Part shown: positions 1 to 64,000 of the stretch, piece after piece | How the letters are laid out: each line of letters starts with the position of its first letter | Numbering within the stretch: the first letter of the stretch is position 1 | From: Trileptium ribeirensis | Taxonomy: Eukaryota > Nematoda > Enoplea > Enoplida > Thoracostomopsidae | NCBI GenBank assembly: GCA_030248225.1 | Contig: JASANE010003705.1 | Coordinates: 1 to 64,000, forward strand | Direction: 5' to 3' | DNA: 64,000 bases | Notes under the pieces: generated by a model | The model's database searches: none | Told to the model about the DNA's origin: nothing | Seen by the model: only the letters and a program-made list of their open reading frames with translations | Made by a program: the position numbers and the translations under genes

Positions 1-3000
1 TGTCTTCTTTAGAATCAATATACATTTACTATGTAATAATCTCTTCTGAGCTCGATATAAGTGTGCCAAAATTACTAGAAATCTACCTTTGCATGGTGTA
101 AATCCAACTTGGAACACGCCATTTAACATTAATACAGAAGACATTAGAATCATTTTATTTCTACAGTGTAGTTGAACTCTATGTCTACGATATTAGCGGC
201 TCAAAATCGGCAGGAAATCAAGCACAGAATTGTGCCAAAACCAAACCGAAAATTTTCATTTGACAACTATATATCTACCTTAAAATAAATATATATTTAC
301 TGTGTAATAGACACTTCCGAGCTAGATATAAGAGTCTCAAAATCGACTAGAAATCACCCGCTGAATTGGCCAAAATCGAACCGGAAATTTTGGTTTGACA
401 ACAAGATGTCTTCTTTAGAATCAATATACATTTACTATGTAATAATCTCTTCTGAGCTCGATATAAGCGTGCCAAAATTACTAGAAATCTACCTTTGCAT
501 GGTGCTAAATCCAACTTGGAACAAGTCATTTAACAGTAATATTGAAGACATTAGAATCATTTTATTTCTACAGTGTAGTTGAACTCTATGCCTACGATAT
601 TAGCGGCTCAAAATCGGCAGGAGATCAAGCACAGAATTGTGGCAAAACCAAACCGAAAATTTTCATTTGACAACTATATATCTACCTTAAAATAAATATA
701 TATTTACTGTGTAATAGACACTTCCGAGCTAGATATAAGAGTCTCAAAATCGACTAGAAATCACCCGCTGAATTGGCCAAAATCGAACCGGAAATTTTGG
801 TTTGACAACAAGATGTCTTCTTTAGAATCAATATACATTTACTATGTAATAATCTCTTCTGAGCTCGATATAAGCGTGCCAAAATTACTAGAAATCTACC
901 TTTGCATGGTGTAAATCCAACTTGGAACAGGTCATTTAACAGTAATACAGGAGACATTAGAACCATTTTATTTCTACAGTGTAGTTGAACTCTATGTCTA
1001 CGATATTAGCGGCTCAAAATCGGCAGGAAATCAAGCACAGAATTGTGCCAAAACCAAACCGAAAATTTTCATTTGACAACTATATATCTACCTTAAAATA
1101 AATATATATTTACTGTGTAATAGACACTTCCGAGCTAGATATAAGAGTCTCAAAATCGACTAGAAATCACCCGCTGAATTGGCCAAAATCGAACCGGAAA
1201 TTTTGGTTTGACAACAAGATGTCTTCTTTAGAATCAATATACATTTACTATGTAATAATCTCTTCTGAGCTCGATATAATCGTGCCAAAATTACTAGAAA
1301 TCTACCTTTGCATGGTGCTAAATCCAACTTGGAACAAGTCATTTAACAGTACTATAGACCTTAGAATCGTTTTATTTCTACAGTGTAGTTGAACTCTATG
1401 TCTACAATATTAGCGGCTCAAAATCGGCAGGAAATCAAGCACAGAATTGTGCCAAAACCAAACCGAAAATTTTCATTTGACAACTATATATCTACCTTAA
1501 AATAAATATATATTTACTGTGTAATAGACACTTCCGAGCTAGATATAAGAGTCTCAAAATCGACTAGAAATCACCCGCTGAATTGGCCAAAATCGAACCG
1601 GAAATTTAGGTTTGACAACAAGATGTCTTCTTTAGAATCAATATACATTTACTATGTAATAATCTCTTCTGAGCTCGATATAAGCGTGCCAAAATTACTA
1701 GAAATCTACCTTTGCATGGTGTAAATCAAACTTGGAACAGGTCATTTAACAGTAATACAGGAGACATTAGAATCATTTTATTTCTACAGTGTAGTTGAAC
1801 TCTATGTCTACGATATTAGCGGCTCAAAATCGGCAGGAAATCAAGCACAGAATTATGCCAAAACCAAACCGAAAATTTCACTTGACGGCTATATATCTAC
1901 CTTAAAATAAATATATATTTACTGTTTAATAGACACTTCCTAGCTAGATATAAGGGTCTCAAAATCGACTAGAAATCACCCGCTGAATTAGCCAAAATCG
2001 AACCGGAAATTTTGGTTTGACAACAAGATGTCTTCTTTAGAATCAATATACATTTACTATGTAATAATCTCTTCTGAGCTCGATATAATCGTGCCAAAAT
2101 TACTAGAAATCTACCTTTGCATGGTGCTAAATCCAACTTGGAACAAGTCATTTAACAGTAATATAGGAGACCTTAGAATCATTTTATTTCTACAGTGTAG
2201 TTGAAATCTATGTCTACGATATTAGCGGCTCAAAATCGGCGGGAAATCAAGCACAGAATTGTGCCAAAACCAAACGGAAAATTTTCATTTGACCACTATA
2301 TATCTACCTTAAAATAAATATATATTTACTGTGTAATAGACACTTCCGAGCTAGCTATAAGAGTCTTAAAATCGACTGGAAATCACCCGCTAAATTGAAC
2401 AAAATCGAACCGGAAATTTAGGTTTGACAACAAGATGTCTTGTTTAGAATCAATATACATTTACTATGTAATAATCTCTTCTGAGCTCGATATAATCGTG
2501 CCAAAATTACTAGAAATCTACCTTTGCATGGTGCTAAATCCAACTTGGAACAAGTCATTTAACAGTACTATAGACCTTAGAATCATTTCATTTCTACAGT
2601 GTAGTTGAACTCTATGTCTACGATATTAGCGGCTCAAAATCGGCAGGAAATCAAGCACAGAATTGTGCCAAAACCAAACCGAAAATTTTCATTTGACAGC
2701 TGTATATCTACCTTAAAATAAATATATATTTACTGCGTAATAGACACTTCCGAGCTAGATATAAGAGTCTCAAAATCGACTAGAAATCACCCGCTGAATT
2801 AGCCAAAATCGAACCGGAAATTTTGGTTGGACAACAAGATGTCTTCTTTAGAATCAATATACATTTACTATGTAATAATCTGTTCTGAGTTCGATATAAG
2901 CGTGCCAAAATTACTAGAAATTTTTACCTTTGCATGGTGCTAAATCCAGCTTTCAACAAGTCATTTAACAGTACTATAGACCTTAAAATCATTTCATTTC

Positions 3001-3093
3001 TACAGTGTAGTTGAACTCTATGTCTACGATATTAGCGGCTCAAAACCGGCAGGAAATCAAGCACACAATTGTGCCAAAACCAAACTGAAAATT
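1..3093. repeat. 406-bp satellite array with trimeric higher-order structure
   Basis: About 7.6 tandem monomers. The same landmark (TGTCTTCTTTAGAATC) recurs at 1, 407, 814, 1220, 1624, 2029, 2436 and 2840, giving a period of 404-407 bp with only a few substitutions per copy. Each monomer divides into three related units of about 135 bp; in the second monomer they begin near 405, 542 and 677. All three share the order TTTACTRTGTAATA-like segment, GAGCT-GATATAAG-like segment, AAAAT-GAAATC-like segment and a TTTGACAA-like tail. The array enters the window already in progress at base 1 and ends abruptly at about 3093 in a C-rich tract. Short minus-strand ORFs in it repeat with the monomer and are not genes. 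Confidence 0.95.
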
Positions 3094-3559
3094 TCGCCCC
3101 CACCACCCCCGCCCCCCTATTGCTGGATCAATCTAGGTGCATCATGTCTATTTTGCAAATAAAATCTTTTTTCAAAATTTTCAGGTGACATTTCACAGGT
3201 GGGACCATTGGGTAAAAATAGAAAAAATGAAAATTTTTTTTCGGAAAATGGTCGTATGAGATATTTTTGAACTAAATTCGTCGAGCTGAGTCGATTGGTG
3301 CCAATTTCAGCGACGTGTGCCCATTTGCTGATTCCCCCAGCCCAAAAAGCGCCACTTAAACTATGCGTAATTCTTTGCGTATGAATCCCGGAACATGAAA
3401 CGCAATCCACTTTAGACAAATACGTGTCAAAATCATAAACCACGAAGTTGCTTTGTTGGAACTATAAGGAAAACCATTTGAAAGTAAACTATATACTTCT
3501 TTATTGTGTAGCTATGTAGCCTCTCACCAATTAAGATTAAAACTAATTAAACAAAAATA
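3094..3559. other. Unassigned segment after the satellite
   Basis: Begins with a C-rich tract (3094-3118). It contains one open minus-strand frame (3117-3443, 108 codons) with no family signature that I recognise, no splice context and biased simple sequence. I do not call it a gene. Confidence 0.4.
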
Positions 3560-3970
3560 CTACTTGCAGCGTAATTCCATTACGCGTAATATAACCCGGA
3601 AGTTTAGCGAGAGTCGTACTAGATCGAACACATACTGCTTAGGCTAACAGGAACACCACAACAACTAGAGCCGTAAGTTGTAATACACTGTAATCTAACC
3701 GCTGTTCTCCGCGGAGTTCAAACTACAACTGACTAGTAGGAACAAAACAATGCGAACTTCTTGTTAGCTACTAAGAAAAACAAGATGAGATTATGCAAAT
3801 TAGCATAATCTTTGAACAAAACAAGGAAACAGAATAAAACAAAATCCCATGACGCAGAGGGGAGGGAGGGATATAATAGGGGTGAAAAATTAAAATTTTG
3901 GGTTTTAGGAGATTTTTAGGGTTTTTGGGAGGATTTGGACCGGGATTCCCCTCTGTAGCCTAGCAGATAC
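3560..3970 (-). repeat. Inverted LTR-like copy of the local retroelement
   Basis: Read on the minus strand, this segment follows the same order as 10190-10480 and 16310-16560: CCGGTCCAAA-like start, stretches of CCCAAA/CCTAAAA, TATTATA-CCCTCCCTCCC, a T-rich run with TTTTGTTT, then a GCTAATTTGCATAATTA-type palindrome and TTAGCTAAC. The shared order identifies a related LTR or leader in opposite orientation. Its precise ends are not visible. Confidence 0.65.
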
Positions 3971-5282
3971 GCGAATAACATTTAAACCGAATATATATAC
4001 AACTATGCTGACATAGGTAACCAATTTCAGTTAAAAACCCGGAAATATTAAACAAGCATTAGATAACGTTAGCATAGGCAAAATCAAGCACTTTCGGATC
4101 TCTGCACAAATGCCATCTGTCGGGGGTCTAGTAGGCTATCAGGGGGGTCGCAGGGCTAAAATTTTACTTGTTAGGTTTTAAATCCCCTTTTCACCAAATT
4201 TATTATTAAATGGGTCCTTAACTTTAGTTAGGAAACTTTAGTAACTGGCACTCAAATAAATTTAGTAGTACTACTGCGTCGTCTGGCAGCCGTCCGGATC
4301 CGCACCGTGGGTATTACTAGTCCTTAGAAGAAAGGGCGAGGATCTATTACCCAATCGAATCGTCGTTAGATCCCACTTACTATTCTTGGCCAGCCGTCCG
4401 GGGGCCACGGATCTCCCCATACTAGTAGCCAGCCGGGGCTCGTGTGGAGTAAGAAACTAATTGCGCAGTATTCGACCGCTACCGTAGTTTTAGCAACGTA
4501 GTTCGGCAGCCGTCCGGGGTCGGCTTGTTTAATATAACCGGCACTATTAGCGTAACTCTGAGACCTAGGTTGAGGTAATTATATAATCACATCGTGCACC
4601 AGCCGTCCAGGGGTGTGCTGCGTCAACCCACAAGGACTTAATAAAGTAACAGATACGTAACATAACTCTTAATCACTATCGCTCAATTATAACACTTCAA
4701 CACTAGTGGCTATAACTTAGGGTTAAGGACCAGGCCAAGTACTCTTAGCTGTAGCTTAACCTAAACTTAAAGTACTAAAGAAGGATCGTCAAGTATACTT
4801 AAAATAGTGGCCGAAGTGTATGGTGAAGTGAAATGTCAGGCTGTGCTAGAGTTAGAGTCAGGCTGCAAAAGCCAACAGGTCAAACAGTGCATAAACCTAG
4901 TATGAGATTGTACAAGTATTGTCGGTGTTAGCCTAGCGCGATCAAAAAAAATACGGTACTAAAGAATAGTGCCGCGGCTTTTCATTACGAGCTTAAGCAC
5001 GGTATCGCGCATTGATACGGTTATCAAAAAGATTACAGCAAGCGATCTACGAAAATAATAGCAGTATTCTAATATTTTGTAGTGCCTTGCAATAAATCTT
5101 TACGTGTCTGTTGCCAAATTATCTGGAACTCGAGCAATTAGAGCCGAGCAGGGATTACGCTGAATCGCAAAATATAAGGCACAAATACTGGTCACGAAAA
5201 GAAAAACGCGCGCAACACTAGCGTCCTACCGGCATTCTACTGGCCACACCTCGAAACGCACAATCATTCGGTGACGAATCCC
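3971..5282. other. Noncoding retroelement-related region with AGCCGTCCGG motif cluster
   Basis: No gene. The 10-mer AGCCGTCCGG occurs at 4288, 4392 and 4508, with one-mismatch or shortened forms at 4601 and 4431. The same 10-mer occurs twice more inside the retroelement coding region at 13056 and 13142. A GGCTAYCAGGGG-like segment near 4130 matches text near 9580 and 10202. I infer a diverged noncoding part of the local LTR element. Confidence 0.4.
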
Positions 5283-5360
5283 GCCTCCTTTTTATAACCG
5301 ATAGCCGACATAAGGAAAAATCCCCTACCAACCTAACCCTCAAGAAAACAATACAAAATA
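5283..5360 (+). repeat. Fragment of LTR/3' end of the local retroelement
   Basis: The segment with CCGATAGCCGACATAAGG and AAAAATCC...CCAACC matches 16204-16290 closely. At 16.2 kb the same text directly follows the stop codon of the coiled-coil reading frame, so this is an isolated copy of that 3' segment. Confidence 0.6.
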
Positions 5361-7134
5361 ACACCATCAACTGATAATTTCGACCCTATAAAAAGTTAGC
5401 TAATAAAACACAAAATATGCAGATCCAAAAAATATAAAAAATAAAATTTGATTTTAAGAGGATTTAAAATTTGGTGGAAACATATAATAGAATGTTTTGT
5501 GAAATAAAAATTTAAACTAAAATTTGTGAAATTAAAATTTAAACTAAAATTTTGTGAAATTGAGCAGCTGGAGCTTACTAGACCCCCGACAAAAACAAAA
5601 TCACAGCAACCATATACTGGCTAGCTATGCAATGATCTATGTGGATATGTCGAATACAGCGAAACAGATACAAAATGGAAGCCAAGGGTTTCGACTTCTG
5701 TTCGAGTGCGCACTAGCAAGAGATAAATGCGTTTCGCCCCTTGGTTTATATTCCTGAGCATGGCAATGGTTCCGGAGGTAGCTTGATCTCGCTGTACGAC
5801 TGCAGCTGGTCAGAAAGAGCCGATTGCATTCGATTTTTGAGTGACATGCATGAAGGAAGATCAAACCTACCCCTGTGAGCATGTATGAACTTAGACCAAG
5901 CACCACACTTTGATAGCTTACGCATTTCAAACTTAAGAGTCGAATCGGTCAAGCCATTCCAAGTCTATTGCATTAAGACAGAAATTTACATAAACACTGT
6001 AATAACATACCGTGGTATGAGGTTGAGGGATAATTCAATAAAAGTTACATATTTGGTAATGCATCGTACAAATTGTAACCCAGATGGTCCTAGGGGTGTT
6101 TAGTCCCACCGTAGATTGCACACAAACTACGCTAAATACTCACACAAAATTCTCCAACGGGATTTCTAAGGCTGCTTTTGTAGCTCATTCCTAAAGACTT
6201 AATGTTTCGCCACTTATAATGCAAATATTTTATTTCACTCACTACTACAAATCATATCTTTTCCACACATTAAACACATAAGCGGCTGAACCGTACTCAC
6301 CTTGATTGCGCAGCTTCTGAGGCTGACTGAGGCCCTGATCTAACTGCGCAGTCGCTTAAATAAGCTTTCTAAACCCGATTTCTTGGAACTCAAAAGAAAC
6401 ATAGTTTTCAAATCTCACTAACCCGTTAATTTTTAATATAACTGCTGCCAACCGAGTTGCGAATTCTTAGAACTGTAAAATTCGGTGCCTAACATAAACT
6501 TTCATTTTTGCGTTAGAGAAACACTTTTATGGAATTCCCGGAATCCCTAAATTAAAATGAATTTTGGAAAATCCAGCAGAAATACACTTACATATCCGCT
6601 AATGTAAGTGTTATAGTTATGGCACTTAGGGGCTACACTCTAATCCGATAAGTAAGCAACCTATGACCAGGGCACACAAATTTAAAAATTTTGCATTATT
6701 TTAAACACTCTTAAAGTTATTATTTTTCATGAAATAATAAAATTCTTCATATTAAATCAAGTACAGAAATAGCAGAGGGGATGAGGACCGTAAATCGTTA
6801 ACGAGTGGTGCAATTGTGCCCAAATGTGGTATGGATGGTCTACAGCGTGCCCTATGGCATTTGGCATTAAATTCTGCATATGCCAAACCAGCCCCTCCCA
6901 GTTACGGCCAAAATTATACAGATTATATTTTTGTAAGCCTAGTATGCTGGGAATTTTACAATTTCAAAACAATAAAGTTTTACAATACACAACACACGAC
7001 ATCGTACAAAACAATCGCAATTCACGTGCCACTACATACATATCTCACATATTATAAGAAATGTAAATAAATAAACAAACACACAAGCACTCATAATAAA
7101 TAGATTATACAGCATACTGTTCCTATAAACTACA
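5361..7134. other. AT-rich intergenic region, nothing recognised
   Basis: Only short open frames overlapping on both strands (for example 5554-5757, 5885-6103, 6816-7070). None has a domain signature, repeated conservation or length to support it. The stretch 7050-7130 is very A-rich. Confidence 0.4.
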
Positions 7135-8035
7135 ATTAAGCGGAGCGGAGCGAAACCTTTTTGTTTTCGTCAGAGAGGGAAAATTTGGCACTGTATGTCG
7201 TCCGTCCGTCCGTCCGTTTAACTCCTCAATAACTACTGGGCCGATTTTAAAAAACTTTTATTTGTTTGAAAGGCCTAATATTGGACAGGTGCAAAACATA
7301 TAGATTGTGTCATAATTTGCTTTTGTTAATTAGTAATTACCTAATTAGTTAAGCGTTTTAGCCTTAATATTTTTAAGTATTTTCAAACAAAAATTGCATA
7401 TTTTCAATAAATGATTAGTGTAAAGCTATTATTTTGGTGTACATACTACATATCGCAGTGGTGATTGTAATTCTGGTGCTTATTTACTTGATTATTTAAT
7501 ATAAGTTCAAAATGCCAATTACTTTAAGTAATTAGCTAATTAATAATTAATTGTTAATTAGCTAATTTTTTGAAAATTTTCAAAGTGCTCATGAATTAAA
7601 AATAAATTGCACCCAGGTGTTTTCTATGTCGCTGATTACGAATATGACATTTCTGAAGCTCTAAAACCTGGCTGTATATGCTAATTAGCTGGCTAATTAA
7701 CTAACTAATTAGGTAATTTTATGCAAATTTTCAAATCACTTCAAAATTGCTAATTTGTTGCGCTCGGAGGTATTCGATGTTGGTGATTATGAATATGTGG
7801 CTTTTAAAGCTCTATGATTTTGTCATGGGTGCTAATTAGGTAATTAATTAGCTAATTAGTTGATGTCACTAATTAGCTAATTTCTTTTAGCTATCGAACC
7901 TTTTTATGGTGGATTTGACATCAATTGCCTAAAACGTGATACTTATTATAAATTGATTACATAGTTGAATCACATATACACACAAATAAGATACCAAATA
8001 CTTTGCCTGTTGCTTCGCTCACTTTTTGTAATTTA
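7135..8035. mobile_element. Diverged, longer relative of the GAGCGGAGC-ended repeat family
   Basis: Begins with GCGGAGCGGAGCGAAACC, followed by a CGTCCGTCCGTCCGT run, then a 'CTACTGGGCCGATTTTAAAAAA' type segment and TTTGTTTGAAAGG. This is the same layout as the copies at 15414, 24424, 40832 and 60234. The interior is crowded with TAATTAGCTAATTA-type palindromes (roughly 7330-7880), and it closes near 8030 with a TTGCTTCGCTCAC-like end. No coding capacity. The family is unclassified. Confidence 0.55.
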
Positions 8036-9733
8036 TCGCGCTTACTAATATATACATATATCGCACAAGTTGTATTAAGCATATACATGTGTCACGCAAG
8101 CTACATTACGCATTATTCAACAACAAGTGCGCAGCGTGTAGTACATATGACAAGGTGACTAAGATAACGTAGAGTTTCCCGCGGAAATTTTACCACAATA
8201 GAAGCGTATGAAGTATACATAAGATGGTAGGATAAGATAGTAGGAATAAACCATTAAACGAGGCTTAAACACGTCACAAAATTATTCCTGTAGTTATCAG
8301 GTTCCAGATGACAAATGCGGCATGTTGGTTATATTTATATGTTAAGGTATTCACGTTAATATTGATGTTGATAAGTTACTACATCATACATGAAGACGTT
8401 CCGAAGTCTAGGGGAGGGGGGCGTAGGGGATGGTCGTTTTAGGGGAAGTGGCTCTTGAGAGGGATGTCGTTTAGGGGAGAGGGGTGGTGACAGTAAGTTA
8501 ACGGCGTCCCTGCCCTCCCCCGGCGGACACTCATTTTTGCTAAATTTTTCAACATTTTTCCGTTTCTGCATAATTTTTTACAGAACTCCCAAGCTACACG
8601 CGCCGAAAGCTTGCGTAACATTTTGAGAATTTTGGAAAAATTTAGTAAAATTTACCGCAAACTAGCAAAATATGAGAAAACTATTAGCAAATATAAGAGA
8701 AACTTTGCATAATAGGATAATTGGGGTAAGTTATAAGTTGTGTAAAATTACATATATGCTATATTTTTATAGTGTCGGCTGCGATTTTAATTTGTCAGAT
8801 TTCATTTAAATGTAGTTAGAAGTTACCACTTTTAATGAAAACCACCAAAATCGCCTCTATGGTTTTCCGTGTTTTATAGCTTTGATAAATTATTTATTGA
8901 TATAGAAGATGACAATTTGAAGATCGAAGTAAATTATCCAAGTTTTTCCCCATGATACTCCGTTGTACATTTGTCATTCATTGTCTATACACGAGCCACA
9001 CTCGATAACTGGGACAATTAGATGCTTTAGACTTAACTACCTTTGAGAGTTGGTGTATTTACACATCATTTCGCGATCTAAATTTCGAAACTGAAGTCTG
9101 CGCCGCGGATCGAACCACGATTGCGTTGAGAAAAGCGGTGTATATAAACCAATGACCCATCTGAGAGCTGTTCTTAAAGTGAGCGAATAACAACGTGCAT
9201 GCAAATATACAAAACGAGACATAGTTCATTTGCGCAACGCGTTACAATATGGACTAAAATACCATGTGGCACAGATGGGCATGAAAGGGTTTAGTGAAGA
9301 GACGAGAATTTGTCCTTAAACTCAAGAAAATATACAATATTAGTATTAAATCCAGAGCTGTATTATTTTTTTGCAAAATATAATCCGCCAGTGATGCATG
9401 TGCCTAATTTTTAATATCTCCAAGCGAACACGAAGGTCCAAACCAAGTTCCTTTACTCAACCATACCTTGTGGCAGTTGCAACATGGAATGACTTATTAC
9501 ATAGCTAGGTTAGAGTAACTCTTGGGGTTACTAACCATAAGGATGTTTGAGGTGTTAGGGTGTTACTGTCGGGGTCTACTAGGCTACCAGGGGTTCCAAG
9601 GTCCTAATTGCACAAACTTTTATTTTAAAAATCTCAAATCACTTAATCCTTATTATACCGTTCCCTTAATTTTAAACTTCTTAAAATCTAAAATTATGGT
9701 TTTCTTACTGGGCCTAATTTGTGTTAGGTGTTG
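8036..9733. other. Intergenic region, no supportable gene
   Basis: Contains a G-rich tract (8405-8480), a C-rich block near 8515, and AT-rich sequence. Short ORFs here (8356-8621 minus, 9037-9222 minus, 9522-9812 plus) show no family signature. The 9570-9600 segment (GGTCTACTAGGCTACCAGGGG) repeats text seen near 4125 and 10200 and is probably retroelement-derived. Confidence 0.4.
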
Positions 9734-10187
9734 CAGGGTCCCCGCTCGACAGGGAAAATATGGAAAACAGGGAAATTATAGATTTTTGCAGGGAAAACAG
9801 GGAAAATTTTGACGTCTGCAGGGAAAAATTTTGGGATTTTTTGGAAATGGGATGCTTTTTGACATATTTTTGGAAATTGTGATTTTTATTCTTTTATTTC
9901 AGACCAAGGACCCTCATTTCTCCGATTTCATGCTGCAGCAATGTCGCACCTTCTGCAATATTATAACTAAATTTAATATAATTTTAATATTTTAGTTTTC
10001 ACACTAATATATTGTCTGAAACGCTATAATTTTCAGCTTATACATATGATTTTAGGCGATATATCCTTTGTGTGTTCATATGTCCAAGTTGAATTTTTAC
10101 AGGAGCTGCAGGGAAAACAGGGAAAAAATGGGGAAATTTTGCAGGGAAAACAGGGAAAAAAATTGTCGAGATCCCGCGGGGACCCTG
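9734..10187. mobile_element. Small nonautonomous hAT-like element (454 bp)
   Basis: The ends are inverted: CAGGGTCCCCGC at 9734 and GCGGGGACCCTG ending at 10187. Both subterminal regions carry TCGACA/TGTCGA and runs of CAGGGAAAACAGGGAAA. A CAGGG terminus with this subterminal pattern is typical of hAT-type miniature elements. The flanking 8-mers (AGGTGTTG and TTGGAACA) do not match, so the insertion is old or the ends are slightly misplaced. No ORF inside; the glycine/lysine/glutamine-rich frames come from the CAGGGAAAA repeats. Confidence 0.6.
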
Positions 10188-10189
10188 TT

Positions 10190-10660
10190 GGAACACTGTT
10201 GACCAGGCTACCAGAAGGGTTCCGGTCCAAACCCGTCCCAAATTCCCAAATCCCCGGGTTGGTCACCAAATATTCTATTATACCGCTCCCTCCCTTTTTC
10301 GTCCTGGGCTTTTCTTGTTTTCTTGTTTTCTGTTTCAATTGATGCTAATTTTCATAATTAGAATCAATTGTTTTTATTAGCTAACTAGTGTTAGCTTTTG
10401 TTTTTATTCTTCATTTAGTCTGGAGTTTGCGCTTAAACGATTTGGTGATCAGATCTGGAGCTCTCGCTGCCTACGCATATAAAGTGTTGTGTTTAGCTGT
10501 TTTATTAGGGATTAACTAATGATAAGTTCCGGATTTTTCCGAACTTATCTACACGAGTTTTAGTTTTGAATTTGCTTTTGGAAATTGGCTGTTTATGATT
10601 AACGGTTACCTAGCTACGTACTGATATGCTTTCGAATTATATGCTTTGGTTTTGAATTAT
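10190..10660 (+). repeat. LTR-like/leader segment, copy 1
   Basis: Shares with 16310-16760 the ordered blocks CCAAACCCG, CCCGGG-TGG-TCACC, TTATTATACC-CTCCCTCCC, T-rich TTTTGTTT, a GCTAATTTTCATAATTAG-type palindrome, TTAGCT and GTCTGGA. The TATTATACC block could be a core promoter. It lies directly 5' of the gag reading frame that starts at about 10666. Exact LTR boundaries are unclear because a hAT-like element abuts its left side. Confidence 0.6.
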
Positions 10661-10665
10661 ATGCT

Positions 10666-12801
10666 GTGATCGAAATCCAACAAATTGCGGAACAACTGCA
10701 ACAACAATCAATGACATTTAATAAAATAAATGGAATCCAAAGTGGAACCCAAAGCGAAACGAGCCAAATGGATGCAAACCAACATCAATTCGGGGCAATG
10801 TCGAGACAATCAAATGCGTATCGAAATCAAAACAATGTTAATCAATGTGATATGAACTATAAACAAAATGGTATAAATCGAAATGAACGTGATCCGATCC
10901 AAATTAAAGCAATCAAATCGATCCAAACGATGATCAGTGGGGTACGCAAGAAGAACAGAGAAATACAAACCGATCCAAATACAATACGATCCAAACCTAG
11001 CAATGACCAAACGAATTACGATCAATGTGGTAATCATGAAAAATTAATCGACACAAACCGAGTGCAGTCTGATACGAATTACGATCAAGTGGCAAATTCA
11101 ATACAAACCAACAAGCAAACCAATCAAATGCAAACGGGTGCAAACAAAGAAGGAGGTAATACAAGTGAGATGACAAATGTATAGAACCAAATACGAGTAC
11201 CACACGTAAAAAACAGTGGTACAACCCAAATGGCGAGCACGTACAATCGAATACAAATTCCGTATATAACAACGAATTGTGACGCTTTCCAAACAATGAA
11301 TACATGGAATCAACATCAAGGAATAGCAACCGGTGTAATTCAAATAGGGGCATTTCAGAATTACGGTACAACACCAATAGCCCCACAAGGCAGTCACTTG
11401 CCATTTGTTACGAACAATTCAATAGTTAATTTTGGAGTGCTACTAGCAACGGCAACACCATATAAGTATATATCAATACCAACAACCACAGCAATCAATG
11501 ACGAATCAAAATCAAGGTCAACAAAATAATGATCTAGTGACATTAAACCAGCAATTCATTGAGGCGTTGATCAAGGTGGCAACCAAAGAATCGCCACAAA
11601 TACCAAACGTAATGCAACAACCCAATGGCCAAGCAATTTTGGTCAAAATGGAAAACGAAGTGCTCAACTTACAATCGTACAAAGGTGAAACAAGCTTCGA
11701 AAAATATCGTAAGGAATTTGAAAAAGCACTGGCTCAAGGTGGTATTGATGCAAGGAAAAGCAGAAGAATACCTGGAAATGCTGACACTCGAAAAAGCCAA
11801 AGAATTGTGCAATTACGACGAGTTGATCAAAAAGTTTAAAGAATGATTTGACGTACCAAAAACATTGAAGAATCATATGAATAAATTGCAAAACCGACGA
11901 CAAACAAAAATAGTCAAAGATTTCGTTGATGAATTACGAGTCTACGCAGCACGAAACCTAACAACGAAAGGTGTGCCCGAATCAGTTGTCGAAGAAGTAC
12001 TCAAATCAGCATTAATATAGGCACTAAAGGATGGGATTCGAAACCGTTTATGTGCAACGAAACAAGAAACTTTCGTAACATTATCGGAAAAAGCAGGGCA
12101 GTTGAAAGCCTAGATCAACAAATGACCGAAGGATTACAAAGTACAAACGAACATCGACCAAAGTATCGCGAAGTACAATCAATGCGGCCAAATCAGATCG
12201 CGAGAATGAGATCAAACACTAATCAACAAATGTGGCGACCGAGAATACAAACGCCACAGACACAATGGCGCCCACATCGATGAAATAATCAACCTATACG
12301 ACCTCAACAATAACAAATGGCACAATCATGGTCGATGCCAATTCCAATGATGCCAACACAGATGAATGCGAATTACTCTCAAACAATGCAACCAAATTAT
12401 GGACAAATGGGAATACAACAACCAACGCCACAAGTAATGTATCCAATACAAGCACCACAACAACCAATACAACCTCAAATTACCTGGCAACAGCAACAAA
12501 GAATAGCAGAAATCAGCAACCACAAATCCGGCAATCGTTAATGAACCAACCACCGCCGAGATGTAACAAATGCGGAAAGTTGGGTCATAAAACAGAACAA
12601 TCTTTCTCAAGAAGTCCTGGTCAAAATACAAGAGTAAATCAAAGAACAAATCAACAACAAAATCAAAATCGTTATAGAATAATGTCGAATCGGTCCAACC
12701 AATCAAATGGAGAAACGAGAAATCAACTATCAAAATCGAGCGTAGTAGAACGACAAAAATGTCTTCAAAATGAAGGGAGAAAATCGAGGATATGTCAATA
12801 G
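10666..12801 (+). pseudogene. gag: LTR-retrotransposon gag, frameshifted
   Basis: Encodes a retrotransposon Gag-like polyprotein, the structural protein that packages element RNA. The N-terminal 10666-11184 is a glutamine/asparagine-rich open frame with no named domain. A second short open frame follows at 11230-11529. The capsid-like helical region runs from 11498 to about 12110, with segments such as LNQQFIEALIKVATK and FEKYRKEFEKALAQGGID, then, after a frameshift near 11740, KSALI-ALKDGIRNRL. A proline/glutamine-rich stretch follows at 12240-12530, then a zinc knuckle CNKCGKLGHKTEQS near 12560, whose last cysteine is replaced by serine. Several stops and at least two frameshifts make it nonfunctional. 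Long minus-strand frames with hydrophobic translations (12326-12973) are the antisense of this A-rich coding strand. Confidence 0.8.
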
Positions 12802-15413
12802 ACGAAAAGAAAATAAAGTTCATAGAAGTGAACCAACTCAATGAATCACAAAGAAGTAATTCAAGAATCGTATGCACGAAAAGTGAAACAAAAGTAGAAA
12901 ACGCAAGCAGAATTACAAAGTGAAGCAAAAGAAAGAAACGATCGCGTGAAGGCGCCAGTGGCGATGAAAGCAAAAGGTCAAGAAGATTCTAACAAACCTG
13001 CGCAAATATTCTGGAAAAGAACAAAATACAGGAGGTGCAATCTGAAGGGCCAGCAAGCCGTCCGGATGCAGTCTTTCAGGAAACACAAATGCAAAAAATC
13101 AATGCGAACGTGAACAGCAAGTGCAACTTGGAGAGCCAGTAAGCCGTCCGGATGCAGTTCTGCAAGGAGCACAAACCAAAGATCCAAACGACAATCACGA
13201 GCAAATGGAAATGGATCCAATGTCGCAGCAGGAGATCGAACCATCTGAACAAGAACTCAGTTATGATGAAGAAGATGAAACGAATGTAGAACAATGGTTC
13301 GAAAGTAATAAAAAGAACGAAATATATACAGGAAATAATACTGGATGATGAGGAAAATAATCAACAACCGAAACCGCAAGAAAGCAAGACAAAACGTAGT
13401 CGAATTTGATCTTCTCTACGTGAATCCACAGGAAATGGCCGTAAAAGCTCATAATAGACAGAACGTAGAAGAAAAGTATCAGAAAAGAAATACGAATTAA
13501 GTCGAACGTACTCAAAAGTCGGAGGAAATAAAACAAAAGTACGGTATAATAGCGTACCAATTAAAAACGGGAAAACTGAACTGGATAAGTTCACAAGTGA
13601 CTAAAGAGCCTAAGCCACCAGTAAAACCATGGGCAAAGAACTATCGACCAGTCACAGAAAGATGTGAACAAAAAGCCGCAAGATACAGTTGTTGATATGG
13701 AAATAGTAGCAAGGATGGAGCAAAAACAAGAAATAGCATAGGGAACAATGAATTGGTCACTGAAGTATTTCGTAAGAGCCGATGGAACCATACGAAGAAT
13801 AATGGAAGATGAAACGAAACAAGTCATAGACGACTATGACGAAAGGAAAAAGCTGCAGTTAGCAGGAAAATGAGCGTACCGATTACAGCAACAGACCGAT
13901 AGACTATTATGGATACCACTGGAACGTGCGATTCGCAGACAAATAAAAGACGAGCAAAATCGAGTGAGCCAACAAGAAACAACTAACCAAAATGAAACGG
14001 GAACAAATTACGCAGAAAAGATCGCAAGAACAGAAAGAAATGGTCCAAAAAGTGACAAATAAAATGACTAAAGAAGCAAAGCAGCCAGTATTGGAAGAAA
14101 TCGACGCTTGCAAAAACGAAGTATGGGTAAAACAAGAAACTACCCAAATGGAACGTGTCAGAACACATGACACGAATGAAATGCTAAAATACTTATCACG
14201 TGGATTACCGGTTCCAGAAGTAATAAAACGACAGTGGTCGGAACTGAAAAAAGGGTTGACTGAAAAAGACGCAGAGCCTCAATTAGTGGAACAACACCCA
14301 CAACTATCGTATCAAAATATAACATGTACCGAATTAATTCAATCTTCGACCATAGTGGAATCAACAACGATTGACGAAAGGTTGGCCGAAGCTTTAATAG
14401 ATCCAGTAAAGTAATTCTCCATATACGAATCAAATATTACGATACCGAAAGACCATGCAGTAGCTGAAATCAGAACAATACAAAAAGTATTTAAAGAAAA
14501 ACTGGAAGAAATGAACAAAACAATAGTAGCAGAACAAAAAGTATGGCAGGAAAAGGAACGTCAACGACATACGGACGGTACGCGACAATTGCAAGAACAG
14601 GTGGAATGGAAGAAGAAAGAAGTAGAACTATTAAAGGAATAAGCAAAAGAACTGTGGAAATAAATACAAGGAGGAAAAGATGTACCTATCGCATGGAACA
14701 CGGCGTATGAAGAAAAACAGAAAGGAAACCAAAGATCACGAATCAACGCATTAATCAATTACAACGCATCAACGAAGAAAAGGAAAAAGTAATCCAAACG
14801 GAACAACGACAAAAAGAAAACGCGCTAGAAAGGTTACAATTATCCCGGCAACGAGAGGAAGTTCACGAAAAAGCGAAAGAAAATATACAAAAACAGTTAC
14901 ACCAGACTCAAAAGCAGTTAACGAAAGCAAGAGAAGAAGCATTAATGGAACAGGCACAAAGAAGCGAACCCAAAGGAAAAGGGCCCAACAGAACAAAGGC
15001 CAAAAACAGAAAAACGAACACAGAGTACAAAGACGGAACGCCAGGATAAGGCAACCGAAACGCAGTTACCACAGGTACCAAGCGATATTCCAGAAAAAAC
15101 AATCAGATAGTACTATCTGTTGGAACGAAATACTTCAAGACAAACTGGAAGCGAACGGATATCAATTGTGTAGGGAAATGTGCTACTTTGATACACAAAT
15201 AATCTGAAATAATACCGGAAAGAAATATGGGAAAGATCGCGGACGGATTACAACTAGACTGGATAGCAATCCTACAAGACCAAACACAACCAATGAAGAA
15301 AAGGTCGTACAAATGCTAGCGGCATTACGGAATAACGAAGCAAAGATCCGCACAAAATGTCGAGAACCTTAGAAAACGGAAAAGGAATACCGACAATGGC
15401 TCACAAATGCAAC
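12802..15413 (+). pseudogene. Broken coiled-coil coding region where pol would be expected
   Basis: Downstream of gag the plus strand keeps strong coding character (A-rich, Lys/Glu/Gln-rich translation) but in shifting frames. The longest piece is 13992-14414 (140 aa, with QITQKRSQEQKEMVQKVTN and later LIQSSTIVESTTIDERLAEAL). A further stretch at 14440-14640 reads as coiled coil (KEKLEEMNKTIVAEQKVW, QLQEQVEWKKKEVELLKE), and similar sequence continues to about 15100. I find no protease, reverse transcriptase, RNase H or integrase motif in any frame of this interval. An acidic/glutamine-rich segment lies at 13121-13348. It may be a second protein of a nonautonomous gag-only element or a long C-terminal extension of Gag. 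Function unknown. Confidence 0.55.
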
Positions 15414-15858
15414 TAGTCGGTAGTGGAACTGCATTTGTGAGCGGAGCTGTGCCATCTGTGGCATTACGAATGTACTCAATTTTATGTTCTTTTAACTACA
15501 TTGCATAGGGCTTTATCATTGGTAAAAATATTATATTTGAATTCTTCGACCCAAAAAACCCTATAATGGTTTGACCAAAACAATTCTATTTCAATAAATA
15601 ACACAAATATTGCAAAATTCTCTCTTTTAGCTGCATAAAATTAACTAATTAGCTAATTACTAATTAACCACTCAAAATTTTTTAATCCCAGATATCAGGT
15701 GCATACTCTGACATGATAGGCTTTCAAACAAAAAAAGTTTTTAAAATCGGTTCAGTGGTTCTTGAGATCCGTCGGACGGAACGAACGAACGAACGGACGG
15801 ATATCGACCTTTTTACTCCCGGACAGAAAATAAAAACGCTTCGCCGAGCTCCGCTCAA
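15414..15858 (-). mobile_element. GAGCGGAGC-ended repeat inserted in the coiled-coil frame
   Basis: Opens with TAGTCGGTAGTGGAACT, then GAGCGGAGCT, and closes with AGCTCCGCTCAAT. It contains an ACGGACGGA/ACGAACGA run, TTAATTAGCTAATTA motifs and AAAAACGCTTCGC near the end. It matches copies at 24424, 40832 and 60234. The A-rich coding region resumes immediately after it and ends at 16201, so it is a later insertion. No clear target duplication. Confidence 0.75.
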
Positions 15859-16201
15859 TGAAGAACAAATGGAGCCAAGTTAAACATTTAACGGAAATAA
15901 TGGCGATACCACTGGACTATGCGGATATCATGGAACATCTAATGCAATACATAACAACTCGCATTACAAAGGATCAAAGAATAGTCTTAAAATAATGGGA
16001 AGTATAACAGCAAAAATATTCCAAGATACCGAGATGTGGGCTAATAGTGGAATAGCATTTAGCTTCATGAAATGAAGAGCCCGCAATCAAAAAGCAATTA
16101 CAGAAGAACAAGACAAAGAAGGGAAGAGGTCAGCTCGACGATTTATGGCGAACAATAAAGAACAAATCGTAATGGCGATCAACAAAGCGAGCCGAGCATA
16201 A
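15859..16201 (+). pseudogene. 3' end of the coiled-coil reading frame
   Basis: Continuation after the inserted repeat, still A-rich and lysine/glutamate-biased but with stops. The last open segment ends with a Lys/Arg-rich tail (RSARRFMANNKEQIVMAINK) and a TAA at 16199-16201. The LTR-like segment begins only a few bases later, as expected for the 3' end of an LTR element's internal region. Confidence 0.5.
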
Positions 16202-16760
16202 TCCCGGCCCTTTTTAATTCCGATAGCCGACATAAGGAAAAATCCTCATCCAACCCCTACCCCCTGAGAAGAGAACAAAATAACATTTAAAACCGCGCAA
16301 AAATTTCCGGCCCAAACCCGCGCAAAAATTCCTAAAAACCCGGGATGGATCACCGATTTCTTTATTATACCCTCCCTCCCTTCTACGTCCGTGGGTTTTG
16401 TTTTCGCGTTTTGCTTTGTTTACGTGCTAATTTGCATAATTAGCACTCGTTTGTTATTAGCTGACATTTGTTAGCTTTTCTTTTTGTTTCTTAGTTCAGT
16501 CTGGAAGCAACTCTCGAAGAGTGAGGTGGCGAGCTTAGCGATTTAACGGCCTCCACAAAATATACTTCCGGTTACTTGCTTTAAGCATTGTTGTATACGC
16601 CGGTTTCTGATTTTCGACTACGCTAGTGTTTTATTTTTAACAAATCTTTCACTTCGTTCGATTATCTACTTCGATTACGTACCTTGCTAGCATATTGTGC
16701 TTATATTTGAATTTTATATTATGGTTAACGAAGTTCATGATTTTGTTGAATTTAATCAGT
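16202..16760 (+). repeat. LTR-like segment, copy 2 (3' LTR of the first element or 5' leader of a second)
   Basis: Starts with the CCGATAGCCGACATAAGG segment also found at 5290, continues through ACCCGGGATGGATCACC, TTTATTATACCCTCCCTCCC and GCTAATTTGCATAATTAGC to TTAGTTCAGTCTGGAAGC, in the same block order as copy 1. It is followed by a gag/protease fragment (16890-17475), so it either separates two tandem elements or was shared by them. Confidence 0.6.
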
Positions 16761-16889
16761 ATTTTATGGTTTCGATGGCTTCAAGGATAATGCGGACTCT
16801 GTAAGTGAACAATTGGCGGAAACTTAAAGGTGCAGTGGAATAGCAAACAATTCCTGGTAAAATATAGCCTCGAGTCTTGCAAAAATTAA

Positions 16890-17475
16890 CGTCACAAGAG
16901 AGAACCAAAGAGTAAATCAACAACAAAATCAAAATCGCTACAGAGTAATACCGAAGCGACCAAACCAATCAAATGGAGAAACAAGAAACCAATTATCAAA
17001 GTCCAGCGTAGTGGAACAAAGGTCTCCAAAACGAATCGGAGAAGATCGAGGATATATCGTAAGAAAATAAGGTTCATAGAAGCACAAGGACACGAACCAT
17101 GCAGCGACCCGACAACCTTATCAAGATATTACACCGATTCATATCCAGAAGGCAATAAAAGATTACGAGGACTAATCGATACCGGATCTCAAATTACGAT
17201 CATCAGCAAGGCACAATATGAAAATACTTTAAACATTTGCCACTTCGAGAAACAGATTTGTATGCAGTGGGATTCAATAGCGAATTACCAGAGAGAGCAG
17301 TGGGCTATTTTTTATACAAGTCCATTTGGAAGAGAAAATACGAAAGATTCGATTTATCGTAATCAAGAACTTTCCAAAGACGGCAATATATGGACACGAC
17401 TTCTTGGCAGCCTTCGAGCTGGTAATCGATTACCAACAACTGCGAATCAAAATGAATGATCAACCGATACCCCAT
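16890..17475 (+). pseudogene. pro: Partial second retroelement copy: gag C-terminus and retropepsin
   Basis: 16910-17060 repeats the post-zinc-knuckle region of gag at 12640-12780 (RVNQQQNQNRYR, NQSNGETRNQLSKSSVVE in both). It continues into an aspartic protease: LRGLIDTGSQITIISKAQYE near 17165-17225 contains the DTGS active-site motif with hydrophobic flanks. The C-terminal part around 17380-17455, in another frame, has a GHDFLAAFELVIDY segment typical of the retropepsin end. At least two frameshifts break it. Most of gag and all of reverse transcriptase to integrase are missing. Confidence 0.75.
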
Positions 17476-20015
17476 AGTTGAATAATAATAATAATATTTC
17501 ACAAAATATTTTGGTAAATCGGGAGAAACTGCAATTTAAGGAATCAACCGGTTCGAGCAAAAGGATATATACTTCTGTAAAACAGTTAGCAGAAAAATTT
17601 ACATCGGTTTCAGAAAATACTGGCAATCATGTATATAGCGCCGGATATTGGCAATTGGAGGAGTGCGGCGTCAAATTCCAAAAATCAGAATAATAAGTTC
17701 GAGCAAGGTTCTGCCTTTGATTGCTTCTATGAGTACGGCCGCTGTGTCAGAGCAGAAAATTCTAATTCTTTTCGATCATAGGGTGAGTAAAAAGAATTTC
17801 GATGAAGGATCTAGTGTCGGCCACGTGTGCGATAAGTACAAAAGGTGCACCAGAACACAAAATTAAAGTGAGTCATTTTCGCAAAATAATTTCGGTCGCG
17901 ACGACGTCACCTCCTCGAGACGTGGCATGGGATTCGGGCCCTGGTCTATTCATTTTCAATCGAGTGCACGTGCTGCTTCTGATATTGGTATGGGTTAAGC
18001 GTCCAGTTATGTCAATTCGAGTCATACAGTATATAGTGACAGTGATTCTTATAATTTGCATTATAATTCAGGAACAATTCCACCATAGATAAATCGATCG
18101 TTGTTTAATCGAAATGAGATGCCCGATGGATATTGGAAGATCATAGCGCTGATAAAGCAATTAAGACCAACGCCTGATGAATCAATAAGGCTCGCAAGCT
18201 GATTGAAGTATCGCGAATCATTATTTAAACGGTCAGTTATATTTGAATGCCCTATTTAATTTCACTACATTTGTTAATATGGCAACAAACACGAATCACT
18301 GAAATAATCGAAAGACTTGTTCCACTTAATACGGGTCAAGGGTATGATGCATCTTTGGTATCGCAAGCTTTTCAAGGGATCCCCGCAGATAGTTGTTATG
18401 TCAGATAGCGAGATTCGGTCTCTTTAGGCCATATAATGGCGATTCAATTTTTGAGCGGCACGCACATCAGTTTAACCGAGCTTGAACAGTTGATGACACA
18501 GTAGAGCAAACAAAATATTTCGATTGCTTAAAACTGGGACCAAAAATACACAAAAATGGCAATATCTCAGCAAATGTTTGTTGTATATGGATGTTTTTGG
18601 TCTCATTTTGTTGAGCAGCTTATCCTTTATGATTGTGCAAAACGTGTGCTGCTATTGTCATTTACGTTTCTCGGTGTGCTCAAGAACGTTTTTGAATTGT
18701 TCGTCAGATCCCAAATACACAAAAACAGCAATATATCCATAAACGTCATATAGTCGTTTTGTAGAGCTATATATGTATCTCTGAGTGTTTGCGCATTGTA
18801 AATCTCTAATTGCGCAATAAGGGAGATATATGTCTCCTAAATCTAAATGTTTAAGCAATATGGCTGATGTTCGGCTCATTTTGTAAGTTGATACTCAATA
18901 TAGCAGTATACGTCCCGCTAAATCACATATTCAACACTCAGAATTCACCACGTTGGCCCGGAATCGGACTTTGATCAGACGAATTTACCGCAGACAAGAA
19001 CTCAATTGGCCTTATAGTGATGATTTCCTATTCTGCCGTGTTCCGCAAACTCGGGTTTATGTTATATAGTAGCGGTCCAGCGCCTATGATTTGTTTTAGG
19101 GAACAAAACTATAATTGTAATCATGACATTATTGTATAGTCTAATATCACGGAGTCCCGTTCATTTAGTCGAAACAAGACGTCCCGAAATTATCAACGTT
19201 GACGAGCTGAACGCGGTAATTACGCGGCTGGAAACGGAAAACGATTGTCGACTCACGTTTACTGATCAAAAGTATGTTGTTTCACAATATGTATCTGAGC
19301 TGTGGGTAGTTCGTAAATTTTGAGCACAATCAAACGAGTCCCCTGGTACATTTTAAAGGGGTAGGCTTCCTATTATATACTCTTTGAAGACCCGTATTGT
19401 CCCATCCAAGCCTTGATTGCATTTTCGGATCTATTCACAACTTAGATCATTCGGTCTAAGTCTGATTTGGCAATGTTTAATACCTTGATCATTGGGTTAT
19501 TGAGCAGTATATAACTGTATTTGACCATTCTCTGGTTGCAGCTTTATGTTATAAAGAGATTTTTGTGGTTGAAATTCATCGGAAGAACTAGCAGAATTAT
19601 TATCCTACGTTGTTATGATTGCGGGGATTATGTTTGAAGTAGTGCCTTTCGGACTCAACAGACTGAAATTTGACTTACCTAATGTTTTTTAAGTTTTTCT
19701 ATAAAGTGGCTGATATTATTAATGCACAAGCACAATGTAAATATTTGTTATCGCAAATCTATCAAATATCAAAGTACCAAAAGAAATTTATGTATTTGAG
19801 AAATCTGGAATTTAACGATGCACGTGTTAATATTGGATTTTATATTTTCGATAGGATAGGAAATTGTGTTCTATATTTTGTCGCATTGCATCATCAGTAT
19901 TGGTAGGTGTATAAAAAAACTTGTTGAGCGTGTTGAGAAAACCCGATAATACTGGTGATAAATTTAAAGACTTATTGAAAATTGCCAAAAAAGTTGACTT
20001 AAGGCATTTGAAATT

Positions 20016-20017
<2 letters not shown>
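17476..20017. other. Decayed region, no gene recognised; diverged short repeats at 18530-18960
   Basis: No conserved domain is visible. 18530-18880 contains diverged units of about 170 bp sharing AAATACACAAAAA-GGCAATAT, and the region closes at 18925-18960 with a TTCAACACTCAGAATTCAC segment. Both features recur at 29700-30033. Around 19640-20010 a few residues (PFGL, then a charged helix KFKDLLKIAKKVDLRHLKF) loosely suggest an eroded reverse transcriptase, too weak to call. Confidence 0.4.

Positions 20018-20084
<67 letters not shown>
20018..20084. repeat. (TA)n microsatellite
   Basis: About 33 uninterrupted TA units. It generates artificial Ile/Tyr-alternating open frames on both strands, which I exclude. 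Confidence 0.98.
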
Positions 20085-20088
<4 letters not shown>

Positions 20089-20763
20089 GATCGCATAGAT
20101 ATAAGAGGTGTATACACCTATCTTTTTTCGGATTTATTAGCAAACACTTGGGGGCGTAAAGTGACTTTCCAATTTTCGTCCGAAAGGTCGGCCTCAGTTT
20201 ACCTATTCGCCATCCGCGTTTGAGTGCGCCACCCACTTCTGAATACCATGCTGCAACCCAGCAAACACTTGTGTTGGTGCAAGTGTTTTTGTGCTATGTA
20301 CTTACTGTATATATATATGCCAGCACATAACTGATACACTGACAGCCATTAAGCCACAGCCTAACATTGATTGCTCAATATAATTGACTTTGCGCCTGAG
20401 CAACCGTGTTACGGTTACTTCACAGTTATCGGTATGATTTTATTAATAAACGGTTGGCGCTGGTCTTTTTGGCTCGAAAAACAATCTGAGAAATAATTTT
20501 TAACAAATGTGCTATATGCTTTTTTAATTCGGATGAGTGGTGTAATGTTAAATAGTCGATTTGCCCAGGCTGTAAAGATGAATCTCAAACTCAGCTGGGT
20601 TACGTACCATCATACGTACCATCTTCCTCCACACGACTGAGCAGCCACATGAATTTGACGGATTCAGACTTGTTGATTGATTCACATTAGTCATGCAAAT
20701 TGGAGGAAGTTTCAGCCTTGTCGACACAAGGCCAGATAGATGAAAGAAAAAGATACATAACAA
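20085..20763. other. Presumed LINE 3' untranslated region and flank
   Basis: Lies downstream of the minus-strand LINE ORF2. No gene. Contains a small hairpin (AACACTTG...CAAGTGTT near 20265-20290). I cannot place the 3' end of the LINE. Confidence 0.4.
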
Positions 20764-23736
20764 TCAATTAGAGGGCAGGGCATCGCAAGTATGCAACCGC
20801 TGCTTGAACGATGACAAATTAGGGGCATGAACCACATTTGCGGGAAGATTGTTCCATATCCGCACCACCCGGTGACTGAAGAAATGTCGGCGCAGTTCCA
20901 AACGAGGTATATCGGCTGTTTCTAATTTCCGATCATGCCCGCGGGTAATAAAATAACCTCGATCGAAGAACTTCGATAACTTTATGTCAACGTCTCCATT
21001 AAACAGTTTGTAGACCATGATTAAATCGTTTCGAATACGACGTGTCATCAATGACTGTATACCGTAAAAACTTAGTCGATCATTATAGTCCCAGTCTCTA
21101 ACTACCGGCATCAGTTTGGTAGCGATTCGTTGTACTCTTTCGATCATAGTAATGTCTCTATCAAGACATGGGCTCCAAACAATAACAGCGTATTCTACGT
21201 GTGGCCGAATGAGAGAACGGTACAAATTTAACCAAATCGTTTTTGTCCATCGTTTGATTGTCCTACGAAGCATATGGATTACACGAAACGCTCTTTCGGC
21301 GACTAGACAGCAGTGCTCGGAGAACTTTAAACTGCTACAAAATACTACGCCAAGATCTTTCTCTTCAGAGGTCGGTTGCAATAACTCGTTCGTCAGCGCA
21401 TACGGTACCTGCGGATTATCATATCCCATGTGCATGACACTACATTTACTAATATTAACTAATAAAGACCACTCATTACAAAAGCACGATAAGCCGTCTA
21501 GATCACCTTGTAGGCAGTCAAAACTCAAATCGGGGTGTGTTCTCAATATTCTTCTGGACAGTTTTATGTCATCAGCAAATTTGAAAATAGCTCCAGACAC
21601 ATATTCGTCGATGTCATTTATGAAAATTAGGAACAACAAAGGTCCCAAAACCGACCCTTGGGGGACGCCACTTGTCACATCCGACCATGCTGATGCAACA
21701 CCGTTTAAACTAACATATTGACGCCGTCCAGTTAAGTAGCTACTAAACCAGTTCAAAAGACTGCCGTTTATACCATACAATTCAAGCTTCGTAAGCAGCG
21801 CTTGATGTTGCACTTTGTCAAAAGCCTTACAAAAATCGATATAAACCGTGTCTACCCAATCACCTGCATCCACACACTTCGTAACAAAGTTTAAATATTC
21901 GAGCAATTGTGTTGATGTCGACTTTTTCGGCATGAAACCATGTTGAGAGTTATAAATCAATTCGTTTCGAACTAGGTAAGCCATTAAACGATCCCGAACC
22001 AGAAGCTCCAGCACTTTGCTGACAGACGAAGTTAAGCTAATAGGACGATAGCTATCACATTTACTACGATCACCTTTGTTTTTATACACTGGAATTATCT
22101 TCGCCTCCTTCCATTGGTCTGGAAATGTGCCAGTCAAAACGGATTTGTTAAAAATGTCAGTCAAGCTACGAAGAATCGAAGTTTTGGTCTTAACCAAAAA
22201 CAAGTTACTGATATTATCAATCCCAGGTGAGGCATTGACCCTAACAGAATCAATAGCGGCGGAAACATCTGCTACTTCAAAATGCATCATAGAGATACGC
22301 TGATCTGTCTTGAAAACTACAGCTGGAGCTGTGAACTCAGCTACATTAAAAACTGACGAAAAATGACTGTTAAATAGATCACAATCCTCAACGGCAGATT
22401 CTGACAATGTTCCGTCAGGACGACGCATTGGACCAACTGTAGGTTTGATAGACTGCCTCTTAAGCGCATACTTGAAAAAAGATTTACGGTCGACATCGAT
22501 GTTTTCAGCCAACTTATGTTCATATGCTTTTATGGCTTGATCAACATGAAAAGATGCCAACTGAGCCTTTTCAGTATAACTGGCCCATGCTTCAGCAGTA
22601 TTTCGTCGTTTGTATCGACGAAACGCATTTTGCTTTTTCTTCAACGCTCGCCAGGCCAGACTATCGGCCCATAGAGGCTTTCGAAGTCTACTATTCGATT
22701 TGTGTTTTACAAATCTGTGGATACAGCTCTGTAACATGGCACATAGAACTCTCCACATTGACGAAACATCCACAGCTCTGCTTATCGCACCAACATCAGA
22801 CTGGGAGATTGCTTTGCACATAGCAGCCCACGGGGCTCTTGACCAGTCTAATTGAGTCCGAACACGGTAGTTACTACTGTGATTTGACGAATAACATAAC
22901 AAAAATTCGACACACAAATGATCTGATGATCGAAGAGGGGCTAAAGTATCTACACTTATAACAGCGTTAGTATCGTTGGAGAAAACAAGATCGAGAATGC
23001 TCGATCCGCGAGTACACACCTCAATATGCTGCGTTAAACCGGCAGCTAGTACACAGTCCATAAATTTATCATCTGCTGATGGCCACGTGAAATTTATCCA
23101 GTCAATATGTGGTCTGTTGAAGTCGCCACAAAGACAAACAAGCCAATATTTTTTACTATCAACCAATTGTTCAATCAAGCAATGGAGAACATCATCGTTT
23201 TCTAAAGACGAAGTAGGGGATCTGTAGAAGCAACCAATTAGAATGCTCCCTGCGGATACTTTCAATTCGCACAAAACAACATCCTCGAATTTACTACTGT
23301 CAATATCATTCATTTGAACCGCACCAATTTCATCCTTTACTAGGATTATAGCCCCCCCGCCCCGTCTGTCAACCCGATCTCGACGAAACAAAGTATAATT
23401 TGGGATACTAAATAGATTGTCATCGTCCAAGCAGGTTGCCCATGTTTCCGTAATACACACAACGTCGTAATTGTTAAATGAAACAAACAATTCAAGATCA
23501 TTAAACTTGTTCCTAATAGATCTAGCGTTTATTAATATACACTTATAACCATAATTATTTACTCTCATTACTCCAGACGAAATTAAACTAGTAGTATTTA
23601 CAGAAGACGCATTTTCCACTTCATTTAAATCACCAGATAAAGAACAATTTTTGTTATTACTAAGTGTATTAATATAATTAGAATCAGATGAAATATTAGA
23701 TACCGTTAAAACCTTAGGTAAAATATGATCAGACAC
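20764..23736 (-). CDS. CR1-group LINE ORF2: endonuclease and reverse transcriptase
   Basis: An uninterrupted 990-residue protein that would nick target DNA and reverse-transcribe the LINE RNA. The apurinic-type endonuclease spans about residues 63-280 with INARSI, the catalytic ITETW (Glu97), GDFN (Asp205, Asn207) and SSDH (His273). A basic linker follows. Reverse transcriptase spans roughly 540-780: KIIPVYKNKGDRSKCDSYRP, DFCKAFDKV, GVPQGSVLGPL and the active-site FADD (720-723). The C-terminal region has IRPHVEYAVIVWSP and a final IWNNLP segment, as in CR1-like elements. It starts with GTG 2 bp after the ORF1 stop codon, so translation is probably coupled; the first ATG upstream of the endonuclease core is near residue 57. 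It is the only long intact frame in the window. CR1/Crack/Daphne placement needs a tree. Confidence 0.93.
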   Translation of the reverse strand: MSDHILPKVLTVSNISSDSNYINTLSNNKNCSLSGDLNEVENASSVNTTSLISSGVMRVNNYGYKCILINARSIRNKFNDLELFVSFNNYDVVCITETWATCLDDDNLFSIPNYTLFRRDRVDRRGGGAIILVKDEIGAVQMNDIDSSKFEDVVLCELKVSAGSILIGCFYRSPTSSLENDDVLHCLIEQLVDSKKYWLVCLCGDFNRPHIDWINFTWPSADDKFMDCVLAAGLTQHIEVCTRGSSILDLVFSNDTNAVISVDTLAPLRSSDHLCVEFLLCYSSNHSSNYRVRTQLDWSRAPWAAMCKAISQSDVGAISRAVDVSSMWRVLCAMLQSCIHRFVKHKSNSRLRKPLWADSLAWRALKKKQNAFRRYKRRNTAEAWASYTEKAQLASFHVDQAIKAYEHKLAENIDVDRKSFFKYALKRQSIKPTVGPMRRPDGTLSESAVEDCDLFNSHFSSVFNVAEFTAPAVVFKTDQRISMMHFEVADVSAAIDSVRVNASPGIDNISNLFLVKTKTSILRSLTDIFNKSVLTGTFPDQWKEAKIIPVYKNKGDRSKCDSYRPISLTSSVSKVLELLVRDRLMAYLVRNELIYNSQHGFMPKKSTSTQLLEYLNFVTKCVDAGDWVDTVYIDFCKAFDKVQHQALLTKLELYGINGSLLNWFSSYLTGRRQYVSLNGVASAWSDVTSGVPQGSVLGPLLFLIFINDIDEYVSGAIFKFADDIKLSRRILRTHPDLSFDCLQGDLDGLSCFCNEWSLLVNISKCSVMHMGYDNPQVPYALTNELLQPTSEEKDLGVVFCSSLKFSEHCCLVAERAFRVIHMLRRTIKRWTKTIWLNLYRSLIRPHVEYAVIVWSPCLDRDITMIERVQRIATKLMPVVRDWDYNDRLSFYGIQSLMTRRIRNDLIMVYKLFNGDVDIKLSKFFDRGYFITRGHDRKLETADIPRLELRRHFFSHRVVRIWNNLPANVVHAPNLSSFKQRLHTCDALPSN

Positions 23737-23738
23737 AC

Positions 23739-24409
23739 TTACTCCACCGGTATCACCGGCTGTTGCGTAAGGCGGTCCCCCGATTTCATGGCGGCCCGCT
23801 TATTCCGTTTGGCACGAGCTTCTTTAAACAAATTAAGTTCAATCACTGTACGATCAGGATTAATAAACACTCGTTTGAATTTATGACTCTCAGGTAAGCT
23901 AGCAAAACGAGGACCCCCTGAAAGCGCTTTATTTCGATCACTCTCATATTTAAGTACTACTTTCAGAAGGCGTGGACCGGCGCTTTTTTACCAAGGCGGA
24001 AAAACGCAACAATATTTTCTCTTGAAATATTAACATTGACTGTGCCAAAAAGATCCATAAGAAGATTAATATCGTGATTTTTTCGTTCATCCGCAACGGT
24101 ACTGCCGGACTCTGGCAAACGTGCAATTATCAAATTTCGTTTACGTCGTTCTCGCTCGTCGATTTCAAACAGTACCTTATTTGCAATATCATTACTACTA
24201 TCAACATTATTGCTATTAACCTGTTTTCCAGCATCGCTACCGACAGACAAGGCTGGGGTCGGGGGGGCTAATCCTGTAGCCAGCGTGTCTAATTTCTCGG
24301 ACATTCCCATGACGAACAATTCCAGCTTTTCTTGACGAGTTTCAAAACCAGCAAGCCGCCCCTCCAACCCACGAAGGGTCGCTAGGTCACTATCAATACT
24401 CCGGTGCAT
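23739..24409 (-). pseudogene. LINE ORF1, 5'-truncated and frameshifted
   Basis: Encodes the nucleic-acid chaperone-type ORF1 of the same LINE. Residues 1-60 form a coiled coil (LATLRGLEGRLAGFETRQEK). A basic/RRM-like start follows (ERERRKRNLIIARLPES). One frameshift near 23970-23990 moves the reading frame. The continuation has YESDRNKALSGG, FKRVFINPDRT and a basic tail, and stops at 23739-23741. The 5' side is cut off where the GAGCGGAGC-type repeat begins at 24424, so the N-terminus and 5' UTR are missing. The intact ORF2 and once-broken ORF1 suggest a fairly young insertion. Confidence 0.8.
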
Positions 24410-24423
24410 TTCTTGTTTCTTAT

Positions 24424-24866
24424 TGAGCGAAGCGTTTTTATTTTCTGTCTGGGAGTAAAAAGGTCGATGTCGGTCCGTCCGTTCGTTCGTTCGTTCGGTC
24501 CGACTGATCTCAAGAATTACTGAACCGATTTAAAAAAACTTTTTTTGTTTGAAAACCTATCATGTCAGAGTGTGCACCTGATATTTGGGATTAAAAAATT
24601 TCGAGTGGTTAATTAGTAATTAGCTAATTAGCTAAGCTTATGCAACTAAAATAGAGAATTTTGCAATATCTGTGTTATTTATTGAAATAGAATCGTTTCG
24701 ATCAAACCATTATAGGTTTTTTGGGTCGAAGAATTCAAATATAATATTTTTACCAATGATAAAACCCTATGCCCTATGCAATGTAGTTACAAGAACATAA
24801 AATTAAGTACATTCGTAATGCCACAGTCCAAGCTCCGTTCACAAATGTAGTTCCACCACCGACTAT
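24424..24866 (+). mobile_element. GAGCGGAGC-ended repeat copy
   Basis: Same family as 15414-15858 in opposite orientation. It runs from GAGCGAAGCGTTTTTATTTTC through GTCCGTCCGTTCGTTCGTTCG, TTTGTTTGAAAACC, TTAATTAGTAATTAGC and AATGCCACAG to AGTTCCACCACCGACTA. It abuts the truncated 5' end of the LINE. Noncoding. Confidence 0.8.
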
Positions 24867-24899
24867 TTTTTAAGCTTTAATTGTGTTTAATCACCTGTA

Positions 24900-25790
24900 A
24901 CAACCTGTGTCTGATATATATACCACCCTAAAACATCTTGAATACTGAACCCATTGAAAATCCTAAAACCTAGTGGACCTTAAACCCATAGAAAACAACT
25001 GACAACACATTAAGTATTTCTGGTCTCTCGATAGCCAAACCATGATATTAAGCCTACTAGAAAAACCTATATTGACAATTATTGCTGACCTGTGCGCAAT
25101 GCGCAAGCGAAGAACTGAAGACAGACTGTGTTCCGGAAATCGGGTTCACTGACCCTAAGCCCAATCCAATGAAAACACATGAAAAGGCATGAAATATGCA
25201 CTTTGGACTCTGGATAACCAAATCGTTGTATTTAGTATACCGAAAAACTTGTATATATATATAGAATATTTTTGATGCCATGTACCAAACTACTGAAGTC
25301 AGACTATTTTCTAGAAATCATGTTCATTGACCCTAAACCAAATGAAAGCATCTGAAAAGGCATAAAATACTCATGCTGGACTCTCGATAAGCAAACCATC
25401 TTGTATTCAAGCTACCGGAAAACCTTTACAGACAATTCTTGATGACCTTTACGCAATACCTAACCAAACAACTGAAGACAATGTTGTGGAAATCGGGTTC
25501 ATTGACTCTAAACCCATGGAAAAGGCATGAAATATGCACGCTGGATAACCAAATAATTGTATTCAGCCTTCATAAATACCTATATATAAAATAGATCATT
25601 ATTGATGCCCTGAACACAATACATAACCACAAAATGAAAACACCACCACATTTTGGAAACCGGATTCATGGACCTTAAAACATATGAAAGCTCATAAAAA
25701 CGTAATATAGTCAAGTTAGGCTGTAGGTAACAAAACCATCGTATCGAGTGTGCATGGTAACCTAATAGACACAACATGACGAAAATTTAA
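24900..25790. repeat. Degenerate tandem array, about 175-bp period
   Basis: A GAAATCGGGTTCATTGACC-like landmark recurs at about 25136, 25315, 25489 and 25664 (spacing 174-179), with a weaker first copy near 24945. Each unit also carries AAAGGCATGAAATATGCA, GGATAACCAAA and ACTGAAGAC-like blocks. Units differ by tens of percent, so the array is old. Minus-strand ORFs here are by-products. Confidence 0.8.
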
Positions 25791-26189
25791 AAATCGCTAT
25801 TTCTGGCAAAATGCCAACGAATCATATTCGGGCCCACAGCGGGACATAGAGTGGTCCCACGAAAAAGTCGCAGTTAGCAACGTTGTAGATCTCTATGAGC
25901 TGATGCTTTATGCATGAGTAAACTTAAGCTGCATCACCAACATCCTGTTTTGACATTATGTACAAAATATTGTTATAGAACAAACTAATAGTTATAAAGC
26001 TTAACGCCATTTCCATACTTTTCCGTTTTGCGAACGCTTAGTATCTAATTGCAAAAACGTTTAAGTTACGTTAGCTAACACAATGCACCTTTTTACACTT
26101 TCACCATAACCGCGTTCCGAAACGCTAAATTAGGTTCTTGAATTTTATATTTTTCGTTAGGCAAACACAATTCTTGATATTTATAACGA

Positions 26190-27160
26190 TCTGATTAGTT
26201 CGCGAACAGTTCTATTATGTATACAATTCTATGAATTTTGTTTGCGAACAAACCGAGGTTTCTTATGCAAAAAATTGTTCGCGAACCTAAAGTACTGTTG
26301 ACATCAAGCAGTTCCCGAACACACATATATGTCCTAACACTACGTTAATACTAAAAAGAATATTAACTATGCGTTTATTGTTCGCGAACGTGTGTCCATA
26401 GCTAGAATATGTTAAAATAATAACGTGAAAGATCTTAATTAAATTTTAACTGGAAATTCGAGAGCCGAATACAGTATATCGTTAAATCCGTGTATGTTTG
26501 GTCGCGAACATGACATCGTTCGACCATCGACGTGCAAGAGTATTTTGGTGAAAATTACAAATCAACGCTTTAATATTTCCTAGTTAAAGGTGTTCGCGAA
26601 CTTCACAAATTTTTTGCTCGATAAATAGGTGTGTTTGCCTTTACACATAAAAACCTCTTCGCGAACATTGATATGGTAGTGATATACTACGGGGTAGCGA
26701 ACACTTCCCATACATCAATTAAAGCAATCACGAGTAAAACCTCGAATATATCAAGAGTAATGCAGAGAAAAATGTTTACGGATGAAACCCAAGACGTGCG
26801 CGAACATCATGTTCGTACGTTCATTGTTTTAATACTTGTTTTTTTCAGCATATATATTAAACTGAAGACGTTCGCGAACGTTATATATGAACGTTCCATG
26901 GCCATATACTGGTATCACAGTTCAGTCAAAATAGCCATTGCCAAAATTCGCACTTTTGTTATAATGCAAATGAGTGTTGCAACTATTTAAATGAATTGCA
27001 ATATCTTGTTCGCGAACCAAATTATGAAACTCAAAAGTAGCGCGTTTACGTTCAAACAAAATCAGAAATGCAGAAGTTTAAACTCCAAATGGCCAGTAAG
27101 AGGTTCTGTAACATTTTTGAAGTAGTCAATAAACGGGCAATTTTTTGTTCGTTAACATTT
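26190..27160. other. Cluster of GTTCGCGAAC palindromes
   Basis: The perfect 10-bp palindrome GTTCGCGAAC occurs at 26198, 26277, 26380, 26592, 26870 and 27008. Versions with 1-2 mismatches lie at 26240, 26311, 26510, 26657, 26693, 26796 and 27147. Sequence between sites is not repeated from one interval to the next, so this is not an ordinary tandem array. Spacing is irregular (34-139 bp). No gene is supported here; the plus-strand frame 26631-26990 is unrecognised. It could be a multi-site binding region for a dimeric protein, or an element's subterminal repeat field. Confidence 0.8.
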
Positions 27161-27294
27161 TGGAACGGTTACCAAAAGCCATTATTTCTGTTCTCAAACG
27201 ATTTTACCCATTGCTTGTACACCGAACAGGCTATTGCCAATCGCTCATTTCAAAATAGGATTGTAGGCGACGCGGGTTAAGTGTAGTCACGCAT

Positions 27295-28115
27295 TACGGT
27301 GGTTTTTCGATGCGAAGCCTATGTCGCGAGATATGGGCTACGAAAAGCTGGTGCTCATATGGGCAGATTTGGATAAGAACCCGAAAGATTGTGTCGGAGT
27401 TGTCGCATCCTCATCCTTTTGGAAAGGCACCTCCTCATCAGTTATGCTATTAAATAAAAAATTTGTCGAAATCCGTCCATCCGAAAATCAGTTATGAATG
27501 ACAGAAACAGAAATTGTCACGATTTTCCCCCTAGTGCCATCAATGGAAACTCCGCTCGCTTCGCTTGCTCCGTTTAAATTATATGAGCAGCTTGTAATTT
27601 TTGTCAGCTTACAATAATTTTTAGAAAACCTAGATGGAGGACACATAAGATGTTATGCAAATATCTATTGATTTGGTTTACCAATGTTGGTCTTTTTTCA
27701 AAGCTCTGCTGTTCCGATAGTGCGCATAGCTAATTTTATGCGTTTTTAACTGTGGTCATAAGACAAAAATCGTTTTCAATCATCAATTCCGAAAAACATG
27801 TGGTTTAATTGAAACGGAGCGATCGGAGTTTCCACTGAGGATGCTAGGGGATAACCGTGAAAATTTCTTTTTGTCTGGTTCTATCATTTATAACTCATGT
27901 TCGGGTGAATGTAATTCGCTAAATTTTTATGCGATAGAACAATTAAAAAAGATGTGCCCTTTTATTGAACTCCAACAGCTCTGACCCCATCTTCGGGGTC
28001 AAAATGGCAAAAAACATGTTTTTAAGGGTTCCTAGACAAATTTGTTCATACGAGTGCCAGTTTTGACAGCCCATCTCTCGCGACACAGACTTCGCATCGA
28101 AAAAATATGACCACG
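27295..28115. repeat. Fold-back inverted repeat, arms about 290 bp
   Basis: The left arm (about 27295-27590) and the reverse complement of the right arm (about 27800-28115) share TTTTTCGATGCGAAG, TGTCGCGAGA-ATGGGCT, AAATTGTCACG/AATTTTCACG and GTGGAAACTCCG in the same order. About 200 bp separates the arms. The arms are diverged by many substitutions and indels. No ORF beyond antisense shadows. It is probably a fold-back DNA transposon remnant. Confidence 0.65.
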
Positions 28116-28444
28116 ATTCTGTATTCTCGATTTGACTAACGTGGTACTTGAATTCTGAGTGTAGTGGGAGGAACGAGCGAAGCGAGGAATTCTCATTAGC
28201 CATGGCTGTGGTGAAATTTGACAATGCCCGTTATTGGTTTTTAGGCTGCATAACTTTGAGGTAGATAGCTCATTGTTGTGCCCAGTTAGAACGAAGCCCG
28301 ACAGCAATATCTTCCCTCAGATAAAGCGCGCCTAAGGGGCCTTGGTTCCATGGTCTTCATGGGGTTCAAAAACTCACGTTACTTATTGCAACTGGGCAAC
28401 TGGTTTTGTAGACCTAATAACCTTATATATATATATAAGTGTAT
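28116..28444. other. Intergenic, nothing recognised
   Basis: Outer flank of the fold-back repeat, containing an inverted fragment similar to the TTCAACACTCAGAATTCA segment (near 28145), and the 8-bp target site of the next hAT element. Confidence 0.4.
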
Positions 28445-29627
28445 CAGGGAGTAACCGGAATTCCGGTTCCGGTTCCGGCGAAAATCTTGTTCCGGTTGCG
28501 GTTCCGGCAAAGGGCAAAAACCATACCGGAACCGGAATTCCGGTTTAAAAATTTTGCTTGAAATTTTCCACATTTTTGCTTCATCTCTGATCCAAAAATA
28601 TGTAATATATATTATACAATGATCAAGCTCCACAACCAAGCAAAAGAAAAGATTAACTAAGCAATTTGCCGTGTGAAACGTAAGTAGGACACATAATTTC
28701 AGTAGAAATTTTTCATAATACCCTGCAACAGATTGTTAACAAATCAAAACCAATTCGATGCTTGTAGCAACTATTTTACACATTCAGAAGTCTCCGGATT
28801 ACGTTCGAATTAAACCAGTCCAACTGGGTAACAGAGTATGGCTTACATAGAAGTACTTAGCGTATGCTTGGATACTATAAATTGCGCCAAGCGCCAGCCA
28901 GTGCGCTTGTAAACTTTGTAAATCAGGCGAAATTAAAGTGAAGTAACATAATCTACAACGCAGCCAAAAACTGCTTTCTTGGCAATGAACTGGATTTATT
29001 GAAACTGTGCGAGCAGTATAACAGTTTGTCTCATTTATACCATTATGATTAGAAAGTTATCATCATTATCATCTAACTGACGAGCACTGTTTGTCCAACG
29101 CTAGCGTAAACAGTGTCTCTTACCACTGATCAGAAAATTTTTTTATGTATTAATTTTTCCTGAATCATATAAACCAATAATTTCAAGTTTCCTACAGAAC
29201 AACATCTAACAAACGTATATATGTGTAGTAAAGGGAGGCGAATAGGGACAGAGCGAAAGCGTTTATTCTTCGCTCTATGCGTTGTAAGCACATTCAATTT
29301 GACGCAGTATACGCAAGGGTGTATAGTAGAAGACATTTTTTGCTCTGGGTGTCCAATAAAACGACATATTGATCGATAAATAAACATTATTAGCTTCCTC
29401 AGTCTCTTTAAAGTTTCAGAACGGAAATAATGTCATGGCAATATATTAAGTTTAATGTAACAGTTATTTTTAATGCATTTTAAGTCGACTATACCTTAAT
29501 TTCTTCCTTCATATCTTTTACTAAATATAAATTTCGAAGACCAGGTTCCGGTTCCGGATCCGGTTTAAATGGACGGTTCCGGTTGCTGGTTCCGGTTCCG
29601 GTAAATTTCGGTTCCGGTTATTCCCTG
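28445..29627 (-). mobile_element. Nonautonomous hAT element, full-length copy (1183 bp)
   Basis: Terminal inverted repeats CAGGGAGTAACCGGAA... and ...TTCCGGTTATTCCCTG, flanked by a perfect 8-bp duplication AAGTGTAT (28437-28444 and 29628-29635), the hallmark of hAT. Subterminal regions are dense in GGTTCCGG/CCGGAACC. The interior has no transposase. Same family as 30042, 35675, 44732, 49035 and 57565. Confidence 0.93.
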
Positions 29628-29639
29628 AAGTGTATGTAT

Positions 29640-30041
29640 AACGCTGTGCTAGGCAGTTATCTTAGGATGTAGGATTTGGGTCAAAAGGGGTTATAAAATG
29701 GGGCACGATGCCCAAAATACTCGAAAATGGCACTTGAGGTATATGCATGGATAATTGGATGGCTTTTTGCCCCTATTTGGTAGAGCAATTTATTTTTTAT
29801 GTAGCTGAAAATGAAAGCTGACACACTTCAGGGTTACGTCAAGCAGGTTTTTCAAAGGGCCCAAAAATGGTAACATCTCCATAACCGCTTTTTGATGTTT
29901 TTAGGTGTAAATTTGTAGAACAATTAATGTAATCATTGTGTAATTTAATGCTTAATATAGCAGTGTCTTTGTGCCCAGTTGTTCAGATTACATGTTCAAC
30001 ACTCAGAATTCACTATCTTGGCGATAAGACAAGCTACTAAT
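29640..30041 (+). repeat. Diverged unit repeats shared with 18.5-18.96 kb
   Basis: Units beginning CCCAAAA-TAC/GG and carrying GTAGARCAATTTA recur near 29707 and 29862. The segment ends at 29985-30040 with TTCAACACTCAGAATTCAC and GATAAGACAAGCTACT, which also appears inverted near 32000-32060 and 33815-33870. Confidence 0.55.
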
Positions 30042-30452
30042 CAGGGAGTAACCGGAATTCCGGTTCCGCGAAAATCGTGTTCCGGATGTGGTTCCGGCAA
30101 AAGGCAAAAATACCGGAACCGGAATTCCGATTTAAAAATTTTGTTTAAAATTGTCCATAATCTTTGCTTCATCTGTGGTCCAATCATACGTTATGGATAC
30201 ACAATTATCAAGTTGCAACACAACCAACGGACATTTTGGTCGATAAATGTTGTAGCTTCCTCAGTCTCTTCAAAGTCCCAAAGAGGCAATAACGTCATCG
30301 CAATACATTAAATTTAATGTTGTATTTTAAATCCACAGTGCCTTCATTTCGTCCTTCATTTGTTTTACTATATATAAATTTCGAAAACCAGCTTCGGGAT
30401 CCAGTTTAAGTGGACGGTTCCGGTTCTGTTAGATTTCGTTTCAGGATTACTG
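30042..30452 (-). mobile_element. Internally deleted copy of the hAT element (about 411 bp)
   Basis: Starts with CAGGGAGTAACCGGAATTCC. It retains the GTTCCGGCAAAAGGCAAAAA subterminal block and the GTTGTAGCTTCCTCAGTCTC / TATATAAATTTCGAA blocks of the long copies, but lacks about 750 bp of interior. The right end is eroded and no target duplication remains. Confidence 0.8.
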
Positions 30453-30952
30453 ATATAAATGTTTACAATGTATTAATTTTAGATATCACTATCATATCAT
30501 TATCAGTCGCCATTTGATCTATTTGTGTTGTGCTACGCCGCGGTGTGATAAGCATGTGGCATTCGCTTTTCTCGATGAGGTGGGTGAGATTACCACTTTG
30601 ACTTTAATCTATTGTTGTCAAAGGAGTCGTTATAAAAGGCACATGAACTCTGATGTAGTTATGGCTCTTGTAAACTCTGTTTGTTGCTATCGCAGATGTT
30701 TCATCTTGATTGATAGTTCAGCATGGAATGGAACATTTCCTGAGACAAACTATATCCAGCTTGCGTTATATATCTATGAGATGTCGGCTTATTTCTATAA
30801 AACGAGGTTTCAAATTAGAGGGCAGTTGTGACTCCGGGGAAATGTAAAAGCTCAGGTATGTTAGAGGAATCTCGTATAGTCTGTTGAGAACAATTCATAT
30901 ATGTGTAGCACGTCTGGAACTTATGACGTTGCTGGTGGCTTGTAAGCTTGAC
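30453..30952 (+). other. Intergenic with one unrecognised 105-codon open frame (30514-30831)
   Basis: The plus-strand frame 30514-30831 is cysteine-rich and uninterrupted but starts without an ATG (TTG). A short phrase (CDKHVAFAFLDEVGEI) is faintly longin-like. I could not extend this into a domain or find splice-consistent neighbours. I leave it unassigned. Confidence 0.3.
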
Positions 30953-32225
30953 ATTTCGAAGATTTGTGTTTTGACTTCGTAAAACAAAAACAATCTAAAA
31001 GCATTTATATATATAATTCAGCATCAGAACATCGGAGAGTCAGTCTTGATATTCTTGTTGTACGGTGGTTGCTTAAATTCTTCGTTCTGTTGTCTTGTAG
31101 CGTTTGTGACGGAGTTAATACAAATTAACGTTGCGCTTGAGTGTTACTTTGCAACATATCGTTCCTGCTATATGGGACGATTGTCCAAAGTTGAAAGTGT
31201 ATAAGTATGTTGCTAGGCTAACTTGTCAAAAAATATAACACCGCCAGTCTTGGAACGTGCGATTGTGCGTGCAACTCTGTACGTGCGTATGCGGTTCCAA
31301 TCGGACCGTAGCTAAGATTCACACAGACGCAGCATACGGCATCTATCGGTCTATAGTTATCAAAAAACTCCAGTATACGGTACCATTTGGTCCGTCGCCT
31401 TGCACTGCATAGCTGCTTCAGGATCTACGTCAGCCGTTATATATATAACACCAATATGCGTCTATACTAGCTGTGCTAGCTTTGTCTTTTGTTAATATGT
31501 GAGTGTAAACTGCGGAAGTTTGAGTCAAATCGGTTCAGAAACTGTTAAACTATAAACGATAATGTCTAAATTAAACATTGTTTTGTATCCAGTGTCACAC
31601 GAAAATGATCTAAAAATAGTCGGACATATGCGAAAAACAATCGTTCAAACCGGATCTAAATTTAGTTTTAATTCAGTTTTTATTTAACGAAATCCTGATT
31701 CAATTTTTAGCGCAATTAAATGAATTTCAAATTTATAAAATATCGCTTAAATTATGTTTCGATCGACTGCAATTGAGCAAAACTTAGTTTGATGTCGATC
31801 GCACTAACCTGGATGGCTTCTCCACAGCCTCTCGGGCAATAGGGGCATCAATATGGAGGCACACCGATTCAAATGCATAACGGGATTGAATCTGAAAGGG
31901 GGGTAGACCGAAGCTGGCAGCCGAATAGCGGGGGGGAGGCTCTCCCCCGGTTTGTTGAAGCCAGGCGTATCCGAGATTATAGCTGGTTTGTGGTATTTTA
32001 ATTAACCAGTAGCTTGTCTTATCGTCAAAGGCTTGAATTCTAACTGTTGAATATGTAATTTAAGATTTGAATAGCTATATTGACCATTAAATTACAAAAT
32101 GAGCCACTGAATATCAGACACGTTGTTGGAATAGTTGATATTATGCACCGATTATTACGCTCGCAATTTTCACGTATATAGAGAGCTGTACTCTCAAATT
32201 GCTCTGCAAAATACATAGCTCGAGC
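30953..32225. repeat. Long direct repeat, copy A
   Basis: From ATTTCGAAGATT and GTTTTGACTTCGTAAAAC to CTCTCAAATTGCTCTGCAAAA, this segment is repeated at 32753-34018 in the same orientation with scattered substitutions and small indels. No coding potential on either strand. GGGGGAGGCTCTCCCCC near 31930 is a small hairpin. Confidence 0.85.
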
Positions 32226-32752
32226 GGTTGAAGCAATATTACCATTGGGTCTCATGGCTCCTCTGAAAATTCGTTTTGACCAAACCTTGCAGTGTAAGTA
32301 ATGACAATAGCAGCACATCATTTGCAGCTGCATAGAGGATGAATTGCTGGGCTGACCGTTATAAATTTTGCTTGGGGGGGCATGAACTGTTGAAGGGGAG
32401 GGGCTGATTCTGAACCAGGGAGCATTATGCCAAGAGAGAAACTGATAAATCATGTCGGAAAGGCCTCCAAAACGCTTTTGATGGAGAGAAAAAGTGATTT
32501 TGAAGTATATTTACACGAAATTTACGAAATATTTGATTCAAGGTGGAATTGTAGTACAAATTTTGATGAAATTTTATGTCGTTTGGGGACGTTTTTACCG
32601 TGCGGAAGCGAAAAATTTTGCCAAGATGCGTTGAGCCGGGGGAGCCCAGACTTTCGCCAGGGGGCACGAACCGGGAGATACATGGCACCCGGGAGCACTT
32701 GAAAATGCCAGTGACCCCGTCACCAATTTGAAGAGCCCAGAATTGCTCTACA
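32226..32752. other. Spacer between the long direct repeats
   Basis: About 530 bp of unique sequence with overlapping short frames on both strands (32427-32702 plus, 32425-32802 minus). Neither has a recognisable domain. Confidence 0.4.
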
Positions 32753-34018
32753 AATTTCGAAGATTGAAGACTAAGTGTTTTGACTTCGTAAAACAAAAAC
32801 AATCTGACTGCATTTATATATAATTCAGCATCAGAACATCGGAGAGTCAGTCTTGATATTCCTGTTGTACGGCGGTTGCTTCAATTCTTCGTTTTGTTTT
32901 CTCGTAGTGTTTGTGACTGAGTTAATACAAATTAACGTTGCGCTTGAGTGTTCCTTTGCAACATATCGTTCGTGCTATATGGGACGATCGTTCAAAGTTG
33001 AAAGTGTATAAGTTTGCTGCAAGGCTAACTTGTCAAAAAATATAACACCGCCAGTCCTGGAACGTGCGATTGTGCGTGCAATTCTGTACGTGCGTATGCA
33101 GTTCCAATCGGACCGTAGCTAAGATTCACACAGACGCAGCATACGGCATCTATCGGTCTATAGTTATAAAAAAACTCCAGTATATGGTACCATTTGGTCC
33201 GTCGCCTTGCACTGCATAGCTGCTTCAGGATCCACGTCAGCCGTTATATATAACACCAATATGCGTCTATACTAGCTGTGTGAGCTTTGTCTTTTGATAA
33301 TATGTGAGTGTAAACTGCGCAAGTTTGAATCAAATCGGTTCAGGAATTGCCAAACTATAAACGGTAATGTCTACATTAAACATTGTTTTGTATCCAGGGT
33401 CACACGAAAATGACCTAAAAACCCAGACATATGCGCAAAACAATCTTTTGAAACGGGTCTAAATTTGTTTTAATTCAGTTTTGATTTAACGAAATTCTGA
33501 TTTAATTTTTAACGCAATTAAATGAATTTCAAATTTATATAATATCCATTAATCTATATTTCGATCGATTGCAATTAAGCAAAACTTAGTTTGATTTTGA
33601 TTGCACTAACCTGGATGGCTTCTCCACAGCCTCGCGGGCAACAGGGGTATTAATCTGGAGACACACCGATTAAAATGCTTAAGGAGATCGAATCGGCGGG
33701 GGGGGGGGCAGACCGGAGCTGGGAGCTGAATAGCGGGGAGAGGTTCTCCCCTGGTTTGTTGCAGCAAGCTGTGTCCGAGATTACAGCCGAATTGTTTGTG
33801 ATATTTTAATTAACTAGTAGCTTGTCTTATCGTCAAAGGGGTGAATTCTAAGTGTTGAATATGTAATTTTAGATATGAATAACTATGTTGAGCATTAAAT
33901 TACAAAATGAGCCATTGAATCTCGGACACGTTGTTTGAATAGTTGATAAGATGCACCGATTACTACGCTTGAATTTTCACCTATTAAAGAGCTGTACTCT
34001 CAAATTGCTCTGCAAAAT
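32753..34018. repeat. Long direct repeat, copy B
   Basis: Second copy of 30953-32225. Differences include an expanded G run near 33695-33708 and small deletions. The pair could be flanking repeats of an element with little internal sequence, or a segmental tandem duplication. Copy ends contain a fragment shared with 29985-30040, inverted. Confidence 0.85.
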
Positions 34019-34850
34019 GCATAGCGTTTGTTGATCTCAATTTATATATTTATTCTAACGTAATGTAACGCATACCATATTTAAAACTTAGTTTATGTTT
34101 AATATTTATATAATATATGCAGAAATAATGCTAAATAGGTATTGTACTTCGTGATATGTATCCAATTCTGGATGACCTAGCAAGATGCCTCGTGCGTGAA
34201 AAATAAAGATTTAAATTGTAATTTTTTATTGAAAGATGCGATTTATATGTTTTTTGGTCATCTGAGGAAGAAATAAAGGTAAACAATGTTTTGATATGCG
34301 CTTAGTATAGTTTTGGTATAGTAACATAGCAAAGTATTGCGATTCGCGTTTACCATAACAGTGTATTCTGAACTTTTTCATTTCAGTAAATTGTGGAATC
34401 AGTTTCGGTTTTGTTAAATTAGATTATGGACTTAAACTATAATGCCATGTCATCATTGTGGTTTTGCGCAAGACATGGTTCTTGAGTTTTGAATGAAATA
34501 ATATCGAATAAAAATAGAGAGTGTACATATCGGCTATATTGAGCCGTTTCCATTAAGTATCGGATGCATCGCATAGAGTTACTACAATTGAATGTCTATA
34601 TATGTACAGTTACAACCAGGTTCAGAATTATAAGCAAACTTATTTACGGATCGTTCATGCAAAATTAATAGCCGTTCAATTGCTATTCGCGAAAAAATTG
34701 CATTTATTTTTGACCTTAACAGTAGAGGCATCACCTTCAACAGATGAATAATTCTTCTCAGTTCAGCTTGTTTTAGCTTGGAGATATGACGTTCTCACGT
34801 GTGAAATACATTAGCGTGGAGAGCATTATCAACCACTACAACAAATTGTT
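34019..34850. other. AT-rich flank left of the Polinton
   Basis: No gene, repeat unit or RNA signature recognised. Ends at the 6-bp target site CCCATA (34851-34856). Confidence 0.5.
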
Positions 34851-34856
34851 CCCATA

Positions 34857-34917
34857 AGGAGATGAAAAAAGCTGCTTTTGGGCCCGCCGCCCAATGGGGT
34901 TGCGGGGGTATTATTTG
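34857..34917 (+). repeat. Left terminal inverted repeat of the Polinton
   Basis: About 61 bp matching the reverse complement of 59573-59633 with about ten mismatches. It includes GCTGCTTTTG and GGGGGTATTATTTG. Similarity fades beyond, which is short for a Polinton and suggests erosion or a naturally short repeat. Confidence 0.9.
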
Positions 34918-35666
34918 GGTCAACTAGAAAGTATTATTTTGGTCAGAGCTTATTCTTTTTATAAAGCCATCGTAATGTACCTGTTATCTATATTGTCTTT
35001 ATTAATTATCATGGTTTCAATGTCTTTAAAATATTACATAATCTGAAGTAAGGGGTGCAGTCACAGCATGGGTTTAGAAAAGAACTTATATTTTTGCGTC
35101 TGACGACGATATATAGTCGGCATTTTTCTGTCAACATGAACATGCACATTTTAAACGTTCGTGATGTCTTACGTTGACTTTCTCGACACAAAGTTTTAAA
35201 AATAAAAGTAGGATATGGATATTGTTATTAACAAAAGCTCTTTGATCTCACCGAAGTCACCATTCCAGATTGATTCGAAATTATTCGATCTAGTACTTAA
35301 CACGTAAACATGCAAAGACCAGTTTTCAACAAGTGACTTTGATCTTACACTTTTGGTTTCACCGACAAGTTTTAAACAGTTTAGTACTATAAACTCCATG
35401 CTGCGCACAAACCCACTATTATAATTGATAAGTTTTTCTGGCGTCACGCACTAACTGTTCAAGTTCGCTGGTTCTGTATATACTGATCGATGCTTACGCA
35501 AGTTACATAGATATTACTGAAATTGAGATATTTACTTGACTTAAATATTACTGCAATTTACTTCAAGAAATTTCGTTCAGGAAAACAAAGTATATAAAAT
35601 CTTAAGCTCTGTTTATAAAGCTTGTGTTAAGCTCTGTTTATAAAGGTTGAGATTTTAAAAAGCTAT
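34918..35666 (-). other. Left arm of the Polinton, unrecognised minus-strand frames
   Basis: Two adjoining minus-strand frames, 35196-35447 (83 codons) and 35009-35191 (60 codons), may be one broken gene. No domain is visible. Together they would read leftward toward the left terminal repeat, a common place for small accessory genes in Polintons. Confidence 0.3.
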
Positions 35667-35674
35667 ATAGTTAT

Positions 35675-36837
35675 CAGAGAATTACCGGAACCAAAATTTA
35701 CCGGAACCGGAACCGTCCATTTAAACCGGATCCGGAACCGGAACTGGTCTTCGAAATTTATATATAGTAAAACAGATGATGGAAGAAATGAAGGTATAGT
35801 GGATTAAAATGCATTAAAAATAACTTTTGCATTAAACTTAATGTATTGCGACGGTATTATTGCCTTTATGAAACTTTAAAGAGACTGAGGAAGCTAATAA
35901 TGTTTATTTTTCGATCAAATATATCGGTTTTTGGACATTCAGAGCAAAAATGTCTTCCACTAATACACCATTGCATGTACTGCGTCAAATCGAATATGCT
36001 TACAAAGCTTGGAGCGTAGAATACACACTTTCGCTCTGTCTCCAGTCGCCTCCCTTTACTACACATACGTTTGTTGTATGTTCTTCTGTAGGAAACTTAA
36101 AATTATTGGTTTATATGATTCTAAGAGAAAATAATAGATATAAGGTAATTTTCTGATCAGTGGTCAGAGACACTGTTTAGGCTAGCGTTGAACAAACAGT
36201 GCCCTTCAGTTAGATCATAATGATGATAACTTTCTAATCAGAATGCTATAAATGAGACACACTGTGATGCTGCTCGCACAGTTTCAATAAATACAGTTCA
36301 TTGCCAAGAAAGCAGTTTCTAGCTGCGTTGCAGATAACGTTATTTTACTTCAAGTTAAACTGATTTACCAAGTTTACAAGCGCACTGGCGGGTGCCTGAC
36401 GCAATTTATGTTAGCCAAGCATACCCTAAGTACTTCTGCGTAAGCCATACTCTGTTACCGAGTTGGACCGGTTTAATTCAAACGTATCCAACAGACTTCT
36501 GGATGTGTAAAATAGCTGCTACAAGCATTGACCTGGCTTTGATTTAACAAACTCCTGCAGGTTATTATGAAAAATTCCTGCTCAAATTATGTGCCCTACT
36601 TACGTTTTACACGGCAAATTGGTTAGTTAATCTTTTTTTTTGATTGGTTGTATTGGAGCTTGATCATTGTATAATATATATTACATATGTTTGGATTGCA
36701 GGATAAAGCAAAAAACGTGGAAAATTTCAAACAAAATTTTTAAACCGGAATTCCGGTTCCGGTATGGTTTTTGCCCTTTGCCGGAACCGGAACACGATTT
36801 TCGCCGGAACCGGAACCGGAATTCCGGTTACTCCCTG
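35675..36837 (+). mobile_element. Nonautonomous hAT element in the Polinton left arm (1163 bp)
   Basis: Ends CAGAGAATTACCGGAACC and GGAATTCCGGTTACTCCCTG, with a perfect 8-bp duplication ATAGTTAT at 35667-35674 and 36838-36845. No coding capacity. Confidence 0.93.
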
Positions 36838-36845
36838 ATAGTTAT

Positions 36846-38077
36846 GTAAATATGGCATTCTTCAAGGTTTGTGTAGTGAGATGTGTATTATCAGAACGTC
36901 GTGAAACGTAGTGGAGATTGTGTGTTGCAGGGGTGAAATCTTTTAAATTCCGTGTGTGTGATCGGCCATAACTCGAGAACGCCTTAACCGATTTTCATGA
37001 TCTTGGGCTCATTCGAACCGGCATAGTGGCATAGTCGATGGGGTCTGGTTCCGGGGTCAGGGGTCAAAATGTGGGTTTTTGGCCCCATTTTAGTACCCTT
37101 CACGGAAGCAAGGTTATCTTTATCTTAACTATCGAATTTTTTCTCTGGATGATTTTATTTCATAGTAAAATGATAAATGCCGACGCCTCTTTTTTGTTTT
37201 TCGATTAAGATTCCGGTTCTGGATTTATGGGGTTTGAGTTACGGGGGTATGGCACCCTCATGGTTCCTCGTCCCAAAATTAGAAAATTTGTTCTGACGTC
37301 CTGGGCGGTTGAAAAGTTTCACTTGGGGGTCTTCGGGCATTGGAAACTCATTGCCGGTATTGGTTTAACTCTGCGACCCATGGGTACAAGGGTATGGCGC
37401 CCCCTTGGTTCGGGGTCTTAGGTCAAAATGAGGGATTTTACACCATTTTAGTAGTCTTCGCGGAAACAAGGTTATTTTTGTCGTAACTTTCGAATTTTTC
37501 TCTGGCTGGTTTTATTTCATAGTAAAATGACAAATGCCGATGCCTGTTTTTTGTTTTCCGATTAAGGCTCCGGTTCTGGAGTTATGAGGTTTGAGGTATG
37601 TCACCTTCATGGTTCCTCGTCCCAAAATTAGAAAATTTGTTCTGACGTCCTGGGCGGGTGAAAAGTTTCACTCGGGGGTATTCGGGCATGGGAAACTCAT
37701 TGCCGGTGTTAGTTTTGTTGTAACTTTGCTGGTATTGTGTGATGTCCACATATAGCATATCGACGAATGCTATCGAGAGCTGATTTGATATACACGCAAA
37801 AGGTATAGGCGTAGGTGTACCTATGCTTCACTACGTTCTGCAATCTCGATAGAGTTACTAGTTTAGCAGGGTGTTCGGGTGCTAATGTTACCACGTTCCT
37901 CCCACTCGCATTGTATTGCACAATGCATACTTACATAAGAACGTATATGATACGAACATGTATCAATTTTCAACGCTGTTGTGTTCATTAGTTAACGCAG
38001 CATGGGTGCGTATAACGATGGAATGAAAAGTAAACATCTTTAATCAATTGTTCTTAGGTTTCGAGTCGATTTGTTAT
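36846..38077. repeat. Polinton left arm with a tandem pair of about 360 bp (37040-37710)
   Basis: Two tandem units share GGTCAAAATG, CGGAA-CAAGGTTAT, CTCTGG-TGATTTTATTTCATAG, AAATGCCGA, GGTTCCTCGTCCC and GAAACTCATTGCCGG in the same order with about 10-15% differences. No supportable gene. 37710-38077 is unassigned. Confidence 0.7.
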
Positions 38078-39072
38078 GCACCACTTTAATGAAAAAATAG
38101 CAATAAACATCAGCTCATGTACTGAAACTATTACGTCTTTAATATATGGCACTTCACAGCATTATCGAGCGATATTATTTTTTATTAGTTTCCTATCAAA
38201 TAGAAAATATATATTATTTTCAGAACTTTTTGTAAGCCGTGCTGCACGCATGGAAAACTTTGCGCGCGGGCAGTCCCCGGTGATGCAGAAGGAAGATCGA
38301 CTTCCGCAAGCTCTTCCAGGCGAGGTTCCAGACTCCCTTGAGGGTCGACCGTTTGCGTGAGGTTCGACAGAATACAACCTTTTTGTCTTGCTTATTCCCA
38401 GTGTCTTGGTATCCGGGTCTACGCTGAACAAATAGATCAGGGACGATACATTCGATCCACCTGAGTGATGTTTAGATGCCGATACTTTTGGGCACCCATC
38501 AAGCAAGTCTAGTTCTCACAGTGTAGCCATATTACAGTTCGCAGTAGTCAGATTAACGTACACGGGATCGTATTTGCACCACTTTAATGAAAAAATAGCA
38601 ATAAACATCAGCTCATGTACTGAAATTATTACGTCTTTAATATATGGCACTTCACAGCATTATCGAGCGATATTATTTTTTATTAGTTTCCTATCAAATA
38701 GAAAATATATATTATTTTCAGAACTTTTTGTAAGCCGTGCACGCATGGAAAACTTTGCGCGCGGGCAGTCCCCGGTGATGCAGAAGGAAGATCGACCTCC
38801 GCAAGCTCTTCCAGGCGAGGTTCCAGACTCCCTTGAGGGTCGACCGTTTGCGTGAGGTTCGACAGAATACAACCTTTTTGTCTTGCTTATTCCCAATGTC
38901 TTGGTATCCGGGTCTACGCTGAACAAATAGATCAGGGACGATACATTCGATCCGCCTGAGTGATGTTTAGATGCCGATACTTTTGGGCACCCATCAAGCA
39001 AGTCTAGTTCTCACAGTGTAGCCATATTACAGTTCGCAGTAGTCAGATTAACGTACACGTGATCGTATTTGC
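38078..39072. repeat. Recent tandem duplication, 498-bp unit
   Basis: Unit 1 (38078-38575) and unit 2 (38576-39072) are nearly identical; the visible changes are a 3-bp deletion (GCTGCACGC to GCACGC) and a few substitutions. Each holds an open plus-strand frame (38076-38360, 38574-38855) and a longer overlapping minus-strand frame (38162-38506, 38660-39001). The deletion keeps both frames open but does not tell which, if either, is real. I recognise no domain. Confidence 0.9.
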
Positions 39073-40831
39073 TTTCAATCTGTAGTATGTACCACCGATA
39101 CCACAGAACTCAAGAGAGCGCAAACTCTTAACTCGTAAAGAAAAAAGTAATTATGTATGGAAGTCATGTGATAATAGACTTGTAAACCACTTGTACAAAC
39201 TATGCAGTACCTACAGCGACATTCACTAGCTCAATACCTGCTCGCATAACTTACAGCATTGCAATTTGATTGGATTTCGGGGAGTGGTGGGACTTGTACG
39301 AAAATCTAAGTAATACAGGAATGCCAAACCGCCCCTCCACCATTTTTCATTTAGGACCTATCGCAGCTCCTTAGTTAATTAATAACTATAATTTTTCACC
39401 TCGAAAATTTGTATCGCTAAAGTTTTCAACACTCAGAAGACAAAATAATGGCTAATTTATAGTTAATTGCTTATTTTAGTGAAATCGTATGGTTTACAAC
39501 AAACATAATTTTGTATTTAGGTTGCTGAACATGTTGAAATGTTTATACTGACCTAGTGAAACGTTGCTGTAAATTATGTCTGAGAAATAGAATGGCATTT
39601 TCTCTTTTAGTTGCAGTAATGATTTCACATGACTGATTCGCAGATTGTGATGTGCTGTTGATAAAACTGTTCACTACAGAAGTCGTGAACATAATTTTTA
39701 TAAATCGATATTTTTCAGTCGTTTACAAAAACGTGTTTTGTATTGTCACAGCTACATTGAAATTAAATCCTTGGCGTCATACTCTTGTAAAATAAAGTTT
39801 TTTGTCAGTAAGTTGGACTTGTTCTTAATCATGACGTGCACTTGGGGTGAGACTGTAAATACTCGATTTTCCATGTGATGATACAGTACCAATTAATCAT
39901 CAGAATTAAAAGTTACAGATTTTTTTTGCCTAAATACTTAACATCAATCTTTTCTATAACAAAATTGTTTTGTCGGGAGAACGTCATAAACATTAACTTG
40001 TGTTTGGTGTGAGCGTATGAAGGCTATTTTTCAGTTTCTCTCGCGTAACATCAAGTATATGTTATCAATTTCATCGCAGCATATATTATTGAAGCATGTG
40101 GTGGTACAAGCTTAGGTAAAAATGAGCAAATATGATTTTACTCAAGCACATTAAGTATGAATATCTGAATTGTTTATTCAGTGATATTGAAATTCAACCT
40201 TAATCTTATCGTCATGAAACATTTTTAGGATTAAGAGAATATTTAGCAGCATTTTTGAAGCGAAAAACAGTTACTGCAACACAACCGCAACGGCAAGTTG
40301 TATAGCAAGCATTTATTGGGTGTAACATGCTTAGAGTTAGCAGCTATCGTGTTGGGTAGATTCGGAATATTACATACCAACCGTTTCCGTTTGCACCTAC
40401 TTAATAGCAAATATTAATTATGATTCTGCTGATTCACGGCTTCCATGTAGATTCAGCGAACGTATAATCGATAGAGCTGACATTTGGAGAATATATAAGA
40501 CCTACCACTATCAGCCGTACATTCTAGTCCCTTACCAGTGTGCTTGGCAATAATGCATTTTTTGTTTGAAAAGTTTGCTTTGGTTTAATCCGCCAAAATA
40601 AATTAGATACCTAATGTTATATATAACTACGTGGATACGTATTAGAAACCCGGAACTATCTAGTTTGTTGCAAAAAGGTTTTTATAAGAATACATGGTCC
40701 GTCAACGTCATTCGAGATAATTGAGGTTTCTCCACCTGAGACGCTTAGTGTATTTCATCTCTTGTAAGCAATAGTCAACCGGCCATTTTGATTATGGGGT
40801 GTGTGCAGATATTTAGAACTAAATTTTTAAC
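39073..40831. other. Polinton left arm, noncoding or decayed
   Basis: AT-rich and without any open frame of note or recognisable repeat. It probably contains eroded element sequence or further old insertions. Confidence 0.4.
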
Positions 40832-41416
40832 CAGTCGTAGTGGAACTACATTTTCTGAGCGGAGCGTCGGCATTAGTAATATGAACGTACTCATTGTCTT
40901 GGGAATATATTATTACCTAGACAACAATGAGTAAATGAAAGAATAGTTTTATTCCGTTCGAACGAAAAGCAAGACAAAGGAAGTCACGTGGTTTATACAG
41001 CATGGTGATGAATTGTAATCGAAGCACAGCAATGAAATCATAGGACACGGAGTCTGAAAATAAATTTGCCTATAACATTCGTACTATACTATTCCTGTAT
41101 GTACAATGCATCTATTTTCTTATTTCCCCATGGAAAACTCAACGTATATGCCGTGAAAACGACTCTACAACCAATAATTAAGCTGTTATGAGCTTAAGTT
41201 GGGTGCTAATTAGCTTAATTAATGATAAAATTGGCAAGTTGCCAAACTTCTAAAATATCAGGTGCACATCCTCACATGATAAGCTTTCAAACAAAAAAAA
41301 GTTTTTTTGAAATAGGTTAAGTGGTTCTTGAGATCCATGAAGGACTTAACGGACAAACGGACATCGATTTTTTGCTCCCAGTCAGAAAATAAAAACGCTT
41401 CGCTCGGTCCGCTCAA
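40832..41416 (-). mobile_element. GAGCGGAGC-ended repeat copy with extra internal sequence
   Basis: Opens CCAGTCGTAGTGGAACTACATTTT-GAGCGGAGC and closes AAAAACGCTTCGCTCGGTCCGCTCAATGAG, matching the family ends. The interior has unrelated sequence of about 150 bp (near 40920-41080), so it is a diverged or interrupted copy. Confidence 0.65.
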
Positions 41417-43087
41417 TGAGTATTTTGATTATAACAATTTATCTCTAAAAACATTACTATTTTCATATAAATGTGTTTTGGCGTGTGGACATTAACAGAA
41501 TACTAAGTTCTGGTAATCTCATTGATGATGCAGACTCAAGTAACGAGAGTCTAGCAGAAATGACGATGATATCATTTTGACCTTGTGAAGGAACCAAAGG
41601 TTTTAACATTTTATTTCATGTTAAAGCTATATTCCGATTCTAGTCATTAAATCTTGACGTTGTTTACCCCTCAGAGGCCTGGAAACGAGGGGGTAAGGGG
41701 GATGTATCCACAAATACAATAACCCCGACTCCATACAAAAGATTTTCGTTTGTGTAACACTGGTAACCAGCAGAACAACCAACAAATGCATATAGGTAGT
41801 AGAATTCGTATACTAGATTTAACCGAGAAAAATAATAAATCTAAGAATAAATAAAGAAAAATAATAAATAAATAATAATTTAAAATAATAATAAAATAAG
41901 AAATTGTACAATAAACAAGTTCTACTCACAAAGTGAATGAAAAAACAGTATTCATCATAGTCTTACGATCGTTAAATGTTGTAATGCTAATATTCTATGT
42001 TGTTGAGACAGCTGATTCTACTTAGTATACCTAGTGATATTTACAAAACGAATAGGTATCTAACTTTTGGGTGCGCTCCACATTCCCCCGAAGGCTCCCG
42101 GGCTTGCGACTGGCGTAGTGGTGTTCCACCCTGTTTTCGGTTAACCTGATTTTGGGTGGGGGATTTCCCGATGTTCAACATTGGTGTTTCCGCATTTCCT
42201 TATCCATTTCTCGTTCCAACTCCGAACAAGAACTGACCAAAAAGGCAGTCACGACGGTGTAATCCATGGCGATCACCATTGCGTGGCATACAGGTTGGTT
42301 AGTGTATCCACGAACTCCAATCGGTTGTCGAAATGACGGAAAAATACGCGGCATGGGCGGTTATGGCTTTTTATTTGTGAACCCCGTTTCAAAATCCGCT
42401 TGGCCGTCTTTTCGGGTTTATAAAACGAGTATTTTTTGGCGGAATTGGGACCCGAGTGCCCTTGAAGAAAATGTTTGGACAGTTTAACAGTCGCATGAAG
42501 GCGATGGCTGTAAAACTTTTCACAAAACATGATATCGTGAATTTACGATAATTGAAGTATCAAATGAGGATCGATCGACGTCTCACTTTATTTTATAACA
42601 TCAGCTTTTTTGGTGTATGCCGCCGCGCGTTACTCCGCAAGCTACCCCTGACTGAGTTCTTGTAAACATACTAAAGCGGAACGGTATGTCGTTTTGTAAA
42701 CTAAGTATGAGGTTGAATTTTTTTATAAAACTTAATTGTATATGAAATTCCCACCCACTGAGAGGACAGCTTCAAAATCAACCTTGCAATATATTTCAAC
42801 TTGAAGGGTAAAAGTCATAACTTTACAGTTGGGATCAAATTTTCCCATAGTGGAGGAATAACATCGACAACTGTTAAATTTGATTCTAGCCCCCGTCCGT
42901 TCATGTCGCACCGATGTAAAATCTAGCTTTAGCCAAAGTATTCGAAAATGGTCTACCAAGGCTTTGAATGTATATAGTTGTAAAGATGGTAAAGATTCAT
43001 TAATCATGGTAATATTAATGAACTGAAATGGAAGGTATCGAATTTTGTGTGTCCATGTGAGTTCTAGATTCTCGGAGGTCTTAAAAG
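41417..43087. other. Region between left arm and polymerase, no gene assigned
   Basis: Contains A/T low-complexity sequence (41820-41900), a GC-richer block (42080-42260) and overlapping short frames at 42266-42530 on both strands. The minus-strand frame 42273-42530 (SHRLHATVKLSKHFLQGHSG) looks protein-like but I cannot name it. Confidence 0.35.
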
Positions 43088-46000
43088 ATGGCTTTGAAAA
43101 GCAGTATTTGTAACAAGGAATTTAATCGTAAACATCACTTCACATGACGTATGGACTCTGTACATGACAAAAAGAAACACCGATGTCATCGGTGTGGTGT
43201 AACCCCTGCTCGCAAAGACATCCTAAAACGTCACATCGAAAAACAGCTCAAATACCTCGATGAATTCCTTACGATTGATCAACCATCAACATCACGTCAA
43301 AATTTGATGTCGAGTACACCGCGACAACAGCAATCGGCATCTAGCACAATGCTGCAGCAGTCGGGGATGCAACAGTGTTCTCAACAAAGTGCTGGTGCGA
43401 TGGTGCAACAACAGTCGGCGTCAGTTCAGTCATCGTATAGCACAATGTTGCATCAACCGCAATGGAGGAGTCAGCGAACCTCGATCTTCTACAACGCATG
43501 GCGCAGGATATGGTGGATGAACCACTATCAAAGACCCGACGCTTCGATGACAATCTGGGCGATCTAATTGTGATGGCAAACGATATCGCTTCGTGCAAAC
43601 ATCGATCAACAATCGGCAACCGTACCAATGATGTCACGTTCTTGCAATGCGCTAGAGCGCTCAGAGGGTACATCTTCAGCTATTATTTAGTTCCCAATGA
43701 GCTGACTGTGGATTTGTCAATATTTTTGCAGCAATCAGGACGACTGTTGGAAGACCTCATTACCCAAGAACTACGTCGTGGTATTAAGCTGTGGATCAAT
43801 GTCGAGTGTTTGTTGCGTAAACTGAACGGTACGCAGATGACAGCACACTTCAACACCAGATCCTGCTCCATGCTACCCGAATCAGTCATTGATGATGTAA
43901 TTACCGTCATGTTTGGTGAACTCGTGACGAAACTGGATGACTTCCAGGCAAAAGGGGTTGGGTGCTGCAAAATGTTCAGCACGTTGATGTACATATTAGA
44001 GTCTATCGTACTCTACGTGAATCGACATATAAGCAGTTACCTGCTTACATCCATAAAAACGCGCAGTCATCAACGTGCAAATCAGTGACAATCGCTGCTT
44101 CTTATGGAGTATTCTCGCTAGCATTACACCCTGTTGATCATACCCAAACACTCACAGCGTATAACAACTACCAACAATATTCCAATGAACTAAACGTGAA
44201 TGGATTAGAGTATTCCGTGAAGTTACAGGACATTCCACGGTTGGAACGGTAAAATAACATAGCAATTAATGTTTATGGACTTGAGAATAATTGCATTTTC
44301 CCACTGTATATATCAAAGACTCAAAATATCCAATATATTCATTTGCTATTATATGACAATCATTATTGTTTGGTTCGTAATTTGGACGCATTGTTGTTTA
44401 CCAGCGTCGTGATCATCGCAGAAAATATTTCTGTGATCATTTCTCTTTCCATGTTATTGTCCCGAACAACGTGTTGAACATCTCGATCGCTGTTGGATCG
44501 GCAAGCCCTCCTGTATCAAAACTCCACCAGAAAATTCCACCCTACAATTTACCAACCTCCATCGAATGCAACGGGTTCTTTACGTGATTTATGCGAACTT
44601 TAAGTGTGTATTGCAAAAAATACAGTCGTGCACACCATCCACATCTTCATCGTTTATTAATCCATATCAAAGACACGAACCATGTGGATATGGTTTGATA
44701 GACTGTTTTGGATGTTGCGATGGTCGTGTAGCAGGGAATAACCGGAACCAAATTTGCCGGAACCGGAACCGTCCATTTAAACCGGATCCGGAACCGTCCA
44801 TTTAAACCGGATCCGGAACCGGAACTTGGTCTTCGAAATTTATATATAGTAAACCAGATGAAGGAAGAAATCAAGGTATAGTGGATTTAAAATGCATTAA
44901 AAATTACTTTTACATTAAACTTAATGTATTGCGGTGGTATTATTGCCTTTCTGAAACTTTAAAGAGACTGAGGAAGCTAATAATGTTTATTTATTGATCA
45001 AATATGTCGATTTTTAGAAATCCAGCAAAAATTGCCTTCCACTATGCACCATTACGTATACTGCGTCAAATCGAATATGCTTACAAAGCTTGGACCGTAG
45101 AATACACACTTTCGCTCTCAGTCGCCTTCCTTTACTACACATACGTTTATTACATGTTCTTCTGTAGGAAACTTGTGCCCGTAAGTTAGATGATAATGAT
45201 GATAACTTTCTAATCAGAATGCTATAAAGTAATGAGACACACTGTGATGCTGCTCGCACAGTTTCAATAAATACAGTTCTTTGCCAAGAAAGCAGTTTCT
45301 AGCTGCGTTGCAGATAACGTTAGTTTACTTCAATTTAGACTGATTTACCAAGTTTACAAGCGCATTGGCGGGTTCTTGAAGCAATTTATGTTACCCAAGC
45401 ACACCCTAAGTACTTCTGCGTAAGCCATACTCTGTTACCCAGTTGGACCGGTTTAATTGAAAGGTACCCCACAGACTTCTGGATGTGTAAAATAGCTTTG
45501 ACTGGTTAACAAACTCCTGCAGGTTATTATGAAAAATTCCAACTAAAATTATGTGCCCTACTTACGTTTCAAACGTCAAATTGCTTAGTTAATCTTTTCT
45601 TTTGCTTGGTTGTATTGGAGCTTGATCATTGTATAATATATATTACATATGTTTGGATCACAGATGAAGCAAAAAACGTGGAAAAATTCAAACAAACTTT
45701 TTAAACCGGAATTCCGGTTCCGGTATAGTTTTTGCCCTTAGCCGGAACCGCAACCGGAACACGATTTTCGCCGGAACCGGAATTCCGGTTACTCCCTGTC
45801 GTGTAGAGATTGGAAACCTCATTATATATCGTGGTCCCAATGTAGTTGAAGCATTTTTACATAATCTTATGGAATTGACTGAAAACTTTCAGGCTAAATA
45901 TATTAATGAACCAAAAGAACTAATTATGAACGAAACTGATAAATTTGACTTTATCAGTTCAATATACTGTTATTTGTGTGGATGGTATATGAATCGCGAG

Positions 46001-48447
46001 GAAGAGGCTATAGACCATTGTCACTTTTGTGGTAGGTACCGTGGAGCAGCACATTCTAATTGCAACATTGGCTATCGTCTTAGTCGTGATGTAACAGTGT
46101 TGTTCCACAATCTGCGGCGGTACGATGGTCACCTCATAATGCAGGAGCTTGGTTCCATTTGCGTCGAAATGGTTCTCGAAGTTGACTGCATCGCGAAAGG
46201 TATGGAGGACTACATGATGTTCTTCCTTAAACGAACAACGAAAAAGCAACGCAGACAACATGATCTAATGGCGGCGACTGAATCAACTCATGACAAAGGC
46301 GACAGCGAATGTTCGGATGAAAATCAGGAAGGGGTTGATTTCATTCTTGGTTGTAATGATGTCCAAGATGATATGGATCAGATCGGATACAAGATTGGGT
46401 TCATTGATTCGTTCCAGTTTCTACCATCTTCTCTGCAGACATTGGCAGAAAATCTCAAACAAGATGACCCAATGCTTTAACGATAAGCTCAGTCTTATGC
46501 TTGGAAAAGGCATCTATCCGTACGAATATGTCAATGCGATTTCCAAGTTTGACAACCGAATCCTACCTCCTGATTTGTCTTTCTATTCCAGTCTCAACGA
46601 CAGCAACGTATCCCTACAAAGTTACGATCACACTCAAACCGTTTGGAACGAAATGGGTATTCAGACTCTCGGCGAGTATCATGATTTTTATCTAAAGACT
46701 GATGTGCTACTACTGAGAGACGTTTTCGAGAACTTTCGAATTCTTTGTCTCCAGAAGTACCAGCTTGATCCGATCTACTACGTAACCTTCCCCAGCTTTG
46801 CTTGGGACGCATGTCTCAAGTATACGAAAGTAAGACTAGATTTGATATCCGATGTTGACATGTATTCCTTCTTCGAGGAAGGTATACGAGGTGGGGTTTC
46901 TGTGATCTCCCACCGTTATGCAAGGGCGAACAATCCGTACGTTCAGGGTTATGATCCATCCCAAGCGTGCATGTATATTATAGACCTAGATGCGAATAAT
47001 TTGTACGGAAATTCAATGGCTCAGAAACTTCCAACGCATACGTTTAAATGGTTGACAAGGGAGGAAAATGATGCTGCGGATTGGGCAACAGTTGATGTTA
47101 CTGGTGACACTGGCTATATTTTGGAAGTAGGTTTAGCATACCCATATTATTTGCACGACAACCACAACGACTATCCGCTAGCACCGAAGCGTTTGCGCAT
47201 TACGGATAATATGCTATCCCTATATTGCAGTGAAATAAAGACATCACTCATTGTGGAACATTGGACTGCTTAGAAACTTGTTCCCAACCTCAGAGATAAA
47301 ATCAAGTACAAAGTTCTGATTCGGAACTTACAACTGTACTTGTCTCTGGAGAAGGAACTGAAACAAGTACACCGGGTTGTTTCATTCTACCTATGGATTG
47401 GATGGAATCCTACATACCGCTCAATACCGATATGCGTAAAAGCGCACGCAGTAGCTTTCAAAAGGACTTTTATAAACTGCTCAACAACGCAGTATTTGGA
47501 AAACGATGGGAAACTTGCGCAGTTACATAGACGTAAAGCTAGTCATAGACCCTGAAAAGCTTGTAAATATGGCAGGTAATCCCCGATACTCCATGTCCTC
47601 TATATTCAACGAAAATTTGGTTGCTGTTAAGATGCAGCGAAAAACTGTTAACCTTTGAAAAACATTTTACATCGGGTTCACCATATTAGACCTATCAAAA
47701 ACCTGATGTACAATTTCCACTGTAACTACATGAAGGAGCTTTACGGTAACAATTGTAAGCTTCTTTTCACTGATACTGACTCTCTCTGCTACTCTGTTAA
47801 GACCCCTGACATCTATAAAGATATGCTATACAATTCTTCACATTTTGACACGAGTGACTGTCCTCGAGATCATCCACTGTTTTCGTTGTAAAACGTTCGT
47901 AAAATGAAGGACGAAACCGCAGGCGTTGCAGTTGCTGAGTTTACGGGTCTGCGTTCGAAGATGTACAGTATCAAATGTGGTGGCGGTGAAGAAAAAACGG
48001 GCAAAGTGTATCAAAAAGAGTGTCGTAAAGACGGAAATAAAGCATCCCAATTACGTCGAAACGTTGTTAAATGGAAGCAAACTCAGACATCAAGTGAACA
48101 TTATACGCTCATATAAACATAATCTCCATACAACAACTATAAACAAGATTAGCTTGTCATCATACGACGACAAGCGGTATATCACAACCGACGGAATTAG
48201 TTCATACTCTTATGGACATTATAGTATTATAGGACAGGATGATCTGACTCAACTTATTAACGAAATAAATGATGATATGTTCATTCAGCTGTTGACTGAA
48301 ATGTGTAATCCGATGAACAATAACATCCATACATACCTTATTTCACGAGATAACTTAGTAGAGATTGTAAACGATACCGAATCTATTACCCACAACGACC
48401 TTGTAGAACTAGTGACTGACATTGAGAATGACTTAATGGATCACTAA
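43088..48447 (+). pseudogene. polB: Polinton zinc-finger/protein-primed DNA polymerase B, broken and interrupted
   Basis: The replicative polymerase of the element. Order: C2H2 fingers at 43088-43240 (CHRCGVTPARKDILKRH), with a stop at 43146; a glutamine/serine-rich linker; a conserved N-terminal region at 43462-44250; an exonuclease I position near 44585-44605, where the expected acidic pair reads YANFKC; a Cys/His endonuclease-VII-like block (DHCHFCGRYRGAAHSNC) at 46010-46065; an exonuclease II-like FHNLRRYDGHLIM; and an exonuclease III-like YHDFYLKTDVLL at 46677. Polymerase motifs follow: A (DLDANNLYG, 46985), B ([10 protein letters not shown], 47475) and C (FTDTDS, 47768). An acidic insert separates exonuclease II from the next conserved block. 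A hAT element at 44732-45798 splits it. At least five frameshifts or stops are present. The last open piece (47926-48447) ends the gene. Confidence 0.92.
44732..45798 (+). mobile_element. Nonautonomous hAT element inside polB (1067 bp)
   Basis: CAGGGAATAACCGGAACC start, GGAATTCCGGTTACTCCCTG end, and a perfect duplication TCGTGTAG at 44724-44731 and 45799-45806. Polymerase coding resumes in register on the right side once one duplication and the element are ignored. The left part carries an internal doubling of CCGTCCATTTAAACCGGATC (44770-44812). Confidence 0.95.
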
Positions 48448-48558
48448 TTTTTGTGGTATATAATGTGAACTGACACTTTTTGTTTGCAGTGTTCCTGTTT
48501 GCGATGTTAATACTTATTGATACAAATATCCAAACTTCTTAAAAGATAAGCTGCTTTA

Positions 48559-50749
48559 ATGTTTAGACCTACTGAATTGGATGCGAAGTTTAAGAATATA
48601 TACTGTGACCCCCGAAATGTACCTAGCTGGATTTTCTACAGCTCCATAGTTATACTTGGAGCTGAAGAAACAGGGACTACGCGTGAAATTAAAATATGTC
48701 CAAGAGTGATTAAGAGCACAAGAGACATATACTTTACATAAACCACGCAGACTTAAGCGTCGCCGCACCGTTGTTAGGGGTTTGGGTGATTTATTTCAAG
48801 AGGATTTGGCAGATATGTCCAGCTTATCATCTTGTAATGATGGATTTAAGTACCTACTTGTTACTGATTGTTTCTCGAAATTTGCATGGATTATTCCGGT
48901 TAAAAATAGAACGTCACCCATTATTGCGTCTGTTTTAAAATCAGTCTTTGAAAATCAATACCAAAAATTTTCAGACAGATAACGGGAAAGAATTTGTTAA
49001 AAACTTGATATATGATTATTACAGAGCTAAGGGTCAGCGAATAACCGGAACCGGAGCCGTCCATTTAAACCGGAACCGGAACCTGGTCTTCGAAATCTAT
49101 ATATAGTGAAACAGATGAAGGAAAAAATGCAGGTACAATGGATTTAAAATGTGTTAAAAATAACTTCTACATTAAACTTAATGTATTGTGATGGTATTAT
49201 TGCCTTTCTGGAACTTTCAAGAGACTGAGGAAGCAAAATAATGTTTATTTATGGATCAATATATCAGTTTTTGGACCCCTAGAACAAAAAATGTTTTCCA
49301 CTATACATCCTTGCGTATATTGTGTCAAAATGAATTTGCTTATAACGCATGGAGCGTAGAATAAACACTTTCGCTCTGTTTCCAGTCGCCGCCCTTTACT
49401 ACACATACGTTTGTTACATGTTATTCTGTAAAAAACTTGCCATTATTGGTTTATATGGTTCTGAGTTTATAAGGTATACATACTATAATTTTCTGATCCG
49501 TGGTCTGGGACACTGTTTATGCTAGCGTTGGGCAACCAGTATTGGTCAGCTAGATGATAATGATGACAACTTTCTAATCACAATGTATAAATAAGACCAA
49601 CTGTTATACTGCTCGCACAGTTTCAATGAATGCAGGTCATTGCCAAGGACGCAGTTTCTGGCTGCGTAGCAGATAACGTTACTTTACTCAACGTAGACTG
49701 ATTTACAAAGTTTGCAAGCTCACTTGCTTGTGCTTGACGAAATTTTTGTTAGCCAAGCTTGCAGCTAAGTATTTCTATATAATCCATACTGTATTACCGA
49801 GTTGGACCGGTTTAAGTCTAACATACCCAGCAGACTTCTGAATGTGTAAAATAGCTGCTATGAGCATCGACCTGGCTTTGTTTTGTTAACAAACTCCTGC
49901 AGCTTAACATAAAAATTCCAGCTGAAATTATGTGTCCCACTTACGTTTCACACTGTAAATTGCTGAGTTAATCTTTTGTTTTGTTTGGTTGTATTGGAAT
50001 TTGATCACAGTGTATATATTACGTAATGTTTCAACCACAGATGGAGCAAAAATGTGGAAAAATTTTTTAAACCGGAATTCTGGTTCCGGTATGCTTTTTG
50101 CACTTTGCCGCAACCGGAACACAATTTTCGCCGGAACCGGAATTCCGATTACTCCCTGCTAAGGGTATAAATATTTACACCACGAAAAACCAAGAAACTA
50201 AGGCTAGTATAGAAGAACGTATCATACGTACAGGCAAAGCAAAAATTTTCAAATTTCTAACCGCTAGAAATTGCCAGCGATATATTAATCACTTGCAGTA
50301 TATAGTTTTCAGCTATAATAACACAGAATACAGCTAAGGTTTTGTTCCGGCAAATGTCACTAACCAAAATGAACATTTAATAAGAGAAAAGTTATTCCCT
50401 GCAGTCTATATTGATGTTTATTTTAAAATTGGAGATGTCGTACGAATTTCAAAAGAAAGGTTACCATTTGAACGTGGATTTAATCAACTATGGTCACGTG
50501 AAGTTTTTACTGTTAACAACCAATTTTCTTTTGATCCATGAAATTGTTGATGCTAATAAAGAAGTGATTCTTGGTAAATTCTATGGACCTGAGTTGCAAA
50601 ATGTTAAAGTTATAGACGATATGTATAAGATTGAAACAATTTTACGAAAACGTAAGACTGCACACGGTACTGAATATCTGGTTAAGTGGCTTGGGTATCC
50701 TAGTTCCGTGAATTCATGGGTACATGAAAAAGATTTACAAGCAATATGA
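48559..50749 (+). pseudogene. int: Polinton retroviral-type integrase with chromodomain, broken and interrupted
   Basis: The DDE enzyme that inserts the element. The N-terminal part (48559-48770) is frameshifted. The catalytic core shows the first Asp in YLLVTDCFSKFAWIIPVK (48850-48903), the second in QTDNGKEF (48972-48995) after a frameshift, and the Glu in ASIEERIIRTGKAK (50203-50243). A hAT element (49035-50158) lies between the second Asp and the Glu. A stop at about 50335 and another frameshift precede the C-terminus. A chromodomain closes the protein: YKIETILRKRK, EYLVKWLGYP, NSWVHEKDL (about 50625-50745). Chromodomains on Polinton integrases are thought to guide target choice. Not functional. 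Confidence 0.93.
49035..50158 (+). mobile_element. Nonautonomous hAT element inside the integrase gene (1124 bp)
   Basis: CAGCGAATAACCGGAACC start, GGAATTCCGATTACTCCCTG end, and a perfect duplication CTAAGGGT at 49027-49034 and 50159-50166. Integrase coding continues on the far side. Confidence 0.95.
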
Positions 50750-50799
50750 ATGGCACACTTTGCGATACTGGCTATAAAAGTGTTTAATCGTAATGTATA

Positions 50800-51060
50800 T
50801 GGGGTACGCAAAGTACGTATGTGGGTACACATATACATATCTGGTGGTGACATCGGGGTACACAAAGTAATCACGTGGGTACTGAATTTCACATCTAGTG
50901 GTTAAAACCGGGTACACAAAGTGACTACAGGGGTACACAGTTACATATTTATGGTTAAGCAAGGGTACTTATGGTACCCCTATGGGTACATAAAGTACCT
51001 TTATCGATACGAGATTGCTTACTGAATTGTAAAATAATGTACTATTTAGGGGTACATATT
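50800..51060. repeat. 54-bp tandem repeats with paired GGGTAC motifs
   Basis: GGGGTACGCA/GGGTACACAAAGTA occurs at 50801, 50855, 50909 and 50963, and a second GGGTAC at 50823, 50876, 50930 and 50984, so a unit of about 54 bp holds two motifs. Further GGTAC motifs continue to 51049. It lies between integrase and ATPase genes. The minus-strand open frame through it (18-residue period with FVYP/TTR) follows from the 54-bp unit and is probably not a gene. Confidence 0.8.
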
Positions 51061-51179
51061 CATATGATATATTCATATTCATCATATTGATACGCAAGTG
51101 TATAATGTATGCTTTCTCCCAGAGGAAATGGGAGAAAAGTCTTAAAAACGTCTTTTTTAACCATTATATTTGCAAGACA

Positions 51180-51947
51180 ATGAAATACGTGTGCGCTAAT
51201 TGTCATCACAGCTACACATCACGTCAACATTTACACAGACATAAGAAAAATTTGTGTATCACAAGCGCTGGCTCCAGCACCACCTCTAATTTCTGAGAGT
51301 AGTGTACAAAAATGTAATGCTAAGATACTTTTACCACTGGAGCTACCGTTCACTTGTGTTGTAAGCGGTCAAACTGGGTGTGGAAAAACTGAGTGGATTG
51401 CTCGTTTGCTGAAACACAGTTTTTTTGATCAAACCGTGAACAAGATTTTGTTTTGTTACAGTATATTTCAAGATATTTAGCAGAAACTTGCAGGTGAAAT
51501 TCCCAATTCGGAACTTTATGAAGGTCTTCCTTCGGAATTTCCGCAATCAACTACTGGTAGTACCGTCCTCATATTAGATGACTTAATGCTAGAAGCATCA
51601 AACGATGAAAAATTAGCTGCTGTGTTTTCGAAAATGCGGCATAACAAGCTGAGTACAATTTTTGTCGCCCAAAACTTGTATCACCAAGGTAAGTACATGT
51701 GAACCACTACACGAAACGCACCATATATAGTACTGTTTCCAAATGTTAGAGACCAGTCTATGATTTTTATCCTAGGACGACAATTGTGGCCTTTAAAACC
51801 GCAATTTCTCGTTAGCCTTTCGAACAAGCAACAAAGACACCACATGGGTATCTTTTCTTAGATTTAAAGGCAACCACAGAAAATATATTAAGGGTTCGAC
51901 GGAATATATTTCCAGATGATGATGATCATATGTATGTATATGCTTAA
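51180..51947 (+). pseudogene. Zinc finger/FtsK-HerA-type genome-packaging ATPase of the Polinton
   Basis: The N-terminal C2H2 finger (YVCANCHHSYTSRQHLHRH, from 51183) is joined, across a frameshift near 51275, to a packaging ATPase. Walker A is SGQTGCGKTEW (51364-51396). Walker B is VLILDDLM near 51566-51590. A downstream helix has TIFVAQNLYHQGKYM. It ends with a short acidic tail (NIFPDDDDHMYVYA) at 51947. In-frame stops at 51478 and about 51700 inactivate it. The ATPase would pump element DNA into capsids in a virus-like lifestyle. A finger-ATPase fusion is seen in Polintons. Confidence 0.9.
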
Positions 51948-51991
51948 AACGACGTGTACATGTTTGAAAAATGTAGAAAAAATATCACAGC

Positions 51992-52198
51992 ATGCAAAAA
52001 CATAAAATTTCTTTAAGATTTTTGAACGAATCATCGTCAAGAGTTGTTGCAGCGGTTGTAAAAGTTGCTCCAGATTCACTTATACGAGGGTTTGGTGAAA
52101 TAGCGCATAACGCGCTAGCGAGAGCAAAGACGCGTAGAAACATTCTTAACAAGCTTGCAAATAAGAAAACATCAGCTTTTCAGAAAAGAAAATATTAA
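51992..52198 (+). CDS. Small basic helical Polinton protein
   Basis: 68 codons from ATG, open. It has a central hydrophobic/helical part (VVAAVVKVAPDSLIRGFGEI) and a strongly basic end (NKKTSAFQKRKY). Short proteins of this build commonly sit just after the ATPase in Polintons. I cannot assign a function; DNA binding or virion core is possible from charge alone. Confidence 0.6.
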   Translation: MQKHKISLRFLNESSSRVVAAVVKVAPDSLIRGFGEIAHNALARAKTRRNILNKLANKKTSAFQKRKY

Positions 52199-52243
52199 AA
52201 CCAAAACTTGTTAAATACTTAACCAGTTATTTCAGCAAATATT

Positions 52244-52690
52244 ATGGCACGTAAAATGGTTATAGTTCCGCAAGTTGGTTTGATGTAATACGAAATGGTG
52301 AGTTGCAAGATAAAACCCATACACCTGTAAAAACTGAAGTTTCTTTATACGACACCCATGAGCAAAAAAATGATCTATCTCTATGTTGAATGGTATGAAA
52401 AATTTAAACCTCAATCAAAAACAATCAAATTATTTACCCGGATAAAACTATTGGTTCAAATATTTTTGGTCTTTTAAAATACTTTGTGTCTGGTGTTAAT
52501 TTCTCACTCCACGAGCTTTAGATTCTTAAAAATTTGAGTCGATGCTCTCTGAAGTACCAAAATTGGCATTTGGGTGGGGAAGCAGAGATAAAATGACGTC
52601 ATCATGGGAAAGTATATATTAACTAACCAATCAACGCGTGCTACACAAATTTATGTAAAGTCTCACACCAGGATCTAAAAGTCATTTTAA
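52244..52690 (+). pseudogene. Decayed small Polinton gene
   Basis: Starts with ATG and a conserved-looking MARKMVIVPQVGLM, then stops after 14 codons. Coding-like fragments continue in other frames to about 52660. It occupies the slot between the small basic protein and the NADAR gene. The rest is too eroded to classify. Confidence 0.45.
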
Positions 52691-52703
52691 TGTTTTGGTT
52701 GTA

Positions 52704-53222
52704 ATGGAGCATACAAAATACCGCACGTCTGGTGATAATACTCGACTTGTACTCTTTCGTTCAGGGTGGAGTGTATTCAGCAATTTTAACGTGCGTAACA
52801 TTCTTATCAACGGCGTCAAATACAACTGTGTGGAACAGTGGCACCAAAGTGAGAAAGCTCGCTATTTTCATGATGTCCTTCTTATTACGCAATTATGAAT
52901 ACATATAAACCATCACAGCAAAAGAAAATTGGTCGAGGAATTATAAACTTTGATGAAAAACTGTGGTTACAAAACGATAATGCTGTATGTGTTATGAAGT
53001 TAGGTCTAAAGTTAAAGTTTCAGCAATTAGCACATGTAAGAGCAACTCTTATTGGCACAGAGAATGCGTTATTAGCGAAAGCATCGCAGTGGGATAACTA
53101 GTGGGGAATAGGGAAGAGCATATGCGATCCAGCGAGTCGTGACATTAAACAATGGACGGGACAAAATATGTTGGGACAGTAAGTTGTGGATGGAAATTCG
53201 AGACGAACTCAAGTGCTCATAA
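52704..53222 (+). pseudogene. NADAR-domain (YbiA-like) gene in a Polinton, broken
   Basis: NADAR proteins act on N-glycosidic bonds; family members hydrolyse riboflavin-pathway intermediates or remove ADP-ribose from nucleic-acid guanine. Visible blocks in order: RSGWSVFSNF (about residues 20-29), CVEQWHQSEKARYF (45-58), KKIGRGIINFDEKLW, LKLKFQQLAHVRATLIGT, ALLAKASQWDN then WGIG, and QWTGQNMLG followed in a shifted frame by WMEIRDELKCS and a stop at 53220-53222. The span of about 172 codons fits the family. Damage: a frameshift near 52875, a TAG at 53099-53101 just before WGIG, and a frameshift near 53180. The next gene starts 5 bp after its stop, and both lie between the ATPase and capsid genes, so it belonged to the element. 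The family call is firm; the exact reaction is unknown. Confidence 0.85.
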
Positions 53223-53227
53223 CGAAT

Positions 53228-53770
53228 ATGACTATCTTATCTAATGTCGGTTGTAGCATTGATTTGCTACATTTATCATATAATATTGACAATTTTAATT
53301 ATAACACAATAAGGTTCAGTGGAGGTATTTGGAAATCTAAACCACGAGGTACCGCTTTACTATTTTCTAATGGAACAATTGTTTTGGTTGGTGTCCGGTC
53401 TGAAAAGGAAACTTCTTTAATATTAAATCGAGTTCGTGAAAATCTTTTCAAATTAAATTATCAATGTTTAACACAGTTTAGCTTTACAATCAAAAATGTA
53501 GCTGGAATTTTGCAAACTGGACAAAACACTAATTATACACTAAACACAAAACATACATTAACCAAGTTGTATAGCGAATGGAAGTCTATTTTCCGAGTAA
53601 TGTACGAACCTGAGTTACACAACGCACTTATTTTAAAATTTGACAAGAATGTAACGCTAATATTCAGAACAGGCAAAGTTGTGATTACATTTTGTAATAA
53701 TATTAAAAGCTACTATAATTATGTGTCTGTTGTAAATAGCATGCTTAAATGCTTTTTTAATAAAATTTGA
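53228..53770 (+). CDS. TATA-binding-protein-like protein encoded in a Polinton
   Basis: 180 residues, uninterrupted, with the two-repeat TBP core and almost nothing else. Repeat 1 (about 1-80): NVGCSIDL, FNYNTIRF, KPRGTALLFSNG (38-49), VGVRSEKE (54-61), KLNY. Repeat 2 (about 84-178): FTIKNVAG (86-93), MYEPEL (125-130), TLIFRTGKVV (143-152). Of the four phenylalanines that in animal TBP wedge into the TATA minor groove, three have counterparts (Phe30, Phe46, Phe146). The fourth position is His131. Start: the ATG at 53228 lies 5 bp after the NADAR stop; the frame is open further upstream but that part overlaps NADAR coding. Predicted role: recognising promoters of the element's own genes or competing with host TBP. 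It is not the host TBP gene: intronless, much diverged and embedded among capsid genes. Confidence 0.88.
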   Translation: MTILSNVGCSIDLLHLSYNIDNFNYNTIRFSGGIWKSKPRGTALLFSNGTIVLVGVRSEKETSLILNRVRENLFKLNYQCLTQFSFTIKNVAGILQTGQNTNYTLNTKHTLTKLYSEWKSIFRVMYEPELHNALILKFDKNVTLIFRTGKVVITFCNNIKSYYNYVSVVNSMLKCFFNKI

Positions 53771-53790
53771 TCTAAGACAAAACGGAGGTT

Positions 53791-54432
53791 ATGATAATTT
53801 GTAATTTAGACAATACGTCAGTTGAATTTCTGACACAATTTTTGCGCTACTAACGTGCGTTTGTTAGAAGCAAAAGCTCCCAACAAGTACATAAAGTTGA
53901 ACAAAATACTGTACAATACCTAGAGGTTAAATCATGGAAAAGTTTTACTCTGGAAGAAGGTTATTACGATATTGAAACGTTGCTTCAATTTTTGAATAGA
54001 TTTTTTTCAAAAATTACATTTAGTTTAGACCCCACATGCGATAAAATAAACATTTATTGTTTGGACGTTGCAGAAATTAGGTTATCGCGAGAACTTAAAG
54101 GTTTGTTTGGACTTGAAATCTCTCATTTATAAAATGGAAGATACATTGGTGAAATACCCGTGGATTTAACAGATAACAAACCTCTTTTTATTCTTGGTTC
54201 ATTTGTCAAAGAGATATTTTTTAACGGTAAATACATACCAATATTACATGTCATTTCAGAAAGTTGCAATAATACGGTATATCTACAACTAAACGACACC
54301 TTGCAGAAAACGTTCCCGTTTCAAGTAGTAGTTGCAGAATTAAAACTTGTTAGATTTTTTAAAAAAATCACAATTATTGTTGCAGTTGTGCTTCACATAA
54401 AATGCTTAAAAAGGTTTGTATTGGTAAATTAA
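53791..54432 (+). pseudogene. Polinton minor-capsid-like (penton-type) protein
   Basis: About 210 codons with two in-frame stops (near 53850 and 54130). Recognisable features are LEEGYYDIETLLQFLN in the middle, a beta-rich stretch KINIYCLDVAEIRL, an LFGLEISHL segment, then EIPVDLT, and a C-terminal strand VVLHIK. The arrangement (GYY-LL motif, central strands, C-terminal LH strand) matches the conserved virion protein that sits next to the major capsid gene in Polintons and is regarded as a minor/penton-type protein. I cannot tell which published name applies. Confidence 0.6.
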
Positions 54433-54444
54433 CATGGATATAAA

Positions 54445-54621
54445 ATGTCTACATCTCTTTGCTTCAATTCAGCTAATCTACCGGGTGCAGTTCCAAGACG
54501 TGTTCATGTTATAAGTAGGAGAAATAAGTCCGTTACTCGAAAACGCAAAACTCTTAAAACGAAACAAAAACACGTTAAACCGCTGAACAAATGGCGCAAA
54601 CGCGTGGGCTTGAAAAACTAA
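54445..54621 (+). CDS. Short arginine/lysine-rich protein
   Basis: 58 residues from ATG, open. After a neutral start (MSTSLCFNSANLPGAVP) it becomes strongly basic (RRNKSVTRKRKTLKTKQK, NKWRKRVGLKN). Its position between minor- and major-capsid genes and its composition suggest a core or DNA-condensing virion protein. That is inference from charge and place only. Confidence 0.6.
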   Translation: MSTSLCFNSANLPGAVPRRVHVISRRNKSVTRKRKTLKTKQKHVKPLNKWRKRVGLKN

Positions 54622-54630
54622 ACTGGGAAA

Positions 54631-55697
54631 ATGAGTATATCCTACACAGGACTCTGTTGTTTCAACTTAGCTTATTGAAGTAGCATGTGAAGCGGCATTA
54701 CCTAGTTCCAGCGTTGATGATATTTTGAGGTTCAAAATTAGTGAAAGTGCTTATAATTTATTAGATTTATCTCAAATTTATACATATCTTGAGGTACAAG
54801 TACTGCAGTCAGATGGAAAAAATATACCTGCAGATAAATTGGTGAAACCATGTAATATGTTTGGCTATGCATTATTTTCTGCTATCGAGATGAAGATTAA
54901 CGGTGTACCCATAACGTTTAATCAAACAGGAGTACGAAGGAATACAAACATTATGATGTCTCAGAAATGTGAACTATATTTCCCAGTTATAATAGATTCA
55001 CACGTAAACCCCAAGTATTTACCGCCGAAAACCCTTATGGAATTAGAGTTTGTTAGAAGTACAACAAATCTCGTTCTTTTACACCATGGTAGTTCACAAT
55101 ACCAAATTCGAATAAATGAATTTAAAATTTACATTTCTAAATGCTCTGACTCTGCTATGACTCTTAAATACTACTGGTGCAAATTATTTTGGAATCAGGT
55201 ATAAAATACACACATTATCTGTAAACAAAGGTTTACAAAATGTAGACTGGGCAATTTTTGAAGAAAATCTACCTCGCAGGATATACATATGGTCCATTCT
55301 GCAGGAGGCTTATGGAGGCTCGGCAAAGAAAAATTTGTTGGAATTTTCACTTCCGGATATGGATCATTTTACTATATTTATGAACGATGATCGCTATCCC
55401 TGCAATATCACCGTACCTTGTAAAGACTCCAGTACATTACGATGGTATTATTATACATTGCAAGCATTGAATTATAAAAATGACAATTTGGAACTAACCC
55501 GGGGATCATTTAAACCAAACGCAGGAGACCAAATATTTTGTATTGATTTGTGTACAGACCATAGAAGTGATTGTAACTATCTAAGTAATCCAGAAAATGG
55601 ACAAGTTCAATTATGTATAGACTTTTCAAGCGAACTCAGTAAGGCAATAGTCATTTTTGGGATGGGTAAATTTCCTGCTGAACAAAAATATGCTTAA
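54631..55697 (+). pseudogene. Polinton major capsid protein (double jelly roll), frameshifted
   Basis: Conserved blocks: FKISESAYNLLDLSQIYTYL, then FGYALFSAIEMKINGVPI (54860-54915), a beta-strand region with LMELEFVRSTTNLVLL, RINEFKIYISK, then after a frameshift near 55190 NLLEFSLPDMDHFTIFMND, a GDQIFCIDLCTD segment and QLCIDFSSELSKAIVIFGMG. These follow the order of strands in Polinton major capsid proteins. A stop lies early (about 54686), and a section between the two halves of the first jelly roll seems shortened. About 350 codons remain, against 400-500 usual. The final stop is at 55695-55697. Confidence 0.85.
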
Positions 55698-55761
55698 ATA
55701 TCTGAACTTCATTTATCATTAAACACGCATAAAATGCTTTATGTCTAACCATAGTGTAAAG

Positions 55762-56267
55762 ATGACTAATAAACAGGTAGCTATATTAAAATTTAATAAA
55801 CCATATTTTGTCTGATACTTCTAGCTGTAGTGGTTGTCGCTGAAGCTGTTATATTATTACTCACTGCAAACCATGTTGTTATGGACCAAAAATTATCATG
55901 TTTTGAAAATTGGACAAATGTTTCGCATATACCGTTTAATCCAACAAGCGTGTACGATATTCAGTGGATCAATAAAACGTCATCAAACCTACGTTTCAGT
56001 ATCCGTTTAATTCCTCCTACAAATGTGACGTGGGGAAAACAGGTTGTTTATTTGTATGACGTTTTTGAATGCGTATTTTTCAAACTATCCATCAACTACA
56101 AACACGGTACCATATTTATTCAGGCAGCAGGAATATATCGAGGCTTTACTTTTTATTATTGTAACAGGGGATCTCAATTCATGTCAAAATTAGCGCAGTT
56201 TGACTTTTCGCGAGTACTTCAAGAAAGATATATAAATGTCAAAAGCCTTAAAGCGTATCAGTTTTAA
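55762..56267 (+). CDS. Predicted signal-anchored membrane glycoprotein, unknown family
   Basis: The open frame runs from 55800 to 56267. It opens with a long hydrophobic segment (ILLAVVVVAEAVILLLTA), followed by about 125 residues with four N-glycosylation sequons (NWT, NVS, NKT, NVT) and several aromatic/hydrophobic strands (KQVVYLYDVFECVFF, GIYRGFTFYYC). No ATG precedes the hydrophobic segment in this frame; an ATG at 55762 in another frame reads into it, which implies one frameshift near 55805 or a lost start. Topology would be a short cytoplasmic end and a glycosylated outer domain. It follows the major capsid gene. I do not recognise the family. Confidence 0.55.
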
Positions 56268-56296
56268 TCTTTAGTTTCATACAAAGTAGTCGTGTC

Positions 56297-56654
56297 ATGG
56301 GTAACAGACAAGTAAAGACGTATCAAGACATTATTGATTATGTGCGCAATGAATACCTTCAAGAGGAGATTATTTTTTTGGCAATCGAAAGTTATCGAAT
56401 TTCAAAAAGAGTGTCAATCGAGTGGTGAATTTATTGACGGGTCCTCCAAGTGTGAAAATGAATTATTTAACGTACTACATCTGCGTCAAACATTGCTAAC
56501 GGCAGTTAAATTTGTCACTACGGAAATAAAAAGAGGAAAAACTTTTGAAGACTCAATGTTTAAATTGTCGTGCAAATATCCTCATTTGTACTTAACTCAT
56601 TGTAAAGTACTTGTAAAGTTATTTAAGTCAACACAGATCAGTCCTCATTCATAG
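56297..56654 (+). pseudogene. Unknown Polinton gene with one frameshift
   Basis: ATG at 56297 opens a 43-codon frame (MGNRQVKTYQDIIDYVRNEY). The overlapping frame 56334-56654 continues with helical, charged sequence (SKVIEFQKECQSSGEF, LLTAVKFVTTEIKRGKTF). A single frameshift around 56370-56410 would make one protein of about 118 residues. The MGNR start would suit myristoylation. No family recognised. Confidence 0.45.
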
Positions 56655-56738
56655 CTCATGAGATGGGTATTTATGAAAGTATTGATCGTTTGAGTATTCA
56701 TTCTCGGTTTTAACATACGGAGCGTTTAGCTGTTCTAA

Positions 56739-57059
56739 ATGTCACAGTTCGTGTTAAGTCATCATTTTATAGAAAATCAGACTGGAAATTATGTCACAGG
56801 AAACTCTGTTCTTACCGATGATTACAAGAAACATATATATGAAACTATAACAAATAGCGATGACTGTTTTACGAGAGGTGATAATCGGACGGAACGTTTT
56901 AAAATGTTCGACAAGGTTATTGGCTACAGGGGTTGGGAGAATAAACCCGGTAATATCTTTTGTGTTGTTGTGGAAGATAATATTGTCATAACAGCTTTTG
57001 TATATTCACATGCTGTTTATGCTCGAAAGAGAAAGCATGAACTTAGAAACTGTGTGTAA
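56739..57059 (+). CDS. Unknown 106-residue Polinton protein
   Basis: Open from ATG to TAA. Contains FKMFDKVIGYRGWENKPGN followed by a strand pair IFCVVVEDNIVITAFVY and a basic end KRKHELRNCV. It is the last plus-strand gene of the element, followed by AATAAAG at about 57093, a possible poly(A) signal. No family recognised. Confidence 0.5.
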   Translation: MSQFVLSHHFIENQTGNYVTGNSVLTDDYKKHIYETITNSDDCFTRGDNRTERFKMFDKVIGYRGWENKPGNIFCVVVEDNIVITAFVYSHAVYARKRKHELRNCV

Positions 57060-57119
57060 TTGTATTTATGTATATATTCTATAATTTTAGCAAATAAAGA
57101 GAAAAAAATTTAGCCATTT

Positions 57120-57430
57120 GTGACACTGGTAAATTTGATACTGCAATACCGTTAGCAACATATAGCGACAAGGGTTCTTATGATTGCTAGCTGGAACATA
57201 TGAAGTGCAAGACAAATATTCTGCGTCAGCTGGTGGTTTATTAAATTTAAGAAGCGACTGAACTTCATTAACAAATCGAGATTCAGCCAGACTTTATTCC
57301 ATGAATTAGCATCGAACTCTGTTATATATACGTTCACTTCAAGGCCATTATTTACGGCTAATTGTTCTAAAGCATACATCATAAAAAATGCCGTCGGTAA
57401 ACATTTGATTAATCAATGTTAAAATCCTTC
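57120..57430 (-). pseudogene. Unknown minus-strand gene remnant
   Basis: Minus-strand frame 57152-57400 (FMMYALEQLAVNNGLEVNV, FDANSWNKVWLNLDLL) and a second minus frame after a shift (SLLKFNKPPADAEYLS) read as one broken protein converging on the plus-strand genes. No family recognised. Confidence 0.4.
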
Positions 57431-57564
57431 TTTCGCGCCAGCGATGCAAGCGAAGTCACGCGTGTAAAAAATATAAGTACAGACCATATGACTTTTATTT
57501 ACAATTCAACATACTCGTATACAACAGGGTAAAAGATACCGTTAATTAGATAATGGCTATTTAC

Positions 57565-58713
57565 CAGGGAGTAATCGGAATTCCGGTTCCGGCGAAAATC
57601 GTGTTCCGGTTGCGGTTCCGGCAAAGGGCAAAAACCATACCGGAACCGGAATTCCGGTTTAAAAATTTTGTTTGAAATTTTCCACGTTTTTTGCTTCATC
57701 CTGTAATCCAAACATATGTGATATATATTATACAATGATCAAGCTCCAATACAACCAAGCAAAAGAAAAGATTAACTAACCAATTTGCCGTGTGAAACGT
57801 AAGTAGGGCACATAATTTGAGCAGGAATTTTTCGTAATAACCTGCAGGAGTTTGTTAAATCAAAGCTAGGTCGATGCTTGTAGCAGCTATTTCACACATT
57901 CAGAAGTCTGCGGGGTACGTTCGAATTATACCGGTCCAACTCGGTAACAGAGTATGACTTACGTAGAAGTACTTAGCCTATGCTTCGCTAACATAAATTG
58001 CTGTCAAGCACCAGCCGGTGCGCTTTAAACTTTGTAAATCAGGTCAAATTGAAGTAAAGTAACGTTATCTGCAACGCAAGCAGAAACTTGCTTTCTGAAA
58101 CTGTGCGAGCAGCATCACAGTGTGTCTCATTTATAGCATTCTGATTAGAAAGTTATCATCATTATCATCTATCTGACGGGCACTGTTTATCCAACGCTAG
58201 CCTAAACAGTGTCTCTGTCCACTGATCAGAAAATTACCTTCTATATAGTATTTTCTCTTAGAATCATATAAACCAATAATTTTAAGTTTCCTACAGAACA
58301 TGGAACAAACGTATGTGTAGTAAAGAGAGGCGACTGGAGACAGAGCCAAAGTGTGTATTCTACGCTCCAAGCTTTCTAAGCACATTCGATTTGACGCAGT
58401 ATACGCAATGGTGTATAGTGGAAGACATTTTTTTGCTCTGAATGTCCAAAACCGACATATTTGATCGATAAATGAACATTATTAGCTTCCTCAGTCTCTT
58501 TAAAGTTTCAGAAAGGCAATAATACCATTGCAATACATTAAGTTTAATGTAAAAGTTATTTTTAATGCATTTTAAATCCACTATAACTTCATTTCTTCCA
58601 TCGTCTGTTTTACTATATATAAATTTCGAAGACCAGGTTTCGGATCCGGTTTAAATGTACGGTTCCGGTTGCTGGTTCCGGTTCCGGTAAATTTCGGTTC
58701 CGGTTATTCCCTG
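57565..58713 (-). mobile_element. Nonautonomous hAT element near the Polinton right end (1149 bp)
   Basis: Starts CAGGGAGTAATCGGAATTCC and ends CGGTTCCGGTTATTCCCTG. The flanking 8-mers CTATTTAC (57557-57564) and TTATTTAC (58714-58721) differ at one base. Opposite orientation to the three other copies in the Polinton. Confidence 0.92.
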
Positions 58714-58736
58714 TTATTTACATGTTATATACACAT

Positions 58737-59320
58737 TTAATATCTCTCGCATGATGCAGACATTTTATCTTTCACACAGATGTACAGTTGGTTCGTGTAG
58801 TTGATATTGAGCAGGGTGCAGGCGTCCACGACGTCACACTTGGAGTATCGAGACGAATGCATACAACCACCAGCCTCTTGATGTAAACGTTGTCCGGGTT
58901 CCTCGTAGTAGCACGCATCACACTCGTCCGTGTATTGAGTTCCTAGCTTTTCCAGCACCCGATCTGCAAGCTTGTCCATCTTTTGTTGTTCCTGGAATCG
59001 TAGACAGTCGGAATAGCGGTGCCATGCCAGCTGCTGCACCCGTAATTTATCGATGCAGACGATCGTTTTGATTGCGCTCCAGAACTCGTTATCCATCATG
59101 AGATCTGGATCCTCGACATTGTCAAAGTCGATCTGGTCGTAAACCAGATCTGCTAGTCGTTGAGGTATCCTCCACTTCGTCAAGGTCGTGGTCCATTTGA
59201 TCCTCGACTGCATCGCGAACAGCACGGTTGTTGCTGTTGGTCTCGCGAGTTGCCAACGGAACTGAGATCCATAACTGCAGATGACGTCGATGGACCAACG
59301 ATTTGAATCTCATCATCGTA
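58737..59320 (-). pseudogene. Unknown minus-strand gene at the Polinton right end
   Basis: Frame 59122-59316 begins the protein (acidic VEDQMDHDLDEVED segment) and, after a frameshift near 59160, frame 58737-59225 continues it: a helical part (LRVQQLAWHRYSDCLRFQEQ) and a cysteine/histidine cluster (DECDACYYEEPGQRLHQE, GGCMHSSRYSKCD) that could bind zinc. It reads inward from the right terminal repeat. Similar Cys/His-tailed proteins occur at Polinton ends, but I cannot give a function. Confidence 0.5.
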
Positions 59321-59572
59321 GTCGAGCAGTTCTGCAGGTTTCTAGAACTTTGTGATCAAAGATTGAAACGCCATTGATTAGTTGATAGCGAAAAAATCTA
59401 TGTTCAGAAATAACTTTCAGAAAACGTGACTACTGAGAAAATGGAGAGGATTTGATTTTTATAAAAGGATCTCAGGGTGGTACAAGTGGTACCTGGGTTT
59501 ATGGGTATTGCGTGTTGATTATAATCACCTCCGCTGACATAATTAATTATAAATTTAAAATGCAACCCGCCG

Positions 59573-59633
59573 CAAATAATACCCCCGTAACCCCGTAGGG
59601 GCGGGGGCTCAAAAGCAGCTTCTTTCATCTACT
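59573..59633 (-). repeat. Right terminal inverted repeat of the Polinton
   Basis: Inverted counterpart of 34857-34917, ending ...TTTCATCTACT, followed immediately by the second CCCATA target copy at 59634-59639. Confidence 0.9.
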
Positions 59634-59639
59634 CCCATA

Positions 59640-60233
59640 TATTAGGAGCGAACGGAATATCACTTTATTTAGATTTGACAAATTAAATTTAGCTTGATAT
59701 AAATCAACTAACGAAATCCATGTGCCTAAAACAAACAATCAATTTCAATTATACGAAACTTCGATCGATTTTGATTAAACGAAATTGTGATAGATTGCGA
59801 TTAAACGAAATTTTGATTGATTTCGAGTACACGAAATTTCGATTAAACGAAATTTCGATTGCACTTATTTTTGGCCGCGACTGTACTTGCATTTTATCGT
59901 ATTTTTATGCCTTCAGCACATGTGTTTGTGGCCTATTCATTATTTACCAACTGAGTAATTCTGTTTGATCTGTAAATCTGAATGCTTAATTCTGTTAGTA
60001 AATATTCATTTCACATAGGATTGTGTTATGAATGGTAGAAACAAAAGCTGGAGTGTTAAGTTTTATTAAGACAACGTTCTAATACTGCCTCAGAAACCTG
60101 GGGGTTGAACTAGTTGAAACAAAAACTTACCTTTGGTGCATGACATGGGGAAACCACTAAAATTCAGAACCGTATTGAGTCCACTCCTTTCCTCCCTGTG
60201 TAGAGACCAGGTATACGCTTTTCCTCGAATAAT
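59640..60233. other. Flank right of the Polinton with ACGAAATTTCGATTAA-like repeats
   Basis: 59757-59862 holds four to five short imperfect repeats built on GATTAAACGAAATTT; the plus frame 59720-59968 follows from them. No gene. Confidence 0.5.
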
Positions 60234-60686
60234 TGAGTGGAGCTCGGCGAAGCCGAGCGAAGCGTTTTTATTTTCTGTCTGTGAGTAAAAAGGTCGATGT
60301 CCGTCCGTTCGTTCGTTCGGTCCGACGGATCTCAAGAACCACTGAACCGATTTTAAAAAACTTTTTTTGTTTGAAAGCCTATCATGTCAGAGTGTGCACC
60401 TGATATTTGGGATTAAAAAATTTTGAGTGGTTAATTAGTGATTAGCTAATTAGTTAATTTTATGCAGCTAAATAGAGAATTTTGCAATATTTGTGTTATT
60501 TATTGAAATAGAATCGTTTCGATCAAACCATTTTAGGTTTTTTGGGTCGAAGAATTCAAAAATAATATTTTTACCAATGATAAAGCGCTATGCCCGATGC
60601 AATGTAGTTGCAAGAACATAAAACTGAGTACATTCGTAATGCCACAGCCCAAGCTCCGCTCACAAATGTAGTTCCACTACCGACTA
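60234..60686 (+). mobile_element. GAGCGGAGC-ended repeat copy, best preserved
   Basis: Starts GAGTGGAGCTCGGCGAAGCC (with a CTCGGC-GAA-GCCGAG hairpin) and ends AGTTCCACTACCGACTAG. The interior is nearly colinear with 24424-24866. No transposase. Confidence 0.8.
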
Positions 60687-62281
60687 GTAATGGAATGTTG
60701 CTGCGTGTGTCTTGTTTTACTGGTCGTTTTCAAAATCTGGGTTCGTTTTGCATTTTGCCGCAAGCTTTTCAAAGCGCCATATGTGAACAATATTGTCTTT
60801 TTTCTGGTTTATGATAAATATTCGTGTGAAGTGTCGCCTTCCTAAAGACCAAAGATACTGCAACGTTTAGAGGAGTAGATAAAGAAGCCGTTAGAGCCTA
60901 TTATTAAATGTAGCAATGTTGGACTATTCTGAGCGTTGCCAATGGGGTTTCATATCAAAAGAGATCGGAATGTAAAAACTATATTTAATGCAATGGGTTC
61001 CACGCTGCTTGTACTAAATTCCAGACGACCTAAACTTAGACTAATCAAAATTCTCTGCCTAATCATTCTTATCTTAGAACTGCTGGGCGAGCTTTATTAG
61101 GCAGCCGGGCCAAAAACTGACGTATGAATAATATTGTCGTAAATTTGCGGTTGTCATGCTTCGCAAAAAACGGCGTCTTTTTGCTTTTCGGAAATGACAT
61201 GGCTACAATTTGCATAGTATAGACCGTATAGTCATTCCGCACGTTGAGACGACAGCCTAAATCCGAATAAAATGTAAATTAAACTTTTTTCGGGACATGT
61301 CATTTCCCTGGCCTAACATGGGTTGTCGCGAAAGCACTTAAGATCCATTTTTGGTATCTTTAAAATATTGGGACTCCTTATCAAGCTTCGATATAGCATA
61401 GCTGATCACGGTGTTACGGCCGTTCTTACGATATAGACGTAAGAAAAGTACTCATACTTTCTTCGTCCACATCTCTTTTAGAAACTTGTTTCTTTGATTT
61501 AATTTTTGTACATAACGCCACTTACGTACTTGTACTAAAAAAACTTTCGTGAGTTTTAAATTAAATTTTTGGATTTTTTGCTATGCTTTGTAATGTTGTG
61601 TACATGTGATTTTTTTAGCTGTGTATGTTTTTCATTAAAAAATACAATGCTGTGGCTGCCGACGAAGATAATTCTTGTTTTGTCTTGTACGTTCTGAATT
61701 AGTAATTTATACCGCGTCTTTGCTCAGGTGTGTTTCGGAGTGGTCATACAATGATCGGTCATACATATATAATGTACACTACAAGTGTATTAAGTTTATA
61801 TATAAAGCATCATCATCACATGTATACCGTAGATACTTGTATATGTACATGTGTGCTCGAACAACAGCTAATGATAGCAGTGGCGGACCCCAAGATCGGA
61901 CAAGTAATTTAGAAGCAACTCAAATTAATTAGGCACTGCAGCAACACTTCGCCTTAAAAAACCCCCATAAGTTCGTCGTGAACGTACATTTCAGAACAGA
62001 TCATCATTTGGTGAAAACCGATCCGCGCTTAAATTCTATAGCTATTATATTATTTCTATAACTATTCGATATAGTACAGCTGCGTTATATTTGCTTTTGG
62101 TTATTTTATTGTATATTAATACATAAGATCAATGCATGAGTAAACTTAAGCTGTGAGGCTTACCATCCTCTTTTGTCAGAAGGAAAATCGATTTCGTTGT
62201 TCGGTAAACACAAATTCAATTTTTGTATAAAGGAACAGAGTTTAGGGGTAATGAGCTATGAGCTAATATATTTCTTCAGTA
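60687..62281. other. Intergenic region left of the hAT transposase fragment
   Basis: No supportable gene. A segment near 62130 is shared almost word for word with 25910-25931 (ATGCATGAGTAAACTTAAGC), indicating another dispersed repeat. Confidence 0.4.
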
Positions 62282-63035
62282 ATGAAACCGCTTGCATCTG
62301 CTCTGCAGCAACCAAATAGCGACATATCTACGGCGCTGGAACTAGTCAATGCTACTGCAACATTAATGGAGCGGTGTAGGCGTGAAGCTGACGCTGAGTT
62401 CAATGTATTATTCACTGAAGCAGTGAAAATGGCCGATTTCTTGTCAGTTGCAATAAGGAAACCACGACATTCTTCGATTTCTCGTCATCGCTCAAACGTC
62501 GGTGGTGCAGATACCTCGCCAGAAGAACATTATCGTCTCAACTGTTTCGTGCCGATGTTAGACGCAATAATTTTAGATTTCCAAAATTATTCCTTGTTAT
62601 CTTCAAAATCTCATTCCATTTCGAGCAAAAAATGCCCGTTGGGAGGATATCTCTCCTGCATATGAAAAATATTCTTCGTTACTGGCTGGTTCTTCAGACG
62701 ACGTCAAGGCTGAATTTTACGTTTGGCAAAAATACTGCAAAAATCTTACTGATATTTCGGCAATTGAAACGCTAAATGTTTGCAACCGCCGTATCTTCCC
62801 AAACATTTTTCTACTTATCAGAATCTTTGCAACGCTTCCAATTACTACGTGCGAAGCCGAGCGACTGTTTAGCAAGGTGGAGAGGACACTGACAGCTCTG
62901 CGCAGTACGATGTCAGAGGATCGATTGGAAGACTTGATAATAATACAGGCTCATAGAGATGCATTGCCTAATACAGATGAAATTATTGACCTATTCGCTG
63001 CTAGCAAAACTAGGAAACTTCCTTTTGTTTTATAA
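62282..63035 (+). pseudogene. hAT-superfamily transposase, C-terminal part, frameshifted
   Basis: Two frames joined by a frameshift near 62590 give about 250 residues. The first part (MKPLASALQQPNSDISTALE, NATATLMERCRREADAEF) belongs to the central hAT region. The second ends with the dimerisation domain: IFATLPITTCEAERLFSKVE, RLEDLIIIQAHRDALP. The N-terminal zinc finger and the first catalytic part are absent. It resembles the hAT branch that gave rise to ZMYM1-type domesticated genes. Nothing ties it to the nonautonomous hAT copies in this window, since their CCGGAA-rich ends are not seen beside it. Confidence 0.85.
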
Positions 63036-64000
63036 ACTAAGTAGATTCATTATGCTATAAGATAATGACTGCCCCCTCCAAGATTATTGGCTGGATCCGC
63101 CAGTGAATGATAGCTGTCAGGTCGGGTGTAGTGCGGGTTGAGTACGTTCGGGTTTAGTTGTCTCCCCTCGAGCCAGGTCATGTCGGGATGACATTAACAA
63201 TGCAACATTTTCCACGTTTGAAAAATATATGTACGTAGTAAGTCTTATAACTAGTAAAATTCAAGATTTGGAACGTGTTCCCTGAATGACTTGACTTAGT
63301 ATTATGATGTTTTTCTGGTAGTCTCAGCTGCTTGTACTGCAAATGTGTTGTTATTTGGAGCTTATTCATTTATTTAGTTGAGGCGTGGCGTGGTCGAAGC
63401 TGTACGCTGGTAGGGGTGCTCACGGGTTCCCTCTAGCAGGGCGGAGAAGGTTACTAGCGCGAGTGCGCGTAGTCCTTACAGCTCCACATGCTCACCGGTA
63501 TACTGTTATATTCATGTAAGACACGAAAATGTAGGCGCAAGATTAAATTAACATAAATACATAAAAATTTTACTGATTGTGCGAAGCGGTGGTTAGAGCA
63601 ATCATTAGCTCGAGTTTTCGAACCCTTCGGTGCGCATAATCGTTTTGGTCAAGACTAAGACCACGTCACCTCGGGGCATCCAGCTGTAAAATGGATACGA
63701 GATTTCGCGTTAGGTAAACAGAGCTTCCATGTCGGAACTGGCATTTCTTCACGGCTTGTGTTTGCTACGATTTCCACGAAACGGTAGAGTAGCACCCGGA
63801 CCCTAAGCACAACTTGGGGACTTCAATATCTTTAATACATAAAATGGAAACTGAATATATATACATGCAGATTGGTTTAATTGTTTAACTTATTTTTCTT
63901 GATGAACGACGATTTTCCCCAATGACCGTTTTTATGTATTGAATCCACATAATAATGCCAATGATTAGCCCTATTGATATGCTATGGACTTGTACTTCGT
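63036..64000. other. Right edge of window, no gene; weak tRNA-like segment
   Basis: 63578-63640 contains an A-box-like GTGGTTAGAGCA and a B-box-like TTTTCGAACCC about 20 bp apart, as in tRNA-derived SINEs, but I cannot fold a cloverleaf. The rest is unassigned; the 63178-63369 minus frame has no signature. Confidence 0.3.

Follow-up and report, generated by a model that had tools for sequence, protein, structure and literature searches.

A gene of the TBP family recurs inside Polinton-type elements of the nematode Trileptium ribeirensis, and most other genes of the main-clade elements are preceded by an altered TATA-like box, CTTAAAA(A)G. Like CTTAAAAG, it differs from the TATA box TATAAAAG in the first two bases. 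We assume, with a probability of roughly 0.6 for the two statements together, that TBP of this family is a long-established Polinton gene and that it acts as an element-specific core-promoter factor, which chooses the promoters of the element for the host RNA polymerase II. The starting point was one copy in a 64,000-nucleotide stretch (contig JASANE010003705.1, positions 1 to 64,000), hereafter the window.

TBP Gene of the Window

The gene lies at positions 53228–53770 of the plus strand and encodes 180 amino acids from the first ATG; its frame is open upstream to 53183. The plus strand stays open for 180 codons, and the opposite strand of this segment is rich in stops. The initial annotation, made from the sequence alone, had read both TBP repeats and their typical sequence blocks in this frame. 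Both are present, and the Pfam profile PF00352 matches the protein over two stretches with an E-value of 7.9e-22 and 77.3 bits (cut-off 22.9). The saddle fold of the family, whose absence had been named beforehand as a reason to give up the assignment, was recovered by structure search. The protein also matches human TBP in the PDB with an E-value of 2.7e-13. A single-sequence AlphaFold2 model (pLDDT 35) was set aside. The start codon is uncertain: an Asn that aligns with a minor-groove Asn of TBP sits just before the first ATG, and in 15 of 35 matches examined the frame contains an earlier ATG, at most 15 codons upstream. The window protein also carries an insertion of 8 residues that is absent from the other 14 rows of alignment A1.

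Recurrence, Selection and Relatives

A search of the 687 Mb genome for TBP gave 673 first-look candidates, of which 150 were scored, many of them with open frames. NADAR and a penton-like or MCP-like gene are present in the retrieved stretch around TBP in 40 of 43 distinct loci (the exceptions are L012, L016 and L024); these loci are the best matches, not a random sample, with the window copy excluded and nine overlapping or identical ones dropped. The same gene is found at the equivalent place in other Polintons of the genome, the lack of which would have spoken against the initial annotation. Long stretches show the order INT, ATPase, S1, S2, NADAR, TBP, penton-like, basic protein, MCP-like, TM. 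NADAR and TBP are adjacent on the same strand in 74 of the 77 NADAR rows inspected (out of 150 scored), which, the rows being mostly from contigs already listed for TBP, is not a rate. The matched edges of the two genes are 11–85 bp apart in 62 of these 74 pairs; among the other 12, three at 153 bp fit the spacer of the L044 lineage described below and the rest are matches to one TBP repeat. Open frames of 333 aa around many copies were considered as fusions and rejected, being the NADAR region in another frame.

The element TBP is under purifying selection. Of 20 pairs of copies chosen, 18 have a dN/dS ratio of 0.10–0.45 and one, a young pair, has 0.82; for the last, the ratio was not computable. 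In a midpoint-rooted tree, all 29 element proteins included form one group (support 95/57), and the host TBP joins two nematode TBPs (support 94/85, with few other named animals included). The copies fall into a main clade (clade 1) and a second, deep clade (L051–L054), to whose member L051 the clade 1 rows are 24–33% identical. Clade 2 keeps the order S2-NADAR-TBP-penton-like-MCP-like.

One close relative was listed, P0002, with 51% identity; it is a fragment of 98 aa whose contig measures 739 bases. No other close relative appeared among the matches listed (43 for alignment A1, the best 120 of 2008 for A3), from which 17 and 16 sequences, respectively, were inspected. A protein search with the single query P0001 scored none of 52 candidates, and a pattern scan of IMG/VR matched 12 stretches, none of which was confirmed.

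Two further observations concern the genome at large. NADAR is hugely amplified, with 2317 first-look candidates (150 scored); many listed matches end differently in the profile and have frames of 190–330 aa, perhaps representing another mobile family. COX1 matches occur only at C17193:64554-65603, a broken copy with stops that is apparently a nuclear copy of the mitochondrial gene.

Element Type and the Window Copy

The elements are near 20 kb in size. A retroviral-type integrase is present (L026: rve E 1.5e-13, Chromo 3.3e-11; window: Chromo 2.4e-10), as is an FtsK/A32-type packaging ATPase (PF04665, E 1.5e-5, over the cut-off, in L026). The 952-aa PolB-type frame of L024 (6145–9000, minus strand) has recombination endonuclease VII as its only Pfam match (PF02945, E 2.9e-5); motifs such as DTDS, which we take to be polymerase motifs, were seen by eye in the PolB-type frames. 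Among the 20 frames given to Pfam there was no RNA polymerase and no adenovirus-type protease, the latter not being specifically sought. As for the capsid genes said to follow TBP, genes of the expected place and size are there, but their capsid identity did not come out by significant match: the penton-like and MCP-like proteins gave no significant family match, and the MCP-like protein no match in the PDB. The capsid names follow place, size and the Polinton gene order.

The window copy is a decayed element. Its PolB, integrase, ATPase and NADAR genes are broken, the penton-like gene has lost its start codon, and a dispersed repeat of 1.1 kb is present three times, within or after its genes. 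All of the following parts are on the plus strand. PolB remains extend in several frames over 43151–48447, with a dispersed repeat inserted at 44780–45798. A CTTAAAA box at 43080–43086 stands 71 bp before the ATG at 43151, whose frame tentatively begins with a zinc-finger-like part upstream of the PolB remains. PF03175 matches a broken piece at 46269–47273 below the cut-off (E 1.5e-4), and the upstream PolB frames resemble by eye the PolB-type ORF of L024. The integrase remains with the chromodomain (48577–50749) are split by the repeat at 49043–50158; their box, at 48538–48544, lies 39 bp before the start site, which is TTG here. The same distance separates the box at 51141–51147 from the ATG (51180) of the A32-like ATPase remains (51180–51702), which contain an internal stop and match PF04665 below the cut-off on 51481–51702 (E 0.0012). 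A box at 51943–51949 precedes the small gene S1 (ATG 51992) by 49 bp; for S2, no box at −100 is listed in the window copy.

The NADAR gene annotated beside TBP is indeed there (52704–53101, ATG 52704; PF08719, E 0.0014 and 2e-11) but is not intact, its pieces lying in two frames. The sequence TATGTAAAG at 52652–52660 is apparently a decayed TATATAAAG box, which in close relatives is found 50 bp before NADAR. The penton-like start at 53782, which is ACG here, has a decayed box, CTTAAAT (53744–53750), 38 bp upstream, at the 3′ end of the TBP gene. The names of the penton-like (53782–54432) and MCP-like (54591–55697) remains are based on their place and size. The small basic protein gene (ATG 54445) has its box 40 bp upstream at 54405–54411, and the MCP-like gene (ATG 54591) 38 bp upstream at 54553–54559.

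The initial annotation gave the Polinton ends as terminal repeats with a target duplication, which we could not confirm: at 44.8–45.8 and 57.6–58.7 kb, the inverted repeats are copies of the dispersed 1.1-kb repeat, which also splits the window integrase and adjoins the host TBP gene. Candidate terminal repeats are a 65-bp match between 40830–40893 (plus strand) and 60625–60688 (minus strand), beside which no matching 6-bp duplication was seen. A repeat at 41.2 and 60.4 kb, which resembles a retroposon tail, was set aside by eye as an element end. Whole or partial copies of the 1.1-kb repeat in the window are at 28445–29584, 30042–30426, 35700–36837, 44780–45798, 49043–50158 and 57565–58670; the copy beside the host TBP gene (L050, 1829–2933) is 5′ of the first exon found. 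The window segment of 15.4–24.9 kb (about 15415–24864) is flanked by the inverted end sequence of the 65-bp candidate repeats, AGTCGGT(A/G)GTGGAACT, and contains a 1011-aa frame that by eye resembles a non-LTR retrotransposon. In many clade 1 loci, the INT-ATPase spacer (50780–51080 in the window) is full of GGGGTACA-type repeats.

DNA-Contact Residues

The initial annotation stated that three of the four DNA-wedging Phe are kept and that the fourth is His131, and the positions read off the alignments agree. We take the four positions to have the wedge role, which is partly borne out by PMC10005294. All 15 copies of A1 have F30, F46 and H131; beyond A1, L044 and L047 carry Tyr at the third intercalating site, and the broken copy L042 carries Gln there. 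In alignments with host TBP, A1 and A3, the intercalating sites of clade 1 are Phe, Phe, His and Phe/Tyr. Those of clade 2 are Phe, Trp, Phe and Phe, with F at the H131 site and W at the F46 site, and neither clade has the four intercalating Phe of canonical TBP. Since only three of the four sites are kept as Phe, the element protein is, as read from the alignments, a diverged member of the TBP family and not a canonical TBP.

Further residues differ as well. Phe-Pro after YEPEL in three cellular rows is His-Asn in clade 1 and Tyr-Asn in L044, and the first-repeat Thr of cellular TBP is Val or Leu in the element TBP. The YE(P/T)EL surface motif, the stirrup, is retained. In TBP, the C-terminal Phe pair is the one that inserts at the box's 5′ end. 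The kinks in the TBP-DNA complex are at base pairs 1–2 and 7–8, with two Phe per side, according to the available part of PMC10005294. In yeast TBP, substitutions of Phe190 (by Arg, Gln or Thr) and Thr124 (by Asn or Arg) abolish DNA binding, as given in the available text of PMC2265533; the changes in the element TBP would therefore be expected to alter DNA recognition.

Promoter Boxes

The 160 bp before the ATG of ten clade 1 gene types were searched after removal of near-copies, which left 80 stretches. The commonest 8-mer, TCTTAAAA, occurs in 37 of the 80, with a shuffle mean of 1.1 and a highest count of 13 for any 8-mer in 50 shuffles. CTTAAAA was found in 48 of the 80, vs. a mean of 4 and a maximum of 9 in 200 shuffles; the counts come from related copies and hence are not independent. 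The search for a shared upstream element before Polinton genes, which had been proposed with the initial annotation, thus gave a strong positive result.

With few exceptions, CTTAAAA starts 31–44 bp before the ATG of the INT, ATPase, penton-like and MCP-like genes. Between −50 and −28 it is present in 8/8 INT, 11/14 ATPase, 32/33 penton-like and 21/24 MCP-like starts, vs. 0/31 for NADAR; the starts without an exact box there number three for ATPase, three for MCP-like and one for penton-like genes. Both S1 and the small basic protein gene have it before 28/28 starts (one locus counted twice). The S1 ATG is mostly 32–41 bp away, and its box overlaps the ATPase stop codon in 26 of the 28 and lies just past the stop in the other two. 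S2 has the box at about −100, inside S1, in 27/27 cases and not at −35. TM has the exact box in one of seven cases and CTTAAATAG in five more; the H and Z genes have no box nearby. When the last 60 bp are excluded, gene bodies (seven types) contain the box 6 times in about 103 kb. The penton-like box lies in the coding end of TBP, and in 22 of 25 genes its CTT-AAA encodes the final Leu-Lys; these are related copies, and in the three misses the script chose another Leu-Lys. CTT makes up 15% of the other Leu codons. If the box works at the distance of a TATA box, transcription would begin no more than about 15 bases from the ATG.

The NADAR-TBP pair differs. NADAR lacks CTTAAAA at −50 to −28 in all 31 loci, three having it further up. 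TATAWAR, usually TATATAAAG, is found within 150 bp of the NADAR start in 23/31, compared with 2/8 for INT, 2/14 for ATPase, 0/27 for S2, 4/33 for penton-like, 0/24 for MCP-like and 0/7 for TM. It is missing within 150 bp from the other 8 of the 31 clade 1 NADAR starts, some of which have one further up. Of the 11 deduplicated 160-bp stretches before TBP itself, 10 contain no box. The exception is L044, in whose lineage (L044 1089–1228) TBP is about 140 bp from NADAR and has its own CTTAAAA box (CTTAAAAGG) at −37. This lineage slightly lowers our confidence in the mechanism set out below.

The TBP of L044 may drive its own gene through the CTTAAAAGG box. In six loci (L023, L025, L026, L030, L036 and L039), a CTTAAAAAGG box stands exactly 41 bp upstream of the TATATAAAG box before NADAR, and in this place, upstream of the NADAR-TBP pair, it is possibly a late promoter or a means of self-regulation.

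In clade 2 the box is another one. CAT(A/G)AAA(A) was found at −35 to −57 in 8/8 upstream stretches (S2, NADAR, penton-like and MCP-like in two lineages) and CTTAAAA in 0/8; shuffled stretches gave CAT(A/G)AAA with a mean of 0.6 and a maximum of 4/8. The clade 1 counterpart has CTTAAAA in 46/66 and CAT(A/G)AAA in 0/66. The box therefore differs between the TBP clades, a covariation that rests on two clades. The MCP-like gene of L054 is preceded by CGTGAAAAG, one base off the clade 2 box. Since NADAR of clade 2 also has the clade 2 box, an early TATA switch would be a feature of clade 1, and an early/late split would not be general.

Proposed Mechanism and Alternatives

In clade 1, the host TBP would first read an ordinary TATATAAAG promoter, giving a single transcript for NADAR and TBP. 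The element TBP, with His in place of the fourth wedging Phe, would then bind the CTTAAAA(A)G boxes, some 35–40 bp upstream of the genes, and recruit the host TFIIB and RNA polymerase II through the retained YE(P/T)EL stirrup. The boxed genes, i.e., those for replication, packaging and the virion, would thereby be switched on by the element TBP. The chances seem even that these virus-like transposons of about 20 kb possess a private promoter code, in which TBP and box have diverged together from the host TATA, differently in each clade, while the TBP operon of clade 1 was left under TATA as an early switch. In other organisms, enzymes of the NADAR type undo the ADP-ribosylation of guanine (PMC11125620), so the partner of TBP could shield element DNA.

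The initial annotation had offered two roles, promoter recognition by the element and interference with the host, and the box favors the former. Were the protein an agent of interference, it would compete for TATA boxes, TFIIB or TFIID and damp host transcription or defence, the box being read otherwise. The retained YE(P/T)EL motif would suit this role, and the activity of NADAR enzymes just cited would make the operon a possible counter-defence pair; a clade-specific TATA-like box at the TATA distance before most other genes is left unexplained, and we consider such a role unlikely. Somewhat less unlikely, but still improbable, is that the CTTAAAAG box is read by the host TBP or another factor of the element and that the element TBP has a task in replication, packaging or chromatin opening. 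The box shares its TTAAAAG part with a host TATA box, and it could be read, for example, by a zinc-finger protein of the element: some element proteins have zinc-finger-like starts, and the ATPase has a weak match to zf-C2H2 (E 0.022). Against this, TBP is the only core-promoter factor among the frames examined, and in clade 1 the loss of a wedge Phe accompanies the replacement of TA by CT at the first step.

One might think of a retrocopy of a host TBP-family gene that landed in one Polinton by chance, because the element TBP genes have no introns, whereas the host TBP, of ordinary sequence, is encoded by an intron-bearing gene (contig C9496). This origin is refuted by the NADAR and capsid-like neighbors in 40/43 loci, the two deep clades, the identity of 28–31% to host TBP (five proteins compared) and the purifying selection. 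Recognition of the element's own promoters remains our preferred reading.

Significance and Comparison with Known Systems

These findings bear on how Polintons switch on their virion genes and on whether they make particles. A dedicated TBP with a box before most genes would provide a directly testable switch. If the proposal is true, no smaller eukaryotic DNA mobile element with a general transcription factor of its own would be known to us. The TBP and the box also offer a natural experiment on how a TBP shifts its DNA specificity. Among the open-licence papers listed, judged by titles and the starts of abstracts, there was no report of a TBP, a NADAR-TBP pair or such a shared box in Polintons, which is a weak form of absence. 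PMC11071296 contains no TATA, TBP or NADAR in its text, and the available part of PMC12220804 does not mention TBP.

The family has a chromodomain integrase, an A32-like ATPase and a putative PolB-type frame in common with Polintons/Mavericks and adintoviruses but differs in the NADAR-TBP pair and the shared promoter box. Cellular TBP, the TFIID/TFIIIB subunit (PF00352), is about 30% identical to the element TBP, which is encoded by a mobile element, has no long N-terminal domain and differs at one intercalating Phe in clade 1 (His) and at another in clade 2 (Trp). TRF2 is a cellular gene, whereas the element TBP belongs to a mobile element. TRF2 is a diverged TBP paralogue that lost an intercalating Phe and TATA binding, and its core element is described as not yet identified in the available part of PMC10005294.

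In BFVD, the TBP of Heterosigma akashiwo virus 01 was matched with an E-value of 5e-9 and herpesvirus U58 with 0.012, too weak to count; the listed matches with E up to 0.001 have 10–19% identity. The TBPs of giant viruses and mirusviruses are likewise encoded by eukaryotic dsDNA viruses, but giant-virus and mirusvirus genomes are far larger than this element of about 20 kb. TBP is encoded in 59% of mirusvirus genomes (PMC10132985, available part), and TBPs are also found in mirus-like elements of a green alga (PMC10675990, available part).

The nearest parallel in logic, by analogy, is the herpesvirus TBP-like factor. According to the available text of PMC4893493, the TBP-like proteins of beta- and gammaherpesviruses bind the TATT boxes of late genes and bring in the host Pol II. 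EBV BcRF1, KSHV ORF24 and CMV UL87 would thus follow the same logic of a viral TBP-like fold on a variant TATA box, and a variant TATA box is likewise found before the virion-gene candidates of the element, which are named by place. BcRF1 is about 10% identical to TBP (PMC4893493, same part) vs. about 30% for the element TBP, and the herpesvirus factor is described with five partner proteins, none of which was recognized in the element. In general, the element may place Polintons alongside herpesviruses and giant viruses in the way late transcription is organized.
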